This document shows, in pieces, positions 1 to 64,000 of a stretch of 64,000 nucleotides of DNA (position 1 is the stretch's first letter; every line of letters begins with the position of its first letter). The notes under the pieces are model-generated. The model saw nothing but the letters and a program-made list of their open reading frames with translations. It was not told the DNA's origin and searched no databases. The DNA is from Pirellula sp. (GTDB taxonomy: Bacteria > Planctomycetota > Planctomycetia > Pirellulales > PNKZ01): NCBI GenBank assembly GCA_013822735.1, contig PNKZ01000003.1, forward strand, positions 310,001 to 374,000, in the 5' to 3' direction. The translations under genes were made by a program, and so were the position numbers.

Positions 1-1
1 G

Positions 2-2416
2 TTAAAACACGTTGGTCGACGTGGTCGCCATGATTTGGCTTTGTTGCGCTTGGCTCACTGCGGTAGCCGTCGCCACGGCGCTGCCCCGTTCGCGCGCAAT
101 GCCGACGACGCGATAAGTTTGGGCTTCGCCGGGGCGTAGCTCCGCCAGGGGATTGAAGCGAATCGTACGGTTGTCGACGCTAAATTGCGTCGGGCCGGTG
201 TGGCCGCTGCCGGGAGTCATTTGCGTCGGCAGGGCGACGGTCACTGCCACGTTGCGGTCGGAAACGTTGGCTAAGTTCCGCACCGTCACTTCATAGATGA
301 CTTCATTGCCGACCGGCGCCGGATCGGTGAGATCGCGCACGTCGATCGTCAGCGTGTTCTGTTGTCCGGCGATGGCGAGGCAGGCTTCGGTGTCGGCCCG
401 CACCCCTTCGCGGCAGGTGATCGTCGCACGGTTGCAGGCTCGGGCGGCGGGAGCTTGGCAACGGCATTCGATCTGGTAGCCGAGCACTTGTCCCGGCGAG
501 AGCGACGACAAGGTCCAGTAGAGATCGTTCCCCGCGGCCTGCCAACCGTTCGTGGCTTGCGTCGGTGTGAGGCTGATATCGTAGTTGTCCGAGAGTCGCA
601 CGTTGGTGGCGGCAACCTGCCCGCGGTTCTCGATCTCGATGTTGAAGAGCACCGTGTCGCCGACGCCGGCTTGCGCCTTGGCGGCAGTTTTGCGAATCAA
701 CAGTATCGGTGCCGCGTTTGTGGTCGACGGCGTCGACGGAGGGGGTGTGACGATCGGCGGTACCGCAGGCAATGCGCCGGCGATGGCCGTGAGGCACGCT
801 TGGGCCGAACCGCGGATGCCGGCGTCGCCCGAGAGCTCCATGTTGTTGCACCAGCGACCTTCTTGGACGACGCGGAGCCGTACGTTCACCTTGCGCGACT
901 CGCCGGGCTGCAAGCTGCCGAGTTCGCGATTCTCAATCGGACTTGCCGCAAACTCGTGCTTCAAGCCTTGATCGAAGCGATCGACCAACACCAAGCCGTT
1001 GGCCGTCGTGCTGCCGCGGTTCGTCACCGTGGTGATGAACGTCACGTCTTCCCCTACCGCGGCTTGCGGCGGACCGACCATCGTGATTTCGATCGAGGGA
1101 TTGGTGACCGTCGTCGCGGCACAGTCTTGTGCTTGAGCGCCGTCGGCCGATTGCACCGTCGCACAGTTATTAATGATGCCCGGCTGCATGGCGCGGAAGC
1201 TGAGCTCGATCGTGCGCGCCTGCCCTGCCGGTAAGTCGCCGAGCGCCCAACTGAGCGAGGTCGGGCCGGCCGTGGCGGGCGGGTTGCTGCCGAGTAGCGT
1301 CAGGCCGGCCGGCACGGCGTCGGTCACCGTCACGCCGCGAGCCGTCAGATCGCTCGGGTTGCGGACGTCGATGCGATAGGTAATCGTGCCGCCGACCGCC
1401 ACTTCCTTCGGTCCGCTCTTATCGATATTCAAGCCGGTCGTCGACGTGGTCCACGTCTTCTGCGTGCTGCCGCTGCCGACGACGAGTTGCGTGCCGTCGC
1501 CGTTGGGCCAATCGGCCGGGCGGATCACTTGGATATTGATTTGATTGGTGCCGGCCGCGGGCGTCTGTTGGAAGATTTCCACCGGAGCTTGGCCGAGCGC
1601 ATTGCTGGTGACTTCCACAACCTGCGAACCGCTCGGCGCGAAGCCGGCCGCGGGTCCGCCGGCGATTTCGTAGCGCACGCGGTAGCCGGCGAGCGGGCAT
1701 TTGTTCGAATGCTTCACAAGCAACGTCGTAAACACATGCCGCGTGCCGGCAGGATTGATCGCCGGAGGCGGAAAGGTCCATTGGCAGTCGACCCAATACA
1801 CCGTGGCGGTCTGCTTGCGCGAATCCCACGAGCGCACCGTCGGCGCCACGGCCGAGACGAACGACGTTCCTTCGACCGGCGACGACATGGTCACCCACGC
1901 TTGGCCGCGCATGATCGGCACGTCGTCGCCGTTGTTCGGCGTACCGCGGTTGAGCATGATGAACTTCGACGACGTCGCGCTTACGGCGAACGAGTTATCG
2001 ATCTTTTTCGTCGTATAACCGATGTGGTGCATCCAATCGTGCGGCCCGGTCTCGCCGGCCTGCACGAAGTAGCCGACCGAACTCGGCGCGATCGACCATT
2101 CGACTTTTTCGCCGGCCATCAACGTTTTGTCCGGTCCGCAGACCGCGGCCTGCACGATCACTTCGCTACCGACCGGAGCGATGATCTTCGCCGGCGACAC
2201 CATCACGCCGGTCCGTTCCGGATGATGCTTGCTGACGGGGCCCGGACGTTGTTCGTACGGCGTATCGTACGTAAAGACGCGCTGGCCGGAGGGATCGATC
2301 TTCGGCAGGTGCGAGCAACCGGCCGCCGTGGCGACGAAGCCGATCAAGAGCGCCGCACCAAGACCGAGACCGGTCTTTTGCAGCAAGCTCCGTCGAATTG
2401 TCCGCGACACGTCCAT
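2..2416 (-). CDS. DUF11-repeat lipoprotein, envelope-anchored
   Basis: A complete 804-residue protein; its TAA stop is at the very left edge of the window. The N-terminus is a lipoprotein signal: a basic stretch, a hydrophobic core and a lipobox ending in AAGC, so Cys34 would be lipidated and the protein anchored in the envelope. Residues about 330-430, 433-545, 568-680 and 688-795 are four copies of the DUF11 (OmcB-like) Ig-fold, each opening with a pattern like VGGTITYRIDVRN and followed by a promoter-like LPAGQ/LQPGES loop. The first 300 residues are a separate extracellular region rich in Trp and Gly without a recognised name. Planctomycetes carry many such surface proteins. The precise role is unknown; structural or adhesive function is inferred. 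It is transcribed away from the RraA gene. Confidence 0.88.
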   Translation of the reverse strand: MDVSRTIRRSLLQKTGLGLGAALLIGFVATAAGCSHLPKIDPSGQRVFTYDTPYEQRPGPVSKHHPERTGVMVSPAKIIAPVGSEVIVQAAVCGPDKTLMAGEKVEWSIAPSSVGYFVQAGETGPHDWMHHIGYTTKKIDNSFAVSATSSKFIMLNRGTPNNGDDVPIMRGQAWVTMSSPVEGTSFVSAVAPTVRSWDSRKQTATVYWVDCQWTFPPPAINPAGTRHVFTTLLVKHSNKCPLAGYRVRYEIAGGPAAGFAPSGSQVVEVTSNALGQAPVEIFQQTPAAGTNQINIQVIRPADWPNGDGTQLVVGSGSTQKTWTTSTTGLNIDKSGPKEVAVGGTITYRIDVRNPSDLTARGVTVTDAVPAGLTLLGSNPPATAGPTSLSWALGDLPAGQARTIELSFRAMQPGIINNCATVQSADGAQAQDCAATTVTNPSIEITMVGPPQAAVGEDVTFITTVTNRGSTTANGLVLVDRFDQGLKHEFAASPIENRELGSLQPGESRKVNVRLRVVQEGRWCNNMELSGDAGIRGSAQACLTAIAGALPAVPPIVTPPPSTPSTTNAAPILLIRKTAAKAQAGVGDTVLFNIEIENRGQVAATNVRLSDNYDISLTPTQATNGWQAAGNDLYWTLSSLSPGQVLGYQIECRCQAPAARACNRATITCREGVRADTEACLAIAGQQNTLTIDVRDLTDPAPVGNEVIYEVTVRNLANVSDRNVAVTVALPTQMTPGSGHTGPTQFSVDNRTIRFNPLAELRPGEAQTYRVVGIARERGSAVATATAVSQAQQSQIMATTSTNVF

Positions 2417-2818
2417 CGTTGCCGGTGCCCGACGCTACGGGCTTAATCTCGGCACGCATCCATTCGGCCCCTCCTCCACTGCGCGAACTTCCTATCGGAC
2501 CGTTCCGACCGCGCAGAATACTCTCAAGGAAACTTAGCACGCGTTTCGGCAACATGGTGAAAAACGGCAACAAGTAACGATGCGAAGTGAATACAGCGCC
2601 GCGCCAAAGGTTACATTCCATACAATCGCGCGCAGGAGCCGCGCCGTGCGGGCGCGTGTTCCTTGACTCCACACACCATGCTGGTAGTTTGACCGTCACA
2701 ATCATCGTATTTCTCCCCTCGCCCCTTGCGGGAGAGGGGCCGGGGGTGAGGGGTATTACTACCCTTCAACTCACCACGCAATTTTTGTTTTCCACACTAA
2801 GAAAGCCCGACACGCATC
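2417..2818. other. divergent intergenic region with one dispersed repeat
   Basis: About 400 bases separate the start of the DUF11 lipoprotein from the start of the RraA-like gene. Open frames here are short and overlap the lipoprotein gene. Apart from the palindromic repeat at 2711-2755, I see no convincing promoter hexamers or gene. It should hold promoters for both flanking genes because they diverge. Confidence 0.5.
2711..2755. repeat. palindromic dispersed repeat, CTCCC-GCGGGAG family
   Basis: The stretch pairs CTCCCCTCGCCCC with GGGAGAGGGGC and then GGGGGTGAGGGG. It shares its core (CTCCC, short loop, GGGAG, then a GAGGG end) with the copies at 37755-37934 and 39502-39553. No coding capacity is credible. 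It fits a REP-like extragenic palindrome. Confidence 0.7.
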
Positions 2819-3547
2819 ATGGCTCTGACGCAAGCGCATCTGGATCAGCTCGCTAAGTACGACACTCCTACGATCTGCAACATGATCGAACTGTTCGATG
2901 TTTTGCCGCGCAACCGCGGCTACATGGACGGTCGGATTAAGTGCAACTTCCCCGAGCTGCCGCCGATGGTCGGTTATGCATGCACGGCGGGGTTCCGCAG
3001 CGACCAGCCTCCGGTCGGCGGTGATGCCTACGGCTCGCTCGACAAACAGCTTACGCAGTTCGAAGCGCTGCCCGGGCCGGCCGTGGTGGTGTTTCAAGAT
3101 CTCGACGATCCGGCCGTCGCCGCCACGTTCGGCGAAGTGATGTGCTCCACTTATAAGGGCTACGGCTCCACGGGCCTGATCACGTCGGGCGCCGGTCGCG
3201 ACATCGACCAAGTTCGAGCCATCAAGTATCCGGTGTTTACCAACGGCACCATCTGCGCGCATGGCTATTGCCACATGCTGCACCTCGGCTTGCCGGTACG
3301 CGTCGGCGGGATGACGATTCACCAAGGGGACCTGCTGCACGGCGATACCAACGGCGTGACGCGGATTCCGGTCGACATCGTACCGGCCATGCTCGACATT
3401 GCCGACGAGTTTGTCGACTCCGAGAAGATCGTGCTCGACTACGTTCGCAGCGGCAGCTCGAAGACGGTCGCCGGCTTCGCGGCGGCCCGTAAGGAGTTTA
3501 GCGCGGTCGTGGCGAAGCTCACCGAGCGCGCCAAGAAATCGCGCTAA
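2819..3547 (+). CDS. RraA-like family protein (HMG aldolase fold)
   Basis: The 242-residue protein matches the RraA/4-hydroxy-4-methyl-2-oxoglutarate aldolase family. The family's glycine-rich loop ending in Arg-Asp is present as GLITSGAGRDID, with Arg127 and Asp128 as the expected substrate and metal-contacting residues. A VGYACTA strand, the GDLLHGDTNGV segment and the C-terminal helix also fit. Members either cleave 4-carboxy-4-hydroxy-2-oxoacids (with Mg) or, in enterobacteria, bind RNase E; family membership alone does not decide which. It has no signal peptide, so it is cytosolic. The next gene starts 10 bases downstream, which suggests one transcript with the secreted protein and the isomerase that follow. 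Confidence 0.85.
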   Translation: MALTQAHLDQLAKYDTPTICNMIELFDVLPRNRGYMDGRIKCNFPELPPMVGYACTAGFRSDQPPVGGDAYGSLDKQLTQFEALPGPAVVVFQDLDDPAVAATFGEVMCSTYKGYGSTGLITSGAGRDIDQVRAIKYPVFTNGTICAHGYCHMLHLGLPVRVGGMTIHQGDLLHGDTNGVTRIPVDIVPAMLDIADEFVDSEKIVLDYVRSGSSKTVAGFAAARKEFSAVVAKLTERAKKSR

Positions 3548-3557
3548 TCGCAAAGTC

Positions 3558-4847
3558 ATGCTGAGCCCACTTCTGATCGCCGTCGCACTCGTCGCTCAAT
3601 CTCCCCCCGCAGGTACGGCGGATGCGACGGCCGACCAGATACGCGCGCTAGTGCGCGAGCTCGACGCTCCGCAGCGGGCCGCGCGCGACGACGCCGAGCG
3701 CCGTCTGCTGGAGCTGGGGCGCGCGGCGTTGCCGCATCTGGCAAACTTGCCGGTCGGCGCTTCGGCCGAGGTGGCGCTACGCGTCAATCGCGTGCGTGCG
3801 ACCATCTATCGCGAACAGGCGGCGTCGAATCGGGCCGGCTCGCGCGTGACGCTCGACGTGAAGGACGCCGCGCTGCAGCAAGTGCTTGAGGACTTAGAGA
3901 AGCAAACGGGGAACAAGCTGCACGACTTCCGTAGGCAGTTTGGTCAGCAGGCCGGCGATGTGCGCGTGACGCTCCAACTCGACGACGCGCCGTTCTGGCA
4001 AGCGGTCGACGAGTTGTGCGCCGCGACCGGCTTAGAGATTTATCACTTCGCCGGGCACGACGGTCTGGCGCTGGTCGCAGCGACGGCGGCCCTTCCCCTG
4101 GATGCAGGCGCGAAGAAGCCCGTCGTCTACGCCGGCGCGTTCCGCTTAGAGGCGCGGCGGCTGGTCGCTTCGCGCGATGCGTCGGGCGCCGCGCCGGGAG
4201 AATTGCAGATCGTGTGGGACACCGCCTGGGAGCCGCGCTTGAAGCCGCTCTTCTTCACGGTGTGCGCCGCGCGGCTTTCGGCCGTCGACGATGTCGGGAT
4301 GAAGCTCGCAGCCCGCAATCCGGAGTTGGTCGTCGAATTGCCGCCGCAGGGAAAGGCGTGCCGCGTCGAGATGTCGGCCGCTTACAACTTGCCCCCGGAG
4401 CGGAAGGCGCAAAAGCTCGCCGAACTCAAAGGGGAGATTGACGTACTTCTGCCGGCCGAGTTGCACACGTTTCGGTTCGCGGAGCTCGACCGCGGCGATG
4501 CGCGCGAAGAACGGGCCGGCGCCGTGAGCGTGACGCTCGAACGGGTGCGCGCCTCCGACGGCACCGTGGCGGTTCCGGTGCGCATTAAGTACGACAACGC
4601 CGCCAACGCTCTGGAATCGCATCGGGCCTGGTTCTACAAGAATCCCGCCTATTTAGAGTCCGCCGACGGCGTGCGCACGGAGCCCGGCTCGATCGAATTG
4701 CTGCGACAATCGCAAAACGAGCTTACTCTGAACCTGATTTTCGCGCCCGAGGGAGATTGGCGGGGCCAGACCTTGGTTTATGGGACGCCGGCCGATATCG
4801 TGGTATTGCCGATCGAATTCGCGTTTCGCGACTTGCCGCTGCCGTAG
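3558..4847 (+). CDS. secreted protein with HEAT-like and secretin-N-like segments
   Basis: The frame is open upstream into the RraA gene, but the ATG at 3558 gives a proper signal peptide (SPLLIAVALVAQSPPAG) and avoids the overlap. The product has 429 residues. Residues about 20-80 look like one HEAT-type helical pair common in planctomycete proteins (LDAPQRAARDDAERRLLELG). Residues about 95-165 (VTLDVKDAALQQVLEDLEKQ) resemble the short STN/secretin N-terminal fold seen in outer-membrane secretins and TonB receptors. The rest is beta-rich and unnamed. The function is unknown. Its place between an RraA-like gene and a parvulin isomerase suggests an envelope role. Confidence 0.75.
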   Translation: MLSPLLIAVALVAQSPPAGTADATADQIRALVRELDAPQRAARDDAERRLLELGRAALPHLANLPVGASAEVALRVNRVRATIYREQAASNRAGSRVTLDVKDAALQQVLEDLEKQTGNKLHDFRRQFGQQAGDVRVTLQLDDAPFWQAVDELCAATGLEIYHFAGHDGLALVAATAALPLDAGAKKPVVYAGAFRLEARRLVASRDASGAAPGELQIVWDTAWEPRLKPLFFTVCAARLSAVDDVGMKLAARNPELVVELPPQGKACRVEMSAAYNLPPERKAQKLAELKGEIDVLLPAELHTFRFAELDRGDAREERAGAVSVTLERVRASDGTVAVPVRIKYDNAANALESHRAWFYKNPAYLESADGVRTEPGSIELLRQSQNELTLNLIFAPEGDWRGQTLVYGTPADIVVLPIEFAFRDLPLP

Positions 4848-4872
4848 TCTCCAGCAATTAAGGACCCGCGCC

Positions 4873-5907
4873 GTGTCGCTTCGTCGCCTAGTTGCGCCGT
4901 TCTCCGCGCTGCTGTTGTGCGGGGTCGTGGCGATATCGCCGGTTGGGGCAACACGCTGCGCCGGGCAGGTGTTGCGCGATGCACAAGCGCCGGCCGCCGA
5001 CCGGTTGCCGGCCGACGACGCGGTGGTGGCGCGCGTCAACGGGGCGCCGATTCCGTTCCGCGAGGTGAAGCAGCAGCTCAGCAGCCTCCTGCAAGGGCGA
5101 GAGGTGCCGGCCAATGCGATGCCCCTCTTGCTGGCCCAGGGGTTGGAGCAAGTGATCGCGCGGGAATTGGTCGCCGCCGAGATGCGGCTCAAGAATTTGA
5201 AGCCGACGCCGGAAGACCTGAAGACGGCGGAAGAAAACTTCACGAAGAACTTGGCCCGCCGCGGCGTCTCGCGCGAGGAGTATCTGCGGCAAAGCTACTT
5301 GACCGAGGTCGATCTCGAAAAGGTGCGCTATTGGGAGATCTGTTGGAATCGCTATTCGCGCGACTTGTTGACGAACGACGATCTGCAAAAGTACTTCGCC
5401 GCGCATCATCGCGACTTCGACGGCACCGAACTCCGCGTCAGTCACGTCTTGCTGCGGATTGAAGGAACGCAAGATCAAGGGACGCTGGCCGCCGCCGCGC
5501 AGAAGGCCCAGGCCATCCGCGAGGAAATCGTCAACGGACGTTTGAACTTTGCCGACGCCGCGCTGCGCTTTTCGGCCGGCCCGAGCCGCGAACATGGCGG
5601 CGATCTCGGCTTCATCCCGCGCCGTGATCGGATGGTCGAAGAGTTTTCCGCCGCCGCATTTCGTCTCAAGGTCGGCGAGATCAGTCCGCCGACGGTTACC
5701 GTCTTCGGCGTGCATCTCATTACAGTAACCGAGGAAAAGCCGGGCAGAATCATCTGGCAAGACGTGCGCGAACAACTCGTCGCCGCGGCGCAAGTGCCCC
5801 TCTTCCGTCAACTTGCCGCGCACCTCCGCAAGACGGCGGAAGTGGAATATACCGGCCTCATTCCGCGACTCGATCCCGCCACCGGCAAAGTTGTGCCGGG
5901 AAGCTAG
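4873..5907 (+). CDS. SurA/PrsA-like parvulin peptidyl-prolyl isomerase
   Basis: I chose the GTG at 4873 because AAGGA lies about ten bases upstream and the resulting 344-residue protein opens with a signal peptide (LVAPFSALLLCGVVAIS). The earlier in-frame starts lie inside the previous gene. Residues about 40-165 form a SurA-type helical chaperone segment (VVARVNGAPIPFREVKQQL). Residues about 180-285 are a parvulin rotamase domain: LRVSHVLLRI, FADAALRFS, GGDLGFIPR and FGVHLITVTEEK are its standard landmarks. It should fold or escort exported proteins across the envelope. It ends a likely three-gene operon begun by the RraA-like gene. Confidence 0.85.
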   Translation: MSLRRLVAPFSALLLCGVVAISPVGATRCAGQVLRDAQAPAADRLPADDAVVARVNGAPIPFREVKQQLSSLLQGREVPANAMPLLLAQGLEQVIARELVAAEMRLKNLKPTPEDLKTAEENFTKNLARRGVSREEYLRQSYLTEVDLEKVRYWEICWNRYSRDLLTNDDLQKYFAAHHRDFDGTELRVSHVLLRIEGTQDQGTLAAAAQKAQAIREEIVNGRLNFADAALRFSAGPSREHGGDLGFIPRRDRMVEEFSAAAFRLKVGEISPPTVTVFGVHLITVTEEKPGRIIWQDVREQLVAAAQVPLFRQLAAHLRKTAEVEYTGLIPRLDPATGKVVPGS

Positions 5908-5931
5908 CGCCGCGATTCACGAAGGCGTCGC

Positions 5932-5999
5932 GGGTGGCTGGAGCCGGAGGCGAAGCCCCAACGGGCTGGGGCATCACGTCGTTCTGCCCGAGGCACCCG
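5932..5999. repeat. palindromic dispersed repeat, GGTGGCTGG...CACCC family, copy 1
   Basis: The outer arms GGGTGGCTGG and a CACCC end are inverted. The inner arms GAAGCCCCA and CTGGGGC pair around a short loop. The core GGCGAAGCCCCA, CTGGGGCATCAC and TCGTTCTGCCC recurs almost exactly at 15488-15559. It lies between two convergent genes, so it may also help end transcription. Confidence 0.75.
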
Positions 6000-6002
6000 C
6001 CG

Positions 6003-6587
6003 CTACGACGAATCGCCCGGCTGCGTCTCCGGCTGCGTCGACCATTTTTCGATGAGCATGGCCGCTCCGAGCGGATCGGCCGCGTCCCACGAGGCGAGTT
6101 CGCGCGCCACGGCGACCGCCGTCTTCGGCTTTTTCAGTTCGCCCAGGCAGTAGGCCAAGCCTTTGGCGGACTGCAAGAACGCCTTGTTGGCCGGCAGCGT
6201 GTACGAAAGTTTTCCGCCGACGCCGGCTGCAGGTAATGCCGTCCAGCCGAGCTCGACCGCGTAGCCGAAGTGCCCGCGGGCCAAGCGGAAGTCGAGCGCT
6301 TCGAAGGCGATCTCGCCGAGGAGATAGTGAGCCTCGATCGCGTCGCGGCATTCCGAAACGAGCCAGCGCAATTCGTCGACGGCCACTTCCATCTCGCCGG
6401 CGTTGACCATCTCCTGCGCCTCGGCGAGGTCGTCGGCCATGTCGAGGGCCATTTCCGGATGCACGAGCTCCCACAAGCCGTCGGGCCTGCGGCGCGACTT
6501 GACGCTCGAAGGGCGACGCTTGAAGATGGAGTCGCCCGCGGCGGGCGTGCTTCCGGCGGCAGGTTGCGGTTTGCGTCGTTTGGTCAA
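6003..6587 (-). CDS. TPR-like helical protein of unknown function
   Basis: The 194-residue protein has a basic N-terminus and then helical repeats (DMADDLAEAQEMVNAGEMEV, CRDAIEAHYLLGEIAFEALD, RLARGHFGYAVELG, AKGLAYCLGELKKPKTAV) that resemble tetratricopeptide units of about 34 residues. There is no signal peptide or membrane span, so it is likely a cytosolic scaffold. It is transcribed divergently from mutY, with 40 bases between the two starts, so the promoters must overlap. I cannot assign a partner or pathway. Confidence 0.7.
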   Translation of the reverse strand: MTKRRKPQPAAGSTPAAGDSIFKRRPSSVKSRRRPDGLWELVHPEMALDMADDLAEAQEMVNAGEMEVAVDELRWLVSECRDAIEAHYLLGEIAFEALDFRLARGHFGYAVELGWTALPAAGVGGKLSYTLPANKAFLQSAKGLAYCLGELKKPKTAVAVARELASWDAADPLGAAMLIEKWSTQPETQPGDSS

Positions 6588-6627
6588 GGTTTCGATTTCG
6601 CGAGTGTTCGCAGGAAGCGGCGGCGGC

Positions 6628-7803
6628 GTGCCTCGAGCTCAAGTCAAGTCTACTCGGCGCGCGAAAGCGTCGCCATCCCCGCCGGCGTCGGCCGCGGTGA
6701 ACTTGCTGCCCGACGGTCGCTGGACCTCCGTGTTTCGCCGCACGTTGCGCACTTGGTTCGACGGAGCCCGTCGCGATTTGCCGTGGCGAAAAAACCGCGA
6801 TCCGTATCGCGTGTGGCTCAGCGAAATCATGCTGCAGCAGACGCAAGTGGCCGCGGTGATCGGCTACTTCGAGCGTTTCACGAGGGCATTTCCCACGGTC
6901 GCCGACTTGGCCGGGGCGTCGGAGCATGACGTGCTTCGGCTTTGGGAAGGGCTCGGCTACTATCGCCGCGCGCGGCAATTGCACAAGGCGGCGCAGACGA
7001 TCGTCGCCGAACATGGAGGCGTGTTTCCGAGCAGGCCTGACGCCGTGCGCAACTTGCCCGGCATCGGACGCTACACGGCCGGGGCGATTCTTTCCATCGC
7101 CTTCAATCAGCAAGAGCCGATTCTCGAAGCCAACACGGTGCGGCTGTTGAGCCGGCTCTCGGCCTACCGCGGCGATCCGCTCGCGCGCGAGGGGCAGCAA
7201 CTGCTGTGGGAGTTTGCCGAACATTTGGTGCCTGCCCACGAGCCTGGCCTCTTCAATCAGGCGCTCATGGAACTCGGCGCGCTCGTTTGCACGCCGCGCA
7301 ATCCGAAATGCGAGGCGTGTCCCGCGGCCAAGCTTTGCCCGACGCGCCGCCTGGGACTTCAAGCGGAGATACCGCGACCGAAAGCCAAGCGATCGTTCGA
7401 AGCGGTGCGCGAGGCCGCTTTGCTGCTCTCTCGCGCGGATGGAAAGTTCTTGATCGTGCAAAGCGCCGAGGGGGAACGTTGGGGCGGGCTCTGGGACTTT
7501 CCGCGCTATGCGGTCGATGCGGAGCAGTCGGCGGCGGCGATCGTCGAGTTGCAAGCTAAGTTGAAAGCGACCGTCGGGCTCGACGCGGAGATCGGCGATC
7601 TGCGCACCACGCTCAAGCACGGCGTCACGCGATTTCGCATCACGCTCGCTGCTTATGAAGCAACGTTGCTCGGCGGCCGCCTCAAGTTGCAAGGGTTCGC
7701 CGCGGCCCGCTGGGTTCGGGAGGGAGAGCTCGCGGCGTTTCCGCTCAACGTGACGGCTCGCAAGCTGGCGCAGCTCATTGTGAAAGGCAAGTCGACGACC
7801 TAG
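6628..7803 (+). CDS. mutY: A/G-specific adenine glycosylase MutY
   Basis: This is the base-excision enzyme that removes adenine mispaired with 8-oxoguanine. I chose the GTG at 6628 (391 residues), which has AGGAAG ten bases upstream; the longer frame from 6403 would overlap the divergent gene. Seen directly: LPWR, WLSEIMLQQTQV with the catalytic Glu66, a helix-hairpin-helix LPGIGRYTAGA, and four iron-sulphur cysteines at 221, 228, 231 and 237 (C-x6-C-x2-C-x5-C). The C-terminal third is a NUDIX-like domain that reads 8-oxoG. The position of the second catalytic Asp in E. coli MutY (LDGNV) is Glu167 here (LEANTV). Its stop overlaps the stop of the convergent gene. Confidence 0.95.
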   Translation: MPRAQVKSTRRAKASPSPPASAAVNLLPDGRWTSVFRRTLRTWFDGARRDLPWRKNRDPYRVWLSEIMLQQTQVAAVIGYFERFTRAFPTVADLAGASEHDVLRLWEGLGYYRRARQLHKAAQTIVAEHGGVFPSRPDAVRNLPGIGRYTAGAILSIAFNQQEPILEANTVRLLSRLSAYRGDPLAREGQQLLWEFAEHLVPAHEPGLFNQALMELGALVCTPRNPKCEACPAAKLCPTRRLGLQAEIPRPKAKRSFEAVREAALLLSRADGKFLIVQSAEGERWGGLWDFPRYAVDAEQSAAAIVELQAKLKATVGLDAEIGDLRTTLKHGVTRFRITLAAYEATLLGGRLKLQGFAAARWVREGELAAFPLNVTARKLAQLIVKGKSTT

Positions 7804-8402
7804 CCCAGGATTGCGGCGACGTCGAGCGCGAGTTGCGGAAACGTTCCGCAGACGATGCGCTCGCCGCGTGCGAGGACTTGCTTCTCTGCATAGCTGCCGC
7901 CGGCGGGAGTCCGATAGACTTCCACGCGTTCGTTCTGTAGATCGACAAGCCAATATTCTGGGATGCCGGCCTCGGCGTAGAGCGGTAGTTTGACGCCGCG
8001 ATCGCTTTCGAGCGTCGAGTCGGCGACTTCGATGACAAGCAATACATCGGCGGTGACGGGTGAAGCCGAACGATACGAATCGGGTCGATACTTGAGCACA
8101 GACAAATCCGGCTGAGGTTCGGAAAACTTGTCGAGCCCGATCGGGTTCTGCACCTGAACGCTGGCGGCTCCGACAAGTCGCACAACGAGCATTTCCATGA
8201 GAGCGTTTACGCAGCCTGCGTGCTTCGAGCCGATCGGACTCATCATCACAATCTCTCCACGAATCAGCTCGACGCGATCTCTTTCCGTGAGAATGCCGGC
8301 CTCGCCCATTCGGTGGTAGTCGCCGACCGTGAAACGGTGGTGCACCAAGGGCGGTACGACGGTGAACGTAGCGGGAGTAGTGCCGATGGTTGCCATGGCC
8401 AA
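7800..8402 (-). CDS. Uma2 family (DUF820) PD-(D/E)XK nuclease-like protein
   Basis: This 200-residue protein has the Uma2/DUF820 pattern: FTVGDYHRMGEAGIL, RVELIRGEIVMMSPIGSKHA, then QPDLSVL (acidic residue), LLVIEVADST, and DRGVKLPLYAEAGIPEYWLV. These supply the Asp, Glu and Lys of a PD-(D/E)XK nuclease core. Uma2 proteins are abundant in cyanobacteria and planctomycetes and their real substrate is not established. The gene converges on mutY with a 4-base overlap of the two ends, so there is no room for a terminator between them. It seems to stand alone. Confidence 0.88.
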   Translation of the reverse strand: MAMATIGTTPATFTVVPPLVHHRFTVGDYHRMGEAGILTERDRVELIRGEIVMMSPIGSKHAGCVNALMEMLVVRLVGAASVQVQNPIGLDKFSEPQPDLSVLKYRPDSYRSASPVTADVLLVIEVADSTLESDRGVKLPLYAEAGIPEYWLVDLQNERVEVYRTPAGGSYAEKQVLARGERIVCGTFPQLALDVAAILG

Positions 8403-8464
8403 ATTATACCACGCCGCAACTTGCGGAAAAACACGGCTAAGCGCCCGGCTGCGAAAGGGGCAGT

Positions 8465-9250
8465 CTAGCGGCGTCCCAACAGCGCATCCACCGCGGCGCC
8501 GATGTCCGGCTGCCGCATCAGGCTTTCACCGACGAGGATTGCTTCTACTCCGGCGGCTTCGAGCCGTTCGGCGTCGGCCCTGTTGCGAATGCCGCTTTCG
8601 CTGACGAACACGCACTCTTTCGGCACTTGCGCGTGCAGGCGAATCGAATGTTCCAGGTCGACTTCGAACGTGTGCAGGTTGCGATTATTCACGCCGATGA
8701 GCGTGGCGCCGGCTTCGAGCACGCGCGGCAAGTTCGTCGGCTCGTAAAGTTCGACGAGCGGCGTCATGCCGAGTTCGAGAATCAAATTGTGCAGGCTGCG
8801 CAGACCGCAATCGTCGAGACATTCGGCGATGAGCAGTACCGCGTCGGCACCGGCGGCTCGGGCCTCGTACACCTGATACGGATCGAGAATGAAATCCTTC
8901 CGCAAGATCGGCAGAGCCACCGCGGCGCGTACCGCTTTGAGATACTCCAAGCTCCCTTGAAAGTATTGCACGTCGGTGAGCACGCTCAGGCAGCTCGCGC
9001 CATGCTCGGCGTAAATCTTGGCGATTTGCACCGGATTGAAATCGGCGCGAATTACGCCCTTAGACGGGCTCGCCTTTTTTACCTCGGCGATCAAACGAAT
9101 CGGCGGCCCGGCCGAGAGTGCGGCGAAAAAATCGCGCGGCGCACTCGCGGCGGCGGCGGCGCGTTCGACTTCGGCCTGCGGCCGCGCAGCCTTCGCTTGC
9201 GCGATCTCTTCGCGCTTCGTCGCGGTAATCTTGTCGAGAATCGTCGGCAT
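8465..9250 (-). CDS. trpC: indole-3-glycerol phosphate synthase
   Basis: The 261-residue TIM-barrel enzyme closes the indole ring in tryptophan synthesis, converting CdRP to indole-3-glycerol phosphate. The signature IAEVKKASPSKG carries the catalytic lysine. PILRKDFILDPYQVYEAR, GADAVLLIAECL, LVELYE, IGVNNRNLHTFEVDLE, VFVSESGI and AILVGESLMR are the successive barrel strands, so the protein is complete and full length. The start lies 6 bases after the purH stop with no good ribosome site, so translation is likely coupled to purH. No other trp gene lies nearby. Confidence 0.96.
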   Translation of the reverse strand: MPTILDKITATKREEIAQAKAARPQAEVERAAAAASAPRDFFAALSAGPPIRLIAEVKKASPSKGVIRADFNPVQIAKIYAEHGASCLSVLTDVQYFQGSLEYLKAVRAAVALPILRKDFILDPYQVYEARAAGADAVLLIAECLDDCGLRSLHNLILELGMTPLVELYEPTNLPRVLEAGATLIGVNNRNLHTFEVDLEHSIRLHAQVPKECVFVSESGIRNRADAERLEAAGVEAILVGESLMRQPDIGAAVDALLGRR

Positions 9251-9256
9251 GATGGC

Positions 9257-10834
9257 TTAGTGCTTAAAGTGCCGACGGCCGGTGAAGATCATCGCCAGTC
9301 CGTGTTCGTTGCAGGCGGCAATCACGTCCGGATCGTTCTTCGAGCCGCCGGGCTGAATCACGGCCTTCACGCCGGCCTTCGCCAAAGCATGGATTGAGTC
9401 GGGGAAGGGAAAGAACGCATCAGACGCCACGACCGAGCCGACGACCCGATCGCCGGCCTTCTGCACGGCGATCTGCGTCGAGTCGACCCGGCTCATCTGG
9501 CCCGCCCCGGTGCCGAGCAGCATCGAGTCTTTGGCGATGACGATGGCGTTCGACTTCACGTGCCGCACGACGGCCCAACCGAACCGCAGGTCGGCAAGCT
9601 GGCCATCGGTCGGTTGCGCCGTGGTCACGATCTTCCATTCTGCTTCCGGGTCGGGCAGCGCGTCGGCCGCCTGCACGAGCATGCCGCCGGCAATGCGGCG
9701 ATACTCGGTCCAGGCCACGGGTTCGCCGAGAGCTCCGAGAGCCAGCAAACGCACGTTGGCTTTCCACTTCGGCTTGGTCGTGAGCAACGTCAACGCTTCA
9801 GCATCGAAGCTCGGCGCGGCGATGGCTTCGATGAAGAGGCCCGGCTCGCAGAGCACTTCGGCGGTCGCCGCATCAACGGCCCGATTCATGCCGATGATGC
9901 CGCCGAACGCGCTGAGCGGGTCGCCTGCCAGAGCCCGACGACAGGCATCCGCAAGCGAAGCGCCCGATGCCGCGCCGCACGGATTGTTGTGCTTGATCAC
10001 CGCGGCGCCGGCTTGTGGGAAGCCGCGCACGATCGCCATGGCGCTATCAAGATCGAGCAGGTTGTTGTAGGAGAGTTCTTTACCGTTGAGCTGCTTGGCC
10101 GTGACGAGCGTGCCCGACGGCGGAGATGGTTCCGAGTAGAGTGCCGCCGGCTGATGTGGGTTCTCCCCGTAGCGCAACGCTTCGACGCGCCGCAGCGGAA
10201 TGGTAATTGTCTCGGGGAAAGTTTCGGCTGCTGTAGCGTCACCGGCGGTCTTCGCAAAGTAGGCGGCGATCGCTTGGTCGTACACTCCGGTAAATGCGTA
10301 GGCGCGGCCCGCGCACTTGCGGCGGAGTTCGTAAGTCGTGGCGCCGGTCGCGTTGATTTGGTCGAGCACCTCGGCGTATTGGTCCGGCGCGGTGACGATT
10401 GTCGTGAAGGCGTGGTTCTTCGCCGAGCCGCGCACGAGCGACGGACCGCCGATATCGATGTTCTCGATCGCTTCCTCGTCGGTCACGCCCGGCTTCGCTA
10501 CCGTGGCGGCGAAGGGATACAGATTTACCACGACCAGTTCGAAGGTCAGGATGCCGTGATCGGCGAGCGACTTCATGTCGTGGGGGTTGTCGTGTCGGCA
10601 AAGGATGCCGCCGTGAATCTTCGGATGCAGCGTCTTCACGCGGCCGTCCATCATTTCGGGAAAGCCGGTGTAGTCGGCGACATCGCGCACGGCGAGGCCG
10701 AGGCCTTCGATAAATTTGCGCGTGCCGCCGGTGCTGAAGAGCTCGATGCCGCGCGCCGCGAGTCCGCGGGCAAACACGTCGAGGCCTGATTTGTCACTCA
10801 CGCTGATCAATGCCCGACGAATCGGAGGATTCAT
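9257..10834 (-). CDS. purH: bifunctional AICAR formyltransferase/IMP cyclohydrolase
   Basis: PurH performs the last two steps of IMP synthesis. The ATG at 10834 gives 525 residues, the usual family length; the frame stays open upstream but without homologous sequence. The N-terminal MGS-like cyclohydrolase domain begins RRALISVSDKSGL and contains STGGTRKFIEG and TGFPEMMDGRVKTLHP. The C-terminal formyltransferase domain has RYGENPHQPAALY, QLNGKELSYNNLLD, VIKHNNPCGAA, SNAIVIAKDSMLLGTGAGQM and DAFFPFPDSI. The protein is cytosolic. trpC follows after 6 bases, forming a purine-tryptophan gene pair. Confidence 0.96.
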   Translation of the reverse strand: MNPPIRRALISVSDKSGLDVFARGLAARGIELFSTGGTRKFIEGLGLAVRDVADYTGFPEMMDGRVKTLHPKIHGGILCRHDNPHDMKSLADHGILTFELVVVNLYPFAATVAKPGVTDEEAIENIDIGGPSLVRGSAKNHAFTTIVTAPDQYAEVLDQINATGATTYELRRKCAGRAYAFTGVYDQAIAAYFAKTAGDATAAETFPETITIPLRRVEALRYGENPHQPAALYSEPSPPSGTLVTAKQLNGKELSYNNLLDLDSAMAIVRGFPQAGAAVIKHNNPCGAASGASLADACRRALAGDPLSAFGGIIGMNRAVDAATAEVLCEPGLFIEAIAAPSFDAEALTLLTTKPKWKANVRLLALGALGEPVAWTEYRRIAGGMLVQAADALPDPEAEWKIVTTAQPTDGQLADLRFGWAVVRHVKSNAIVIAKDSMLLGTGAGQMSRVDSTQIAVQKAGDRVVGSVVASDAFFPFPDSIHALAKAGVKAVIQPGGSKNDPDVIAACNEHGLAMIFTGRRHFKH

Positions 10835-11067
10835 GGCCACCCTAAACATCCTTCCTAAAAGCTCTTCCAGAAACGCGACGGGTTTGCGAATCGAGTGCCT
10901 GAGCGGCGTACGCATATCGCAAAACTTATTTATATCAAACGAGGTCCGAGGGCGGAGGGGGGCGTCGCGCAGCGCCGGCCCCTGGCATTTGGGCCGTCGC
11001 GAGACTTTAATAGGGGCCTGCCCGGCAACCTCGCCCCCCGATCATTCCAGCCCGTGAGGCATTTTTT

Positions 11068-12108
11068 ATGTTGCGTCGCTTACTCGTCGTCGGTTTTTCG
11101 TTAGCGCTCTGCGTGTCGTCTGCGGCTGCAGCTTTGATGCTGTGGCGCGGGACCGGCACGGATATGACCGTCGCCGCCAATGCGTTTCTCGCAACGCTCG
11201 ACGAAAAGCAACGGGCCACGGCCGTGCTGCCGTACGACGATGCCGGACGCGTGAAGTGGCACTTCATTCCGCTGGCCGAGCGGAAGGGTCTGCAGATCAA
11301 GCACATGAACGACGAGCAACGCCAAGCGGCGCTGCGATTGTTGAAGTCGTGCTTAAGCGAAGCCGGCTACAAGAAGGCCTCGACGATCATGAGCTTGGAA
11401 GCGATCTTGCGCGAATTGGAAAAGACGCGCACCAACGGACCGATCCGTGACCCGGAACGTTACTACTGGACCGTGTTCGGTAAGCCGGCCAATGAAGGAA
11501 CGTGGGGCCTGAGCGTCGAAGGGCACCATATGTCGCTCAACTTCGTCGTGGCCGACGGCACCATGGCGTCGTTCACGCCGCACATGTTCGGCGCCAATCC
11601 GGCGACCGTGCATGAGCACATCAACGGCGGCCCCGAAAAGGGAACGCGCATTTTGCACGGCGAAGAAGACTTGGCCTTTGCCCTGTTGGCGAGCTTGGAT
11701 TCCGACCAACGGAAGACGGCCGTGATCGCCGCCGAAGCGCCGAAAGACGTGCGCGGCGCCGGCGAACCGCAACCGCCGCAAAGCTCGCCGGAAGGAATCG
11801 CCGGTAAAGATCTGAAGCCGGAACAACTCACGACGCTCCGGGCCCTGCTCGCTTCATATTTGAACAACTTGCCGGCCGATGTGGCGGCGGTGCACACGAA
11901 AGCCATCGAAGAAGCCGGCATCGAGAAGGTTTACTTCGCTTGGGCCGGAGCCGACAAGCCGGGCATCGGGCACTACTACCGCGTACAAGGGACGACGTTC
12001 CTGGTCGAGTTCTGCAACGTACAACCGGACGCGGCAGGCAACGTCGCCAACCATATTCACGCCGTATGGCGCGATCTGGAAGGGGACTTCCACCTGAAGG
12101 CAAAGTAG
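11068..12108 (+). CDS. secreted DUF3500 family protein
   Basis: The protein has 346 residues with a clear Sec signal peptide (LLVVGFSLALCVSSAAA). A GAGG motif sits about ten bases before the ATG. The body matches DUF3500: ATLDEKQRATAVLPYDD, the conserved WGLSVEGHHMSLNFVV block, RILHGEEDLAFALLASLD, and a final block IGHYYRVQGTTFLVEFCN followed by NHIHAVWRD. The family is common in planctomycetes and other environmental bacteria; its biochemical function is not known. It is divergent from purH, with about 230 bases between the starts. Confidence 0.85.
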   Translation: MLRRLLVVGFSLALCVSSAAAALMLWRGTGTDMTVAANAFLATLDEKQRATAVLPYDDAGRVKWHFIPLAERKGLQIKHMNDEQRQAALRLLKSCLSEAGYKKASTIMSLEAILRELEKTRTNGPIRDPERYYWTVFGKPANEGTWGLSVEGHHMSLNFVVADGTMASFTPHMFGANPATVHEHINGGPEKGTRILHGEEDLAFALLASLDSDQRKTAVIAAEAPKDVRGAGEPQPPQSSPEGIAGKDLKPEQLTTLRALLASYLNNLPADVAAVHTKAIEEAGIEKVYFAWAGADKPGIGHYYRVQGTTFLVEFCNVQPDAAGNVANHIHAVWRDLEGDFHLKAK

Positions 12109-12208
12109 TGCGAACGTGGCGAGGGACGGGTGGTGAGTGGCGAGTGTGGCAGGCACGTCGGCCTTACGGCTCGACGCTCGCCTCAGGCGTTTAGTTTTCT
12201 GTTCGAGC

Positions 12209-12232
12209 AACTAGCTACCGGCTACTAGCTAC
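12209..12232. repeat. short CTAGCTAC tandem motif before the EVE gene
   Basis: CTAGCTAC occurs at 12211 and again at 12225, separated by CGGCTA, ending two bases before the ATG of the EVE gene. It occupies the place where a ribosome site would be expected; no Shine-Dalgarno-like sequence is visible there. Confidence 0.4.
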
Positions 12233-12233
12233 T

Positions 12234-12767
12234 ATGTCGAAATATTGGTTGCTTAAGAGCGAGCCGGACTGCTTTTCGATTCAGGACTTAGCGGCCGCGC
12301 CGAAACAGACGACCTTCTGGGACGGAGTGCGCAACTATCAGGCCCGCAATTTTATGCGGGATGAAATGCAGCCGGGGGACGGAGTGTTGTACTATCACTC
12401 CAGCGCGGAGCCGCCGGCCGTCGTCGGTACGGCGGTCATTGCGAAGGCCGGCTATCCCGACCACACGGCTCAGGATCCGAAGGGGGATCATTACGATCCG
12501 AAACATACGGCGCTGAGCCCCATTTGGTACATGGTCGACGTCCGGCTCGGCGAAATCTTTCCGCGCGAGCTGGCGTTGGAAGAGCTGCGCGGGGTGGCGG
12601 CGCTCAAGGATATGGAGCTGCTCAAACGCGGCAGCCGGCTCTCCGTGCAGCCGGTGCGGAAGAGCGAATACGAGGCGATTTTGAAACTGGCGAAAGCGCC
12701 CGCGCCGCCGACGGTATCGAAGCCTGCCGCGAAAAAGTCGCCTGCGAAGAAGGCAAAGTCGAAGTAG
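12234..12767 (+). CDS. EVE domain protein with Lys/Ala/Pro tail
   Basis: The first 150 or so residues are an EVE domain (PUA-like fold): KYWLLKSEPDCFSIQDL, FWDGVRNYQARNFMRD, GDGVLYYHSS and VGTAVIAKAGYPD, then YDPKH and WYMVDV. EVE domains bind modified bases in DNA or RNA and often act as readers in restriction or RNA modification. The last 27 or so residues are a Lys, Ala and Pro-rich tail that could give general nucleic-acid affinity. bioF begins 16 bases downstream, so the two are probably co-transcribed, although no functional link is obvious. Confidence 0.9.
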   Translation: MSKYWLLKSEPDCFSIQDLAAAPKQTTFWDGVRNYQARNFMRDEMQPGDGVLYYHSSAEPPAVVGTAVIAKAGYPDHTAQDPKGDHYDPKHTALSPIWYMVDVRLGEIFPRELALEELRGVAALKDMELLKRGSRLSVQPVRKSEYEAILKLAKAPAPPTVSKPAAKKSPAKKAKSK

Positions 12768-12783
12768 TACGATAGGCGGTCTT

Positions 12784-13947
12784 ATGTCCGGCGAGCGGCT
12801 AGCTTGGATCGACGACGAGCTGGCGCGACTTGCCGCGGCCGATCTCGATCGCCATTTGCAGACGCACGACGGCCCACAAGGGGCGACGCTCGCCTACCGT
12901 GGACGGGCGTTCGTCAACTTCGGCTCGAACGATTACCTCGGCCTGGCCGCCGATCCGCGCTTGGCCGCGGCGGCCCAAGCGGCGGCGGCCGGCGAAGGCT
13001 GGGGCAGCGGTTCTAGCGCCTTGGTCGTGGGCCATGGGGCGGCGCATGCGAGTCTGGAACGGGCCCTCGCCGAGTTTGAAGAAGCGGAAGCGGCGCTGTT
13101 GTTCTCGACCGGCTACGCCGCGAACCTGGGCACCATTGCGGCGTTGGTGGGGCGCGGCGACGTCGTTTTCAGCGACGAGCTCAATCATGCGAGCATCGTC
13201 GACGGTTGCCGACTCTCGCGGGCCGAAGTCCGTATCTATCCGCATGGCGACGTCGGCACGCTCGCCGCGGAACTGCGCGACGCATATGCCTTTCGTCGCC
13301 GGCTGATCGTGACCGACGGCATCTTTAGCATGGATGGCGATGTTGCGCCGCTGGCCGATCTCGCGGAACTCGCCGAGCGTCACGCGTGCATGCTCATGGT
13401 CGACGAAGCGCATGCGACCGGCGTGCTCGGTGCGCGCGGTCGCGGAGCGTGCGAAGCGGCCGGCGTCGAAGATCGCGTCGACGTGCGCGTCGGCACGTTG
13501 AGTAAAGCGCTCGGCGGCATCGGGGGCTTCGTCGCGGGCCGGCGGAGCTTGATCGATTGGCTTGTAAATCGGGCTCGACCGTATGTGTTTTCCACGGCAT
13601 TGCCTCCTGCGGCGGCTGCAGCGGCCGAGGCGGCGCTGCAGATTGTGCGCACCGAGCCGGAGCGGCGTACGACGTTGTTCGACCAAGCAACGATGCTCCG
13701 GCGCGAGTTGGCCTCGGCCGGCTGGGACGTTGGGCCTTCGACGAGCCAGATCATTCCCCTGGTGGTCGGCGCAGCGGCCGAGACGATGCGTTTGGCCGCG
13801 GCGTTGCGCGAGCGCGGGTTTCTCGTGCCGCCGATTCGTCCTCCTTCCGTGCCGGAAGGGGCCGCGCGACTGCGATTGAGCCTCGCCTATGGGCACACGC
13901 CGGCGATGTTGACGGAATTGCTCGCCGCACTCAAAGAATTGCGGTAG
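12784..13947 (+). CDS. bioF: 8-amino-7-oxononanoate synthase-like PLP enzyme
   Basis: The 387-residue protein belongs to the alpha-oxoamine synthase family of fold-type I PLP enzymes. Landmarks are FGSNDYLGLAADPRL, GSGSSALVVGHGAAHASLE, the cofactor-stacking DELNHASIVDG, VTDGIFSMDGDVAPL, LMVDEAHATGVLG, and the PLP lysine Lys241 in TLSKALGGIGGFVAG. In BioF the reaction joins pimeloyl-ACP or pimeloyl-CoA with alanine in biotin synthesis. The family also contains 2-amino-3-ketobutyrate CoA ligase and serine palmitoyltransferase. Length and motifs favour BioF, but no other bio gene is nearby, so the exact substrate is not proven. Confidence 0.85.
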   Translation: MSGERLAWIDDELARLAAADLDRHLQTHDGPQGATLAYRGRAFVNFGSNDYLGLAADPRLAAAAQAAAAGEGWGSGSSALVVGHGAAHASLERALAEFEEAEAALLFSTGYAANLGTIAALVGRGDVVFSDELNHASIVDGCRLSRAEVRIYPHGDVGTLAAELRDAYAFRRRLIVTDGIFSMDGDVAPLADLAELAERHACMLMVDEAHATGVLGARGRGACEAAGVEDRVDVRVGTLSKALGGIGGFVAGRRSLIDWLVNRARPYVFSTALPPAAAAAAEAALQIVRTEPERRTTLFDQATMLRRELASAGWDVGPSTSQIIPLVVGAAAETMRLAAALRERGFLVPPIRPPSVPEGAARLRLSLAYGHTPAMLTELLAALKELR

Positions 13948-14022
13948 GTTGCGCGTCGTAACCGCGGGCCAGCGGTTTGCCGCGCCCATCGCCTTCCCCG
14001 CAAATTCTTGGGAGATTCATCC

Positions 14023-15477
14023 ATGACCGCTTCTCTGTTCACGCGCGCCCGATGGATGCGCGTCCTGGGCGCAGCGCTATTCGCCGCCGCGACCAGTGCG
14101 TCGCTCGCGCACGCCGCCGCGCCGACGAAGCCGAATATTATCGTGATCGTCGGCGACGATATGGGCTATCACGATATCGGCGTGCACGGCGCCACCGACG
14201 TGCCGACGCCGCACATCGATTCGCTGGCGAAAAACGGCGTGCGCTGCACCAACGGCTACGTGAGCGGGCCGTATTGCAGCCCGACGCGTGCCGGCCTGCT
14301 GACCGGTCGCTACCAAACGCGGTTTGGCCACGAGTTCAATCCGGGTCCTCCCGGTATGCTTGAGAACGATGCGAAAGGGCTCGACCTCAAACAAGTCACC
14401 CTGGCCGATCGTTTGAAGAAAGCAGGTTACGCCACCGGCATGGTGGGCAAATGGCATCTCGGCGCGACGCCGGAATTGCATCCGATGAAGCGCGGCTTCG
14501 ACGAATACTTCGGCTTCCTCGGCGGCGCGTTCACGTACTTTCCCGATAAAGCCGTGGGACGCGGCGACACCGTTTATCGCGGCACGGAGCCTGCCAACGA
14601 AAAGGAATATCTGACGGAAGCGTTCGCGCGCGAAGCGGTGAGCTTTGTCGGGCGGCACGAGAAGGAGCCGTTCTTCTTGTATCTCACCTTCAACGCCGTA
14701 CACACGCCGATGGAGGCGACGGATAAATATCTCGAGCGCTTCGCGAGCATCAGCGATCCGAAGCGGAAAACCTATTGCGCGATGATGTCGGCGATGGACG
14801 ACGCGATCGGCGCGGTGCTCGGCAAACTGCGTACGGCCGGCATCGAAGAGAATACGCTGGTGTTCTTCATCAGCGACAACGGCGGGCCACAAGCGTCGAA
14901 CGGCAGCAACAACACGCCTCTGCACGGCGACAAATCGACGACTTGGGAGGGGGGCGTGCGCGTGCCGTTCCTCGTCCAATGGAAGAGCAAGCTGCCGCAA
15001 GGGCAAACATACGACAAGCCGGTGATTCAGATCGATATCCTGCCGACGGCGCTGGCCGCCGCCGGAAGCCCGATTTCGTCGGGTGAAGGGCTCGACGGGG
15101 TCGACCTGCTGCCTTACCTAAGCGGCGAGAACAAAGAGGCGCCGCACGAAGCGCTCTATTGGCGCTTCGGGCCGCAGATGGCGATTCGCCACGGCGATTG
15201 GAAGCTCGTGCGAGCCCGCGAGGGAGCTCAAGCCGGCCGACGCAGCGATGTACCCGCGATGGGTCTCTACAACTTGGCCGCCGATATCGGCGAGAAGAAT
15301 AATCTCGCGGAACAGAATCCGGAGAAGGTGAAGGAGTTGCAGGCCGCCTGGGATGCTTGGGACAAGGGAAACATCGCGGCGACGTGGACCCGCGAAGAAT
15401 TGCCGCGTAAGCCGGGGGCCGGCAAACGGCCGGGGGCCGCAAAGAAGGCGGCCGCAGCGAAGGCCTCCGCGAACTGA
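14023..15477 (+). CDS. secreted arylsulfatase (type I sulfatase)
   Basis: GGGAG eight bases upstream supports the ATG at 14023. The 484-residue product begins with a Sec signal peptide ending near SLAHA. Metal-binding Asp residues lie in IVIVGDDMGYHDIG. The sulfatase signature is CSPTRAGLLTGR, where Cys85 would be oxidised to formylglycine by an FGE. GMVGKWHLG and FFISDNGGPQ supply the other active-site residues. The C-terminal tail is rich in Ala, Gly and Lys. Planctomycetes use many such enzymes on sulfated polysaccharides. The exact substrate cannot be read from the sequence. The gene appears monocistronic. Confidence 0.94.
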   Translation: MTASLFTRARWMRVLGAALFAAATSASLAHAAAPTKPNIIVIVGDDMGYHDIGVHGATDVPTPHIDSLAKNGVRCTNGYVSGPYCSPTRAGLLTGRYQTRFGHEFNPGPPGMLENDAKGLDLKQVTLADRLKKAGYATGMVGKWHLGATPELHPMKRGFDEYFGFLGGAFTYFPDKAVGRGDTVYRGTEPANEKEYLTEAFAREAVSFVGRHEKEPFFLYLTFNAVHTPMEATDKYLERFASISDPKRKTYCAMMSAMDDAIGAVLGKLRTAGIEENTLVFFISDNGGPQASNGSNNTPLHGDKSTTWEGGVRVPFLVQWKSKLPQGQTYDKPVIQIDILPTALAAAGSPISSGEGLDGVDLLPYLSGENKEAPHEALYWRFGPQMAIRHGDWKLVRAREGAQAGRRSDVPAMGLYNLAADIGEKNNLAEQNPEKVKELQAAWDAWDKGNIAATWTREELPRKPGAGKRPGAAKKAAAAKASAN

Positions 15478-15487
15478 GATCGGGCGA

Positions 15488-15559
15488 GGTGCCTGGGGCT
15501 GAGCCTGCGGCGAAGCCCCAGACGTACTGGGGCATCACTCGTTCTGCCCCAGCCACCCG
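15488..15559. repeat. palindromic dispersed repeat, GGTG(G/C)CTGG...CACCC family, copy 2
   Basis: This is the second copy of the element at 5932-5999. It shows GGTGCCTGGGGC against GCCCCAGCCACCC on the outside and GAAGCCCCAG against CTGGGGC on the inside. It sits just after the sulfatase stop, as copy 1 sits just after the isomerase stop. Confidence 0.78.
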
Positions 15560-15593
15560 GCACGAATCGCACCGGCTGACACGTTCGCGCAAA

Positions 15594-15650
15594 GCAAAGC
15601 CCCGCGGTCGCACGATGTTCTTCACATCGCGCGATTCGCGGGGCCTTTGC
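15594..15650. terminator. long bidirectional stem-loop between convergent genes
   Basis: GCAAAGCCCCGCG and CGCGGGGCCTTTGC pair, continued by TCGCACGATG against CATCGCGCGA around a TTCTTCA loop. A weak T-rich stretch follows on the plus strand. It lies between the convergent sulfatase and His-rich genes and could end both transcripts. Confidence 0.7.
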
Positions 15651-15674
15651 GTTTCTTATAAGCAGCGAGAGCGC

Positions 15675-15824
15675 TTACTTCTTGATCGCACGCGCCAAAC
15701 CTTCGACGGCCTCGATCAGGCGATCGAGCTTCCGCGAAACTTCGGCGAGCTGGTCCGGTCCGCCGGCGCGCGGGCCTTCAGGACCGCCCGGGCGATGTCC
15801 TTCGGGGCCGACGCTGTTGTGCCG
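15675..15824 (-). other. out-of-frame C-terminal helix of the His-rich protein
   Basis: Read in the frame that stops at 15675, this stretch encodes HNSVGPEGHRPGGPEGPR, a glycine linker, then DQLAEVSRKLDRLIEAVEGL and a short basic end. That is a well-formed amphipathic coiled-coil C-terminus, quite unlike the Ala/Ser/Arg-rich ending obtained in the main frame. It is best read as the true end of the His-rich protein, displaced by a one-base difference near 15820. No start codon precedes it, so it is not an independent gene. Confidence 0.65.
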
Positions 15825-17500
15825 TGCGCCTTCTGTCCGCCGGCTTGCGGGCCGCCCAGCGGGCGATGCATGCCGTGCGAGGGGCCGTTCATGGCGAGAC
15901 CGTGAGGTCGGTGGCCCCCCGGAGCGGAACCATGAGCTTGCGGGCCGTGCGCTTCGCCGCCGGGGCCTTGCGGGCGATGAGCTTCAGGGCCGCGACCTTG
16001 CGGGGCGTGCGCTTGCGGGCCTGCGGCATGGCGAGCATGTTCATGACCGGCTTCCGGGCCGCCTTCCGGTCGGCGCCCGTGGCTCGGATGATCTTCGTGG
16101 CGTGCGCCTTGATGGCGTGCCATGTGTGCGCTCGGGCCATGGTTGCCGGGAGCGTGATGACGGGCGCTTTGCCGACCGTGCATCGGCGGACGCATGCCGT
16201 GCGGCGCACGATGCATTGCGCGGTGACCGCCGTGCATCGCGTGCTGCGGACCGTGCATTCCCGGACGGCCATGATGCAGGCCGTGCGGTCCGTGCTTCGG
16301 ACCACCGTGCATGGCGTGAGGTCCGCCGTGCTTAGGACCGCCATGGTGCTTAGGACCATGCTTCGGCCCGCCGTGCATCGCATGTTGCGGGCCATGTCCG
16401 CCGCGGCAGTGCGGGCAGCCGCCGGCCGACGCGTGATGACGGCCTTCGTGCTTGCCGGGTTTGCCGTGCATTGCATGCTTGGCATGTTTGCCGGCGGCAC
16501 GTTCGTGCTTGGCATGCTTGGCACATTCCGGGCAGCCGCCGTCGCCGTGGCGCTGCGCCGAGTGAGGGCCTTGGTGAGCGTCGGATTCGTGAACGTGCGT
16601 CGGCGGACGATGGCCATCAGGACGCGGGCCCGCGTGGTGCGCCATCTCGCGATGGTGATCGCCGTGGCCATGTTCGCCAGGTTTGTGAGCGGCATGTCCG
16701 TGATCGCCGTGCGGGCGGCCTTCCGGCTTGCGGTCGTCGTGCCGTGCTTGGTCGGGTTTCTTGTCATCGGGACGCTTGTCCCCTTCCGGGCGTTTGGCGG
16801 CATCGGCCCGAGCGAACGACGGGCGCTCCATGCCGGGGCGTCCGAGGCCGGGGCCTGCCGAAGGTCCGCCGGGTCCGGCGAACATCATGCCGCGCAGCTC
16901 GCGAATCTTTTCGGGGCCGACGAGCTTCTCGATCTGCTCATGGACCCTCTTCATTTCTTCCATGTTCGGCGGGCCGGCACTACGGTCGCGGTTGTGCAGC
17001 TTCATGAACAACTCGTGCAGTTGCTTCGCCTTCTCAGGGCCGACGAGCTTTTCCATCCGCGCGTGCATTTCGCGACGACGAGCTTCCATTGCGGCGGCCA
17101 TGTCGGGGCGGATTTCAGGCTTGCGAGGTTCTTGCTTGCGAGCTTCTTCGCGCCGGGGCTCGTCCTTGCGAACATCCGGCTTGCGCGGCTCTTCCTTACG
17201 CGGTTCGTCTTTCTTTGCGTCCGGCTTGCGTGCTTCTTCCTTGCGCGGCTCGTCCTTCTTCACTTCTTCCTTCTTGGGTTCGCTCTTGGCAGGTTCGTCG
17301 GCAAGCGCGACTTGCGTGGGCGCCTTCTCGGCGACGACGGCCTTCGCCGGCGCGTCGTCCTTTTTCGGTACGGCGACTTGCTTGGTGGCGACGTCCTTCT
17401 TCGGTGCTGTGTCTTTTCCGATTGTGTCTTCCGCGTGTGCGGCGGCGACATATCCGCAAAGCAATGCCGGCAAGAGTGCCGACCGGAACCAGAAACGCAT
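15716..17500 (-). CDS. secreted His/Gly/Pro-rich protein with CPxC motifs (frameshifted end)
   Basis: The ATG at 17500 is preceded by TGGAGAACGCT, a good ribosome site, and starts a signal peptide (SALLPALLCGYVAAAHA). After it come Lys/Glu/Pro-rich repeats such as KKDEPRKEEARKP. Two related helices follow (MEKLVGPEKAKQLHELFMKL and IEKLVGPEKIRELRGMMF). Then come about 330 residues dominated by His, Gly and Pro (for example HAMHGGPKHGPKH) containing two cysteine pairs, GGCPECAKH and GGCPHCRGG. Such composition suggests metal binding in the periplasm, but no family name is known to me. The reading frame as given ends at 15716 with an atypical tail; the likely natural end is 15675 in another frame. 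Confidence 0.75.
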   Translation of the reverse strand: MRFWFRSALLPALLCGYVAAAHAEDTIGKDTAPKKDVATKQVAVPKKDDAPAKAVVAEKAPTQVALADEPAKSEPKKEEVKKDEPRKEEARKPDAKKDEPRKEEPRKPDVRKDEPRREEARKQEPRKPEIRPDMAAAMEARRREMHARMEKLVGPEKAKQLHELFMKLHNRDRSAGPPNMEEMKRVHEQIEKLVGPEKIRELRGMMFAGPGGPSAGPGLGRPGMERPSFARADAAKRPEGDKRPDDKKPDQARHDDRKPEGRPHGDHGHAAHKPGEHGHGDHHREMAHHAGPRPDGHRPPTHVHESDAHQGPHSAQRHGDGGCPECAKHAKHERAAGKHAKHAMHGKPGKHEGRHHASAGGCPHCRGGHGPQHAMHGGPKHGPKHHGGPKHGGPHAMHGGPKHGPHGLHHGRPGMHGPQHAMHGGHRAMHRAPHGMRPPMHGRQSARHHAPGNHGPSAHMARHQGARHEDHPSHGRRPEGGPEAGHEHARHAAGPQAHAPQGRGPEAHRPQGPGGEAHGPQAHGSAPGGHRPHGLAMNGPSHGMHRPLGGPQAGGQKAHGTTASAPKDIARAVLKARAPADRTSSPKFRGSSIA

Positions 17501-17545
17501 AGCGTTCTCCATACTGTGGGGGCGTGCCCGGCAGATGCGCTAGGG

Positions 17546-17584
17546 TCTATAGCGCGGGGAGTCGGCCGGTGGGTATTGATACCC
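17546..17584 (-). promoter_or_regulatory. candidate regulated promoter with GGGTATTGATACCC palindrome
   Basis: On the minus strand a TATAGA -10-like hexamer occupies 17551-17546. A perfect 6-base-arm palindrome, GGGTAT-TG-ATACCC, spans 17571-17584, where the -35 box should be; no good -35 hexamer is present. This arrangement is typical of promoters controlled by a dimeric regulator. It lies 46-84 bases before the start of the His-rich gene. Confidence 0.4.
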
Positions 17585-17654
17585 CGCCGCAGGCCGAAAG
17601 TATCGGTGCGGCTGAAAATCGCGCACGAAACGTGCCGGAACCGAGGTCGGTTCC

Positions 17655-18830
17655 TTACAAGCCGGCAAGACCTTGTGTCAAAGCGGCCACGACCGCTTCG
17701 GGTGATTCGATGCCGACGGAGAGCCGAATGGTGCCGCCGGTGATGCCCAAGGCGGCCCGCTCGGCAGGCGTGAGCCCTCGATGGCTGGTCGATTCCGGAT
17801 GGCTCAGCGTCGTGCCGAGGTCCCCCAGCGACGGACAGAACGGAATTTGCTTTGCCGCGCCGATGAAACGCTCGGCCGCTGCGGAACCGCCGGCGAGCGT
17901 GAAGCTGAGCATCGAGCCGAACCGGCCGGCGAATTGGCGTTGTGCCAATGCGTGGTCGGGATGTTCACGCAGCCCGGGGTAGTACACCTGGGCGCATTCC
18001 GCACGCCCGGCGAGAAACGTCGCCGCGGCCAGTGCATTGGTCGAAGCCTGTCGGGCGCGCAAAGCCAACGTGCCGATGCCGCGGGCCGCGAGCCAGCTAT
18101 CAAACGGCGCGGCGGAAAAGCCGTAGGTGCCGACGACGCTGCGGAGCCGCGCTCCGTCGTCGCTGCGTCCGCAAACGACGCCGAGCAGCACGTCGCTGTG
18201 GCCGTTCATGATCTTCGTCAGGCTTTCAAAGACGATGTCCGCGCCAAGCTCCAAGGGCCGGCAAAGCACCGGCGAAGCGAACGTATTGTCGACGACGAGC
18301 TTCGCGCCGCCGGCATGTACTACCTTCGCCAAGGCCGCGACGTCGATCACGCGTACCAGCGGATTAGTGATGGTTTCGACGACGACCAGCCGGGTGCGCG
18401 CGGTCAGCGCCTTCGCTACGGCCGCCGGATCGCAAGCATCGACGCGCGTCGTCGTCACGCCGAGTCGCGAGAGTTCCTTTTCGAACAACACCTGCGTGCG
18501 GCCGTACATCTGATCGCCGACGATTACGTGGTCGCCGGAAACAAGATGCGCCAGCGCAATTGCCGCGCAAGCGGCCATGCCCGAGCTGCAAGCCACGGCT
18601 TGCTCGGCGCCATGGAGCGCGCGCACGCGCTCGGCGAGCAAATCGGAATTGGGATTCGCATCGCGACTATAGACGTAGCCGGCTTCGCGACCGGCGAGCA
18701 TGGCGTCGGCCTGCGCGGGATCGGCGCAGCGATACACGGCGGCCTGATAGATGGGCGATGCCAGCGGCTCGGTCGGCATCGGGCGCGGAACGTCGGGCCG
18801 GGGGCAAAGGTCTTCAGGTCGCTCGGTCAT
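17655..18830 (-). CDS. Cys/Met metabolism PLP enzyme (cystathionine gamma-synthase/lyase-like)
   Basis: The 391-residue protein is a fold-type I enzyme of the trans-sulfuration family. Landmarks are SPIYQAAVYRC, YVYSRDANPNSDLLAERV, ACSSGMAACAAIALA, VDNTFASPVL and the PLP lysine Lys206 in ESLTKIMNGHSDVLLG. FDSWLAARGIGTLALR, HPESTSHRGLTPAERAALGI and RLSVGIESPE are further family blocks. Members make or break cystathionine or degrade methionine; the motifs do not separate these activities. GGAG nine bases upstream supports the start. The downstream neighbour in the same direction is the His-rich protein, 150 bases away. Confidence 0.9.
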   Translation of the reverse strand: MTERPEDLCPRPDVPRPMPTEPLASPIYQAAVYRCADPAQADAMLAGREAGYVYSRDANPNSDLLAERVRALHGAEQAVACSSGMAACAAIALAHLVSGDHVIVGDQMYGRTQVLFEKELSRLGVTTTRVDACDPAAVAKALTARTRLVVVETITNPLVRVIDVAALAKVVHAGGAKLVVDNTFASPVLCRPLELGADIVFESLTKIMNGHSDVLLGVVCGRSDDGARLRSVVGTYGFSAAPFDSWLAARGIGTLALRARQASTNALAAATFLAGRAECAQVYYPGLREHPDHALAQRQFAGRFGSMLSFTLAGGSAAAERFIGAAKQIPFCPSLGDLGTTLSHPESTSHRGLTPAERAALGITGGTIRLSVGIESPEAVVAALTQGLAGL

Positions 18831-18861
18831 CGCCGGACTCTCCGTGTGCGCAAGATGGAGC

Positions 18862-19515
18862 CTAGCGATCGCAATTCGGCGGCAGTCGGCCGAAGCGTTC
18901 GTTCAAGGCGTCGCGATAGATGTTCGGCAAGTCGTCGACGGCCGGCGCCGGAGCGACGACGCGCCCTTCCAGATCGCCGACGAGTTTCGACACGCCCGAA
19001 TGCGCCGTCGTGTCGTGCGTAAAGATTCGGCAAGCGTTCTCGGCCGCTTCTTGCATGTAGCGGCGAAACCGTCGGTCGGCTCCGTCGGCGGCAAATTCCG
19101 CGGCATGCGCCGAGATGACATACGGTGCGCCCGCCTCGAGCACTAAGTGGCCGAAGAGCCAAAGATGTTGCACGTGCACGATGCACGGATCGTACAAGTC
19201 GATCTCGCGATCGAGCTCGACCCGCAGCGCGTCGCGGTACTCGGACAGCTCGCGGTCGGAAAGCGACGTGAAGTGCCGCGTCGTCGGATCGCTGCCGTTG
19301 AGCGCCGGTCGAGCCAAACGCAACGGTGCGCGTCGATCGGTCGGATGGCAGAAGACGCGCCGCACGTGCGGTTCGTGTTCGTCGTGCGGCAGCCCTTCCA
19401 CGCACAACACGCGCACCTGATGGCCGGCCGCCGCCAAGCGATGCACCCAACCGTCGACAAGCGCGCCGGAGCCGGGCGTATCGAGCGGATCGTGACTCGT
19501 GAAAAGAATGCGCAT
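18862..19515 (-). CDS. glycosyltransferase family 4-like N-terminal domain only
   Basis: The ATG at 19515 opens directly with MRILFTSHDPLDTPGSG, the first Rossmann strand and glycine loop of a GT-B enzyme. HRLAAAGHQVRVLCVE, the VHVQHLWLFGHLVLE stretch and APYVISAHAAEF are typical for the acceptor half of family-4 glycosyltransferases. The protein ends at 217 residues, before the nucleotide-sugar-binding C-terminal half with its E-x7-E motif. It is either a stand-alone acceptor-binding protein or a truncated gene. Its stop is 31 bases before the next gene's start, so the two are likely co-transcribed. Confidence 0.7.
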   Translation of the reverse strand: MRILFTSHDPLDTPGSGALVDGWVHRLAAAGHQVRVLCVEGLPHDEHEPHVRRVFCHPTDRRAPLRLARPALNGSDPTTRHFTSLSDRELSEYRDALRVELDREIDLYDPCIVHVQHLWLFGHLVLEAGAPYVISAHAAEFAADGADRRFRRYMQEAAENACRIFTHDTTAHSGVSKLVGDLEGRVVAPAPAVDDLPNIYRDALNERFGRLPPNCDR

Positions 19516-19807
19516 CGCAACCGAAGGGGCGAACGAAGAAGGGAACCGATTCCGCCGAGGCGCGGTATCCGTACCGGCTGCGGGCGCGAATCGATGGACG
19601 TATTGTGTCGCGCTGAGGATGAAAATGCTAGCAGTCGTCGGATTTCCCCGCCGACGGGCAGACGCGGCAATGGCGGAATCCCGCAGCATCGGCCGCGCCG
19701 GCACTGCTCCTGTGCGACGACGACAACTGCTACTGCCCTGGTCCGGCGGCCTCGGTATAGTTCCCCCCTGCGCCGAACCGTGAACGGCGTAACAGGGGAA
19801 CTTACGT

Positions 19808-21832
19808 ATGGCCACTACCGTTGAACCGCAGCGCGGCGTGCCGACGCCGGACGAGTTGCGTCGGCTGCATGCGCGACTGGCCGAGCAAGTGCCGCGCGCG
19901 GCGGATGCGCGCAGTTACTGTGCCGCGTTCTTGGCCGACGTCGTACGGACGCTCGGCGTGCGCGGCGGCGTGGTGTGGCTGGCCGACGGCTCGCAACTCG
20001 ACGCGGTTTGCCAAGCCGGGCTCCGGCCCGAGGAACTCACCGGCTACACCGTGGCCGCCTTGGAAGTGCTCAGCCAAGGCATTGGTCGGATCGCGACGAA
20101 CGACGCGGCCGCTCAAGAAGCCGTACCGGCGGCGCTGCTCCTGTATCCCGTGCGTATCGGTACGACGACGCACGGCGTCGTGGGGCTCTCCGACGACGTC
20201 GCCACGCCGCGACCGCTCAGGGCTGCGCTGCAGCGGATGCTCGTGCCCCTGTGCGACCACTTGGCCGAATACTTGCAGCGTTGCTACACGCAGGCAGCCG
20301 CAAACGAATCGCCGACTGCGACGCCGCGCGAATTGCCTATCGCACAATACATTGCCGATATTCACGCCCCGCTCGACCTGCCGCGCACCGCGGCGGCGAT
20401 CGCCAACGAAACGGCGAGGCTCTTGGCTTGCGATCGGGTTTGTGTGGCGCTCTACCGTCATCGCCGCGCGGATACTCTGGCGGTGAGCGGACAAGATTAC
20501 GTCGATCGTCGGGCGGGACTCGTCGTGCGGCTGGAAGCGTTGGCGACGGCCGTGGCGGCGACGGGAGAAACTGTGCGCGCGCCGGGCGACGCGGAACGCC
20601 TTGCCCCACAAGTCGACGACGCATTGCAAGCCTATCTAGAAGAATCGCAATCGCGGCGACTGCAGGTCGTGCCGCTCCGCGAGCCCGCGGCCGAAGAAGA
20701 AACGGGCGCCGTGATCGGCGTACTGCTCGTCGAATGGATCGCCGGTTTGCAGCAGCCGCAACCTTCCGGACGGCGCAAAGCTCGGCGCGCCGCGGACGCG
20801 GACACGGCCGACGAAGCGACGGACGCTCTGCTGGGAGCGCTTTTACCTCATGCAGCGGCGGCACTGGCCAATAGCATTCGTTACGAAGCGGTCCCGCTCC
20901 GGTTTCTTACCGGCGGCGCCGTGCGACCCGGCTCGGTAGGCGGGAGCAACCGCTTCTCACGACCGATGATTTGGGGCGGCGCCGCGGCGACCATTTGCGC
21001 GGCGCTTTGGATCGTTCCGTACGATTTCGCAGTAGAGGCCCGCGGCACTTTGCAGCCGGCCACGCGCCGCGACGTATTCGCGCCGACCGACGGCGTCGTC
21101 GAGCGAATCTTCATTCGCCACGGCGATCCGGTAAAAGCCGGCGACCCGTTGTTTGAACTGCGCAGTTCCGACCTCGACGTGGCCGAAGCCGACCTGATCA
21201 AGCAGATCAACGAAACCGAACAAGAGTTCGCCAACGCCCAACGTCAATATAGCGACGGCCGTACGCAAACCCCCGCCGAACAGGCACGGCTCGTCGGGCA
21301 GATTGCCACACTCGAACAACGACGCGAGAGCCTGCGCCGTCAGGCTTCGCTCTTCGCCGAGAAGCGGGCGCGGTTGCGCGTCGCCAGCCCGATGTCGGGC
21401 CAAGTCGCTACGTGGAACGTTTCCGAACTGCTGGCGGAGCGACCGGTGCGGCAAGGGCAAACGCTGACGTCGCTCGTCGATCCCGCCGGCGAATGGGAGA
21501 TCGAAGTGCGCGTGCCGGAAGATCGCTTCGGCCATGTGGCGGAAGCGACGCGTGATCAGAAGGAGTCGCTGGAGATTGTGTTCGTGCTCGCCTCGTCGCC
21601 CGGACAAGAGTATCGCGGGAAGATCGTGGAAACGCATCTCGCGGCCGAGCCGCGCGGCGAAGAGGGTAATGTCGTGCTGGTGCGCGCCGCGATCGATAAG
21701 AAGCAACTCGCGCAACTGCATCCGGGCTCCGATGTGCGTGTGCGGGTCGAATGCGGCACACGGTCGCTCGGCTACGTGCTGCTGCACGACGTCTGGAGCT
21801 TCGTGCAATCGCGGGTGCTGTTCAAGCTGTAG
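19808..21832 (+). CDS. membrane fusion protein with two cytoplasmic GAF-like domains (GAF-GAF-TM-HlyD)
   Basis: AGGGGA about eight bases upstream supports this start. The 674-residue protein has three parts. Residues about 35-160 and 190-365 are two GAF-like sensor domains (SYCAAFLADVVRTLGVRGGV and RTAAAIANETARLLACDRVC). Residues about 385-403 are a single transmembrane helix (IWGGAAATICAALWIVPY). From about 410 there is an HlyD-type adaptor: a lipoyl half (VFAPTDGVVERIFIRHGDPV), a coiled-coil hairpin (about 455-525, rich in Glu, Gln and Arg), a second lipoyl half (LRVASPMSGQVATW) and a beta-barrel. Ordinary adaptors have no sensor domains. The next gene starts 9 bases after the stop, and the three genes form one export module. 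Confidence 0.85.
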   Translation: MATTVEPQRGVPTPDELRRLHARLAEQVPRAADARSYCAAFLADVVRTLGVRGGVVWLADGSQLDAVCQAGLRPEELTGYTVAALEVLSQGIGRIATNDAAAQEAVPAALLLYPVRIGTTTHGVVGLSDDVATPRPLRAALQRMLVPLCDHLAEYLQRCYTQAAANESPTATPRELPIAQYIADIHAPLDLPRTAAAIANETARLLACDRVCVALYRHRRADTLAVSGQDYVDRRAGLVVRLEALATAVAATGETVRAPGDAERLAPQVDDALQAYLEESQSRRLQVVPLREPAAEEETGAVIGVLLVEWIAGLQQPQPSGRRKARRAADADTADEATDALLGALLPHAAAALANSIRYEAVPLRFLTGGAVRPGSVGGSNRFSRPMIWGGAAATICAALWIVPYDFAVEARGTLQPATRRDVFAPTDGVVERIFIRHGDPVKAGDPLFELRSSDLDVAEADLIKQINETEQEFANAQRQYSDGRTQTPAEQARLVGQIATLEQRRESLRRQASLFAEKRARLRVASPMSGQVATWNVSELLAERPVRQGQTLTSLVDPAGEWEIEVRVPEDRFGHVAEATRDQKESLEIVFVLASSPGQEYRGKIVETHLAAEPRGEEGNVVLVRAAIDKKQLAQLHPGSDVRVRVECGTRSLGYVLLHDVWSFVQSRVLFKL

Positions 21833-21841
21833 GTTCGCTTT

Positions 21842-23152
21842 ATGGTTTGCAACTTTAGTGCGTGGAATGCCGGCATGATGTTCGGAAGCCGTTGGTCGTA
21901 TTTACGGATAGTTCTCGCCGCGGGGCTCGTTGCGAGCGTCGGCACGGCGGGAGTTCGTCTTCATGCTCAGTATCCGGCGACCGGGCCCGTGGCGCCGCAA
22001 GCGCCTGTGGAACCGCCGGCCATCGATCCGCATCGGCCCGCGACGGCCACGCCGTACGGCACCCCGCCGAGCGCACAGCATGCGCCCGTCGGCGGCGCCT
22101 CCCCTTGGTCGGCCGCTTCGAGCGATGCCCAATTTGTCGACCGTTACGGGGCGCGCGCCGCGACGCCTACCGCCGCTCCGGCCGCCGTGCAAGCTCCCGT
22201 GGCGAGCAACCCCTATCGCGATGCGCCCGTCGCGCAAGCTCCGCAACCGAGCGTGTCGGCCGGATCTTCCGCCGGCGAAGCGGTGTTGCGCGGTTGCATT
22301 GTGAAGTTGATCGATCAGATTCTTGTCTCGGTGCAAGAACCCGGCCTGATTACGGCGCTGGAGATTCGCGAGGGGATGATGGTCGAGGCCGACGTGCTCG
22401 TCGGGCGCGTCGGCGATAGCCAAGCGCGGATGGCCAAGCTCGTCGCCGAAGCGGAGCTGAAAATCGCGCAAGACAAAGCCACGAACGATATCGAAGTACG
22501 CTACGCCGAGTCGGCTGCGAAGGTCGCCGAGTTTGAATATCGGGCCGCGATTCAAGCCAACGAACGTGCGCATGCTTCCATCTCGCAAGTGAAGATGCAG
22601 GAACTGGCCCTGGCCTATGAGAAGGCGCAACGTCAGATCGAGCAGGCGCAGCACAACTTGGAAATCTACAAAGAAGAGGCGGCCGCGCAACGGGTGAAAG
22701 TCGACGCGGCCGAGGACGATGTGAAGCGCCGCCAAGTCTTCTCGCCGATCGCCGGCGAGGTGGTCGAAGTGCCGGTGCACATCGGCGAATACGTAAAGCC
22801 GGGGGACGCGATCTTTCAAGTCATCCGGCTCGATCAGCTCGCGGTAGAAGGCTTTCTCAGTTCGTCCGACTACTCTCCGAGCGACGTCGTCGGCAAGCCG
22901 GTGATCGTCGAAGCGGTGCTCGCCCACGGCCGTCGCCAAACGTTTGCCGGCAAGATCGTGTTTGCGCATCCCGAGATCGACGCGCGGCGGCAATTTCGCA
23001 TTAAGGCGGAAGTGACCAACATTGCCGAGAACGGACATTACCTGCTGCGTCCGGGTCAGGAAGTCGACATGGCCGTGCGGTTGAACGCTCCGGCGGAAGC
23101 GGTCGGCACCGAAAACTTGGCGACCCCTCCTTCGTCGACCAACATTCGCTAA
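21842..23152 (+). CDS. HlyD-family periplasmic adaptor with Pro/Ala-rich linker
   Basis: The 436-residue protein begins with a membrane anchor or signal sequence (LRIVLAAGLVASVGTAGV); a second ATG pair at codons 12 and 13 is an alternative start. Residues about 40-145 are a low-complexity Pro, Ala and Thr-rich linker. After it comes an adaptor core: lipoyl half (ILVSVQEPGLITALEIREGM), a long coiled coil (about 195-295, for example YEKAQRQIEQAQHNLEIYKE), the second lipoyl half (VFSPIAGEVVEVPVHIGEYV) and the beta-barrel ending in LLRPGQEVDMAVRL. It lies between the GAF-HlyD gene and the protease-HlyD gene and is probably a subunit of the same envelope-spanning assembly. Confidence 0.87.
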   Translation: MVCNFSAWNAGMMFGSRWSYLRIVLAAGLVASVGTAGVRLHAQYPATGPVAPQAPVEPPAIDPHRPATATPYGTPPSAQHAPVGGASPWSAASSDAQFVDRYGARAATPTAAPAAVQAPVASNPYRDAPVAQAPQPSVSAGSSAGEAVLRGCIVKLIDQILVSVQEPGLITALEIREGMMVEADVLVGRVGDSQARMAKLVAEAELKIAQDKATNDIEVRYAESAAKVAEFEYRAAIQANERAHASISQVKMQELALAYEKAQRQIEQAQHNLEIYKEEAAAQRVKVDAAEDDVKRRQVFSPIAGEVVEVPVHIGEYVKPGDAIFQVIRLDQLAVEGFLSSSDYSPSDVVGKPVIVEAVLAHGRRQTFAGKIVFAHPEIDARRQFRIKAEVTNIAENGHYLLRPGQEVDMAVRLNAPAEAVGTENLATPPSSTNIR

Positions 23153-23162
23153 CGCCTATTCC

Positions 23163-25403
23163 ATGGTCATTGTTGCCGAAGCCCCGTCGTCCGCAGCCGA
23201 TCGACCGGCGGCGGTTCGCGCTCGGCCCGACTTACAGTTCGTGCGACGCCGCCGAGCCGACGGCGCGGACTGGATCGTCAAAAACCCTCTCAGTCTCGAT
23301 TACTACCGGCTGCTCGAAGAAGAGCATTTCCTGCTGGAGCAGCTTGACGGCCGGCGCTCGCTTGAAGAGATTCGCCGCGCGTTCGAGGCCCGCTTCGCGC
23401 CGCAGACGATCGACCACGCCGAGATTCGCCGCTACATCGCCATCTTGCATCGCGACGGGCTCGTTATGTCGGCCGCCGCGGGTCAGGCCGGCGTGTTGCA
23501 CGAGCGCGGCATGCAGCGGGCGAAGCAAGCGCGCCGCGAACGAACCGGTAGCCTGCTCTCGCTAAGGTTTCGCGGTTTCGATCCCGATCGGCTGCTTGAC
23601 GCTCTCTATCCTTACATCCGGGCGGCGTTTGCTCCTTGGTGCGTTGCTCTATGCTTTGCACTCATGGCGGCCGCAGGGCTCACGGTAATCGCCCGTTGGG
23701 ATCTTTTTTTCTCGGCGCTACCGTCGTTTCATGAGTTCTTCACGCCGTCGAACGCCCTGTGGATTGCCGCGACGCTCGGAATCGTGAAGGTCGTGCACGA
23801 GTTCGGACACGGCTTTGCCTGCAAACATTTCGGCGGCCGCTGCCATGAGCTCGGCTTCATGTTGCTCTGCTTCACGCCGACGCTTTACTGCAACGTGACC
23901 GACTCCTGGCTCCTGCCGAGCCGACGGCAACGGGCCACGATCGGCGCGGCGGGAATCTATGTGGAGCTCGTGCTCGCGTCGTTGGCCGTGTTTGTGTGGC
24001 GGTTCAGCGAGCCGGGCCTGGTACATAGCCTGGCGCTCAACGTGATTTTCGTCTGCTCGGTTAGCACGCTGCTTGTGAACATGAACCCGCTGATGCGGTA
24101 CGACGGCTATTACATCCTTTCCGACGTGCTCGACATCACGAATCTCGGCGGCAAAGCCTCGGCCGCGTGGCGCGGGCTGCTCGGCCAAGTCTGTTTAGGC
24201 CTGAAGCGCGACGAAGACGATCCGCTCACGCCGCGCCGGCAGCGTGCGGCGCTGGCCGTCTACGCCGTGCTGGCGACCTTGTATCGCTGGTTCGTCTTCT
24301 TCGGAATCCTGTGGTTTCTCAACAAATGCTTCGAACCGTATCGGCTTGATTTCATCGGTCATTTGCTCGGCGTCGTGGCCGTCGCAGGCGTCGTCATGGC
24401 GCCGGTTCGCGGTCTGCGGCGCTTCTTTGCCGTGCCTGGGAGAATCCATCTCGTGAACAAGTCTCGACTCACCTACACCTGCGTCGCGATCGCGGCGCTC
24501 GTCGCGGCGGCCTTCTGGTTGCCGCTGCCGCATCGGGTGTATGCGCCGCTCGAAACAGCGCCGCGCGATGCACAGTCGGTGTTTGTGGAAGTTTCCGGCG
24601 TGTTGGAAGAAGTGCTCGTGAAGCCGGGCGACCGCGTGGAAGCCGGTCAGCCGCTGGCGCGGCTCGGCAACGTCGATGTAAAAATCGAAGTCGATCGCTT
24701 GCTTGGTCAACGCGACGAAACGATCGTACTGCTTGCGTCGCTCAAGAAAGAACGCTTCACCGATCCGCTCGCCGATGCCGGAATTGCGTTGGCCGAGCAA
24801 TCGCTCGCGGCGTACGAGCGCTTGCTCGAGAAGCGCCAGGGAGACCTAAACCGACTAATTCTCCGCGCGCCTGCGGCAGGCGTGGTGCTGCCGCCGCCGG
24901 GAGTGGCGCGCGAACCTGTCGACGATGGACGCTTGCCGGCTTGGCACGGCACGCCGCTCGAGAGGAAGAATCTCGGCTGCACGCTCCCGCAAGGAGCGCT
25001 CTTCTGCCGCATCGGCGACCCGCTCCGGATGGAAGCGATGCTCGTGGTCGATCAGGGAGACGTCGAGTTTGTAGCCCTCGATCAAGAGGTCGACGTCCGC
25101 CTCGACGAACTTCCCGGCCGTACTTGGCAAGCGAGCATTCGCGAAATGTCCAAGGCCGATCTCAAAATCGCCCCGCGCGCCCTCTCGAACAAGAGCGGCG
25201 GGGAAGTGGCGACGCGCACCGACGAATCAGGCCAAGAACGGCTGCGCTCGGCGGCCTACCAGGTGCGTGTGCTGCCGCTTGATGACCCCGACGGCCTCTT
25301 GCGCATGGCATTGCGCGGCGAAGCAAAGATCCATGTCGGCTCGCAAACCGCCGCGCAGAAGTTGGCCCGCGCGTTTAGCCGGACGTTTCACTTCGATTGG
25401 TAG
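23163..25403 (+). CDS. PqqD-like/M50 intramembrane protease/HlyD fusion
   Basis: The 746-residue fusion starts 10 bases after the previous stop. Residues about 20-105 resemble PqqD, a winged-helix peptide-recognition fold (YYRLLEEEHFLLEQLDG, then IRRYIAILHRDGLVMS). Then comes a multi-pass S2P/M50 metalloprotease with HEFGH at 212-216 and NPLMRYDGYY, whose Asp314 completes the zinc site. After more membrane helices (about 365-460), an HlyD-type region follows with a lipoyl half (SVFVEVSGVLEEVLVKPGDR), a helical hairpin, and a barrel (MLVVDQGDVEFVALDQEVDV). The order suggests substrate recognition, membrane cleavage or gating, and periplasmic hand-over in one chain. The substrate is unknown. 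Confidence 0.88.
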   Translation: MVIVAEAPSSAADRPAAVRARPDLQFVRRRRADGADWIVKNPLSLDYYRLLEEEHFLLEQLDGRRSLEEIRRAFEARFAPQTIDHAEIRRYIAILHRDGLVMSAAAGQAGVLHERGMQRAKQARRERTGSLLSLRFRGFDPDRLLDALYPYIRAAFAPWCVALCFALMAAAGLTVIARWDLFFSALPSFHEFFTPSNALWIAATLGIVKVVHEFGHGFACKHFGGRCHELGFMLLCFTPTLYCNVTDSWLLPSRRQRATIGAAGIYVELVLASLAVFVWRFSEPGLVHSLALNVIFVCSVSTLLVNMNPLMRYDGYYILSDVLDITNLGGKASAAWRGLLGQVCLGLKRDEDDPLTPRRQRAALAVYAVLATLYRWFVFFGILWFLNKCFEPYRLDFIGHLLGVVAVAGVVMAPVRGLRRFFAVPGRIHLVNKSRLTYTCVAIAALVAAAFWLPLPHRVYAPLETAPRDAQSVFVEVSGVLEEVLVKPGDRVEAGQPLARLGNVDVKIEVDRLLGQRDETIVLLASLKKERFTDPLADAGIALAEQSLAAYERLLEKRQGDLNRLILRAPAAGVVLPPPGVAREPVDDGRLPAWHGTPLERKNLGCTLPQGALFCRIGDPLRMEAMLVVDQGDVEFVALDQEVDVRLDELPGRTWQASIREMSKADLKIAPRALSNKSGGEVATRTDESGQERLRSAAYQVRVLPLDDPDGLLRMALRGEAKIHVGSQTAAQKLARAFSRTFHFDW

Positions 25404-25420
25404 ACCGTGAAACGAAACAA

Positions 25421-25453
25421 GGCGGCCTCTTCGACTTTACGGAAGAGACCGCC
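25421..25453. terminator. stem-loop terminator between convergent genes
   Basis: GGCGGCCTCTTC pairs with GAAGAGACCGCC around a nine-base loop. It lies 18 bases after the protease-HlyD stop and 22 bases from the stop of the converging DUF892 gene. No long T-run follows on either strand, so efficiency is uncertain. Confidence 0.6.
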
Positions 25454-25474
25454 CTGGTTCCTGATTCGATCGGC

Positions 25475-26038
25475 CTAAGCGTGGGCACGGGCCTTCTTGC
25501 GGCGACGCTTCGGACGAGCCGGCGCTTCTTCCTCGTCTTGTTCGCCTTCCGGCGATTCCGCTTCCAAGTTGATTTTCTCCGCCAACTTTGTCAGCGTCTG
25601 GTCGGTCTTTCCTTCCTCGTCGAGCGTCGTCTGCAAAAGCTTGGCCGCTTTGGTTTCGCCCAGGAGCTCGGCGTAAGTTCGCACACAGCCGTAGCCTGCG
25701 ATCTCGTAATGCTCGACCCGTTGCGCGGCGGCGATGAGGGCCGCATCCTTCACTTCCGGCTCGGCATCTTCTTCGATCACTTCGGAGCCTTCCTCGACCA
25801 ACCCTTCCATCGCCTTACACTTCTTCCCTTTCGGGCTTTCATCGAGCGCCTCGAAAATGGTCTCCAATCGCTCAACGTGGACCTTCGTCTGCTCCAGATG
25901 TTTCTCAAAGCCCTGACGCAACGCAGCATCCGTCGCGGCCTTAGCCATCTTTGGCAAGGCTTTGACCAGCTGGTTTTCGGCGCTATACAAGTCCTTCAGT
26001 TCTTCGATATAGAGCTCTCTAAGTGATTCGATTTTCAT
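25475..26038 (-). CDS. ferritin-like DUF892 (YciE/YciF) family protein
   Basis: The 187-residue protein matches the DUF892 four-helix bundle: LRELYIEELKDLYSAENQLV, ALPKMAKAATDAALRQGFE, HLEQTKVHVERLETIFEAL, AQRVEHYEIAGYGCVRTYAE and LLQTTLDEEGKTDQTL. The Glu and His residues in these helices form a di-iron-type site in homologues. The C-terminal 25 residues are first acidic and then Arg/Lys-rich, unlike the compact family core. Homologues are induced by osmotic, acid or general stress; that role is inferred here. AAGGA lies upstream of the start. Confidence 0.9.
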   Translation of the reverse strand: MKIESLRELYIEELKDLYSAENQLVKALPKMAKAATDAALRQGFEKHLEQTKVHVERLETIFEALDESPKGKKCKAMEGLVEEGSEVIEEDAEPEVKDAALIAAAQRVEHYEIAGYGCVRTYAELLGETKAAKLLQTTLDEEGKTDQTLTKLAEKINLEAESPEGEQDEEEAPARPKRRRKKARAHA

Positions 26039-26157
26039 CGCGTGCCGTCCTTACAAATGACCTTGTTCGTTACGGCAGACGACTAGAGCAAACTCCGTGC
26101 CTCGTGAACGGAGTGATGCTTCAGGATGTCGAGCGAGTTGATTGCGGAAACCCGTGA

Positions 26158-26976
26158 TCACTTTGGCAAGAACGCCACGATGCGCAATGGTCCGCCGCTG
26201 CCGCCGGCGATCTTCATCGGCAGGGCCGTGACCCATGCCCCTTGCTCGGGGAGCGCACCGAGATCGGCGACGTTCTCAAAGATCGGTACGCTCTTGCCGC
26301 ATAGCGCCACGTGGCATTCGAAGCGCGTCGAGCGTCCGTAGTCGATGCTTGCCGTGTCGATCCCCACAGCCTTCACGGCCCGCTCTTGCACGAGCCACAC
26401 GGCCGCCTCGGGCGCCAGGCCCGGAAAACGCAGTTCGGGCAGCGCATCCGGGCCTTGTCGCGACGTGCCGAGATACCGCAACCGGTCGGGCCAGCGCTTT
26501 CCCCAGCCGGTTTTCAGGAGCACGATCACGTCGTTGAGCCGCCGCTTGTGGCGCACTTCCCACGTGTGCAAGTCGGCGATGCTGATCTGGTAGTCGACGT
26601 CCTTCTCGCAAGCCGCGCTCGCATCGACGACTACCGCTTCGCCGACCAGGCGCTCGAGCGCTACTTGGTCGGCCGTCGGCTTGTCGGCGGCGAAGTGAAT
26701 CGGTGCGTCGAGGTGCGTGCCGCCATGCTCGGCCGTGGCGAAGCGATTGGCCGCGTAGTAGTAGCCTTTGGGCGTGACGCCGTTGTCGCCTCGTTCGAAT
26801 TGAAAACCTTTCACATCGGTGGGCCAATAGATCGTGTCGGCGCCGAAGGGGTGCGTCAGGTCGACGATACGACAGGTGAGCGGATTGCCGCCGCCTGTTG
26901 ATGGAGGAGGAGGCGCGGGTGCATCGCAGCCGAAAACGCCGATCGCCAGCCATAGAAGCGCGGTGCGTCGCAACAT
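26158..26976 (-). CDS. cyclase family (kynurenine formamidase-like) lipoprotein
   Basis: The 272-residue protein opens with a lipoprotein signal (ALLWLAIGVFGC, Cys19), followed by a Pro-rich linker. The metal-binding signature of the cyclase/kynurenine-formamidase family is present as EHGGTHLDAPIHF. It also has VDLTHPFG near the start of the domain, VIVLLKTGWGKRW, and VKAVGIDTASIDYG. Most relatives are cytosolic hydrolases of N-formylkynurenine or similar amides; an envelope-anchored version probably acts on an external substrate. It lies 170 bases downstream of a sialidase-like gene on the same strand. Confidence 0.85.
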   Translation of the reverse strand: MLRRTALLWLAIGVFGCDAPAPPPPSTGGGNPLTCRIVDLTHPFGADTIYWPTDVKGFQFERGDNGVTPKGYYYAANRFATAEHGGTHLDAPIHFAADKPTADQVALERLVGEAVVVDASAACEKDVDYQISIADLHTWEVRHKRRLNDVIVLLKTGWGKRWPDRLRYLGTSRQGPDALPELRFPGLAPEAAVWLVQERAVKAVGIDTASIDYGRSTRFECHVALCGKSVPIFENVADLGALPEQGAWVTALPMKIAGGSGGPLRIVAFLPK

Positions 26977-27146
26977 GATGAGAACTCGTCGTCAGGCGAA
27001 TGACCAATGGGAAACGCACTCGGCATTGTAGCGTGCCGTCGCCGGCTGTCTGCGGAAGCAGGACCGGCGCCGCGCCAACGCTCGACGATCGGCGAAGGCA
27101 TGGCGCGACATGGTAATGGCTATTTTCTTAGGCAATCATGTTTGGA

Positions 27147-28697
27147 CTACGGCGTACCCGGATTAGGCTGCAGGCCGACGATTACCTCGTCGCTTTCCGC
27201 GGCCGGTGAGAGACCGCCGTCGCGATCGATTGCTTCTACCATGAAACGGTATCTGCCGCCGATCGACACCACCTTCTGCACGTCCAGTTGGGTCGCCGTG
27301 CCGACCATTTCTATGGGCGCATAGGTAAGCGCCTGCGTCTCAGGATTCGCGGCGGCGATAAGACGCGGAGTGACTCGATAGCCGGCCACGTCCTGCCCGT
27401 TGCTCGCTGCGTTCCAGCGGACAAGCACTTTCGGACCGTGAGTGACCGAGATGTTCGTCGGCGCGTCGTGAGATGTGCTCGCGGCGCTACGAGGACTTCT
27501 GCGCACCGTCATCGGCCAAGCATAAAGCCGCCCGTTGGCGGGCGTCACGACGACCAACGCGTCGTCGCCGACGGCGGCTAGGCAGGTGTTGCCGCCACTT
27601 TGGCTCGTGACGACGTAGGCCTTACTCCAGCGCCTTCCGGCGCCGTCGGGCGAAATGTAAATACGGCAATGATTTTGGGTGTGCGCGGTGAGCAGCACGA
27701 GCATTCCGTTGCCGAGTCGGAGCAGGCTCGGAAGTTTGCCGGCAACCGGCTGTTGGTCGTCCCCGGAAAGTAGCGGTGCGAGAGCATCCCAGGTGCGGCC
27801 GTCGGCGCTGCGGGTTTGCATCAATGTCGCCCGCGCGCTGCTGCCGGTGCGGACGGCCGCCAACCATCCGCCGTCAGCGGTGCGCGCAATCGACGTCTCC
27901 AGCCAGGGCGTCGTCACCGGCACGCCCGCAGCACGAATCGCCGCGGCCTCGACGATGGTCGACCTTACGGTCCAACGCAACCCTCGATCTTCCGACGCGA
28001 GCAATAAGGCGCGAGAGCCGGCGCTGCTCCAAGCATAGGCGGGCATGAAGAGCGTGCCCGAGGCATCTTCCAAAATCGGCGGCAACGGGCGGGCAATGAC
28101 GCCTAACGCGGCGGGGCACTCTATTCGGCAATCGGCCGTTTTCCACGAAGCGCCGAAATCAGCGGAATGACCGACGACACAAGCAGCGCGCCCTCCGTTG
28201 TCGGCGACGTTCGTTCGGGTCTTCGGATCGGGCACGCTGCGGATGCCGATTGCGATCACCGAACCGTCGGCGAGTTGTCGGGTCCATTGATCAACCATGT
28301 CGACCAGCGGTGTGTTGTCCGGCTCGGCGGTCCAACTTCTGCCGCCGTCGCGCGAAATGCTCGCTCCGGTGCCCGTCGACTTGCCCCAGTTGTCGGGATG
28401 GTTGGGATACAAGAGGCGGAGATGCGGAACGTCGGCGGCTGCGTCGGTGCGAACTGTCGCGACCCAACCGGCGCCGGTGATGCCGGGCCGTTCACGAACG
28501 ACCGCCATCGGCGCAACGGTCACCTCGATCTCGGGCGATTCCGCGTCCTGCGCATGCGCGCGATCCCGTGGGCTCACCAAGCCGCCGAGCAGGAACAACG
28601 CAGCGCCGAGCATCGAACCGAGGACGCAGCACGAGCGATTGTGGAACGACGCCGAACGCATGCCAGGCCTTGAACGTTTCAACTTGTGTGAATTCAT
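27147..28697 (-). CDS. secreted sialidase-like (BNR/Asp-box) protein with C-terminal Fn3-like domain
   Basis: The 516-residue protein has a signal segment (CVLGSMLGAALFLLGGLVS); the second methionine (codon 13, at 28661) is an equally possible start. The body is a six-bladed propeller of the sialidase type with Asp-box pieces (SRDGGRSWT, SEDRGLRWT, SADGRTWDAL, SPDGAGRRWS) and ADFGASWK. Residues about 415-510 look like a fibronectin type III domain (ISVTHGPKVLVRWNAASNGQ). The family cleaves or binds sialic-acid-like sugars, but similar propellers serve only as carbohydrate-binding proteins. The full catalytic set was not confirmed. The gene follows the double hydrolase gene by 21 bases. Confidence 0.78.
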   Translation of the reverse strand: MNSHKLKRSRPGMRSASFHNRSCCVLGSMLGAALFLLGGLVSPRDRAHAQDAESPEIEVTVAPMAVVRERPGITGAGWVATVRTDAAADVPHLRLLYPNHPDNWGKSTGTGASISRDGGRSWTAEPDNTPLVDMVDQWTRQLADGSVIAIGIRSVPDPKTRTNVADNGGRAACVVGHSADFGASWKTADCRIECPAALGVIARPLPPILEDASGTLFMPAYAWSSAGSRALLLASEDRGLRWTVRSTIVEAAAIRAAGVPVTTPWLETSIARTADGGWLAAVRTGSSARATLMQTRSADGRTWDALAPLLSGDDQQPVAGKLPSLLRLGNGMLVLLTAHTQNHCRIYISPDGAGRRWSKAYVVTSQSGGNTCLAAVGDDALVVVTPANGRLYAWPMTVRRSPRSAASTSHDAPTNISVTHGPKVLVRWNAASNGQDVAGYRVTPRLIAAANPETQALTYAPIEMVGTATQLDVQKVVSIGGRYRFMVEAIDRDGGLSPAAESDEVIVGLQPNPGTP

Positions 28698-28718
28698 GGA
28701 AATCGCCGATCACGGTCG

Positions 28719-30869
28719 TCACGGCACCGGTTGCCCCAAAGTATCAGCGGTCTCTAAGACGGAAACTTGATTCGTACCGACGAGCGGCAGCAAGTCAGCA
28801 AGATCGTAGTGCCGCAAGACGCCATGGACGACGTTGACCGATTGATTGAACGTTTCAGGTGCTGCGACCACCGACTCCCACGAAGCAATCATCTGGCGTA
28901 TGTTCACTGTGCGAAAACCGCTTTCGGCCAGCGCTGCGGCGTGCAGTGCGGGAATCGCCGCCTCGCCGATCGCCGTCAGATGCAACTCGTTCGGCGGCCC
29001 ACCGAGAAGCTCACCTTCGCGGAGATAGGCCGACCAGAGGAGTACGTCGTCGGTTCGCAAGCCGACGAAACTCTTCCCCATCAGGTACGCGAGGAAGATC
29101 TCCAAATTGTCGGGACCGAAACGCCCTTTGCCGAATTCCTTCTTGCCGTGACCAGTCTCCGTTTCGCCGATGCCGCGTAATTCCGCGGCGAGAACGATGT
29201 GTCCTCGCCGGACCAGCGCCGCAATCGGTCCGTCGAGTCCGGCATCGTTCGCCATGCCGGCGCCATGGAGATAGAGCGTCGCCGGACCGCTCGGGCGATC
29301 GGGTACGAATGCCAAAGCCGATAACCGAACGCCTCCTTCCACGGCGATCGCAAGTTTGCGAATGGCGTAGCCGTCGCGACGAATCGAGCTGATCGTTTCC
29401 GCGTGAGGCGCTGCGGCGGGCAGTTCGGCCGCGGCGCCGATGGTTGTTCGAATAAGTCGCCGCTGCTCGCTCGTGGTGAGACCCTTCCAACGCGCGGCTC
29501 GTTCGGTTCGCAGCCGCGCCGCCTTGGCGGCGTTCAGGTCGAAAGTAGATCGCTCTTCGGGAAGCAACAGAACTTGGCCGCCCGGCGTGCATTGCAACTC
29601 CGCCTGGGTCCAGTCGGGTTCATTGTAGGCCCGAAGTTCGTCGTCGGTCAGTCGATCGGGAAGCGCGTCCACTTCGCGAATCTCTTTCTCGCCACCGAGC
29701 AGCCAGCGATGCATCCATCGGGCCGTGGCCTCGCGCTGCTGCAACGTGAAGCCGTGCGGCGCATCGGGGGCGTTGAGTTCCATTCGTTCCGGGTAGCCGA
29801 TGCGCGAGTAAAATCGTTTGGCTTCGAGAAACAGATCCCATGTCCCGCGGAAGTCGAACGTGGCGTCGCGAACGCCGGCACAGATGAGCGTCGGGTGCGG
29901 GGCCGCCATGATGCAGAAGTCGGCCTGATCGAGTCCGAAGTCGATTTGCCCGAAGATGTTTTGCTCGCCGTCTTGCGGCCCTTTGGTTTCGATGAGCCGA
30001 CGAAACGTCGTGAGTGAACAGCCGGGGGCAGACGCGGCGATCCGATCGTCGAGCGCCGTCAAGTAGGCCGTCTCGGTGCCGCCGCCGGAATTGCCGGTGC
30101 AGCCGATCTTGTCGCCGCGAATGTCACTACGGCTTTGCAAATAGTCGATCACGCGCATGCCGTCCCAGATGCGGAATTGAGCGACGTTGTCGCCGACGAG
30201 CGCACTGCCGAGACCGATCATCGTGTGTTCGGTCGTACATAAATGCCGGACCATCGGGTGCGGAGTTGCGATGTGCGGGGCATCGACGAACGCCGTGTGT
30301 TCGCGGACCGAATCGAGCATTTGATACCGCTCGCCTTGCCCGATGGGGTCGTAGCAGACGGCGGCCATGCCGTGTCGCGCGAGCAAGATGCAGACTCGCT
30401 GATACTGGCCGACCGCTTTTCCTTCGTGACTGTGGCCACAAGCGACGAGCACGGCAGGCCAAGGAGGCGGCGACTTGGGGAGATAAAGATTTGCGGCCAC
30501 ATGAAACTTCGGCCGACTCTCCAGCAAAATCTTTTCGACGCGGTATCCGTCCCCTTCGAGCTTGCCGACGATCAGCGGATTCAGCGGCGTACGCTCGGGC
30601 AAACCGCCGATTTGCCGCAGGAAGAACGCACGGCGCTCCGCCTGCCAGGCCGCGCTCGCCGTCCGGCTTTTGATCATCGTCTCAAATGCCGCGGAGCGTC
30701 GAGTGACCTGAAGATCAAACTCATGCCGAAGCCAAGCCTCGAACGCCGCCGCCGGGGTCTGTTGCGCGCTTGCGTTCGGGGCGACTAAAGCGTCTAAGTC
30801 GTCGCCGGCGTGCGCACGGAAGGGAAGCCAAAGCGACACAAGCAATGCGAGACCGATCGTAGACTTCAT
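28719..30869 (-). CDS. secreted double alpha/beta hydrolase (acetyl-xylan-esterase-like)
   Basis: The ATG at 30869 starts a good signal peptide (STIGLALLVSLWLPFRAHA); an ATG 24 bases earlier is less likely. The product has 716 residues. The N-terminal half is an alpha/beta hydrolase: VACGHSHEGKAVGQYQ, AVCYDPIGQGERYQ, nucleophile Ser261 in GCTGNSGGGTETAYL, and DAPHGFTLQQRE with a likely catalytic His. From about residue 480 a second hydrolase-like half appears (ATLYLHGAGM, HIVLAAELRGIGETETG), but I see no GxSxG nucleophile there, so it looks inactive. Relatives remove acetyl or similar groups from polysaccharides. It is probably co-transcribed with the sialidase-like gene. Confidence 0.8.
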   Translation of the reverse strand: MKSTIGLALLVSLWLPFRAHAGDDLDALVAPNASAQQTPAAAFEAWLRHEFDLQVTRRSAAFETMIKSRTASAAWQAERRAFFLRQIGGLPERTPLNPLIVGKLEGDGYRVEKILLESRPKFHVAANLYLPKSPPPWPAVLVACGHSHEGKAVGQYQRVCILLARHGMAAVCYDPIGQGERYQMLDSVREHTAFVDAPHIATPHPMVRHLCTTEHTMIGLGSALVGDNVAQFRIWDGMRVIDYLQSRSDIRGDKIGCTGNSGGGTETAYLTALDDRIAASAPGCSLTTFRRLIETKGPQDGEQNIFGQIDFGLDQADFCIMAAPHPTLICAGVRDATFDFRGTWDLFLEAKRFYSRIGYPERMELNAPDAPHGFTLQQREATARWMHRWLLGGEKEIREVDALPDRLTDDELRAYNEPDWTQAELQCTPGGQVLLLPEERSTFDLNAAKAARLRTERAARWKGLTTSEQRRLIRTTIGAAAELPAAAPHAETISSIRRDGYAIRKLAIAVEGGVRLSALAFVPDRPSGPATLYLHGAGMANDAGLDGPIAALVRRGHIVLAAELRGIGETETGHGKKEFGKGRFGPDNLEIFLAYLMGKSFVGLRTDDVLLWSAYLREGELLGGPPNELHLTAIGEAAIPALHAAALAESGFRTVNIRQMIASWESVVAAPETFNQSVNVVHGVLRHYDLADLLPLVGTNQVSVLETADTLGQPVP

Positions 30870-31619
30870 GGAAGAGCCCGAGGAGAGCGGCATTGACTAC
30901 CGCAAAGCGGATTGATCGCGGCGGGCGCATCCAAAGCATCGCGGACTGATACAGTCGTGGGCCTTCCACAATCGCAAATCACCTTGGAGACTGCAAATTA
31001 TATAGAGTGCGGCCGGCCGTTCCGCTTTCTTACGAGACCGCTTTCATCGACACCGTCGACGAAGTGGTTATGGCGGCATCCGAGACTTCCGTGGTCGTAA
31101 TCTGCGGCGCTTCAGATGGCGATCGTCGGCGGATCTAAGTCGACGAGCGTTCGCGGGTAATTGGTCGTCGTCCGAAATGGAAGCGAGTGCTATCAAGAAC
31201 TGGTAGCACTGCGTTTTCTTTTGCGCAGGCGGCTCTGCATTTGCGTTGATGACATTCGCGCCTTTCCTCTGCCGCATTCCCTCGCGCAAAAGCAAAAATT
31301 CACCGATCCGCGTAGAGCCCGTGCGATGGATTTTCCGTGGCATTTGCTGGAGTTTCGAGCGGATGTTTTGCCGGCTCCCGCATCTCGGTGTCGTTCCACG
31401 CCAATAGCGAAGCTGTCGCGTGTTTGGCTACCCGCTCCGGATAGTGCGTTTACGCGCATTCTATGAGCGGAGTATTTGTAACGGCCGAAAAGTGTGCCGC
31501 AGGCGCGGACTTTGCGTTGGATCATCCCAGCCGAACGACGGCATGGATATGGATCAACGCGTTACGTGCGTAGCTCACCCGAAATTGAGGAGGCTCGCGG
31601 ACTCCCTCGGAATGGCTGC
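30870..31619. other. 750-base divergent gap without a recognised gene
   Basis: The gap lies between the divergent starts of the double hydrolase and the giant repeat protein. It is less GC-rich than its surroundings, with AT-rich patches such as AAATTATATAGAG near 30997. Open frames in it have no signal peptide, no ribosome site and no familiar motif. It should hold both promoters; I cannot place them with certainty. Confidence 0.5.
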
Positions 31620-34600
31620 ATGTATTTTCAGCGACGACGCATCGGGCGGTTTCTCCATTTAAGTCTTCGAACAGCGGCGACCCTTCTTGTATTGCAGTCG
31701 TGCTTCCAACTACACGCTGCCGTCTATACCTGGGATGCCAATAGTTCGACGACGGGGGCGCAAGACGGTGCGGGGACATGGCTCGCCGATGCGGGAAACT
31801 GGTTCAACACGACCACTCCTTTAGATAATCAAATCTGGCCGAACCTGCCCGGCGCCGCCCACGTCGCACAGTTCGGCGCCGGCGGCCCGACCGCGGCCGT
31901 CGTTACGCTCAGCGGCAACGTCAACGTATCGGGAATCAACTTCCTGACGGTAAACGCGGCATTCGGCAACAACGCCGCCGGCTACGCCGTGGGAAACAAC
32001 GCCGGCACTATCACATTTGACGACAACTCCATCATCAATTTGGCCGACGGCATTTCGGGCGCCAACACGTTCGTGCAGCTCAATCCGGCGGCGATCGTCG
32101 GCAATTCGCTTACGTTCCAAAAATTTACGGGAAGCGCGAACGCCCAGCGCATCCGCATCGGCGGGACCAATACCAATCTGCTGGGGACGCTCACCGTTCG
32201 CGGCACCGACGGCGGCGTGACCCTCCAGGTCGCCACGAGCGCGGCGATTCAGGCCGTTACGAAGATCGCCGTGGAGAGCGGCGGCGCGTTGCAATTAATC
32301 GGCGGCACCGACAATTACACGCGCAACCTGGAGCTCGCGGGCACCGGGATCAGCTCGACCGGTGCTCTCCTCTTCACCGGCGACGGCATTGTGCAATCCG
32401 GCAACATCCTGTTGAAAGCGGCGTCGTCGATCAGCCGCGGAACGGGGAACGTAACCGCGACGATCAGCGGGGTGATCAGTGAAGAGTCGGCCGGCCTCGG
32501 ACTCACGTTCCTCGAACGAGGCAACGTGATCCTCACCAACCAAAACACATACACGGGCACGACGGCGAATCGCGCGACGACGGTTGTCCCCACCAACCTG
32601 ACGCTCGACTTCACTACGCTCGGCGGCGACCAAAACGACATTCTCTACCACGGTGCGGCAGCGCCGGGCGATTTCCGCTTCGAGCATATCGCTCAAGCAG
32701 GACTGGTCAAGAATTCGCTTGTGATTCAAGGCGCAGCGACCGGAACCAACAGCCAACACCTGGGGAACGTGACGGTCGGTGATTCTTCGTTCGCGACGAT
32801 TCGCACCTCCGCAGCCCTCACGTTGCTTGCCGGCAACGCGAATACGCTCAATCTGACGACGGGCACGTTCAGTAAGGGAACGCTCGGCAGCACGCTGCGT
32901 ATTACCGGACCCGTATCGGGTACGATCACCGCCAACAACGGCACGTCGACCAACGGGTTGATCGGGCCGTTCGTCGTCTTCGTCAACTCGGCCGACGGCT
33001 CCGCCGGTTGGGCAGGCGTCACCGGGAACGTCGGCAACGGCGGCACGCTCGGCGTGTTCACCGGCGATACGCTCTACTCGACCGATGCGAACCTTACGAC
33101 GCTCGGCGCCGCGGCAAACGCCGCCGTTTCCAGCCGAAGCTCCGGCAACGTCGTCCAAACGGGCAACGTGGCGATCAATACCTTGACCATGCGCGACACG
33201 ATCGCGCTGCGCACCGTCACCGTCGGCACGGGCAACACGCTCCGGCTCGGTGAGAACGGCGGCGTGCAGATTGTCGCCGGCGGCGTCGATCTTACCATCG
33301 GCGCGGCGGGCAACGCCGGAACCTTGACGGCCGGCAATGCGTCGGTCGCGGGAGCCAATGACTTATACCTCACAAACTCTTCGAGCGTCGGCACGCTCAC
33401 CATTAACTCCGTGATCGCGAACAACGGCGCCAACGGGACCAATGACGTCGTTCACCTCGTCGTCAACGGCTCCGGCAAGGTCGTGCTCGCCGGCGGCAAC
33501 ACGTTCACGGGTAATCTTACGTTGCACGGCGGCATCCTTGAGTTGCGTAGTAACACGGCGCTCGGCACGAGCGCAGGTACCAACTACATTTACGACGGAG
33601 CCCAACTGCAACTCTCCGGGAGCATTTCCATCGCCGACGCCTTCAGCGCCGACGGTACCGGCTCGGCCGGCGACGGGGCGATCCGCAGTCTTAGCGGAAA
33701 CAACACGCTTGCCGGCGTCGTCACGGGATTCAATACGCGTATCACGCGGTTCACGGCCGACGCCGGCAGCACGCTCAACTTCAATAACGGCGGCGCCGCC
33801 ACTGCGGCCATTATCAACGGCAACGGCGCCGACCTGGTATTCGGCGGTGCGGGAACGATTATCGTCGCCAATCGATTGGCCAACGGCGTCGGCTCGCTCA
33901 CTAAAGAAGGTTCCGGCACCCTTGTTCTCAACGGTAACAACAACTTCACCGGCGTTTCCACCATTAACGGCGGCGTCGTCCGCGTCGGCAACGCGAACGC
34001 CTTTCACACGGCCGTCGACGGCGCGGCGATCACCGTCAACGACGGCGGCACATTGGAGTTCGTCGACGGCATCTCAATGCTCAACGACGCGCTGACGCTC
34101 GTAGGGGCGGGCGCCGGCGGCCAAGGCGCCTTGCGACTCTCGAGCGGCAACAACACTTACGCCGGCGTCATCACGATCTTGGGCGCCGCCTCGAACAACA
34201 CGGCGGTTCGCATCACCGTCGACTCCGGCGCGACGCTCACGCTCAGTCACGCTACGGCGGCGATCCAGCCGTCGAACAACGCCAACCGATCGGTCATCCT
34301 CGGCGGTGCCGGCGTCTTGAACATCACCGGAGTCGTTGCCAATTTTAACACGCGCGTGTTGCCGATCGTGAAAGACGGCTCCGGCAGCGTGAACTATCGC
34401 AACGCCAATACGTACACCGGCGCGACGACCGTCTCCGACGGCGTTCTGCGCCTCGACTTCGCCAACGCGACGCCGACCGCCAATCTGATCTTCGGCGGCA
34501 ACAGCGTCACGCTCAACGGCGGCACGTTGAATTTCGCAGGCAAGGCCTCGGCGACCAATACGCAACTCCTTACCGCAATCAGCGTCGGGGCCGGACGCTC

Positions 34601-37268
34601 GAGTATCGAGATGTCGCAGGGCGCCGGCGGCACGGCGACGCTCAACGCCGGCAGCATCTCGCGCGTGCTCGCCGCGGTGCTCGATTTCAACCTCGCAGCC
34701 GGCGGCACTCTGAACACCACCACGCCCAACGCGACTTCGACTTTCGGCGGCAGCTTCACCGTCAATAAAAACACCTGGGCCGTGTCGGGAGCAACCCTCG
34801 TCGCCAATGTGCCGTTCGACATCGCGACCGATCGCTTCACCGCCGCGAAAAGCAACGGCGACCAAGTCTCTTTCACCGGCACCGTCCCTGCCGGAATTAC
34901 CGCGGGCCAAACGTATTACGTGATCAACTCCACCGGCGGCGATTTCCAAGTGGCCACGACCCTCGGCGGCACGACGCCCGTAGACCTCACGACGAGCGGC
35001 GTCCCCACGACGCTCGTCACTCCCGGCCCGATTTCAGGCCTCTCGACGTTCGCCGGCTCCAGCGCCACCAACGACTTTATCACCGACGGCAACATCGACG
35101 TCGTCGCGTCGAGCAGTCAGGCGGTCAAGTCGATCAACAGCCTCCGCTTCAACACGGCCGGCGCCGCCACGGTCACGCTCACCGGAACCCTCACGCTGCC
35201 GACGGTCGTCGCCGGCGGCTCCGGGATCCTCGTCACATCGAACGTCGGCGCTAATAACTCCGCCTTCGCGGGCACCGCGCAAATTCGGGCGGGCGCAGGC
35301 AATAACCAAGAGTTCATTTTTCACCAACACAATACGGCCGGCAGCCTCGTCTTCGGCTCCGGCATCACGCTCGTCGGCGGCAACAACGCACGAATTACCA
35401 AAACCGGCGCGGGGGACGTGCTGCTGCAAGGCTTGGCGAATAGTTCCAACGTGCAGCTCTACGTCCACGAGGGTTCGTTCACCCTCGAAGGGAACAACCG
35501 CCTCAACAATGCCGGGCTCCCCAACCTATTTCTCGGAAGCGGCAGCAGCAGCGGCAAGCTCATACTTCGGGCCCTCGCCGCGACGAACGCACAAAGCTTC
35601 GACGGCATCACCGTCTCCGGCAGCGGCACGGCCAACGCCATTGTCGGCGGAAGCGCTCTGAACTACACCCTCCGCCTTTCAACCAGTACGTTTGACCTCA
35701 CGCAAGTGAAACTGGGGGGCGCAGCGACGAATGAGAATAACCTCAATCTCGCGGTCATCGGTGGTGCTCAGGTCACCCTCGGCCCGGGCAACACCTTCGC
35801 AGGCTCCATTCGTGTCGACGAAGGTCGCCTCCTTGTCACGGCCGTCGCCGATCCGGCCTTCGCAAGTTCCTTCGGCGACGGCTCGTCGGCAATCTTGCTC
35901 GGCGAATCGAACATTTCCAACCTCGTCGTCGGCCTGGAATATGCCGGCATCGCCGACGGCTCCACCTCGCGCGCGATCGAATTCACCAACAATCAAACAC
36001 CGGGCCTGATCGGCCTCACGCTTGAGCTTGCAAGCACCGGAATCGGTTCCATCGCCTACACCGGCAACATCGCCAACACCGGCACGAATCTGACCGATCT
36101 TCGTACCGTGCGACTTACCGGCACAAACACCGGCATGAACTCGATCGCGGGCGTCGACGCTCTCCTTGGAGCAACCACGAATCTCGACAAAGCCGGTCTC
36201 GGTCGCTGGATCATCACCGGCACAAGCAATCACAACGGCGCTACCAACGTCGTCGACGGCACGTTGCAACTTGGCAACGGCGGTACCGGCGGCGGCCTTG
36301 CCGCGTCGTCGGGCATTAGTCTCGGCGCGCTCTCCTCGCGGCTCCGCACCAGCCGCAGCAATACGCTCGTCATCGCGCAAAAAATCACGGGGATCGGCGG
36401 CGTCGAAATCGCCAACACCTCGACCGGTCGGACCGTCGTCACGAATGCGACGAACGACTACTCCGGCCCGACGACGGTTTCGTCCGGCACTCTTACCGTC
36501 GATGGCGCGATCGCGGGCTCCGGCGTCGTTGTCGGGCCCGGCGGTTCCGCCTCGCTCAACGGCAACGGCGCGATCAACTCCTTGGTTCGCGTTGCCGCGG
36601 GCGCTTCGTTTAGCGCAGGAGCATCGGCGGCCGGGCGCAACGGCGACGGCATCGGTCAGATTACTCTCGCCGCCGGCCTCACTTGGGAAGCCGGTTCGTC
36701 GCTCGTGTTCGACTTCAGCACCAATTCTCTCGGCGCGGGGGGCGCAGGCACCGACTGGGATTTCATCCATCTCACCGGAGGAGTGCTCAAACTCACCGGC
36801 GATCGCTTTACCGTGTATGTCGATTCCTGGAACGAAACCACGGGCTACGGTCAGAACGCCAACGGACTCGCCGGCGAAAACTTCGACCCCACCGCGAGCT
36901 ACCAATGGCGTTGGCTTACCGCCGACGGTCCGGGCCAACGAATCGTCGACGCCGACGGCAACCCGATCGCCGACGGCACGTTGGGCATGTTTCAATTCGT
37001 CGCCGATCGCGACGGCACCGGCGTCTTCGCTCCCAATGCCGCCGCTTATCCGCAAACTCTCGGCGGCCAATTCTGGGTCAACAAATCCGGCAACGACCTC
37101 TACATCAATTACGCGGCGGTGCCTGAGCCGGGTAGCCTCGTATTCTTGAGCGTCGCCGCCGCGGGCTTCGCCCTTCGCCGCCAAGGGGCCAGGGCCATGC
37201 TGCGCCGCTTTCTGGCGTATGTCGCCCGCAAAGTAACGGTCGTTCGGCCGTCCATCGCCGGCGGCTGA
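31620..37268 (+). CDS. giant surface protein with autotransporter-type beta-strand repeats and PEP-CTERM signal
   Basis: The ATG at 31620 gives a signal peptide (LRTAATLLVLQSCFQLHAA) and 1882 residues; the frame is open further upstream but without signal character. Nearly the whole protein is a Gly, Asn, Thr and Ala-rich beta-solenoid. Passenger-associated repeats recur, for example GSGTLVLNGNNNFTGVSTIN, GSGKVVLAGGNTFTGNLTLH and NANTYTGATTVSDGVLRLD. Around residue 1080 a different module appears (TAGQTYYVINSTGGDFQVAT). The C-terminus carries PEP-CTERM sorting (VPEPGSLVFLSVAAAGFALR), but about 20 further residues follow the basic cluster. No outer-membrane barrel is present, so it would be anchored by an exosortase/PEP-CTERM route. 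It is probably an adhesin or matrix protein. Confidence 0.88.
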   Translation: MYFQRRRIGRFLHLSLRTAATLLVLQSCFQLHAAVYTWDANSSTTGAQDGAGTWLADAGNWFNTTTPLDNQIWPNLPGAAHVAQFGAGGPTAAVVTLSGNVNVSGINFLTVNAAFGNNAAGYAVGNNAGTITFDDNSIINLADGISGANTFVQLNPAAIVGNSLTFQKFTGSANAQRIRIGGTNTNLLGTLTVRGTDGGVTLQVATSAAIQAVTKIAVESGGALQLIGGTDNYTRNLELAGTGISSTGALLFTGDGIVQSGNILLKAASSISRGTGNVTATISGVISEESAGLGLTFLERGNVILTNQNTYTGTTANRATTVVPTNLTLDFTTLGGDQNDILYHGAAAPGDFRFEHIAQAGLVKNSLVIQGAATGTNSQHLGNVTVGDSSFATIRTSAALTLLAGNANTLNLTTGTFSKGTLGSTLRITGPVSGTITANNGTSTNGLIGPFVVFVNSADGSAGWAGVTGNVGNGGTLGVFTGDTLYSTDANLTTLGAAANAAVSSRSSGNVVQTGNVAINTLTMRDTIALRTVTVGTGNTLRLGENGGVQIVAGGVDLTIGAAGNAGTLTAGNASVAGANDLYLTNSSSVGTLTINSVIANNGANGTNDVVHLVVNGSGKVVLAGGNTFTGNLTLHGGILELRSNTALGTSAGTNYIYDGAQLQLSGSISIADAFSADGTGSAGDGAIRSLSGNNTLAGVVTGFNTRITRFTADAGSTLNFNNGGAATAAIINGNGADLVFGGAGTIIVANRLANGVGSLTKEGSGTLVLNGNNNFTGVSTINGGVVRVGNANAFHTAVDGAAITVNDGGTLEFVDGISMLNDALTLVGAGAGGQGALRLSSGNNTYAGVITILGAASNNTAVRITVDSGATLTLSHATAAIQPSNNANRSVILGGAGVLNITGVVANFNTRVLPIVKDGSGSVNYRNANTYTGATTVSDGVLRLDFANATPTANLIFGGNSVTLNGGTLNFAGKASATNTQLLTAISVGAGRSSIEMSQGAGGTATLNAGSISRVLAAVLDFNLAAGGTLNTTTPNATSTFGGSFTVNKNTWAVSGATLVANVPFDIATDRFTAAKSNGDQVSFTGTVPAGITAGQTYYVINSTGGDFQVATTLGGTTPVDLTTSGVPTTLVTPGPISGLSTFAGSSATNDFITDGNIDVVASSSQAVKSINSLRFNTAGAATVTLTGTLTLPTVVAGGSGILVTSNVGANNSAFAGTAQIRAGAGNNQEFIFHQHNTAGSLVFGSGITLVGGNNARITKTGAGDVLLQGLANSSNVQLYVHEGSFTLEGNNRLNNAGLPNLFLGSGSSSGKLILRALAATNAQSFDGITVSGSGTANAIVGGSALNYTLRLSTSTFDLTQVKLGGAATNENNLNLAVIGGAQVTLGPGNTFAGSIRVDEGRLLVTAVADPAFASSFGDGSSAILLGESNISNLVVGLEYAGIADGSTSRAIEFTNNQTPGLIGLTLELASTGIGSIAYTGNIANTGTNLTDLRTVRLTGTNTGMNSIAGVDALLGATTNLDKAGLGRWIITGTSNHNGATNVVDGTLQLGNGGTGGGLAASSGISLGALSSRLRTSRSNTLVIAQKITGIGGVEIANTSTGRTVVTNATNDYSGPTTVSSGTLTVDGAIAGSGVVVGPGGSASLNGNGAINSLVRVAAGASFSAGASAAGRNGDGIGQITLAAGLTWEAGSSLVFDFSTNSLGAGGAGTDWDFIHLTGGVLKLTGDRFTVYVDSWNETTGYGQNANGLAGENFDPTASYQWRWLTADGPGQRIVDADGNPIADGTLGMFQFVADRDGTGVFAPNAAAYPQTLGGQFWVNKSGNDLYINYAAVPEPGSLVFLSVAAAGFALRRQGARAMLRRFLAYVARKVTVVRPSIAGG

Positions 37269-37450
37269 TGCCGGCCGACGCGCCCACAAAAAAGAAACCG
37301 AACAAACAGCCCCCCAAAAGCCGCAACCGGCGACTACGAACAGCGCGGCGAAGGCTGCCGCCCCTAGCCAAGACGAGTAGCGATCAGGTGAAATGGGTCT
37401 CAGGAGTTTTTCCTGAAACGAACACGATTCTTTTCACTATGAGGTGCAGC

Positions 37451-37738
37451 ATGCCGGCCTACGCCATTTTCATTCGGGAACGAACGCGCGACCAAGCCGC
37501 GCTCGATGTCTACTCGCCGCTGGCCGGCGCGTCGCTCGAGGGGCACACCGTAAAAGTACTCGCCGCCTATGGACCGCAGGCAAACCTGGAAGGCCCGGAG
37601 TCGGAAGGAACGGTGATCGTCGAGTTCCCCACCATGGAAGCGGCGAAAGCCTGGTACGACGGACCGGCCTACCGCGCCGCGCGCGAGCACCGCTTCCGCG
37701 GAGCCGACTATCGAGCGTTTATTGTGGAGGGGGTTTAA
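37451..37738 (+). CDS. DUF1330 family protein
   Basis: The ATG at 37451 is preceded by GAGGTG and gives 95 residues, the standard length of DUF1330 proteins. The family pattern is complete: PAYAIFIRERTRDQAALDVY, VKVLAAYGPQANLEG, VIVEFPTMEAAKAWYDGPAY and FRGADYRAFIVEGV. The family adopts a ferredoxin-like dimeric alpha/beta barrel fold; no enzymatic activity is established. It is small, cytosolic and stands alone between the giant repeat protein and a composite repeat. Confidence 0.9.
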   Translation: MPAYAIFIRERTRDQAALDVYSPLAGASLEGHTVKVLAAYGPQANLEGPESEGTVIVEFPTMEAAKAWYDGPAYRAAREHRFRGADYRAFIVEGV

Positions 37739-37754
37739 CACTCTTGTCGCAAAC

Positions 37755-37934
37755 CCTTCTCCCACTGGGAGAAGGTGGCCTTTAGGGCGGATGAGGGTCG
37801 CGTGAAACCAAGCTTGGCTTCGCGCACTCCCAAAACAAAAGCTCGCTGCCGCGTCCTGCAATATTCACTACCAAGCTTTCCGCCGCGCGACCCTCACCTG
37901 TCCTTCGGACATCCTCTCCCAGCGGGAGAGGAGT
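37755..37934. repeat. composite element of two inverted palindromic repeats
   Basis: Two units face each other. The left unit (37755-37803) reads CCTTCTCCCACTGGGAGAAGG, then GGATGAGGGTCGCG. The right unit (37886-37934) is its inverse: CGCGACCCTCACC, then CTCTCCCAGCGGGAGAGGAG. The inner edges carry CCAAGCTTGG and CCAAGCTTTC in a matching inverted position. The whole 180-base structure sits between two genes and resembles a paired REP element. Confidence 0.75.
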
Positions 37935-37948
37935 TTCGCGCGGCCGGC

Positions 37949-38206
37949 TCAGTCTTCGTAGCGGTTGCGATATTCACCGTCCCAAGTCAGCTGCTCGAGC
38001 GGCGTCTCTTCGCCGCATCTTCGGATCAGCGTTCTCACTTCCGCCGACCAATTCTTCAACGCATCACGTACGTCTTCCAACGTGCACTTCTGATGCGTGT
38101 AGGTCAGAACCCAGTCTGTCGTGTCGACCACGTCGGACACGTCGATCAAAGCAGCTTTCTTGGCTGCCTTTTTTTTCGGCTTCTTAACCGTTGTTTTCTT
38201 ACTCAT
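37949..38206 (-). CDS. small Lys-rich protein with DUF3606-like pattern
   Basis: The protein has 85 residues. The first 20 are Lys/Ala-rich, like a nucleic-acid-binding tail. The rest (IDVSDVVDTTDWVLTYTHQK, then CTLEDVRDALKNWSAEVRTL) resembles the small DUF3606 helical pattern in which a Trp is followed by a predicted helix-turn-helix. It ends TWDGEYRNRYED. The reading is supported by a GAGAAG ribosome site and a plausible composition. Function is unknown; a chromatin or stress-related role would be a guess. Confidence 0.65.
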   Translation of the reverse strand: MSKKTTVKKPKKKAAKKAALIDVSDVVDTTDWVLTYTHQKCTLEDVRDALKNWSAEVRTLIRRCGEETPLEQLTWDGEYRNRYED

Positions 38207-38245
38207 GGTTGCTTCTCAAATGCTGTCGTGAATCGATCGTCGCAG

Positions 38246-39262
38246 TTAGTCGGCACGTGTGCCGTACATGCTCGAACGGGCCAGCGCCAACCCAATGAAG
38301 AATAGCACCGTGCCGGCGACGGCCGGCGTGAGGTGGAGCGTGTCGGTGTAGCCGATCGCCGAGTGGACGCCGACCGACGTGCTCCAGCCTGCCGCCCCGG
38401 CGAGGAAGAGCATTTGCAGGAGCGAACGACTCGGCCGCGCGCACCAGACGCAGGCCAAGAGCATGATGCCGGCCGTCGCGACGCCGCCGCCGAAACCGGC
38501 CCGATCGTGGGCGATGAGCGGGATCAGCCGCGGATTGATCGCTTGGATTTGGGCCCGATCGAGCCCCATGAATTCCAGATCGGTGTCGACGAACACCTGC
38601 GTCATGCCGATGGTTTGAATCGTGAAGCCCGCGCCGATCATGCCGAGCGCGGCGAGCAGCAAACAGGCGCGCCCCGCACCGGCTCGCGATAGCCAGCGGG
38701 GCGCACAGCCCGGCTTCAGCAGCGTTCGCCAGGAGACATCGGCGCCCGTGGTCGCCGCTTGCGCCAGGATGGCGCGGCGCGTCAGCACGAGCCCTACGAG
38801 GAAGCAGGGGAGCAGCACGAGCGTGGCGGCGCCGTGCCAGGTGTCGAGATAGCCGTAGCCGAGGTAGGTGAGAAAGCTGCCGAAGCCGAAGACGCCGCTG
38901 AGGCACAAGGTCCACCAAGCCCAGGCTTCGCGGGCCCGGAGCGGAAAAGCCGCCAGCCAGAGATAGAGCGCGGCGATGGCCAAGAGCGAGCCGCCGAAGC
39001 TGACGCGATCGTGGATCATGAAGTGCACGATCCGGCATTCGTTGATGCTGCACAAATCGCGCGGCGACATCTGGAGAAATTCCGTGTCGTGCGGCAAGAA
39101 GTGACCGGTCGCAGATTGGAAGAGCGCAAACGCGCCGGAGAGTGCGAGACTGATACCGGTAAACGCGATGAGCGGCCGACCGTCGTCGACGAGCGCGGCG
39201 ATGAATCCGCGAGAATCGTTGCCTGCGATTTCGTCGGACGAGTTTTCGCCGGAAGGGGCCAT
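38246..39262 (-). CDS. integral membrane protein built from two related halves
   Basis: The ATG at 39262 gives 338 residues, with about eight membrane helices. The first and second halves are recognisably related: TEFLQMSPRDLCSINECRI followed by HDRVSFGG, versus LEFMGLDRAQIQAINPRLI followed by HDRAGFGG. Each HDR-x-x-FGG is followed by a hydrophobic pair of helices. The second half begins near residue 190. I do not recognise a named family. The conserved His, Asp and Arg next to the membrane edge could bind a cofactor or ions, which is inference only. The gene is not in an obvious operon. Confidence 0.75.
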   Translation of the reverse strand: MAPSGENSSDEIAGNDSRGFIAALVDDGRPLIAFTGISLALSGAFALFQSATGHFLPHDTEFLQMSPRDLCSINECRIVHFMIHDRVSFGGSLLAIAALYLWLAAFPLRAREAWAWWTLCLSGVFGFGSFLTYLGYGYLDTWHGAATLVLLPCFLVGLVLTRRAILAQAATTGADVSWRTLLKPGCAPRWLSRAGAGRACLLLAALGMIGAGFTIQTIGMTQVFVDTDLEFMGLDRAQIQAINPRLIPLIAHDRAGFGGGVATAGIMLLACVWCARPSRSLLQMLFLAGAAGWSTSVGVHSAIGYTDTLHLTPAVAGTVLFFIGLALARSSMYGTRAD

Positions 39263-40147
39263 CCGTCGCGGCCTTAGGGGTCGAAGCAGAGTGAATGACA
39301 ACGCGCCGACGCGCCGCCGAGGAAGTCCGTATTTTGACGTGTGATTGCGCGATGAGCAACCAAGGATTTGGCCGGCCAAATCTACTCTGGAAAGTGGGCC
39401 GGCGGATTTGGGATAATGCAGCGTGATCTTCCCTACGCTTCTCGTTGTGAGTCTATCGCCATGACCGACGTTGCTATGTTCCGTAATGCTACCAAAGTGC
39501 GATCACCCCCTCATCCGCCCTTCGGGCACCTTCTCCCGCAAGGGGAGAAGGGAACTCGTAGGCGCGCAAGTGAAGGTAAAGGAAATCGACGTAAGTCCTG
39601 CGCACTCATTCCTCGAAATGCGCACAAAGTGCCCGTCGGAGTGCGCGTGAAAGCGCTTACCAACAAGGCCGCGCACTACGGGTTCGACGTTGTGCGCAGG
39701 ACGCATGGCGCGGTGCGAGTACTTACGTCGATGACGTTCGTGACGACCGTTGAAATTTCCCGAGAAAGTTGGGCTGCGGCGGGAGCGTTCGATTCGCAGT
39801 GCGCAAGCTCGCGCACAATCGCATACGAACAAGGAAGTAGGCACATGTCGTGGCGCGCAGCAAATCGCCACTGCGGCGCAACAAAATGTGTCTCTCGCGC
39901 AGCAATCGGCGCTCTCACGGGCGTAGGAAGCGTACGTCGTTCGGCACTTTGACAATTTGACGAACGGGATAAGGCCGCCGACGCGGGCGCGCATAAAATC
40001 CGCGGCGAACAGACGTGGGGTTGCTGGAGGAGCGGGCCCATGAGGACCCGACTTATGCCCCACGTCCGTCGTCGCGGTTGAGAAGCGTTGTTAGTTATCC
40101 TAGCGCGACTGATTGGGTTCTGTTACACACCAACCGTCGCGAGGGCG
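39263..40147. other. 885-base gap with one repeat and clustered GTGCGCA motifs
   Basis: No credible gene is seen. The only long plus-strand frame (39368-39952) reads straight through the palindromic repeat and has no ribosome site, so I rejected it. From about 39560 to 39930 the motif TGCGCA, or close forms of it, occurs about six times. The gap lies between two minus-strand genes. Confidence 0.5.
39502..39553. repeat. palindromic dispersed repeat, single unit
   Basis: The unit reads CCCTCATCCGCCC, then TTCGGGCACC, then CTTCTCCC-GCAAG-GGGAGAAG. It shares arms and order with the right-hand unit of the 37755-37934 element and with the copy at 2711. Its hairpin CCTTCTCCC/GGGAGAAGG is nearly perfect. 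Confidence 0.75.
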
Positions 40148-40462
40148 CTAGAACGCACCCCAGCGTCGGCCGAGCGGCAGAGCATAACCGTCGCGCCAGC
40201 CGCGGGTGTAATACGGGCGGTAGTAGCCGCCGTAGTTGCCCGAGTAGCCGCGATATCCGGTGGAATAGGGAGCCGGGCCGCCGTAGTAGCTGTAGGAACG
40301 GTACGGATAGGCCACGTGCGTGATCACCGCGTCGGACGGAGTCGTTTGTAAGGCCGCCGCGGCGGGGGTCGAAGGAATCAACTGAATCGGGCCTTCGTAG
40401 GCCGGCGCTTCGGCGACGGCGAATCCTAAGACGATCGCAACTCCCATTAGTAAACGATGCAT
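40148..40462 (-). CDS. small secreted Gly/Tyr-rich protein, copy A
   Basis: AAGGAG seven bases before the ATG and a clean signal peptide (LLMGVAIVLGFAVAEAPAYE) support this 104-residue gene. The mature part starts with GPIQLIPSTP and a short Ala-rich segment. It then becomes Tyr, Gly, Arg and Pro-rich (YRSYSYYGGPAPYSTGYRGY). The layout (signal, GPIQL-type strand, ThrAla-rich stretch, Tyr/Gly tail) matches the next gene at 40826. Both may be envelope or matrix structural proteins; no family name is known to me. Confidence 0.75.
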   Translation of the reverse strand: MHRLLMGVAIVLGFAVAEAPAYEGPIQLIPSTPAAAALQTTPSDAVITHVAYPYRSYSYYGGPAPYSTGYRGYSGNYGGYYRPYYTRGWRDGYALPLGRRWGAF

Positions 40463-40825
40463 AACCTCACTCCTTTTCGAACGAATCGTGTGAACCTACG
40501 TCCATGCTTTCGACACAGGACGCTGACGGCGACGGTCGATGAGCGACCGTGCATTACGATACGGATCAGAGCAACCGGGATGCCGAAACGGCGAGCGAAC
40601 CTTGATCGCGCGCCAACGTGAAGTGGACAATGCTTCGTTTGCAAAACGAAACAACGTCGAGCCGGCGCGAGGCCGGTTCGACGTTGCAGGAGGCCGCGGC
40701 TTGCGCCGCGTCACAGGTTTTGTAGAGGCGATGTCGTCGAACGCCGCCTCGCTGTCCTAGTGAGCGTGGTACTGGTCGAGCACGCCGTGCTCGATGTTCC
40801 CGCGCTCGTGATCGTGGCGCCGAGC
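40463..40825. other. gap between the two Gly/Tyr-rich genes with a terminator
   Basis: The 363 bases contain the ribosome site of copy A, a strong stem-loop at 40652-40686 and no gene I can support. Copy A therefore probably has its own promoter in the left half of this gap. Confidence 0.5.
40652..40686 (-). terminator. rho-independent terminator after Gly/Tyr-rich copy B
   Basis: CAACGTCGA pairs with TCGACGTTG and the inner CCGGC with GCCGG around a short loop. On the minus strand the stem is followed by TTTCGTTTTGC. It lies about 140 bases downstream of the copy B stop. Confidence 0.75.
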
Positions 40826-41215
40826 TTAGTAAATTCCGAAACCGATACCGATGCCCGGGCGATAGTAATTGCCATAGCCGCCGTATCCACCATAGCCGCC
40901 ACGGTAGTAACTGCCGTAGGGACGATAGTAGTTGTTGTAGCCGCCGTAACCGTATCCATAGTTAGGTCGGTAATAGCTACCGTAGCCGCGACCGTAATAA
41001 CCGCCGTTGCCGTAGTACCCTCGGCCGTAGCCGCCGCCGTAGTAGCCCCAGCGAACCGGCGTGACGGCCACATTGCCGTTCGCTTGAGCGGTCGAAGTGG
41101 TCACCTGCGTTTGCGTACCAAGCAATTGCACCGGCCCGTGGTCTTTTGCCGATGCCGAACCGGCGCTCAGCGCGAGAGCGGCAACAATCGCCGCGGAAAG
41201 AAAAATGCCTCGCAT
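40826..41215 (-). CDS. small secreted Gly/Tyr-rich protein, copy B
   Basis: GGAG seven bases before the ATG at 41215 and a signal peptide (GIFLSAAIVAALALSAGSAS) define this 129-residue gene. The mature protein starts KDHGPVQLLGTQTQVTTSTA, then a short linker. It then has about 75 residues that are almost only Gly, Tyr, Asn, Arg and Ser (YYGGGYGRGYYGNGGYYGRG). Compare GPVQLLGT here with GPIQLIPS in copy A. Glycine-tyrosine-rich proteins of this kind form elastic or amyloid-like layers in other systems; the role here is unknown. Confidence 0.8.
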   Translation of the reverse strand: MRGIFLSAAIVAALALSAGSASAKDHGPVQLLGTQTQVTTSTAQANGNVAVTPVRWGYYGGGYGRGYYGNGGYYGRGYGSYYRPNYGYGYGGYNNYYRPYGSYYRGGYGGYGGYGNYYRPGIGIGFGIY

Positions 41216-41442
41216 AGCGAAACTCCTTCGAATCAAAACTTGTTCGTGCGGGCTACGGCAGACGCCTCGCCCGCGATGTGTTCCCTCCACTTCTATTGTA
41301 CGGATACCGACGCGCGGAGTTTTGTGCGGTGGATAAAATCCGCGTAACCTTCATCTCGTTGCCCGAAAGTATGACACCCGATGTTACGGGATGGGCGAGG
41401 AAGCTGCTTGTTCCGCGGCCGGCGCGATTCGCGATCGGCCGG

Positions 41443-42855
41443 CTACCGGCCGCTGAGCGGTGCGGCTTCAATAACCTTCCGCATTTGCCCGAGCAGGAAG
41501 AAGGAGCCGGTGACGCAAATGAGATCGTCGACACTTGGTTTCAAGGCATGCACCGCTTGCCAGGCGGTGGCCGGCTCGGAGGCGACTTGCCAATGACTCG
41601 TGCGACCCTCAACGCGCTGCGCGGCCGCGAGGCGGGCCAAGTCTTCGACCGGTACGGCGCGGGCATTGTTGCGATAGCGCGTCAGCACTACTTCGTCGAA
41701 CTCCGGCAGCAACTCGCGCAACATGCCGTCGACGTCTTTCTCAAGCGTGGTCGCGAAGACGAGAATGCGACGCCGTGCGGTGAAGCTCTCTCGCAAAGTC
41801 TCAACCAACGCGCGAACGGAAGCGACGTTGTGGGCCGCATCAAACACGATGCACGGTCGACGCCCGACGACTTCGACGCGTCCCGGCCATTGCACATTTT
41901 CCCAAGCGCGGCGGACGCCGGCCTCGGGCAGAGCCAGACCGCCGCGACGAAGTTCTTCGAGCACGGCCCACGCTACGGCGGCGTTCGCCGCTTGATGCCG
42001 GCCGGGAAGATTCAACGCCACGTCTGCTAAGGCGTGTTGCTCGGCGCCCGAGCGGATGTCGAGCCGACCAGTGGCGGGCGCGGCTTGCAGGTCGCGCGCC
42101 GGGCGGTACGTGAACTCGAAGTCGCGACCGAGTTCGGTGAGTCGACAACCGCGCTCGGCGGCAATGCGCCGCACCACGGCGCGAGGTTCGTCGTCGACCA
42201 CGCCGCTTACCACCGGCACGCCGGGCTTGATAATGCCGGCCTTCTCCCAGGCGATCTTGGCGAGCGTGTCGCCGAGCTCTTTCGTATGGTCGAGGCTGAT
42301 GCTGGTGATGACGCTCACCGCGCTCTGACAAACGTTGGTCGAATCGAGCCGACCTCCCATGCCGACTTCGAGCACGGCATGCGTAGCGCCGCGCTCGACG
42401 AAGTGCAGCAGTGCGATCGCGGTGGTGAGTTCGAAGTAAGTCGGGCCCAGGTCGGGAGGGGTCGCTTTGGCAAGTTCCTCGTCCATCGTCAACACGATCG
42501 GACGGATGCGATCGACGAGCGCGGCGAGTTCGAGCGGTTCGCAAAGTTTGCCGTCGACGACAAACCGCTCTTCCAGGCGTTCGAGATGCGGCGAGGTGAA
42601 CAAGCCGCACGAGTGCCCGCACTCGGTGAGCGCGGCGGCGACGAGCGCCGAGGTGGAGCCTTTTCCTTTGGTGCCGGCCACGTGCACGATCGTCAGTTTT
42701 CGATCGGGCCGACCCAGCCGAGCCAGCAGATCGCGCATGCGATCGAGCCGGTACTGCCGCTCCTCATACGGAACGGCGGTGCTCCGCTCGTAGTCGATGC
42801 GATTAAGCAGAAAGTCGATCGCCCCGCGACGGGCTTCTTCGACGGAAACAGTCAT
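41443..42855 (-). CDS. folC: bifunctional folylpolyglutamate/dihydrofolate synthase
   Basis: The ATG at 42855 gives 470 residues, the normal length. FolC adds glutamate to dihydropteroate or folates using ATP. The Mur-ligase fold is clear: RLGRPDRKLTIVHVAGTKGK then GKGSTSA (P-loop), GLFTSPHLERLEERF, YFELTTAIALLHF, AVLEVGMGGRLDSTNV, SISLDHTKELGDTLAKIAWE, KAGIIKPGVPVVSG, NLPGRHQAANAAVAWAVLEE and FDAAHNVASV. Residues before codon 1 in the longer frame have no family match. The gene appears monocistronic and is cytosolic. Confidence 0.95.
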   Translation of the reverse strand: MTVSVEEARRGAIDFLLNRIDYERSTAVPYEERQYRLDRMRDLLARLGRPDRKLTIVHVAGTKGKGSTSALVAAALTECGHSCGLFTSPHLERLEERFVVDGKLCEPLELAALVDRIRPIVLTMDEELAKATPPDLGPTYFELTTAIALLHFVERGATHAVLEVGMGGRLDSTNVCQSAVSVITSISLDHTKELGDTLAKIAWEKAGIIKPGVPVVSGVVDDEPRAVVRRIAAERGCRLTELGRDFEFTYRPARDLQAAPATGRLDIRSGAEQHALADVALNLPGRHQAANAAVAWAVLEELRRGGLALPEAGVRRAWENVQWPGRVEVVGRRPCIVFDAAHNVASVRALVETLRESFTARRRILVFATTLEKDVDGMLRELLPEFDEVVLTRYRNNARAVPVEDLARLAAAQRVEGRTSHWQVASEPATAWQAVHALKPSVDDLICVTGSFFLLGQMRKVIEAAPLSGR

Positions 42856-42916
42856 GCCGACGGCAACTCGGGTGCAGGAGGAAAAACTCCGTGACGAGAA
42901 CCGAGTGTAACATCGT

Positions 42917-42994
42917 GGCGAGCCGTAGGGTTGATCCCCGTCGTGTGGTATCCGCAATTTCTTGCGGCAACGGAGACCAACCCTACAGCTCGCC
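42917..42994. repeat. long inverted repeat with nested hairpin (cruciform-like)
   Basis: GGCGAGCCGTAGGGTTG (42917-42933) matches the inverse of CAACCCTACAGCTCGCC (42978-42994) at 16 of 17 positions. Inside the 44-base loop CCGCAA-TTTC-TTGCGG forms a second hairpin (42952-42967). It lies between folC and the small conserved protein and is not coding. Confidence 0.75.
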
Positions 42995-43016
42995 GAGCGG
43001 CCGAGCGAGGCTGCAA

Positions 43017-43244
43017 CTAGGCAACCATCTGACGGACGCGGTGTGGAGAAGACGTGGGATCGAGTCGGGCGTCGGATTCGCGTTGGAGGGAATCGCAGAG
43101 TCGGCGAAATTCATCCAGGTCGCGACGGAGCGATTCGGCCAAGAGCCGCTCCCGACGCTCGTCAGCACCTTGCCACTCTTCGTGACAGCGGTGCATGTGC
43201 TCGAGCAGGTCTTTCATCCAGAGAAACTTCGATTGGCGGGTCAT
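43017..43244 (-). CDS. small conserved charged helical protein
   Basis: GGGAG nine bases before the ATG at 43244 sets the start of this 75-residue protein. It is highly charged and helical: WMKDLLEHMHRCHEEWQGAD, RLLAESLRRDLDEFRRLCDS. Similar short proteins with a KDLLEHLxxCxxxWQ head and an LRRDLDEFRRLC helix are familiar from planctomycete genomes, but no function is assigned. There is no signal peptide or membrane span. It lies downstream of rpsR on the same strand, beyond two terminators, so it likely has its own promoter. Confidence 0.7.
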   Translation of the reverse strand: MTRQSKFLWMKDLLEHMHRCHEEWQGADERRERLLAESLRRDLDEFRRLCDSLQRESDARLDPTSSPHRVRQMVA

Positions 43245-43384
43245 CGGCTTACGAACTCCCTTCGTAGGCAAAGCAACGACGGACTTACAATGCATGCCGC
43301 GTGCCGAGAGCGGAGCCGCATGGAGGCGCGCGACCGGTACCTCACGATCAAGTGCCGACAAGTTAAGCACTTGCGGCGTTGCAG

Positions 43385-43424
43385 AAAAAACCGGCCGCCA
43401 GATATCGACGAATGCCGGCGGCCG
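43385..43424 (-). terminator. rho-independent terminator, minus strand, distal
   Basis: CGGCCGCC pairs with GGCGGCCG around a 17-base loop. On the minus strand the stem is followed by GGTTTTTT. It lies about 190 bases beyond the rpsR terminator and upstream of the small helical protein. Confidence 0.7.
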
Positions 43425-43572
43425 CGTGGTTGTAAAACTTACCCGCGAAACGAATCGTCAGAGGCGGTCGGCGTGCCGGTTTTTACAATCGCGAGAATGT
43501 GCGACTTACGGCTCAAGCATGGCGGGCGGACCGCCGACGTGGGGCGTCAACGGCTGACGACCTTCGCGCAGC

Positions 43573-43602
43573 AAAAAACCGCCGGCAGATTGTCGGCGGT
43601 TT
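43573..43602 (-). terminator. rho-independent terminator after rpsR
   Basis: AAACCGCCG and CGGCGGTTT form a nine-base stem around a nine-base loop, followed on the minus strand by more T residues. It starts 48 bases after the rpsR stop, the expected position. Confidence 0.85.
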
Positions 43603-43649
43603 GGAATGGTGCCGGTACCGAAGGCACCGGGGCGTCTGCACGTCGCGAA

Positions 43650-43940
43650 CTAGTCGGCGACGTACGGCAACAAGGCCATGAAGCGAGCACGCTTGATTGC
43701 GGCACTGACGGCGTGTTGGCTGGCGGCCGTGCAGCCGCTCTTCCGACGACCGATGATCTTGCCTTGCCGGCTAATGAGCTTCGAGAGCAACTCAAGATCC
43801 TTATAGTCGACGAACATCGGGCGCGGACGCTTGCCGTCGACGAAGATCGGGTCTTTCCGCTTGGTGCGGACCGTGGTCTTACTGCGTTTGCGGGCCGATG
43901 GACGACCGCCGGGTCCGCCGCTGCTGCTACCGAAACTCAT
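43650..43940 (-). CDS. rpsR: 30S ribosomal protein S18 (bS18)
   Basis: The ATG at 43940 gives 96 residues; a TTG four codons earlier is possible but has no better ribosome site. The C-terminal 55 residues are the invariant S18 core: [40 protein letters not shown] and [12 protein letters not shown]. The N-terminus is a Ser/Gly/Arg/Lys-rich extension. S18 binds S6 and 16S rRNA on the platform of the small subunit. In most bacteria rpsR sits between rpsF/ssb and rplI; here it is alone and has its own terminator. Confidence 0.96.
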
Positions 43941-44279
43941 TGCTCGATTCAACTTTCCCAGGCTAATAGGAGACGATCCGGAACTTCTTGCGAGCTACGC
44001 AGTGTAACGAAACAGGAGACGGGGGTCAAAGCGTCCGGCAGGGGTTTCTGCCGTTTTTTGATTGCCTGCGGCAACTATCTACCATCGGTCGCCCAAATGC
44101 CCAAGATTTGTCGAATGTTAGGCCGGGGTTTGTTTTTCGACCCGGGTTGGAGCCGCCGCTTGCGGGCGGTTTTACCCTCTCCTATAGTGCGCGGCGTCGG
44201 AAGAGCTCGAACAAGCTGTTTGACGCCCCGGCGAACTTTCCCGCTAGGTTGTACGTAAGGCATTGTAAGGCAAGGTTTT
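43941..44279. other. divergent gap between rpsR and the ABC operon
   Basis: The 339 bases separate two divergent starts. No coding frame has support. TATAGTGCG occurs at about 44182 as a possible -10 on the plus strand, but I cannot pair it with a -35 box. Confidence 0.4.
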
Positions 44280-45221
44280 GTGAGCATCATGATGGCAGCC
44301 GCTACGGCCGAATCCCGAACCTCGCGAGGCGCACCCTCGTCGGATGCCGGCATCGTCATCGAAACTCGAGGGCTGGCCAAGGTTTATCGCGATTTCTGGG
44401 GGCGCGAAAAGGTGCGAGCTCTCAAGGGTCTCGACCTCCAAGTGCGTCAGGGGGAAATCTTCGGACTTCTCGGACCCAACGGCTCCGGCAAGACGACGAC
44501 GATCAAGCTCTTGCTGGGACTTCTTTTCCCCACGAGCGGTCAGGCCTTTGTGATGGGCAAGGCCGCGACGGACGTCACGAAGAACGAGCGGATCGGCTAC
44601 CTGCCGGAGGAGTCGTACCTCTACAAGTTTCTCAACGCCGAGGAAACGCTCGATTTCTACGGCCGGCTCTTCAAGCTGCCGAAGAAGGTTCGCAAAGAGC
44701 GCATTGAGAAATTGCTCGACCTTGTGCGAATCTCCGGCGCTCGCAAGCGGCAGCTTCGCGAATACTCCAAGGGTATGACGCGCCGCATCGGCTTGGCTCA
44801 GGCGCTGATCAACGATCCCGACCTGATCATTCTCGACGAGCCTACCACCGGTCTCGATCCGATCGGTTGCCGCGAGATGAAAGACTTGATCATCGACCTA
44901 AAGGCCCGCGGCAAGACGGTGCTGATGTGCAGCCACTTGTTGGCCGACGTGCAAGACGTATGTGATCGCATCGCGGTGCTGCACCAAGGCGAACTTAAGG
45001 AACTCGGACGCGTCGATAGCTTGCTCAAGGTGCGCGACGTGACGGAAATTCGCGCCACGGGCATGTCGGAAGCCTGCAAGCAAGAAGTGCTCGCCGTCAT
45101 TGAGCGGCATCAGGGGAACGTGCAGCGAATCGATCATCCGACGACGACTTTGGAAGAACTGTTCTTGGAAATCGTGCAAGATGCGGAAGCCCGGCCGGGT
45201 CGCCGCGCTCAAGAAAGCTAG
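44280..45221 (+). CDS. ABC transporter ATP-binding protein (ABC-2 type)
   Basis: The GTG at 44280 follows AAGG; ATG codons at 44289 and 44292 are alternatives. The 313-residue protein has Walker [11 protein letters not shown], the Q-loop in [20 protein letters not shown], a divergent signature [15 protein letters not shown], Walker [14 protein letters not shown] and the switch His in [14 protein letters not shown]. The last 90 residues form the DUF4162-like tail seen in exporters with ABC-2 permeases. The permease gene starts 9 bases downstream. The probable substrate is unknown; such systems export lipids, polysaccharides or peptides or help gliding. Confidence 0.94.
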
Positions 45222-45230
45222 GCACGACCC

Positions 45231-47084
45231 ATGACGACTTCTACTTTCACGCCCGCCGACGCGCTCGTCTGGCTGCGTCATCTTTCGGTGACCGCCGGCG
45301 TCACGCTCTTGGTCTGTTATCTCTACTGCTGGCCGCGCTACGGCTTTCTCGGCGCCGGAGATCGCATCTACTCGACGCTCGTGTCGGCGTTGAAAGACTT
45401 GGCGTTTCTATCGCCGCGGCGCACGCTGGCCATGGCCTGGCTCGCCGTGAAGGAGTCGGTCCGAAAGCAAGCGATATCCGGGTTAATTCTGTTTTTGCTG
45501 GTTTTGGCGATCGCGCTCTGGTTCCTTGATCCGGAATCGATCGATCCCTCCGCGCTTTACATCACGTTCGTGCTCACGGCGGTCAACTACCTGATTCTGC
45601 TCATGGCGGTGATTACGAGCGCCTTCAGTTTGCCGAACGATCTGAAGAATCGAACGATTTATACCATCGTTACGAAGCCGGTGCGCCCGAGCGAAGTCAT
45701 TCTCGGCCGGATGCTCGGCTTCACCGCGGTCTGCACCGTGCCGCTCGTGGTGATGGGGGTAAGCAGCTATTTCTTCGTCGTTCGTGCGCTAGACCACACG
45801 CATATTTTGGCCGAAGCCGATATGCGGTTAATGACGAAGGAAGAGGCAAATTTCGCCGGCCTGCCCGAAGGCTCACGGGAAGGAACAACGTCGACTTCGC
45901 ACAATCATTCCCATCGCATCTTGGTGAAACCGAACGGGGAAGGCATCACGGAAACGAGCGATGCGACGCGGATCGCCAATGATGATTCCGCCAACTTTCT
46001 CGAACGGTTCGGGCAGAGCCATCGCCACCGCGTGACTGCGACGGAGCGCAACGGCAAACGCATCTACGAAGTCGGTCCGCCGGAAGGACAGTTTCATGCC
46101 CGCGTGCCGGTTCACGGCGAGCTAAAGTTTCGGGGCATCGACGGGGGCGTCGACAACGACGGCATGAACGTCGGCAATTGGACCAAGCGCGGCTACGTCG
46201 CCGGCGGCACGTTGGCGGCGGCGTTGTATACGTTTCAAGACGTCGACGAAAAGCTGTTTCCCGACGGTCTGCGACTGCAGATGGATATTCGCCTCTTTCG
46301 CACGACGAAAGAGGGGCTCAACCGTCCGATTCTCGGCAGCATTGTGCTGCGCAATCCGCTTTCCGGGTTGGCCAGCGCTCCTCGCAACTTCGCGGCGCGC
46401 GAATACTTCACCCTCGATCAATTCGTACCCCGAAAACTTACCGACCCTTCGGGCAAGCCGCTCGACTTGTTCAAAGACTTGGTGCACGACGGCAGCGTCG
46501 TGTTGGAGCTGCAATGTATCCCGCGCTCGCAATTCTTCGGCGTGGGACCGCAAGACGTGTATTTGCTTGCCCGCGAAGGGCGCTTCGACGTGAACTTCGC
46601 CAAGGCGTTTGCCGGCATCTGGCTGCAAATGGTGCTGGCCGTCGTCATCGGCGTTACGTGGAGTACCTTCCTGAGCGGCTCCGTGGCGATGCTGGCCACG
46701 GCCGCAACGATCTTCGGCGCGGTGCTGAAACCTGCGCTGATCAAGGTCGCGGAGGGGAATCTCTACGGCACGTCGACCAAGAGCGGCGGCATGATGGAAT
46801 CGGCCGTTCGCGTCGTGAATCAGAAGTCGGTGATGACCGAGCTGGATGAAGGGGTCACCACCGACATCATCTTGGGCTTCGATAAAGTCATGGCGGGCGC
46901 CATTCGCCAAGCACTCAACTTCGTTCCCGACTTTTCCGCCATGAGCGACGTCGACTCCGTGGCGCGGGGCTTCGACATTTCGCCCCAGCTGCTGTGGGAG
47001 CACGTCGTACAAACCGGAGCGTTCGCGGTGCCGCTGTTTCTCGTCGGGTTTCTCGTGTTTAAGCTCGTCGAGGTGGCGAAATGA
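45231..47084 (+). CDS. ABC-2 type permease with large extracytoplasmic insert
   Basis: The 617-residue membrane protein begins with a helix at about 15-35. It then has an amphipathic segment and a hydrophobic cluster (ISGLILFLLVLAIALWFLDP, TFVLTAVNYLILLMAVITSA) that includes the ABC-2 coupling region SLPNDLKNRTIYTIVTKPVR. Residues about 185-455 form a large hydrophilic domain outside the membrane with a His-rich patch (TSTSHNHSHRILV). Two further membrane regions follow (MVLAVVIGVTWSTFLSGSVA and the C-terminal VPLFLVGFLVFKLVEVAK). The ATG of the next gene overlaps the TGA stop, so the two are translationally coupled. Confidence 0.88.
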   Translation: MTTSTFTPADALVWLRHLSVTAGVTLLVCYLYCWPRYGFLGAGDRIYSTLVSALKDLAFLSPRRTLAMAWLAVKESVRKQAISGLILFLLVLAIALWFLDPESIDPSALYITFVLTAVNYLILLMAVITSAFSLPNDLKNRTIYTIVTKPVRPSEVILGRMLGFTAVCTVPLVVMGVSSYFFVVRALDHTHILAEADMRLMTKEEANFAGLPEGSREGTTSTSHNHSHRILVKPNGEGITETSDATRIANDDSANFLERFGQSHRHRVTATERNGKRIYEVGPPEGQFHARVPVHGELKFRGIDGGVDNDGMNVGNWTKRGYVAGGTLAAALYTFQDVDEKLFPDGLRLQMDIRLFRTTKEGLNRPILGSIVLRNPLSGLASAPRNFAAREYFTLDQFVPRKLTDPSGKPLDLFKDLVHDGSVVLELQCIPRSQFFGVGPQDVYLLAREGRFDVNFAKAFAGIWLQMVLAVVIGVTWSTFLSGSVAMLATAATIFGAVLKPALIKVAEGNLYGTSTKSGGMMESAVRVVNQKSVMTELDEGVTTDIILGFDKVMAGAIRQALNFVPDFSAMSDVDSVARGFDISPQLLWEHVVQTGAFAVPLFLVGFLVFKLVEVAK

Positions 47085-48616
47085 ACGCCGGTTTTCAACG
47101 CAAAGTCGTGTACTTGGTGCTCATCGCGGCGCTCTTGGTCCCTGTGGCGCTGTTGGGGCGACCGGCGGCGCTTAGCCCTGAAACGGGGCGCGATTCCGGC
47201 GGCGGCAAGCTCGCGTCGCTGCGCGAAGAATACAAACTTGGCCAAGCGCAGCTCGGCCAGATCGACCCGACCTCGAGCGCCGTCCGTTACGTCTCGCTTG
47301 GTTTGCACGGTGTAGCGGTCTGCATTCTGCAGCAGAAGGCGGAAGAGTTTCAGAAGCAGGAAGATTGGATCAGTCTTTCCGCCGTTCAGAATCAGCTCAC
47401 TTATCTGCTGCCCTATTATGTGAACGTGTGGCAGAACCAAGCTTGGAACGTCTCTTACAATATTTCTTCCCAATGGGACGACTATCGCGATAAATACTTC
47501 TGGGTCATTCGCGGGCAAAAGTTGCTGCATACGGGCATGCAATTCAACGAGCTCGAACCGATGTATCCGCACTACCTGGGATGGTATCTCGCGCACAAGC
47601 TGGGGCAGTCGGACGAACGGCGCGAATATCGACGGCTCTTCGCAGCCGATAAGACTTCGCGAAACGAACTATTACCGAACGTCGCCGAGATCGACGGCGG
47701 CTGGGGCGAGGAGCGGGATAGCTGGCTCTACGGCAAGCGATACTTGCGCTTTGCCCAAGACATGGTCGACCATCGCGGAGCGATCTTGCGCGCGATGTCG
47801 CCGGAGAATTTTCACGTTCAGACGCCGATCGCGCAATCGAAGTATGCCGAAGCGATGGTCACCGAGGGAAATTTCGGCGACAAGGCGAAGGCCGGCTGGC
47901 GCGGGGCCGAGCTCGATTGGCGCGCCTTGGGCAACCGCGAGTTTCCCTCCGAGCACGGCTTCTTTTACCGCATCGAGCAAGGTGCGAAGGCCGCGGAAGA
48001 TCTGAAGACGACGCGTGCCAAATTGGAAGACATTGCGCCGGGTTTGCGTGAGCAAATGGTTGACGAGAAACGGGCCAAGCTGAGCGCCGAACAGCGCCAA
48101 GCGTTGGCGACTCCTCACGATGCGCGCACGGTCGCCGAGTCCCGCTTAGCATACGAAGCCGAACTCGCGACCGTGGTGACGAACTACGACGTCGCCGAGC
48201 GCGTGCCGCCGGCAAAGCGAGACGAGGCCCGGCAATTGGCCGTCGACGCCGAACGGCTATCGAAATTGGCCGACGAGTGCGCTAACGGCCGCAAGATCTA
48301 CAACTACGACTATTGGCTTCAACGCAGCGAGATGGAGCAAACCGAGGAAGCGTTGACGGCGCGGGAGCTGTTCTATCAAGCCCTGCGCGACTCAGACGAT
48401 AGCCCCTGGAAGGCTCGCGAGAAATTTGACGATGCGTTCGCGCGTTGGCGGAAAATTCTCGACAAGTATCCGACGATGATCGACGATCAGACGGCGTACG
48501 AAGTCAAGGATCAGATCGACGTGTATCGCGCAGTGCTCAAGCAACTGGATCAACCGTTCGATCGATCGAAGTTTATCTTGCGCGACCTGCTCGATAAGGT
48601 TGAGCCGCTGGAGTAG
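47081..48616 (+). CDS. membrane-anchored helical partner of the ABC-2 system, unknown family
   Basis: The start overlaps the permease stop by 4 bases (ATGA) and has GAGGTGG upstream. The 511-residue protein has one N-terminal membrane helix (VYLVLIAALLVPVALLG). It then has a long extracytoplasmic part that is mainly helical, with WQNQAWNVSYNISSQWDDYR, HYLGWYLAHKLGQSDERREY and charged coiled-coil segments (about 310-420). In related bacteria similar partners with TPR-like folds occur next to ABC-2 permeases but have no firm function. It probably forms part of the same envelope complex. Confidence 0.78.
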   Translation: MNAGFQRKVVYLVLIAALLVPVALLGRPAALSPETGRDSGGGKLASLREEYKLGQAQLGQIDPTSSAVRYVSLGLHGVAVCILQQKAEEFQKQEDWISLSAVQNQLTYLLPYYVNVWQNQAWNVSYNISSQWDDYRDKYFWVIRGQKLLHTGMQFNELEPMYPHYLGWYLAHKLGQSDERREYRRLFAADKTSRNELLPNVAEIDGGWGEERDSWLYGKRYLRFAQDMVDHRGAILRAMSPENFHVQTPIAQSKYAEAMVTEGNFGDKAKAGWRGAELDWRALGNREFPSEHGFFYRIEQGAKAAEDLKTTRAKLEDIAPGLREQMVDEKRAKLSAEQRQALATPHDARTVAESRLAYEAELATVVTNYDVAERVPPAKRDEARQLAVDAERLSKLADECANGRKIYNYDYWLQRSEMEQTEEALTARELFYQALRDSDDSPWKAREKFDDAFARWRKILDKYPTMIDDQTAYEVKDQIDVYRAVLKQLDQPFDRSKFILRDLLDKVEPLE

Positions 48617-48664
48617 CGTTGTTGCGGGGGGCAAGTTTGGCGACGCCGTTGTATTCTTGACGCC

Positions 48665-48697
48665 AAAAAACAAGCGGCGGGATTTACTCCCGCCGCC
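48665..48697 (-). terminator. rho-independent terminator after the Gly/Met-rich gene
   Basis: GCGGCGGGA and TCCCGCCGC form a nine-base stem around a short loop. On the minus strand it is followed by TTGTTTTTT. It lies about 57 bases after the stop of the Gly/Met-rich secreted protein. Confidence 0.85.
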
Positions 48698-48753
48698 GGT
48701 CAGGCTCCGCCAATGAGTTCCGTGTGCCGCGAGTTGCGGCAGTTCGTTGATTT

Positions 48754-49560
48754 TTAGAGTTTCGGTAAGGCCGTGCTTGAGCCTTGGGCCTTCTCTTCGA
48801 GTTGCTTAGCGATATAAGCCTTGGCCTGCATCGCGGCCTGAATCTCTTCCGGATGGAAGTAAGGGACTTCCGGGCCGTTGAGCGGCTTGAGCGTCTTGGC
48901 CGCGAGCTCTTCAAAGCTCATTTCGTTTTGATGGTGCCAAGCCAAGACTTGGGCCACGCGTTGCGTGACCTTGCCGTCGACGAGCAACTTAATCGTTTCG
49001 CGAACCTCGGGCTTCATACCGATTGATTCCGGCGAACGCATTTCGTATTTCATTGCGGCCCGCGGATCCGCCTTGCCGTGTTCCAAGCAAACACTGACGA
49101 ACGGGACTTCGCCGACCTTCTCTGCGGCCACGTTGAAGAAGTTGCCGCCGCCGCCGCCACCCGCTCCACCGCCTCCCATGCCGCCGCCGCCTCCCATGCC
49201 GCCGCCCGACATTTGAGCTCCGCCGCCGCCACCGCCCATGCCGCCCATGCCGCCCATGCCTTGGGCGAGTACGTGCACGCCGACAAACGCGTCCGGCAGC
49301 TTTACGTTCACCGGCTTATCGGTCTTGTTGGTGATGAATACCTTTCCTTGCGCCACATCCTTGTGCACCATTTTCACTTCGATCTGGCCCTTCTTGACCG
49401 CGTCGAAGAGCTCGACGGTTTCGTTGGCCGGATTGAATTGACCAGGCTTCAGCGCCCGACCCGACGTCGAGAGTTCCGCAGCATGCGCGGCGGCCGGGGC
49501 CGCAAGCAACAACGCCGCGCCAAGACAGGCTAGAACGGCACGAGCCATACGAACTTTCAT
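48754..49560 (-). CDS. secreted protein with Gly/Met-rich insert, unknown family
   Basis: The 268-residue protein has a signal peptide (ARAVLACLGAALLLAAPAAA). Residues about 30-95 are a beta domain (GQIEVKMVHKDVAQGKVFIT, then NKTDKPVNVKLPDAFVGVHV). Residues about 100-137 are a low-complexity Gly/Met stretch (GMGGMGGMGGGGGGAQMSGG). The C-terminal half is helical (RETIKLLVDGKVTQRVAQVL, WHHQNEMSFEELAAKTLKPL). Similar proteins with the same order occur in planctomycetes, without known function. It faces the ABC operon end to end, with a terminator for its own strand between them. Confidence 0.8.
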   Translation of the reverse strand: MKVRMARAVLACLGAALLLAAPAAAHAAELSTSGRALKPGQFNPANETVELFDAVKKGQIEVKMVHKDVAQGKVFITNKTDKPVNVKLPDAFVGVHVLAQGMGGMGGMGGGGGGAQMSGGGMGGGGGMGGGGAGGGGGGNFFNVAAEKVGEVPFVSVCLEHGKADPRAAMKYEMRSPESIGMKPEVRETIKLLVDGKVTQRVAQVLAWHHQNEMSFEELAAKTLKPLNGPEVPYFHPEEIQAAMQAKAYIAKQLEEKAQGSSTALPKL

Positions 49561-50217
49561 GGGAGAGTTCCCGCAAAAAGAGTGAGCAATCGAAAGGGCG
49601 TAGCACTGGTCGGAGGCCAGTGTTCGGGTTTCAGCAAAACTACCGGCGGCGTTTCAGATTGAACCGGTCACCAAAGACCAAGCTGCCGCACTAACATGAA
49701 CCGGCAACAGTCTTTACGGGCCAATTCCACTTGCAATTCTGGACGTCGGGCAGATTTAATATGGGGCGACTATTAAGTATAGCTAAGTCTCTTGGGCGAT
49801 TTCAAAGCAAAACCGCTCCATTTTGAGTGCCCGGACGTTGTGGCGTTTCGGAAACATCACCGGAGTCCGAACCCTTGTCGCGGCAACTGGAAAGGTGGTC
49901 CACCGCACCGGTTAGCTATGTGCTCCTGCGCCCTTCTTCGAAACAGGCGACTCGGGGCAGCGGGAATTCGGCCCGAATTGATGTGCGATGTTGTCGCCGA
50001 GGAGAACCGAGGGAAACTGTGCGACATCCCTCGAATTGATTGACAATTGCCGGCGCGATCCCCTAGACTCCCTGCACTATAACTGCCTTAAAGATCAGGC
50101 TTTGCGGCATTTTTGTAGAGAGATACGCGGCGCAAATCGGTCGCGCATCCACAGTACGACGGTTCGTTGGATATTTGTGAACATCACTACCGCTTCTAGT
50201 TGCGAGAAGGAACTAGC
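49561..50217. other. 657-base gap upstream of the pyrophosphatase
   Basis: No open frame here has a ribosome site, signal or known motif. The right end carries the likely pyrophosphatase promoter (50040-50069) and leader. The left end must hold the promoter of the Gly/Met-rich gene. Confidence 0.5.
50040..50069 (+). promoter_or_regulatory. candidate sigma70-type promoter for hppA
   Basis: A perfect TTGACA (50040-50045) is followed after 18 bases by TAGACT (50064-50069), which matches the -10 consensus at four of six places. It lies about 150 bases before the pyrophosphatase ATG. A second -10-like TATAAC follows at about 50080-50085 without its own -35. Confidence 0.4.
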
Positions 50218-52743
50218 ATGAAAGCATGCCGACGTTTACCCCGAGTTATCCCCACAAAACTGCAAGGAACCGCGTCCAAACTCGTGCGTGTTCTCAGCTT
50301 TGCGGCGATGTTGAGTGCGTTTGCCTGGACCTCGCCGGCTTGTGCGAGCGAAGCGGATTTAGCCATTCCCGACCTGAACATTCACGGGAAGTTCACGATC
50401 GCCGGTAAGGAAATCACCGCCGGCAACCTGCTCTTCTACGGTTCGTTCGTCATTCTCGGGACGCTCGGCATCAGCTTGTACCTGCGCGCCCAAATCAAGG
50501 CACTACCGGCGCATAAGTCGATGCTCGCCGTCGCCGAAGTCATCTTCCAAACCTGCCGCACTTATTTGATTCAGCAGGGGAAGTTTCTCGCGATGCTGTT
50601 CGCCATCATCGGCAGCGCGATGACGTACTACTTCATGGGCTTGTTACACAAAGACGCCGCCACGGTCGGGCAAGTGTTGCTCTTCTCGATCGTCGGCATC
50701 GGCGGCTCCTATTGGGTCGCGTGGTACGGCATCCGCGTAAATACGTATGCCAATTGCCGCACGGCATTCGCATCGCTTAAGGGGGAACCGTGGGACGTCG
50801 TCAACATTCCGCTTCGCGCGGGCATGTCGATCGGCTTGTTCCTTATCTCGCTCGAGCTCGTCATGATGGTCGCCATTTTGCTTTTCGTCCCGCGCGATCG
50901 CGTCGGCATCTGCTTTCTCGGCTTCGCGATCGGCGAATCGCTCGGCGCATCCGCGCTGCGTATCGCCGGCGGTATCTTCACGAAGATCGCCGACATCGGT
51001 TCCGACTTAATGAAGATCGTCTTCAACGTCAAGGAAGACGATCCGCGTAATCCGGGCGTCATCGCCGACTGCACCGGCGACAACGCCGGCGACTCGGTCG
51101 GCCCGACGGCCGACGGCTTCGAAACCTACGGCGTGACCGGAGTCGCGCTCATTACGTTCATCACGTTGGCGATTCCCACTGAGCAGGCCGATCTGCAAGC
51201 TAAGCTCATTGTCTGGCTGTTCGGCATGCGATTCCTCATGGACTTCATGTCCGGCGTGTCGTACTTCATCAACCAAGGAATTTCCGAAGCCAAGTATAAG
51301 GGGCTGAAGGAATTTGACTTCGAAGCACCGCTTACACGGCTCATTTGGATTGCTTCGATCCTCTGCATTACTACGTCGTACGGCATGAGCAAGCTCTTGA
51401 TCGGCGACATCGTCGTCAACGGCAACCCGATGCCGGATCTTTGGTGGCAGCTGGCTTCGATCATCAGCTGCGGTACGCTCGCCGCGGTGTTGATTCCGGA
51501 ATTCACGAAGGTGTTTACGAGCTCGCACTCGAAGCACGTGCATGAAATCGTCATCGCCTCGCGCGAAGGGGGAGCTTCGCTCACGATTCTTTCCGGCCTC
51601 GTCGCGGGTAACTTTAGCGCCTTTTGGAAAGGCTTGCTCATCACGGGCCTGATGGCGGGCGCTTACTTCGTGAGCATGCTTGGGCTCGACGACGTGATGC
51701 GCGTCACGCTCGCAAACGGCATGGTAATCGAAGGAGGCTCCATCTTTGCCTTCGGTCTCGTGGCCTTCGGGTTCTTGTGTATGGGCCCGGTGAATATCGC
51801 CGTCGATAGTTACGGTCCGGTGACCGACAATGCGCAATCCGTGTTCGAACTCGCTCAAACCGAGCACATCCCGGGCATCAAAGAAGAAATTAAGCGCGAT
51901 TTCGGTTTCACGCCCGACTTTGAACTCGGCAAGCACTACCTCGAAGCGAACGATTCGGCGGGTAATACGTTCAAGGCCACGGCCAAGCCGGTGCTCATCG
52001 GCACGGCCGTCGTCGGGGCGACGACGATGATTTTCGCGATCATCTTGTTGCTCGGCAAAGCAGGAATGCTCAAGCTCAGCCTGACCGACGCTCCGGTGCT
52101 GCTCGGCTTCATCGCCGGCGGCTCGGTCATTTATTGGTTCTGCGGCGCTTCGATGCAAGCCGTGACGACGGGCGCTTACAGCGCCGTCGAGTACATCAAG
52201 AAGAATATGAACCTGAACAAGAAAGAGGCGGACATCAACGACTCGATCATGGTCGTGAAGATTTGTACCCAATACGCCCAAAAGGGAATGTGGAATATCT
52301 TCATCGCCCTCATGGCGGTAACGCTTGCTTTTGCGTTCTTCGATCCCAACTTCTTTGTGGCCTACCTCATCTCCATCGCCGTCTTCGGTTTGTTCCAAGC
52401 CATCTACATGGCGAACGCCGGCGGCGCCTGGGACAATGCCAAGAAGTACGTCGAAGTCGACTTGAAGGAAAAGGGAACGGAGCTGCATAAGGCGACCGTA
52501 GTCGGCGATACGGTCGGTGATCCGTTCAAGGACACGACTTCCGTGGCCTTGAACCCGATCATCAAGTTCAGCACGCTCTTCGGCTTGCTCGCCGTGGAAA
52601 TCGCCATTGAGATGAAACGTGAAGCGCTCGCCGGTACCGGCCATCGCGACATCACGCCTTACGTCGGCGCCGTGATGTTGCTCATCGCGCTCGTGTTCGT
52701 CTGGCGATCGTTCTACGCGATGCGCATCCCGGAAAAGGCCTAA
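50218..52743 (+). CDS. hppA: membrane-bound proton-translocating pyrophosphatase, long form
   Basis: AAGGA six bases before the ATG at 50218 sets the start; the product has 841 residues. It pumps ions while hydrolysing PPi. Family blocks seen: ADIGSDLMKIVFNVKEDDPR, IADCTGDNAGDSVGPTADGF (Asp274-Asp275 and Asp288-Asp292, Mg-PPi ligands), and the C-terminal GGAWDNAKKYVE with KATVVGDTVGDPFKDTTSVA. At the K-dependence position it has GNTFKA with Lys586, the mark of K-independent proton pumps. Before the first conserved helix there is a signal-peptide-like N-terminus and a hydrophilic stretch (about 45-75), making it longer than the usual 650-770 residues. It is followed by a terminator. Confidence 0.93.
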   Translation: MKACRRLPRVIPTKLQGTASKLVRVLSFAAMLSAFAWTSPACASEADLAIPDLNIHGKFTIAGKEITAGNLLFYGSFVILGTLGISLYLRAQIKALPAHKSMLAVAEVIFQTCRTYLIQQGKFLAMLFAIIGSAMTYYFMGLLHKDAATVGQVLLFSIVGIGGSYWVAWYGIRVNTYANCRTAFASLKGEPWDVVNIPLRAGMSIGLFLISLELVMMVAILLFVPRDRVGICFLGFAIGESLGASALRIAGGIFTKIADIGSDLMKIVFNVKEDDPRNPGVIADCTGDNAGDSVGPTADGFETYGVTGVALITFITLAIPTEQADLQAKLIVWLFGMRFLMDFMSGVSYFINQGISEAKYKGLKEFDFEAPLTRLIWIASILCITTSYGMSKLLIGDIVVNGNPMPDLWWQLASIISCGTLAAVLIPEFTKVFTSSHSKHVHEIVIASREGGASLTILSGLVAGNFSAFWKGLLITGLMAGAYFVSMLGLDDVMRVTLANGMVIEGGSIFAFGLVAFGFLCMGPVNIAVDSYGPVTDNAQSVFELAQTEHIPGIKEEIKRDFGFTPDFELGKHYLEANDSAGNTFKATAKPVLIGTAVVGATTMIFAIILLLGKAGMLKLSLTDAPVLLGFIAGGSVIYWFCGASMQAVTTGAYSAVEYIKKNMNLNKKEADINDSIMVVKICTQYAQKGMWNIFIALMAVTLAFAFFDPNFFVAYLISIAVFGLFQAIYMANAGGAWDNAKKYVEVDLKEKGTELHKATVVGDTVGDPFKDTTSVALNPIIKFSTLFGLLAVEIAIEMKREALAGTGHRDITPYVGAVMLLIALVFVWRSFYAMRIPEKA

Positions 52744-52758
52744 CCGCCGGGCTTCTTC

Positions 52759-52803
52759 AAGGCCCGAGACCTTGCCCACAAGCACGGTCTCGGGCCTTTT
52801 TCA
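52759..52803 (+). terminator. rho-independent terminator after hppA
   Basis: AAGGCCCGAGACC and GGTCTCGGGCCTT form a perfect thirteen-base stem with a fourteen-base loop, followed by TTTTTC. It starts 15 bases after the pyrophosphatase stop. The opposite strand has AAGG at the same place, so it could serve the converging BtuF-like gene too. Confidence 0.92.
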
Positions 52804-52804
52804 T

Positions 52805-53725
52805 TTACAGCGCTCGCCATAGGTCGCTTGGTGCCGGCATGCGGTGGACCTTCGGGTTCACTAGTCCCGCGAGAAGTTCCAAACTATCGACAAGTCGCGG
52901 CCCGGAGCGGTTGAAGAGAGCGTTGCCGTCGACGGCAAACGTGCGCCCGTCGCGCACGGCCCGAAGCTCGTTCCAGCCCTGCAGGTCCACGAGGGATGCC
53001 GCTTCGCGCAGCGTGCGCGAGAGGTCGAAGCCGCACGGCATCACGATGACGACTTCGGGATCGGCGGATCGAACGTCTTCCCAGGCCGTGTACGTGCTGT
53101 GATGCCCGGCCACGGCCCAAGTTTGCCGTCCGCCGGCTAGTTCGATAAGTTCCGGCGTCCAATTACCGGCGATCATCATTGGATCGATCCACTCGATACA
53201 CGCCGTGAGTGGTTGTTCGGATGTGGGCAACGTGCCAGTGCGAGAACGGATCAAATCAATGCGTGCTTCTAAGTGCGATACATAGTCACTTGCCGCCGCG
53301 GTTCGATTCGTGGCCTCGCCCAGCCGGCGGATATCCGACAGCACGTCGCCTAGCGACTGCGGATTCAAAGCCACGAGACGAGCATTGCGGAGCTTCGGTT
53401 CGCTCGCCACGGCCGCGACAACGTCGTCGTAGCGCACGGCACAGACGTCGCATTGCGCCTGGGTGACGATTAGGTCCGGTTGCAGATCGACCAGTAAATC
53501 GAGATCGATCTCATACAGCGGTTTCCCCGCCGCCACCAATTCTTTGACCTGTTGATCGATCATGCCGCCGGGCGCGTCGGCCACGATATTCGTGAACGTC
53601 GCGCGCGGAAGCCGATTCACGGCCGCGGGATAGTCGCATTCATGGCTCACGCCGACGATCGATTCTTCGAGGCCGAGCCCGAAGAGCATTTCTGTGGCGC
53701 TGGAGATCAAGGAAACAATTCGCAT
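52805..53725 (-). CDS. BtuF-like cobalamin/siderophore-type binding protein
   Basis: The ATG at 53725 gives 306 residues. It matches the periplasmic-binding-protein type III fold of BtuF: MRIVSLISSATEMLFGLGLE, VGVSHECDYP, the domain-linking helix about residues 95-120 (DLLVDLQPDLIVTQAQCDVC), and a second lobe with MIAGNWTPELIELAGGRQT and SADPEVVIVMPCGFDLSRT. No signal peptide or lipobox is visible. Such leaderless BtuF-like proteins are common and their ligand is often unproven. No transporter genes are near. The frame extends upstream but without homology. Confidence 0.85.
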   Translation of the reverse strand: MRIVSLISSATEMLFGLGLEESIVGVSHECDYPAAVNRLPRATFTNIVADAPGGMIDQQVKELVAAGKPLYEIDLDLLVDLQPDLIVTQAQCDVCAVRYDDVVAAVASEPKLRNARLVALNPQSLGDVLSDIRRLGEATNRTAAASDYVSHLEARIDLIRSRTGTLPTSEQPLTACIEWIDPMMIAGNWTPELIELAGGRQTWAVAGHHSTYTAWEDVRSADPEVVIVMPCGFDLSRTLREAASLVDLQGWNELRAVRDGRTFAVDGNALFNRSGPRLVDSLELLAGLVNPKVHRMPAPSDLWRAL

Positions 53726-53847
53726 GGCGGCATTGTCCGGTAGTCGTCCGCCTCGATCAAGGGAGCACGGCAACGCAGCGTGCCTGCACGGATTTGCCAA
53801 CGTCAAACTTCGCCGCATAATGACGAGACACACCCAGGAGCCCGACT

Positions 53848-55260
53848 ATGCGCATGTTCTACGCCGCCCAGTGGCGCGATGCCGCGAAGAAGATCGAAGT
53901 TCGCAACCCGTTCGACCAGTCGTTGGTCGACACCGTCCCGAGCGCCACGGCCGACGACGTAGAAGCGGCACTGGCCGGGGCGGTCGAAGGGGCCCGCATC
54001 ATGGCGGCATTGCCGGGCTACAAGCGTTATCAAATTCTGCTCAAGACCGCGCAGCTGATGGCCGAACGCGCCGACGACCTTGGCCGAACCATCAGTATAG
54101 AAGAGGGGAAGACCCTGGCCGAAGGAAAGACCGAAGTCCTGCGCGCCAAAGAAACGATGGAGCTTTCCGCCGAAGAAGCGAAGCGTCTCGAAGGAGAACT
54201 CCTGCCGCTCGATGGTGCTTCCGGCGGCGCAGGAAAGCTCGGTTTCACACTTCGCGTGCCGTGCGGCATCGTTGCCGCGATCACGCCGTTCAACTTTCCG
54301 CTCAATCTCGTGACGCACAAGGTGGGCCCGGCGCTGGCCGCGGGCAACGCGGTCATCATCAAGCCTGCCGGAAATACGCCGCTTTCCGCGCTGCGGTTGG
54401 TCGAGATTTTGCTGGAAGCCGGCCTGCCGCCCGAGGCAATCGCGTGCGTGACGGGGCCGGGGAAGATCGTGGGGGAAACGCTGGTGCGCGACGCGCGCGT
54501 GCGCAAAGTGAGCTTCACCGGCAGCCGCGACGTCGGCGAGCACTTATGCAACATCGCCGGCATCAAACGGATCGCCATGGAACTCGGCTCGAATAGTCCG
54601 CTGGTCGTGCTGCCGGATGCCGACTTGCAGAAGGTGGCCGATGCCGCCGTGGTGACGGGTTACGGCAACGCCGGCCAAGTGTGCATTTCGACCCAACGCA
54701 TTATCGCGCTCGGCAAACAGTACGACGATTTGCTCGACCTGCTCACGCCGAAAGTCGCGGCTTTGCGTACCGGCGATCAACTCGACCCGCAAACGCAAAT
54801 AGGTCCGATGGTGCGCGAGGCCGACGCCGTGCGCGTGGCCGAGTGGATCGAAGAGGCCCGGGTCGGAGGCGCTCGTGTGCTTACCGGAGGCAAGCGTCGC
54901 GGGGCGATCGTCGAGCCGGCGATCGTCGCCGACCTAAAGCCTTCGATGAAGATTAGTTGTGAGGAGTTATTTGGCCCGGCAGTCGGCGTATCGCGCGTGG
55001 AAACGATCGATGAGGCGATCGCCCTGGCCAACAGCACACGCTACGGCCTGAGCGCCGCGGTGTTCACGCAGAATATTGATTGGGCGCTCAAGTTCGCTCG
55101 CCAAGTGGAAAGCGGCAACATCCACATCAATTGGGGAACCGCCTGGCGCGCCGATCTCATGCCGTACGGCGGCTTGAAGGACAGCGGACTCGGCAAAGAG
55201 GGGCCGAAGTACGCCGTGCAAGAAATGACCGAGACCAAGACCGTGATTATTCACGGGTAA
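53848..55260 (+). CDS. NAD(P)-dependent aldehyde dehydrogenase
   Basis: AGGAG seven bases upstream supports this start. The 470-residue enzyme has the ALDH Rossmann core: PFNFPLNLVTHKVGPALAAG, GNAVIIKPAGNTPLSALRLV, FTGSRDVGEHL, general base Glu245 in AMELGSNSPLVV, nucleophile Cys279 in GYGNAGQVCIS, EELFGPAVGVSRVETIDEAI, and GGLKDSGLGKEGPKYAVQEM. It resembles the lactaldehyde/glycolaldehyde and non-phosphorylating glyceraldehyde-3-phosphate branch, but substrate specificity cannot be read off. It is divergent from the BtuF-like gene and followed by a repeat instead of a terminator. Confidence 0.94.
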   Translation: MRMFYAAQWRDAAKKIEVRNPFDQSLVDTVPSATADDVEAALAGAVEGARIMAALPGYKRYQILLKTAQLMAERADDLGRTISIEEGKTLAEGKTEVLRAKETMELSAEEAKRLEGELLPLDGASGGAGKLGFTLRVPCGIVAAITPFNFPLNLVTHKVGPALAAGNAVIIKPAGNTPLSALRLVEILLEAGLPPEAIACVTGPGKIVGETLVRDARVRKVSFTGSRDVGEHLCNIAGIKRIAMELGSNSPLVVLPDADLQKVADAAVVTGYGNAGQVCISTQRIIALGKQYDDLLDLLTPKVAALRTGDQLDPQTQIGPMVREADAVRVAEWIEEARVGGARVLTGGKRRGAIVEPAIVADLKPSMKISCEELFGPAVGVSRVETIDEAIALANSTRYGLSAAVFTQNIDWALKFARQVESGNIHINWGTAWRADLMPYGGLKDSGLGKEGPKYAVQEMTETKTVIIHG

Positions 55261-55265
55261 AAAAA

Positions 55266-55339
55266 GGCGCTAGGCACTGGGCGTTAGGCGCTAGTGCCGG
55301 ACGGTCTGAGGCTAGCGCCTAGCGCGTGTCGCCTAGCGA
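55266..55339. repeat. palindromic repeat made of GGCGCTAG/CTAGCGCC words
   Basis: GGCGCTAG occurs at 55266 and 55287 and its inverse CTAGCGCC at 55312, with a related CGCCTAGCG at 55330. The whole 74-base stretch can fold back on itself in more than one register. It lies between the convergent ALDH and type III PKS genes. Confidence 0.65.
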
Positions 55340-55342
55340 CTC

Positions 55343-56509
55343 TTATCGAAACAGCGCCGCTTCTGCGGCCAAGCCGGGGCCGAAGCCGATCGCCACGCAC
55401 GGCATCTTCGCTCCCGCGGCGCGCAAGCGTTGAAGGATGAAGAGCACGGTCGGCGAAGACATGTTGCCGCATTCGGCCAGCACTTCCCGCGACATGAAAG
55501 TATCCGTGCGTTCGAGACCGAGTGCTTCTTCGACGGCGGAAAGTACCCGAGGCCCGCCGGGATGCACGGCCCAGCAGCCGATGTCTTCGATTTTCAAACC
55601 TTGTTCCGCCAGCCAGTTTTCAAACCAGGGTCGAACATTGTTGGAAATCAGGTCCGGCACGCGCGACGAAAGGAACATCTCGAACCCGTGGTCGCCGATG
55701 TTCCAAGACATTGCGTCACCCGATTCGGGAATGTAGCAAGAGCCCGTCGCCGCGACTTGAAGCGTATCGTCGCTCGGAGCGGCCGACGAATGAGCGACGA
55801 CCAGCGCCGCAGCGCCGTCGGCAAAAATGGCGTTCCCCACGGCGCGATCCGGGTCCCATTCAAACGAATAGTGGAGGCTGCAAAGTTCGACCGCGCACAG
55901 CAGCACGCGGTTGCGCGGGTCGGCTTGTGCGAGGGCTTGAGCGGTGCGGAGGCCGTTGATGGCGCCGTGGCAACCCATGAAGCCGACGAATACGCGCCCG
56001 ACGGTCGGCGGCAGTCCGAGGCCGTTGATCAGCGCCAAGTCGAGTCCCGGGGCGAAGAAGCCGGTGCAGCTCACCGTGACCAAGTGCGTGATTTCGCCTG
56101 CCGCGAGCTTGGCGTCGGCCAGGGCTTTGGTCGAACAATCGACGGCGAGCTTCGGCGCGGCTTCGGCATAGACGCGCATCCGTTCGCCGGTTCCCATGCC
56201 TTTGCTCACCGGCTCCGGCATGTCTTCGAGCATGCTATTGCCGCCGCCGATGGCGGCGCGACTTTCCGCCAAGGCGACGGCGGCAGCTTGCCCCATCACC
56301 ATCCACTCCAAAGCGAGTTGGTGCGGCACGCAAAGAGCGCGTTGCTTAACGCCGGTCTTGCGATAGAGAACTTTCACCAAACGACGATCGTCTTCCGTGC
56401 GGCAGCAGACTTCCTGCGCCAACGCGACGGCCTCATCCTGAGTCATGATGAACTCCGGCTGCGCCGTGCCGATACCCAAAATGGCTGCGTGAGCGGAAGG
56501 TTGAGTCAT
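55343..56509 (-). CDS. type III polyketide synthase (chalcone-synthase-like)
   Basis: The ATG at 56509 overlaps the stop of the upstream methyltransferase by 4 bases. The 388-residue enzyme has the Cys-His-Asn triad: Cys148 in THLVTVSCTGFFAPGLD, His316 in WAVHPGGPRVLSAVEEAL and Asn349 in LAECGNMSSPTVLFIL. GFMGCHGAINGLRTAQALA and IFADGAAALVV are further family blocks. Such homodimeric enzymes extend an acyl-CoA starter with malonyl-CoA and cyclise the product to pyrones, resorcinols or quinone precursors. A region of about 35 residues before the catalytic domain (VALAESRAAIGGGNSMLEDM) is longer than in many bacterial relatives. Confidence 0.93.
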   Translation of the reverse strand: MTQPSAHAAILGIGTAQPEFIMTQDEAVALAQEVCCRTEDDRRLVKVLYRKTGVKQRALCVPHQLALEWMVMGQAAAVALAESRAAIGGGNSMLEDMPEPVSKGMGTGERMRVYAEAAPKLAVDCSTKALADAKLAAGEITHLVTVSCTGFFAPGLDLALINGLGLPPTVGRVFVGFMGCHGAINGLRTAQALAQADPRNRVLLCAVELCSLHYSFEWDPDRAVGNAIFADGAAALVVAHSSAAPSDDTLQVAATGSCYIPESGDAMSWNIGDHGFEMFLSSRVPDLISNNVRPWFENWLAEQGLKIEDIGCWAVHPGGPRVLSAVEEALGLERTDTFMSREVLAECGNMSSPTVLFILQRLRAAGAKMPCVAIGFGPGLAAEAALFR

Positions 56510-57231
56510 GACAAAGTTTCCCAAGTTAAGAAAAAACGAAACGGCCAAGCGCGGCGAATCTGTGCGCCGTGCAATCCGGCGCGTTCCGCAAGGCGGCGAA
56601 CTTCTTCCGTACGAAATGCTCCGGCGACCGATTGCGGACCATCGGTACGCAAGATGTCGCTTTTGCTAATCAAGTGGCATACCGACTGTGCAGCCCAGTA
56701 GCCGAGGCGACAGCGAATGAGATCGTTGATGACGAGCAAGCGGCGTGTCGCGGCAGCCATGCTGCGCAGGAGCTGTACTGCCTGTACTTCGGTCAGGTGA
56801 TGGAGGAACAGCGAACAGCTGACGACGTCGAATGATCGCTCCGGCAGCGGCTCGAGAATGTCTTTCTGAACGAACGACGCCTCGGCTTTGCAGTGCGACG
56901 GTTTGCGCGACGCTCGCTCTTGGGCCCGACAGACGGCGGTGGGACTGATGTCGTAGCCGACGACATCGGCTTGAAGACGGTCGCGGCAGGCGCGACGTTG
57001 GACGTCGAGAACCACGTCGCCGCCGCCGCACGCGACATCCAGCATTCGAAATTGACGGATCCCGCGCCTCTGCGCCCAGGCCTTTATCGGACGATAGACG
57101 ATTTTACCGCTCCGACTCAGGGAGTTTGCGAGGGCTAGAGCATCTAGAGCGTGTCTGTGGCGGCCGACTTCCAGGTCGGGCCGATCCATGACTTCCGGCT
57201 GTAGGTCTCGCTCTCTCAAGCTACGCAACAA
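56506..57231 (-). CDS. SAM-dependent methyltransferase coupled to the type III PKS
   Basis: The protein has 241 residues from a TTG at 57231; an ATG at 57189 would drop 14 residues that look family-typical (RERDLQPEVMDRPDLEVGRH), so I prefer the TTG. Motif I is FRMLDVACGGGDVVLD, followed by VVGYDISPTAVCRAQERASR, DILEPLPERSFDVVSCSLFL and an HHLTEVQAVQLLRSM helix. This is a UbiE-like class I methyltransferase. The stop overlaps the PKS start (ATGA), so it is translationally coupled and very likely methylates the PKS product. Confidence 0.88.
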   Translation of the reverse strand: MLRSLRERDLQPEVMDRPDLEVGRHRHALDALALANSLSRSGKIVYRPIKAWAQRRGIRQFRMLDVACGGGDVVLDVQRRACRDRLQADVVGYDISPTAVCRAQERASRKPSHCKAEASFVQKDILEPLPERSFDVVSCSLFLHHLTEVQAVQLLRSMAAATRRLLVINDLIRCRLGYWAAQSVCHLISKSDILRTDGPQSVAGAFRTEEVRRLAERAGLHGAQIRRAWPFRFFLTWETLS

Positions 57232-57416
57232 AATAGGTTTCTCTGTCCCCCGTGTTCCAAATCTAACGGTTATTACCCCAAGGCCCTACCCCGTTTGCCG
57301 GCGAACTACGGCATATTACGGGAAAAACTCGCCAACACCCGGGTGGAAGGTTCACGGGAAGCGGTCACCTTAGGGGGTTTACAGGCTTTTCGAGTCACGT
57401 CGTATTTTCGCATAGT

Positions 57417-58178
57417 TCAGGTGGCAGATCGAGCCACTTTACCCAAAGGACCGACGATAATTCCGGGAAAGCCGGGCACTTGCGATTGATAGGCCCGATA
57501 GGTGTCGCCCAGATAATGCTCAAGCCGGCGATCTTTGAGATAGCTGCCGACGAAGATGTAAATCGTCCACCAGAACGTCAGGACGGCGCGGTCCCAACTC
57601 ATCACCGGCGTCAGCCAAATCAAGCCGAGAAAGCTTAAATACACCGGGTGTCGAAACCAAAGAAATAAACTGCGGGGTCGAAACTCACGTCTCGCTACGG
57701 CAAGTCCGCGGATCCACGGCCACCAGGTCGTCCAGCCGGTTTGATAGCCGATACCGGCGAGATAGAGACTGTAAAACAGTGCGAGCCACGCCCCGATAAA
57801 CGCCGTGCGCATGGCGACCAACTGGGTTCCCTGCAGTTGCCACACCGCGCCTCCCATGGGTTGCCAGCAGGCGATGGTCAGCAGTAGCGATACGCAGGTG
57901 CTCGTGCAAAAGAATACGCCGTAGGCCGGCTGCGGAATGAGCTCGCTTAATCGTCGTCGCGTTGTGGGGTGGAGTAGCCAACTGTGTGACACGGCGAATT
58001 GGATCGCCAGCAAACTATCGACAAGGGCGGCCCGGGCGAATGTTTCGGTGCTTGCGGAAGTCGATGCTTCATCGTCGCCGCGAAGATAGTAATAGAGGTA
58101 GTACACCGTGACGGCGAACAGCGCGTGCGTCGCCACGCCGAAGCCGATCCAGAAGGTGCGTTGCTTTACGGAATCCAT
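57417..58178 (-). CDS. MddA/NnrU-like membrane methyltransferase (ICMT fold)
   Basis: The 253-residue protein has about six membrane helices. The N-terminal half (LLAIQFAVSHSWLLHPTTRR, then WQPMGGAVWQL) and the C-terminal half (LFLWFRHPVYLSFLGLIWLT, YLKDRRLEHYLGDTYRAYQS) match the family of methanethiol S-methyltransferase MddA, NnrU and isoprenylcysteine methyltransferases. The RHPVY and E-x-Y-R-x-Y-x-x-V-P elements bind SAM at the membrane surface. In Streptomyces griseus an ICMT-like enzyme methylates type III PKS phenolic lipids; the location here suggests the same. A volatile thiol substrate remains possible. Confidence 0.85.
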   Translation of the reverse strand: MDSVKQRTFWIGFGVATHALFAVTVYYLYYYLRGDDEASTSASTETFARAALVDSLLAIQFAVSHSWLLHPTTRRRLSELIPQPAYGVFFCTSTCVSLLLTIACWQPMGGAVWQLQGTQLVAMRTAFIGAWLALFYSLYLAGIGYQTGWTTWWPWIRGLAVARREFRPRSLFLWFRHPVYLSFLGLIWLTPVMSWDRAVLTFWWTIYIFVGSYLKDRRLEHYLGDTYRAYQSQVPGFPGIIVGPLGKVARSAT

Positions 58179-58261
58179 GGTTGTTGTCTGCTACCTGAAC
58201 GTAGGTCGCCCGCGGAGCTTGCGACCAGCGGTGATCAAATAGAAAGGGACGGGGGGGCGCA

Positions 58262-59107
58262 CTATGCGGGATTCTCTGGCAACCGAGCGGAGAAACAGCC
58301 GTAGAGCATGGAGCGCGTGCGATACGCGTCGAGGATCGCGTCGAACCGGTCGAGGAAGAGAGTCGTGCCGGAATGGATCATGCGCGACAAAACGCGTACG
58401 CCGGTTTTTTGTACGCGCCGGCGACAGATTTCCCAGGTCTGAGCGACGCGTTCGGTCCAATCGTCAAAGGATTGCATCTGCAGACCGGCGTCGGTGAACC
58501 ATTGCTCGTAATCGGCGCGGCTTCCGAGCGAAGGGCAAAGAAATCCTTCGCAAACATCGAACACGCGCTTGCACGCCGCGGCGTCGAGGGGTTCATTGCC
58601 GGCGAGCCAAGCGCAAATCGTTAACCGCCCACCCGGTTTAAGCCACTTTACGGCGCGGCGAAAAAAGGCCGGCTTATCGAAGAGGTGCTCCGTGCACTCG
58701 ATGCTCCAGACGACGTCGAACGATTGGGGCGGGAGTTCCAAGGTTTCGGCGTCGCCGCGCAGGAACTTCGTTCGCCGGCCGGCTCCGCGCACTAGCGCGC
58801 CGGCTTGAGCCCAGCATCGCTGCACGGGAGAGAGCGTCACGCCGGTGACCTGGCATCCATACTTGCGCGCCAGGTACACCGAGGAACCTCCCATGCCGCA
58901 GCCGACGTCGAGCACATTCTCGCCGCCGCAGATGCCTGCCCTCAGGGCGACGGCGTCGATCAATTGCCGTTGTGCGACATCGGACGACTCTGCGCCGCTC
59001 CAAAGTCCGTGATGAATGTGCGGTCCCCACAACAGCCGGTAAAAAGCGGTGGAAAGATCGTAGTGGAAGCGAATCTCGCTCTTCTTGACTGTCGGGCAGG
59101 AAATCAT
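58262..59107 (-). CDS. SAM-dependent methyltransferase, tocopherol/sterol-type
   Basis: The ATG at 59107 gives 281 residues; a TTG 14 codons earlier is an alternative. The N-terminal helix IRFHYDLSTAFYRLLWGPHI precedes motif I, VLDVGCGMGGSSVYLARKYG, then VTGVTLSPVQRCWAQAGALV, DAETLELPPQSFDVVWSIEC and WLKPGGRLTICAWLAGNE. The architecture matches small-molecule C- or O-methyltransferases such as gamma-tocopherol or sterol methyltransferases. It shares strand and close spacing with the membrane methyltransferase and the YceI gene, so it is a third candidate tailoring enzyme of the locus. Confidence 0.88.
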   Translation of the reverse strand: MISCPTVKKSEIRFHYDLSTAFYRLLWGPHIHHGLWSGAESSDVAQRQLIDAVALRAGICGGENVLDVGCGMGGSSVYLARKYGCQVTGVTLSPVQRCWAQAGALVRGAGRRTKFLRGDAETLELPPQSFDVVWSIECTEHLFDKPAFFRRAVKWLKPGGRLTICAWLAGNEPLDAAACKRVFDVCEGFLCPSLGSRADYEQWFTDAGLQMQSFDDWTERVAQTWEICRRRVQKTGVRVLSRMIHSGTTLFLDRFDAILDAYRTRSMLYGCFSARLPENPA

Positions 59108-59183
59108 CAACAGTTTGTTCTTGTCAAAGTTCCGAGACTCAAGGTGCAATTCATGATTTCGGGGCGCATGGGCCCCGCCTGTG

Positions 59184-59840
59184 TTACGGCCGAATCCAAA
59201 GATCGCCGTAAACTCGCAGTTCGTCCGTCACGCCGACGGCGCCGAGGAATTTCGAGTAGGGTGTGATTTCGAAGTCGGTTTGTTTCATGGAAAAACGGCC
59301 TCGCAGTCGCAACCAGCCGTTCACGGATTCGCCCGTCGCGGCAATTCGCAATGGTTTCTTGATTCCATGGAGCGTGAACTCGCCGTCTAGCTGATAAGGC
59401 TGTCCGGCGACATTGGGCTGCTGCGGGAGCGCTTGAACCGTTTTGATGACAAACTCCGCCGTGGGAAACTTGGCGGAATCAAGAACGGCCTTACCGTGCA
59501 TGTTGGCGTTTACTTGTGTTTGCGTATCGGCATCAGTTTGCCCAGGCAAATTGAAGAACTTCCGCGCGGCATCAGTATCGGCGGCGAAGCTACGGACGTC
59601 GAACGTTAAAGATCCGGAGTCCTGAGCGCGATCTAAATGCAGTTCGCCCGCCGCCAGTTTGCCTTCGACGCCGTGCTCGTGCCCCGCACCCTTCTTGCCG
59701 ACAAAGACGTAGATCTTGCTGTGTTCGAGGTTGATCTGCCCGCTCTGCGCCGAGGCCGTGTGCGAAGTCGAAGCAAACGCAATAACAACGGCGACGATAA
59801 GAATCGCACGCGGGCACATCGAGATCGTTCCGGAAAACAT
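59184..59840 (-). CDS. secreted YceI family lipid-binding protein
   Basis: AGGA six bases before the ATG and a signal peptide (ILIVAVVIAFASTSHTASA) define this 218-residue protein. The YceI lipocalin-like barrel is clear: INLEHSKIYVFVGKKGAG, SGSLTFDVRSFAAD, FPTAEFVIKTVQAL, YQLDGEFTLHGIKKPLRIAA and WLRLRGRFSMKQTDFEITPY. YceI proteins bind polyisoprenoid chains or other amphiphiles in the periplasm. It lies upstream of the methyltransferases on the same strand and divergent from the FAD oxidoreductase. It could carry the lipid-like product or its precursor. Confidence 0.92.
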   Translation of the reverse strand: MFSGTISMCPRAILIVAVVIAFASTSHTASAQSGQINLEHSKIYVFVGKKGAGHEHGVEGKLAAGELHLDRAQDSGSLTFDVRSFAADTDAARKFFNLPGQTDADTQTQVNANMHGKAVLDSAKFPTAEFVIKTVQALPQQPNVAGQPYQLDGEFTLHGIKKPLRIAATGESVNGWLRLRGRFSMKQTDFEITPYSKFLGAVGVTDELRVYGDLWIRP

Positions 59841-60122
59841 GTCGAGTCCTTTCGAATTCCATACTCACCGGGGCTCAATGCATTTCGAACCCTGTCGGAC
59901 AGCGGAGTCGAATCTAACTAAGTCGTTTAGCAGCGGATACCGCAGTTGCGAGATCGCTCTGTTACTGATACGCCATCTCACGCCGCCTTCGATAAGCATG
60001 CTCAATCGTGGGGTGTTTCTGTGACGATGCGACACGCCGGCAATCGAAACCTTTCAAGTTTTTCAGTCTGTCGAACAAGTTGGTTCCCCGTACAGTGAAG
60101 GCGCGAAACTCACGAGGTGGAA
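59841..60122. other. divergent control region of the candidate biosynthetic locus
   Basis: The 280 bases separate the divergent starts of yceI-like and FAD oxidoreductase genes. No gene is seen. Both arms of the locus should be controlled from here; I could not fix promoter boxes with confidence. Confidence 0.4.
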
Positions 60123-61298
60123 ATGTTGAACGATGCTTGGGACGTAGTCGTCGTAGGCGCAGGCCCTGCCGGAGCAACGATGGCGGCACTTTTGGCCCGC
60201 CGGGGGCGTAGCGTGGCGTTGATCGATGCCGCGCACTTCCCGCGACAGAAAGTCTGCGGCGAATATCTGAGTGCCGCCGCTTGGAAGCTGTTGGAGACGC
60301 TCGATCTCGACGTGCCGCGCAGCCTCGCCATGCCGTTGCGGTCGCTTGTGCTTTCGGCGTCCACCGGACGCAACGTGGAAGTCGCGTATGCGCCCGACGT
60401 GGCTCGGCAACCCGCCGCACTCGGCCGCGACGTCTTCGATCTGCGCTTGGTGGAAGCGGCGCAACGCGCCGGCGCAACGCTTCTCTGCGGAGTGCGCTTG
60501 CGGGCCGTGCTGCGATCCGGAAGACGTGCCGTTGGCGTCGAGGTGGTTGACGTCGCCGATCCATCGAGCGGCCGAGAGTTGCGTGCTCCGCTGATCGTCG
60601 CCGCAGACGGCCGTCGTTCGCGTGTCGTGCAAGAGACCGGAAGTTTCCAACTGGCGCATTCCGAGATCGTCGGTTTCAAACGCCATGTCCCGGTCGCCGA
60701 CTTCGCCGCGTACGAGAATCGCATCGCCATGCACGCGGCGCCGGGTTGCTATATCGGCGTCTGTCCCGTGGCGCCGGGCGTCGTAAATCTCTGCGGCACA
60801 ATGCCGAAGCGGGCGATGCAGCAGGCCCATGGACGCATCGGCGCGGCTCTGCAATCGTTGCTCCCGCGCGCCACGCCACTTGCGCCGCTGCTCGCCGATT
60901 CCACAGTTCCGCTCGCTGCGTGGCACTCCATGCCGGAAGTTGCCCAGCAGCGCTCGCGTCATGAAATGCCGGGTGTGCTTTACATCGGCGACGCGATGGG
61001 CACGATCGAGCCGCTGACAGGCCAAGGGATGACGATGGCACTGGCCGGCGCGCAACTCGCGGCCTCGCTGCTGCACGAAGCCGACGCAACGACCGCGGAC
61101 GTCGAACTTCAAGCTCGCTACGAAGGCGAATGGCGACGACAGTTTGCAGGCTCGATTGCCGCCGCCGCTTGGTTCGGACGAATCCTGCGCCGTCCCCGCT
61201 TGTTGCAAGGCTTGCTCGCGACGTCGCGGCTGCTCCCAGGGTTTACGAATGCCTTGGTGCAGCGTGCACATCGTCGCACGCTCACCGTTGAGACTTAA
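60123..61298 (+). CDS. FAD-dependent oxidoreductase (geranylgeranyl-reductase/hydroxylase-like)
   Basis: GAGG five bases before the ATG at 60123 fixes the start; a GTG two codons earlier is less likely. The 391-residue protein has the FAD-binding GxGxxG (DVVVVGAGPAGATMAALLAR), the redox-associated PRQKVCGEYLS segment, LIVAADGRRSRVV, and the second FAD site LYIGDAMGTIEPLTGQGMTM. It belongs to the group of UbiH-like monooxygenases and geranylgeranyl reductases. Enzymes of this type commonly sit beside type III PKS and methyltransferase genes, where they hydroxylate an aromatic product. The substrate is inferred from the neighbourhood. Confidence 0.87.
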   Translation: MLNDAWDVVVVGAGPAGATMAALLARRGRSVALIDAAHFPRQKVCGEYLSAAAWKLLETLDLDVPRSLAMPLRSLVLSASTGRNVEVAYAPDVARQPAALGRDVFDLRLVEAAQRAGATLLCGVRLRAVLRSGRRAVGVEVVDVADPSSGRELRAPLIVAADGRRSRVVQETGSFQLAHSEIVGFKRHVPVADFAAYENRIAMHAAPGCYIGVCPVAPGVVNLCGTMPKRAMQQAHGRIGAALQSLLPRATPLAPLLADSTVPLAAWHSMPEVAQQRSRHEMPGVLYIGDAMGTIEPLTGQGMTMALAGAQLAASLLHEADATTADVELQARYEGEWRRQFAGSIAAAAWFGRILRRPRLLQGLLATSRLLPGFTNALVQRAHRRTLTVET

Positions 61299-61306
61299 TC
61301 CTGCCG

Positions 61307-62212
61307 CTATAGTTCCGAGTCATCCGGATCGCGCCCTTCTTCGCCCGTCGGGTCGCGTAGCAGCGCCATCACGATCGCGCTGTTGTCCGCTTCGGAGTAG
61401 CCCAGCGCGATGGCCCGCTCGAGCAAGTCTTGATGCAGGCGAGAGAGCGGCACGCCGGCGCCGGCTCGGGCCGCAGTTTCAATAATCAGTCGCACGTCTT
61501 TGAGATGTTGCCTCACTGTTGCTTGCGGCGTGAATTCGCGGTTCAGCATCTTGGGACCTTTGGTCTCCATGACGGCGCTGGCCGCCGGCGTGCGCCGTAA
61601 GACATCGAGCAGACTCGCCGCATCAAGCCCCAGTGATTCCGCCAAGGCCAAGCCTTCGGCGAGCACTGCCCGATGCAGGCCGAGTATGAGATTGTGCACC
61701 AGTTTCCAACGGGCCGCCGTGCCTGTGGGGCCGACATACCGCACCTCGGCGGCGAATGCCTCCAGTATCTCTCGCACTGCGGAAACATCCGCTTCGTCGC
61801 CGCCGGCAAACACCAGCACTTCTTTCTTGGTGACTTGCGCGCTGCTCCCCGCAATTTCTGCTTCGACGTATCCGACTCCCAGCGGTCGCAATACTTCTGC
61901 ATGTGCGAGCATCTGCCGCGGCGCGGCGGTCGTCGTATCGACGACGGTCTGCCCCGAGCGCCATTGCGGTTTAAGCTCGGCGAGCAGAGCATCGACGACT
62001 TCGCCGTCGGGCAAGCTTAGCAAAACGACGTCACTCCCCTTTACCAGTTCGGCGGCATCGGCGACGACGGAGATGCCCGAGGCCTCGGCTTCGCTGCGCC
62101 GTTCGGCATTCATATCGAATCCGGTCGGCGCGTATCCGGCTTCGCGCAGCTTGCGCGCGATCGCGCCCCCCAAGAGCCCGAGGCCGACGATTCCGATACG
62201 CCGTGGGTTCAT
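61307..62212 (-). CDS. 3-hydroxyisobutyrate dehydrogenase-like NAD(P) oxidoreductase
   Basis: The ATG at 62212 gives 301 residues. The Rossmann start is RRIGIVGLGLLGGAIARKLR. Other family blocks are GSDVVLLSLPDGEVVDALLA, DTTTAAPRQMLAHAEVL, VEAEIAGSSAQVTKKEVLVF (the substrate loop) and WKLVHNLILGLHRAVLAEGL, whose Lys is the usual catalytic residue. The C-terminal helical domain ends with SRLHQDLLERAIALGYSEAD. Members reduce or oxidise beta-hydroxyacids, tartronate semialdehyde or related molecules; the exact substrate is open. It converges on the FAD oxidoreductase, with only 8 bases between the ends. Confidence 0.88.
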   Translation of the reverse strand: MNPRRIGIVGLGLLGGAIARKLREAGYAPTGFDMNAERRSEAEASGISVVADAAELVKGSDVVLLSLPDGEVVDALLAELKPQWRSGQTVVDTTTAAPRQMLAHAEVLRPLGVGYVEAEIAGSSAQVTKKEVLVFAGGDEADVSAVREILEAFAAEVRYVGPTGTAARWKLVHNLILGLHRAVLAEGLALAESLGLDAASLLDVLRRTPAASAVMETKGPKMLNREFTPQATVRQHLKDVRLIIETAARAGAGVPLSRLHQDLLERAIALGYSEADNSAIVMALLRDPTGEEGRDPDDSEL

Positions 62213-62337
62213 CGCAGCAATTCTCATACAGAAGGCGCACCTATCGCGAAGCAGGGAAAACTTGGTTGCATCGGCCTCGCGCATCGCCGATAACCGCCTA
62301 TGTTCCGCCCGCCCCGCCCGCTTCGCAAGAGTCGTTT

Positions 62338-63327
62338 ATGGCCGCTCGTCGGATGTTGCCGCGGTGTTGTTGCTTGGTCTGGTTGATCGGCGCGACTGCC
62401 TTGCACGCGGCCGACGCGAAGCTGGGTGCCGAGTTCTCGCACGACGGCGACGAGATTGTGTTCACCGACCACGACCGCCCGATCGCACGACTGGTCCTGC
62501 GCGACAAAGTCGTTCGCCGCCCCTATTTGGCCGATGTGAAAACGCCCGGCGGCATTCAAGTCACGCGCCGTCACCCGCCGGTCGTCGGCGAAGACGCCGT
62601 CGATCACGACACGATGCACCCCGGCGTTTGGTTCGCGCTGGGCGACTTGAACGGCGAGGACTTTTGGCGCAACAAAGGGGAAATGCGCCCTGCGGACAAA
62701 CGTCAGGCCATGGACGTCGTCGAGTCGGCCACCGTCAGCTTCAGCGACCACGGAACGCTGCAGCGCGCCGACGGCCGCACGCTGGGCAAGCAGTTGATCA
62801 GAATTGATCTGCACCGCATTCCCGAGGGGTATCTGTACGCCTGGGAGTTTGTGTTGCAGGGCGATACGGAGCCCCTCGATTTCGGCGTCCAGGAAGAAAT
62901 GGGCTTCGGCGCACGCATGGCGACGCCGCTCACGGAGAAGGCCGGCGGCATCGCCACCTCCGCCGACGGTCGCACCGGGGCCAAGAAAATCTGGGGCACG
63001 CGAGATCGCTGGTGCGACTACTCCGGCACGCTGGAAGGAAAGCAGGTCGGCATTACGCTCATGCCTCATCCGAGCAACCCGCGCCCGACGTGGTGGCACA
63101 CGCGCGACTACGGCGTGTTCGTCGCCAACGGCTTCGGGCCGCGTTCGGTCGACGAAGGTGCGGAGCCGCGGCTGAAGGTGCCCGCCGGAGAGACGATCAT
63201 GTTTCGCTATGCCGCGCTGGTGCATGAAAGTGATGCCGCCAAGAAGCCCGACCTGGAGCGCGTCTATCAGCATTATGTCAGCTCCGTGGCACCCGACGAC
63301 AAGCGGCGCGGAGCGAGTGCAAAATGA
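62338..63327 (+). CDS. secreted DUF6807 (PmoA-like) family protein
   Basis: The ATG at 62338 gives 329 residues with a signal peptide (CCCLVWLIGATALHAAD). The DUF6807 pattern is present: VVRRPYLADVKTPGGIQVTR, HPPVVGEDAVDHDTMHPGVW, ALGDLNGEDFWRNKGEM, DFGVQEEMGFGARMATPLTE, and WCDYSGTLEGKQVGITLMPH followed by NPRPTWWHTRDYGVFVANGF. The family is widespread in planctomycetes; a role in sugar or polysaccharide breakdown is suspected, not shown. The name PmoA in databases does not mean methane oxygenase here. The next gene overlaps by 4 bases. Confidence 0.88.
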   Translation: MAARRMLPRCCCLVWLIGATALHAADAKLGAEFSHDGDEIVFTDHDRPIARLVLRDKVVRRPYLADVKTPGGIQVTRRHPPVVGEDAVDHDTMHPGVWFALGDLNGEDFWRNKGEMRPADKRQAMDVVESATVSFSDHGTLQRADGRTLGKQLIRIDLHRIPEGYLYAWEFVLQGDTEPLDFGVQEEMGFGARMATPLTEKAGGIATSADGRTGAKKIWGTRDRWCDYSGTLEGKQVGITLMPHPSNPRPTWWHTRDYGVFVANGFGPRSVDEGAEPRLKVPAGETIMFRYAALVHESDAAKKPDLERVYQHYVSSVAPDDKRRGASAK

Positions 63328-64000
63328 CGACCTCGATCGGCGAAGTTGCCGCCATCGAACATCCGCCGGCACTCACTCCCGCCCAGCGTCGCACGGTTTT
63401 GGCGGCTGCGTTTCTCTGTTGGCTCTGCGCCGGCGTCGAAATGGGGCTGACGCAGCTTTCGACGCGCCCTGCCCTCCTTAACATGTTCGCGACCACGGTC
63501 GCGTCGGGCACCGAGTCCGTCGGCGACTGGTTCGCCAAGCATCTTTGTGCGCTTCAGCTTGGTGCGGCCGTCGGCGGCGTGTTGTTCGGGCGAAGCGCCG
63601 ATCGACACGGCCGCGCCCGTGCCATGGGTCTGAGCGTCCTCTGCTACTCGCTCTTCACCGGACTCGGCTACTTCGCGCGCACGCCGGAAGAATTGCTTGC
63701 CGTGCGCTTTTTGTGCGGGCTCGGGATCGGCGGCGCGTGGCCCACGGCCGTGGCGCTTGCCGGCGAAGCATGGCCCGGCGCCGCCAAGCCGAAGGTTGCC
63801 GGCGTCATCGGCATGGCGGCGAACATCGGCATTCTCCTTGTCGGGCAATTGGCTACGCATCTGATGAAAATCGGTCCCGACACTTGGCGCAACGCGATGA
63901 TCGTCGGCGCCGTGCCGGGACTGCTTGGGCTCCTGATTTTTCTGTGGCTCCCTGAATCGCCGAGTTGGTTGGCGTTACGCAATCAACCTGCCACGGCACA
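63324..64000 (+). CDS. MFS transporter, N-terminal part (cut by window end)
   Basis: The ATG overlaps the previous stop (ATGA), so it is translationally coupled to the DUF6807 gene. About 225 codons are visible and the frame stays open to the window end. Seen: a first helix after ALTPAQRRTVLAAAFLCWLC, the MFS loop motif GRSADRHGRARAMG between helices 2 and 3, RFLCGLGIGGAWPTAVALAG, and FLWLPESPSWLALR at the end of helix 6. These place it with sugar/organic-acid symporters. Coupling to a secreted DUF6807 protein suggests uptake of the product it releases. Confidence 0.9.
   Translation, partial: MTTSIGEVAAIEHPPALTPAQRRTVLAAAFLCWLCAGVEMGLTQLSTRPALLNMFATTVASGTESVGDWFAKHLCALQLGAAVGGVLFGRSADRHGRARAMGLSVLCYSLFTGLGYFARTPEELLAVRFLCGLGIGGAWPTAVALAGEAWPGAAKPKVAGVIGMAANIGILLVGQLATHLMKIGPDTWRNAMIVGAVPGLLGLLIFLWLPESPSWLALRNQPATA

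Follow-up and report, generated by a model that had tools for sequence, protein, structure and literature searches.

Architecture of the three-gene locus

The window, by which we mean the whole 64,000-nucleotide stretch of Pirellula sp. DNA analyzed here, carries three plus-strand genes that encode a GAF-GAF-HlyD protein, an HlyD protein, and a single chain combining a PqqD-like domain (RRE), an S2P/M50 protease, and another HlyD part. Gaps of 9 and 10 bases separate them, and the coordinates and spacing are those given in an earlier note on the same DNA. The features are as follows:

19808..21832, plus strand: gene 1 (674 aa), two GAF domains, one membrane helix (by eye), and HlyD adaptor
19940..20281, plus strand: gene 1, first GAF-like domain, residues 45-158 (PF13492, E 1.5e-6, 29.1 bits, cut-off 27)
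20375..20734, plus strand: gene 1, second GAF domain, residues 190-309 (PF01590, E 5e-9, 37.2 bits, cut-off 22.4)
21071..21727, plus strand: gene 1, HlyD/biotinyl-lipoyl adaptor part (PF13437, PF16576, PF13533)
21842..23152, plus strand: gene 2 (436 aa), periplasmic HlyD adaptor (PF13437, HlyD_3, E 9e-11)
23163..25403, plus strand: gene 3 (746 aa), RRE (PqqD-like), S2P/M50 protease, and HlyD adaptor
23208..23471, plus strand: gene 3, RRE/PqqD-like winged helix, residues 16-103 (profile and structure matches)
23730..24338, plus strand: gene 3, S2P/M50 membrane protease, about residues 190-392 (PF02163 over cut-off; structure matches)
23796..23810, plus strand: gene 3, HEFGH zinc-binding motif, residues 212-216 (H212, E213, and H216 invariant in 60/60)
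24084..24107, plus strand: gene 3, NPLMRYDG motif, residues 308-315 (P309 and D314 invariant in 60/60)
24522..25373, plus strand: gene 3, HlyD/MFP adaptor part, residues 454-737 (Z 17.3 to MacA)

The arrangement is not due to chance, since the same gene order was kept in 57 of the 58 related loci with enough DNA upstream. The genome itself has four paralogous trios, the window copy being the one on contig C3. By profile search, all three genes of the trio lack ABC ATPase, TolC, and SecA domains, as the earlier note had held for an ABC ATPase and a TolC-like channel.

Both GAF matches of gene 1 exceeded their cut-offs, in keeping with the two GAF-like domains read before, and PF01590 was present in 36 of 40 gene 1 proteins of relatives. 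These domains could equally serve in sensing or in docking. The single membrane helix is a visual judgement and not a computed prediction, while the adaptor part matches HlyD_3 at E 9e-14. Gene 2 perhaps starts at the ATG at 21875, which would open a Sec-type signal peptide (by eye); its N-terminal hydropathy was 2.63.

Gene 3 was modeled by AlphaFold with a pLDDT of 84.9. A PqqD Pfam match to the single protein was discarded as proof of an RRE, since it fell below the cut-off (E 0.014) and reached E ≤ 0.01 in only 18 of 52 relatives; profile and structure comparisons were used instead. A profile of this region built from 33 relatives matched PqqD (3g2b, 4e-4) and the lasso RRE TfuB1 (6jx3, 0.003). 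In the model, residues 16-103 aligned over 84 residues with the leader-bound RREs TbiB1 (Z 9.8) and TfuB1 (Z 9.6) at an rmsd of 2.6-2.8, and the M50 region (aligned ranges falling within residues 142-392) with RseP (Z 9.7-10.0) and SpoIVFB (Z 9.5) at 3.7-4.8, values to be read with the tool's warning that Z below 8, or below about 13 for helical folds, can reflect a common arrangement. As modeled, the N-terminal winged helix conforms to the PqqD/RRE fold; the earlier proposal of such a fold stands on profile and model, but not on the single-sequence Pfam match. The M50 Pfam match was above its cut-off (E 4e-8, 33.3 bits, cut-off 27.2). The HExxH and the Asp of NPxxxxDG were invariant in all 60 aligned relatives, and N308 and G315 were so too in the 52 planctomycete rows, which bears out the reading of an intact protease site. 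Residues 454-737 resembled MacA/MexA-type adaptors (Z up to 17.3), with HlyD_3 barely above its cut-off (E 2e-4).

The best family for the RRE and M50 part was NCBIfam daptide_HExxH (NF041824, E 5e-55), the model of the daptide leader peptidase MpaP (PMC10036551), in which an RRE likewise precedes an S2P/M50 protease in one chain. This match, together with the characteristic presence of RRE domains in RiPP enzymes, would suit a daptide-like maturation system in which the RRE-M50 chain removes a leader and the adaptors carry the small modified peptide out of the cell. However, the score of 187 bits is far below the equivalog cut-off of 300, and the 379 positions of the MpaP model cover RRE and M50 only, unlike gene 3 with its HlyD part. 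Daptide clusters contain small RiPP precursors, ABC transporters, and modifying enzymes (PMC10036551). The search for a recurring small precursor that the earlier note had suggested covered 1,660 small intergenic ORFs (28-149 aa) flanking the trios and gave no precursor-like family; those found in at least three loci were DUF3467, an IF-1-like protein (by eye), apparent shadow frames of both, and a further set of four. Nor was there a peptide-modifying enzyme, by reading and not by profile scan, among the 25 most recurrent neighbor families of at least 100 aa. We consider this explanation unlikely.

Partners of the trio and relation to known systems

We searched the window for possible partners. 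Neither SecA nor a tagged protein (see below) was found in it, and an outer membrane factor was absent from the 20 neighboring ORFs scanned by profile and from the remaining ORFs, which were checked by reading. No promoter or terminator signal exceeded shuffles. An ABC ATPase gene lies at 44280-45218, 18.9 kb downstream of the trio. Among 80 related loci, an ABC ATPase family appeared in five, at varying distances and on both strands. With no conserved ABC partner, the view that this is not a standard type I system held. Type I secretion signals are C-terminal. The trio family shares with the HlyB-HlyD-TolC system the HlyD-type adaptors, the probable large cargo, and, in 5 of 14 proteobacterial relatives (L110, L111, L113, L124, and L125), an annotated TolC; it differs in the lack of a conserved ABC ATPase, the presence of a SecA-like ATPase and an S2P protease, and an N-terminal tag. 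In the window we found the HlyD/MFP adaptors, but neither an ABC ATPase partner nor a TolC-type factor. By annotation alone, none of the planctomycete loci annotated here showed a TolC.

A SecA-like ATPase adjoins two of the four trios of this genome (C30 and C13), and a third SecA-like gene is an orphan paired with DUF3467. SecA_DEAD genes of the genome were located only on C6, C30, C29, and C13, and none on the window contig. The earlier statement that the module has no ABC ATPase is right, but the family does have an ATPase, of the SecA-like kind, beside sister trios. A second SecA_DEAD gene was present in 46 of 67 trio-positive genomes of the phylum vs 11 of 227 trio-negative ones, and SecA adjoins the trio in only 8 of the 80 closest loci. 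The SecA-like frames span 628-749 aa and lack the C-terminal part of SecA; the two that were Pfam-scanned contain SecA_DEAD, PP_bind, and P-loop domains, and Walker A and B were intact in all 19 proteins checked (a split frame in L120 was left out). Judged by sequence, with a SecA DEAD domain and intact Walker motifs, these partners qualify as putative motors. In accessory Sec (SecA2) systems, large surface proteins have a SecA paralogue of their own; the trio family differs in the missing C-terminal part and in its RRE-M50 and HlyD partners.

In 2015, Kamneva, Poudel, and Ward described a related locus that includes an accessory SecA and whose role is called "completely unknown" in the available text (PMC4452313). 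Like the family studied here, it comprises GAF plus HlyD, M50 plus HlyD, and HlyD/biotin_lipoyl proteins, occurs in planctomycetes and proteobacteria, has no ABC transporter, and sometimes includes an OEP/TolC protein. The window trio encodes three HlyD-type proteins together, as that locus does, but it has no neighboring SecA. We therefore regard it as a SecA-less variant and not a full member, since a secondary SecA_DEAD gene lies near the C30 and C13 trios but not near this one. In its available text, PMC4452313 treats M50 as a possible pore, where we propose a leader peptidase; no cargo is named there, and a word search for PqqD, LEPR, and giant gave 0 occurrences.

The operon order giant-DUF3467-GAF/HlyD-M50/HlyD-SecA occurs in alphaproteobacteria, whose loci include annotated giant genes of 26.5, 31.8, and 38.8 kb. 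DUF3467 as a SecB-like chaperone found no backing: its model was weak (pLDDT 63), the PDB gave nothing at E ≤ 0.001, and the best 50 of 369 matches did not include SecB. A role of the trio in envelope signaling by regulated intramembrane proteolysis, with GAF sensing a cytoplasmic signal, S2P cutting a membrane regulator, and HlyD acting as a scaffold, could draw on the conserved GAF domains, the intact S2P site, the regulatory role proposed for the GAF protein in the available text of PMC4452313, and a family including a protein-kinase-like protein (by reading) in 5 of the 80 loci. However, the repeated combination in proteobacterial operons of MFP-type adaptors, SecA-like ATPase, giant cargo genes, and in places TolC, as well as the lack of an anti-sigma family among the 25 most recurrent neighbor families (by reading), make signaling very improbable.

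Linkage to giant LEPR-XLL proteins

To assess the LEPR-XLL tag we compared 294 genomes of the phylum, in which it was detected in 35 of the 67 with the M50 gene vs 3 of the 227 without it (P = 3e-23; odds ratio, 82). Kinship among genomes makes such P values overstate independence; at the family level, the tag was found in 19 of 30 trio-positive families. As controls, PEP-CTERM gave 32/67 vs 67/227 (odds ratio, 2.2), and tag matches solely below the cut-off gave 2/67 vs 9/227. Inside PEP-CTERM-positive genomes the LEPR association persisted (24/32 vs 1/67). The curated NF012209 was chosen as the main test because a custom 28-column tag profile (A3), which raised the union detection from 35 to 42 of the 67 M50-positive genomes, also matched 19 of the 227 trio-negative ones; 12 of its 17 rows were drawn from trio neighbors. 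LEPR-8K above the cut-off was absent in 32 of the 67 M50-positive genomes, and 25 had no tag by either profile. Three LEPR-positive genomes had no M50 protein of this type, and the control Deinobacterium chartae gave a LEPR-8K match and no RRE-M50 profile match.

The linkage was also physical. Ten of the 35 genomes had tag and M50 gene within 15 kb of each other, about sevenfold the ca. 1.4 expected. An N-terminal tag was present in 12 of 393 neighbor ORFs, whereas shuffles gave 0.28 and 680 internal segments gave none. In the Pirellula genome, three of the four trios have a tagged N-terminus within 5 kb (C30, C13, and C15), of which NF012209 recognizes only that on C30, those on C13 and C15 having been called by motif. 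At least four further tagged proteins are encoded elsewhere (C26, two on C1, and C9); NF012209 gave no match to the giant at C1:444 kb. Two of the five LEPR-8K matches above the cut-off in this genome may be chance hits; the frames that contain them measure 109 and 140 aa. In the window, three ORFs (one at 37775, that of a Mur-ligase-type protein at 41443, and that of the ABC ATPase at 44280) fitted a loose LEPR regular expression in their first 160 residues, all by chance in our judgement, and the DNA pattern for the tag core gave 2 matches vs 5.5 expected.

Of 14 proteobacterial plasmid loci, 12 had a readable N-terminus, and in 11 of these a tagged giant adjoined the M50 gene or lay no more than ca. 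6 kb away; the 11 include all seven readable loci of the SecA class. NF012209 was above the cut-off in 7 of 10 giants scanned, with 7/7 from proteobacterial loci with SecA and/or DUF3467; of the two giants scanned from the SecA-less branch, one had no match and the other was below the cut-off. The 22 tagged N-termini were basic (+4 to +12 over 40 residues), and all but one had no clear Sec-type hydrophobic core by a crude hydropathy test that overlaps controls (1.84 vs 1.77). Daptide precursors carry ELExMEAP (PMC10036551), and their RRE-M50 peptidase MpaP acts on leaders with an E-x-M-E core motif, which the tag core E-x-[LM]-E resembles. The RSP Big proteins of IncHI plasmids, which may differ from the M50-adjoining giants, were set aside as support; T4SS-dependent export of these proteins is reported, and HlyD and TolC have 0 occurrences, in the available text of PMC6764697 and PMC8730810.

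These data also bear on the trio as the core of a tripartite efflux system or a lipid/polysaccharide exporter, with the LEPR link arising indirectly through large, surface-rich genomes. The adaptor parts do match multidrug MFPs, PEP-CTERM is weakly associated with the trio as well, and ABC ATPases occur in five loci and downstream in the window. Yet the LEPR odds ratio, its persistence within PEP-CTERM-positive genomes, the physical linkage, the alphaproteobacterial operon order, and the scattered positions and strands of those ABC ATPases all argue against it, and we hold it to be improbable.

A putative export machine for giant proteins

We consider it likely that giant LEPR-type proteins are recognized and exported, and probably also trimmed, by the RRE/S2P-adaptor core, with a SecA-like ATPase as its motor. 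Behind this reading are observations on sequences and models, namely, the domain content, the invariant catalytic residues, the gene order, the SecA-like partners with intact Walker motifs, and the statistical and physical linkage to LEPR. In a machine dedicated to protein export, the trio would form the core in the inner membrane and periplasm. The RRE of gene 3 may bind the tag E-x-[LM]-E-[PDAEQ]-R-x-L-L in the N-terminal region of LEPR-XLL-type giants, and the fused S2P site would clip the leader or gate passage in some other way. The three HlyD adaptors could form a periplasmic duct to a TolC-type channel, while the SecA-like ATPase, without the C-terminal part of SecA, would push the unfolded chain; the cleavage site and the order of these steps are what we infer. 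The window copy presumably serves cargo encoded elsewhere in the genome. Against the reading as a whole stand the lack of cargo, motor, and channel beside this copy and the 25 of 67 M50-positive genomes in which neither profile detected a tag. Thus, of the machine first proposed to recognize, cleave, and export a peptide or lipoprotein, the RRE fold, the intact S2P site, and the lack of a conserved ABC partner remain, but for its cargo a giant LEPR-XLL protein is now the most likely candidate.

More tentatively, and with somewhat less than even confidence, these loci might represent an unrecognized class of Gram-negative secretion, common to planctomycetes and proteobacteria, in which an RRE-S2P-adaptor picks LEPR-XLL giants by an N-terminal tag, with a SecA-derived motor and an HlyD/TolC duct, and in which a second, SecA-less branch reads LE[PS]R-x-[LM]-F-D. 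LEPR-XLL proteins can rank among the largest bacterial proteins, and the available literature passages that mention them give no account of their exit route. The secondary SecA locus was published in 2015 without cargo or role, and the tie to LEPR gives both a testable function. It would also explain the RiPP-type recognition domain on an S2P protease and suggests that the leader logic of small peptides also sorts giant surface proteins.

Domain architecture of the three genes

The three genes span positions 19808 to 25403 of the plus strand, with spacers of 9 and 10 bases, just as the earlier note had placed them. Profile searches recovered the two GAF domains and HlyD adaptor of gene 1, the HlyD of gene 2, and the M50 and HlyD domains of gene 3. 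The PqqD-like fold claimed for gene 3 was under the cut-off from the single sequence (E = 0.014) and became solid once relatives were included. A 92-position profile of this region, built from 33 sequences, matched PqqD (3g2b) at 4e-4 and the lasso RRE TfuB1 at 0.003, with weaker matches to PqqC/D (0.1) and TbiB1 (0.16). In an AlphaFold model of gene 3 (52-row alignment, pLDDT 84.9), residues 16 to 103 aligned to leader-bound TbiB1 (Z 9.8) and TfuB1 (Z 9.6), the M50 region to RseP (Z 9.7 to 10.0) and SpoIVFB:pro-sigmaK (Z 9.5), and residues 454 to 737 to MacA-type adaptors (Z up to 17.3). The catalytic positions were invariant (60/60 aligned relatives).

Gene order, paralogs, and SecA-like partners

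From at least 574 candidates, the best 80 loci were fetched; nearly all of these 80 are labelled planctomycetes. In 58 of them the sequence extends 3.7 kb or more upstream of the M50 gene, and 57 of the 58 have the order GAF-HlyD, HlyD, M50-HlyD; the exception (L091) has one long frame there. SecA-like genes were present in 8/80 loci. The commonest small partner in both phyla was DUF3467 (28/80 planctomycete loci and five proteobacterial plasmid loci), for which no confident fold match was obtained. Examples, among others, are:

L017, 4874-5236, DUF3467
L074, 12410-12790, DUF3467
L109, 9788-10069, DUF3467

The operon of the 14 proteobacterial plasmid loci is fuller, with a giant LEPR-XLL gene, DUF3467, GAF-HlyD, RRE-M50-HlyD, SecA-like, HlyD, and TolC genes, and varies in completeness (SecA-like in 9/14, annotated TolC in 5/14). 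A SecA-less branch of RRE-M50-HlyD relatives comprises L113, L123, L124, and L125 (Azospirillum, Tistrella, Niveispirillum, and an enterobacterial IncHI plasmid). Apart from L123, which carries no annotation, each has annotated HlyD genes and TolC, and three of the four loci have a large LE[PS]R-x-[LM]-F-D-tagged protein close by.

An ABC ATPase family occurred in 5/80 loci, and one ABC ATPase lies 18.9 kb downstream of the trio within the window; we tentatively take all of them as unrelated to it. Upstream of the trio, 11/80 loci carried a family of ca. 570 aa with signal-like N-termini on the opposite strand (L044, L054, L058, L065, L073, L082, L092, and others), and eight (e.g., L058, L065, and L073) a gene named by eye as IF-1-like, which probably marks an ancestral chromosomal position.

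The Pirellula genome encodes three full-length paralogs of the gene 3 protein (contigs C30, C13, and C15; 35 to 47% identity), each with a GAF-HlyD gene and a short HlyD-like gene upstream, the latter identified from its position and serving as a profile seed. A SecA-like protein (647 or 628 aa) comes next after the C30 and C13 trios, its SecA-profile match ending near position 600 of 790 to 810. No SecA adjoins the window or C15 trios; contig C6 has one within a 1306-aa frame. Walker A and B were kept in all 19 SecA-like proteins checked. A further pair, with no M50 trio nearby, is found on C29:

L137, 8911-10893 and 10935-11441, orphan SecA-like gene with DUF3467 directly before it

In 2015, Kamneva, Poudel, and Ward described GAF/HlyD, M50/HlyD, and HlyD genes that accompany secondary SecA_DEAD proteins, proposed SecA as the ATPase and M50 as the pore, and termed the role completely unknown (PMC4452313); a word search of that article gave no PqqD, LEPR, or giant. 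The window copy lacks the neighboring SecA of that locus and is therefore filed as a variant of it. The passages found on LEPR-XLL were passing mentions with no export route, and our literature search, with subscription journals largely outside it, retrieved no account joining the secondary SecA locus with LEPR-XLL.

LEPR-XLL-type giants as the probable cargo

Neighbors, co-occurrence, and linkage point to LEPR-XLL-type giant surface proteins as the probable cargo, where the earlier note had proposed a peptide or lipoprotein. Within 5 kb of three of the four trios in the host genome lies a protein whose basic N-terminus precedes an LE-x-R-type tag; the curated profile NF012209 recognizes only the one on C30. 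Among 393 neighbor ORFs of at least 250 aa (80 loci plus three host-genome loci), 12 had the tag within residues 1 to 160 (11 from the 80 loci and one next to the C13 trio); shuffling predicts 0.28, and the tag was present in 0/680 internal segments. In the plasmid loci, a tagged giant adjoined the M50 gene or lay within ca. 6 kb in 11 of 12 readable N-termini (L112 and L120 are truncated where their records begin): all seven readable SecA loci, L110 without SecA, and three of the four remaining SecA-less loci, one with a variant LESR tag. None was found at L113. The tag of L122 is upstream of the annotated start, and the giant of L121 would connect to its trio only across the record start.

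Both profiles were run over one set of 294 genomes from the phylum: M50 was found in 67 and LEPR-8K over the cut-off in 38, with 35 common to both (p 3e-23, inflated by genome relatedness). At most three M50 and 28 tag candidates were scored per genome, so that the counts within each genome are lower bounds. LEPR-8K only under the cut-off showed no association (2/67 M50-positive versus 9/227 without). The odds ratio with the M50 gene was 82 for LEPR versus 2.2 for PEP-CTERM, another short sorting tag. A repeated search of the three LEPR-positive exceptions found no such M50 protein, and Deinobacterium chartae matched the tag profile and not the RRE-M50 profile. At the family level, 19/30 M50-positive families had the tag. 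In 10/35 genomes, a tag and the M50 gene were no more than 15 kb apart (1.4 expected, ignoring contig ends); in one of the ten, G034, the tag was under the NF012209 cut-off and reached 4e-8 with a custom 28-column profile. A second SecA_DEAD gene was present in 46/67 trio-positive versus 11/227 trio-negative genomes. In 25 of the 67 M50-positive genomes (seven in family f4 and five in f35) neither profile found a tag, so that either the tag has drifted or the cargo is another.

The 17 aligned tags have in common [LMI]-E-x-R and then a short hydrophobic run, and in most of them an acidic residue (E or D) sits three residues ahead of this E. The 40 residues upstream carry a net charge of +4 to +12 (22 N-termini), and a clear Sec-type hydrophobic core was absent in 21/22 by a crude test that overlaps its controls; in the exception, L087, the start was probably placed too far upstream. 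The host giants on C26, C1, and C30 have a nearly identical leader. The closest protease family to gene 3 is daptide MpaP, in which an RRE is fused to M50 and whose precursors, according to PMC10036551, contain ELExMEAP, and compared by eye an E-x-[LM]-E core appears common to both leaders.

Other large or surface proteins were also noted:

Window 31494-37268, plus strand, frame of 1924 aa, beta-strand repeats of the autotransporter type, PEP-CTERM match slightly below the cut-off
Window 15716-17512, minus strand, 598-aa frame, extremely His-rich, Gly/Pro/Lys repeats, N-terminus signal-like
C11:57167 and C11:84601, open frames 12608 and 8905 aa long, with PEP-CTERM matches

The first apparently has a Sec-type signal peptide, a sorting route different from the LEPR tag, the second looks like a metal-binding surface protein, and the C11 frames represent a second sorting class of very large proteins in this genome.

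Proposed export route

The domain content, the invariance of the catalytic residues, the order of the genes, their partner genes, and the tag association are established here; binding, cutting, motor function, and the route are inferred. Most likely, the RRE would capture the tag and the adjacent S2P site would cut inside the short hydrophobic run or immediately behind it; the chain would be fed into an HlyD/TolC duct by the SecA-like motor. An S2P that acts on an N-terminal pro-sequence is already known in SpoIVFB, whose cut of pro-sigmaK is N-terminal. Contigs C26 and C1 carry tagged giants and no M50 copy of the gene 3 family. For the window copy, cargo, motor, and channel would have to come from elsewhere in the host genome; a candidate motor is the orphan SecA-DUF3467 pair on C29, possibly shared by the SecA-less trios.
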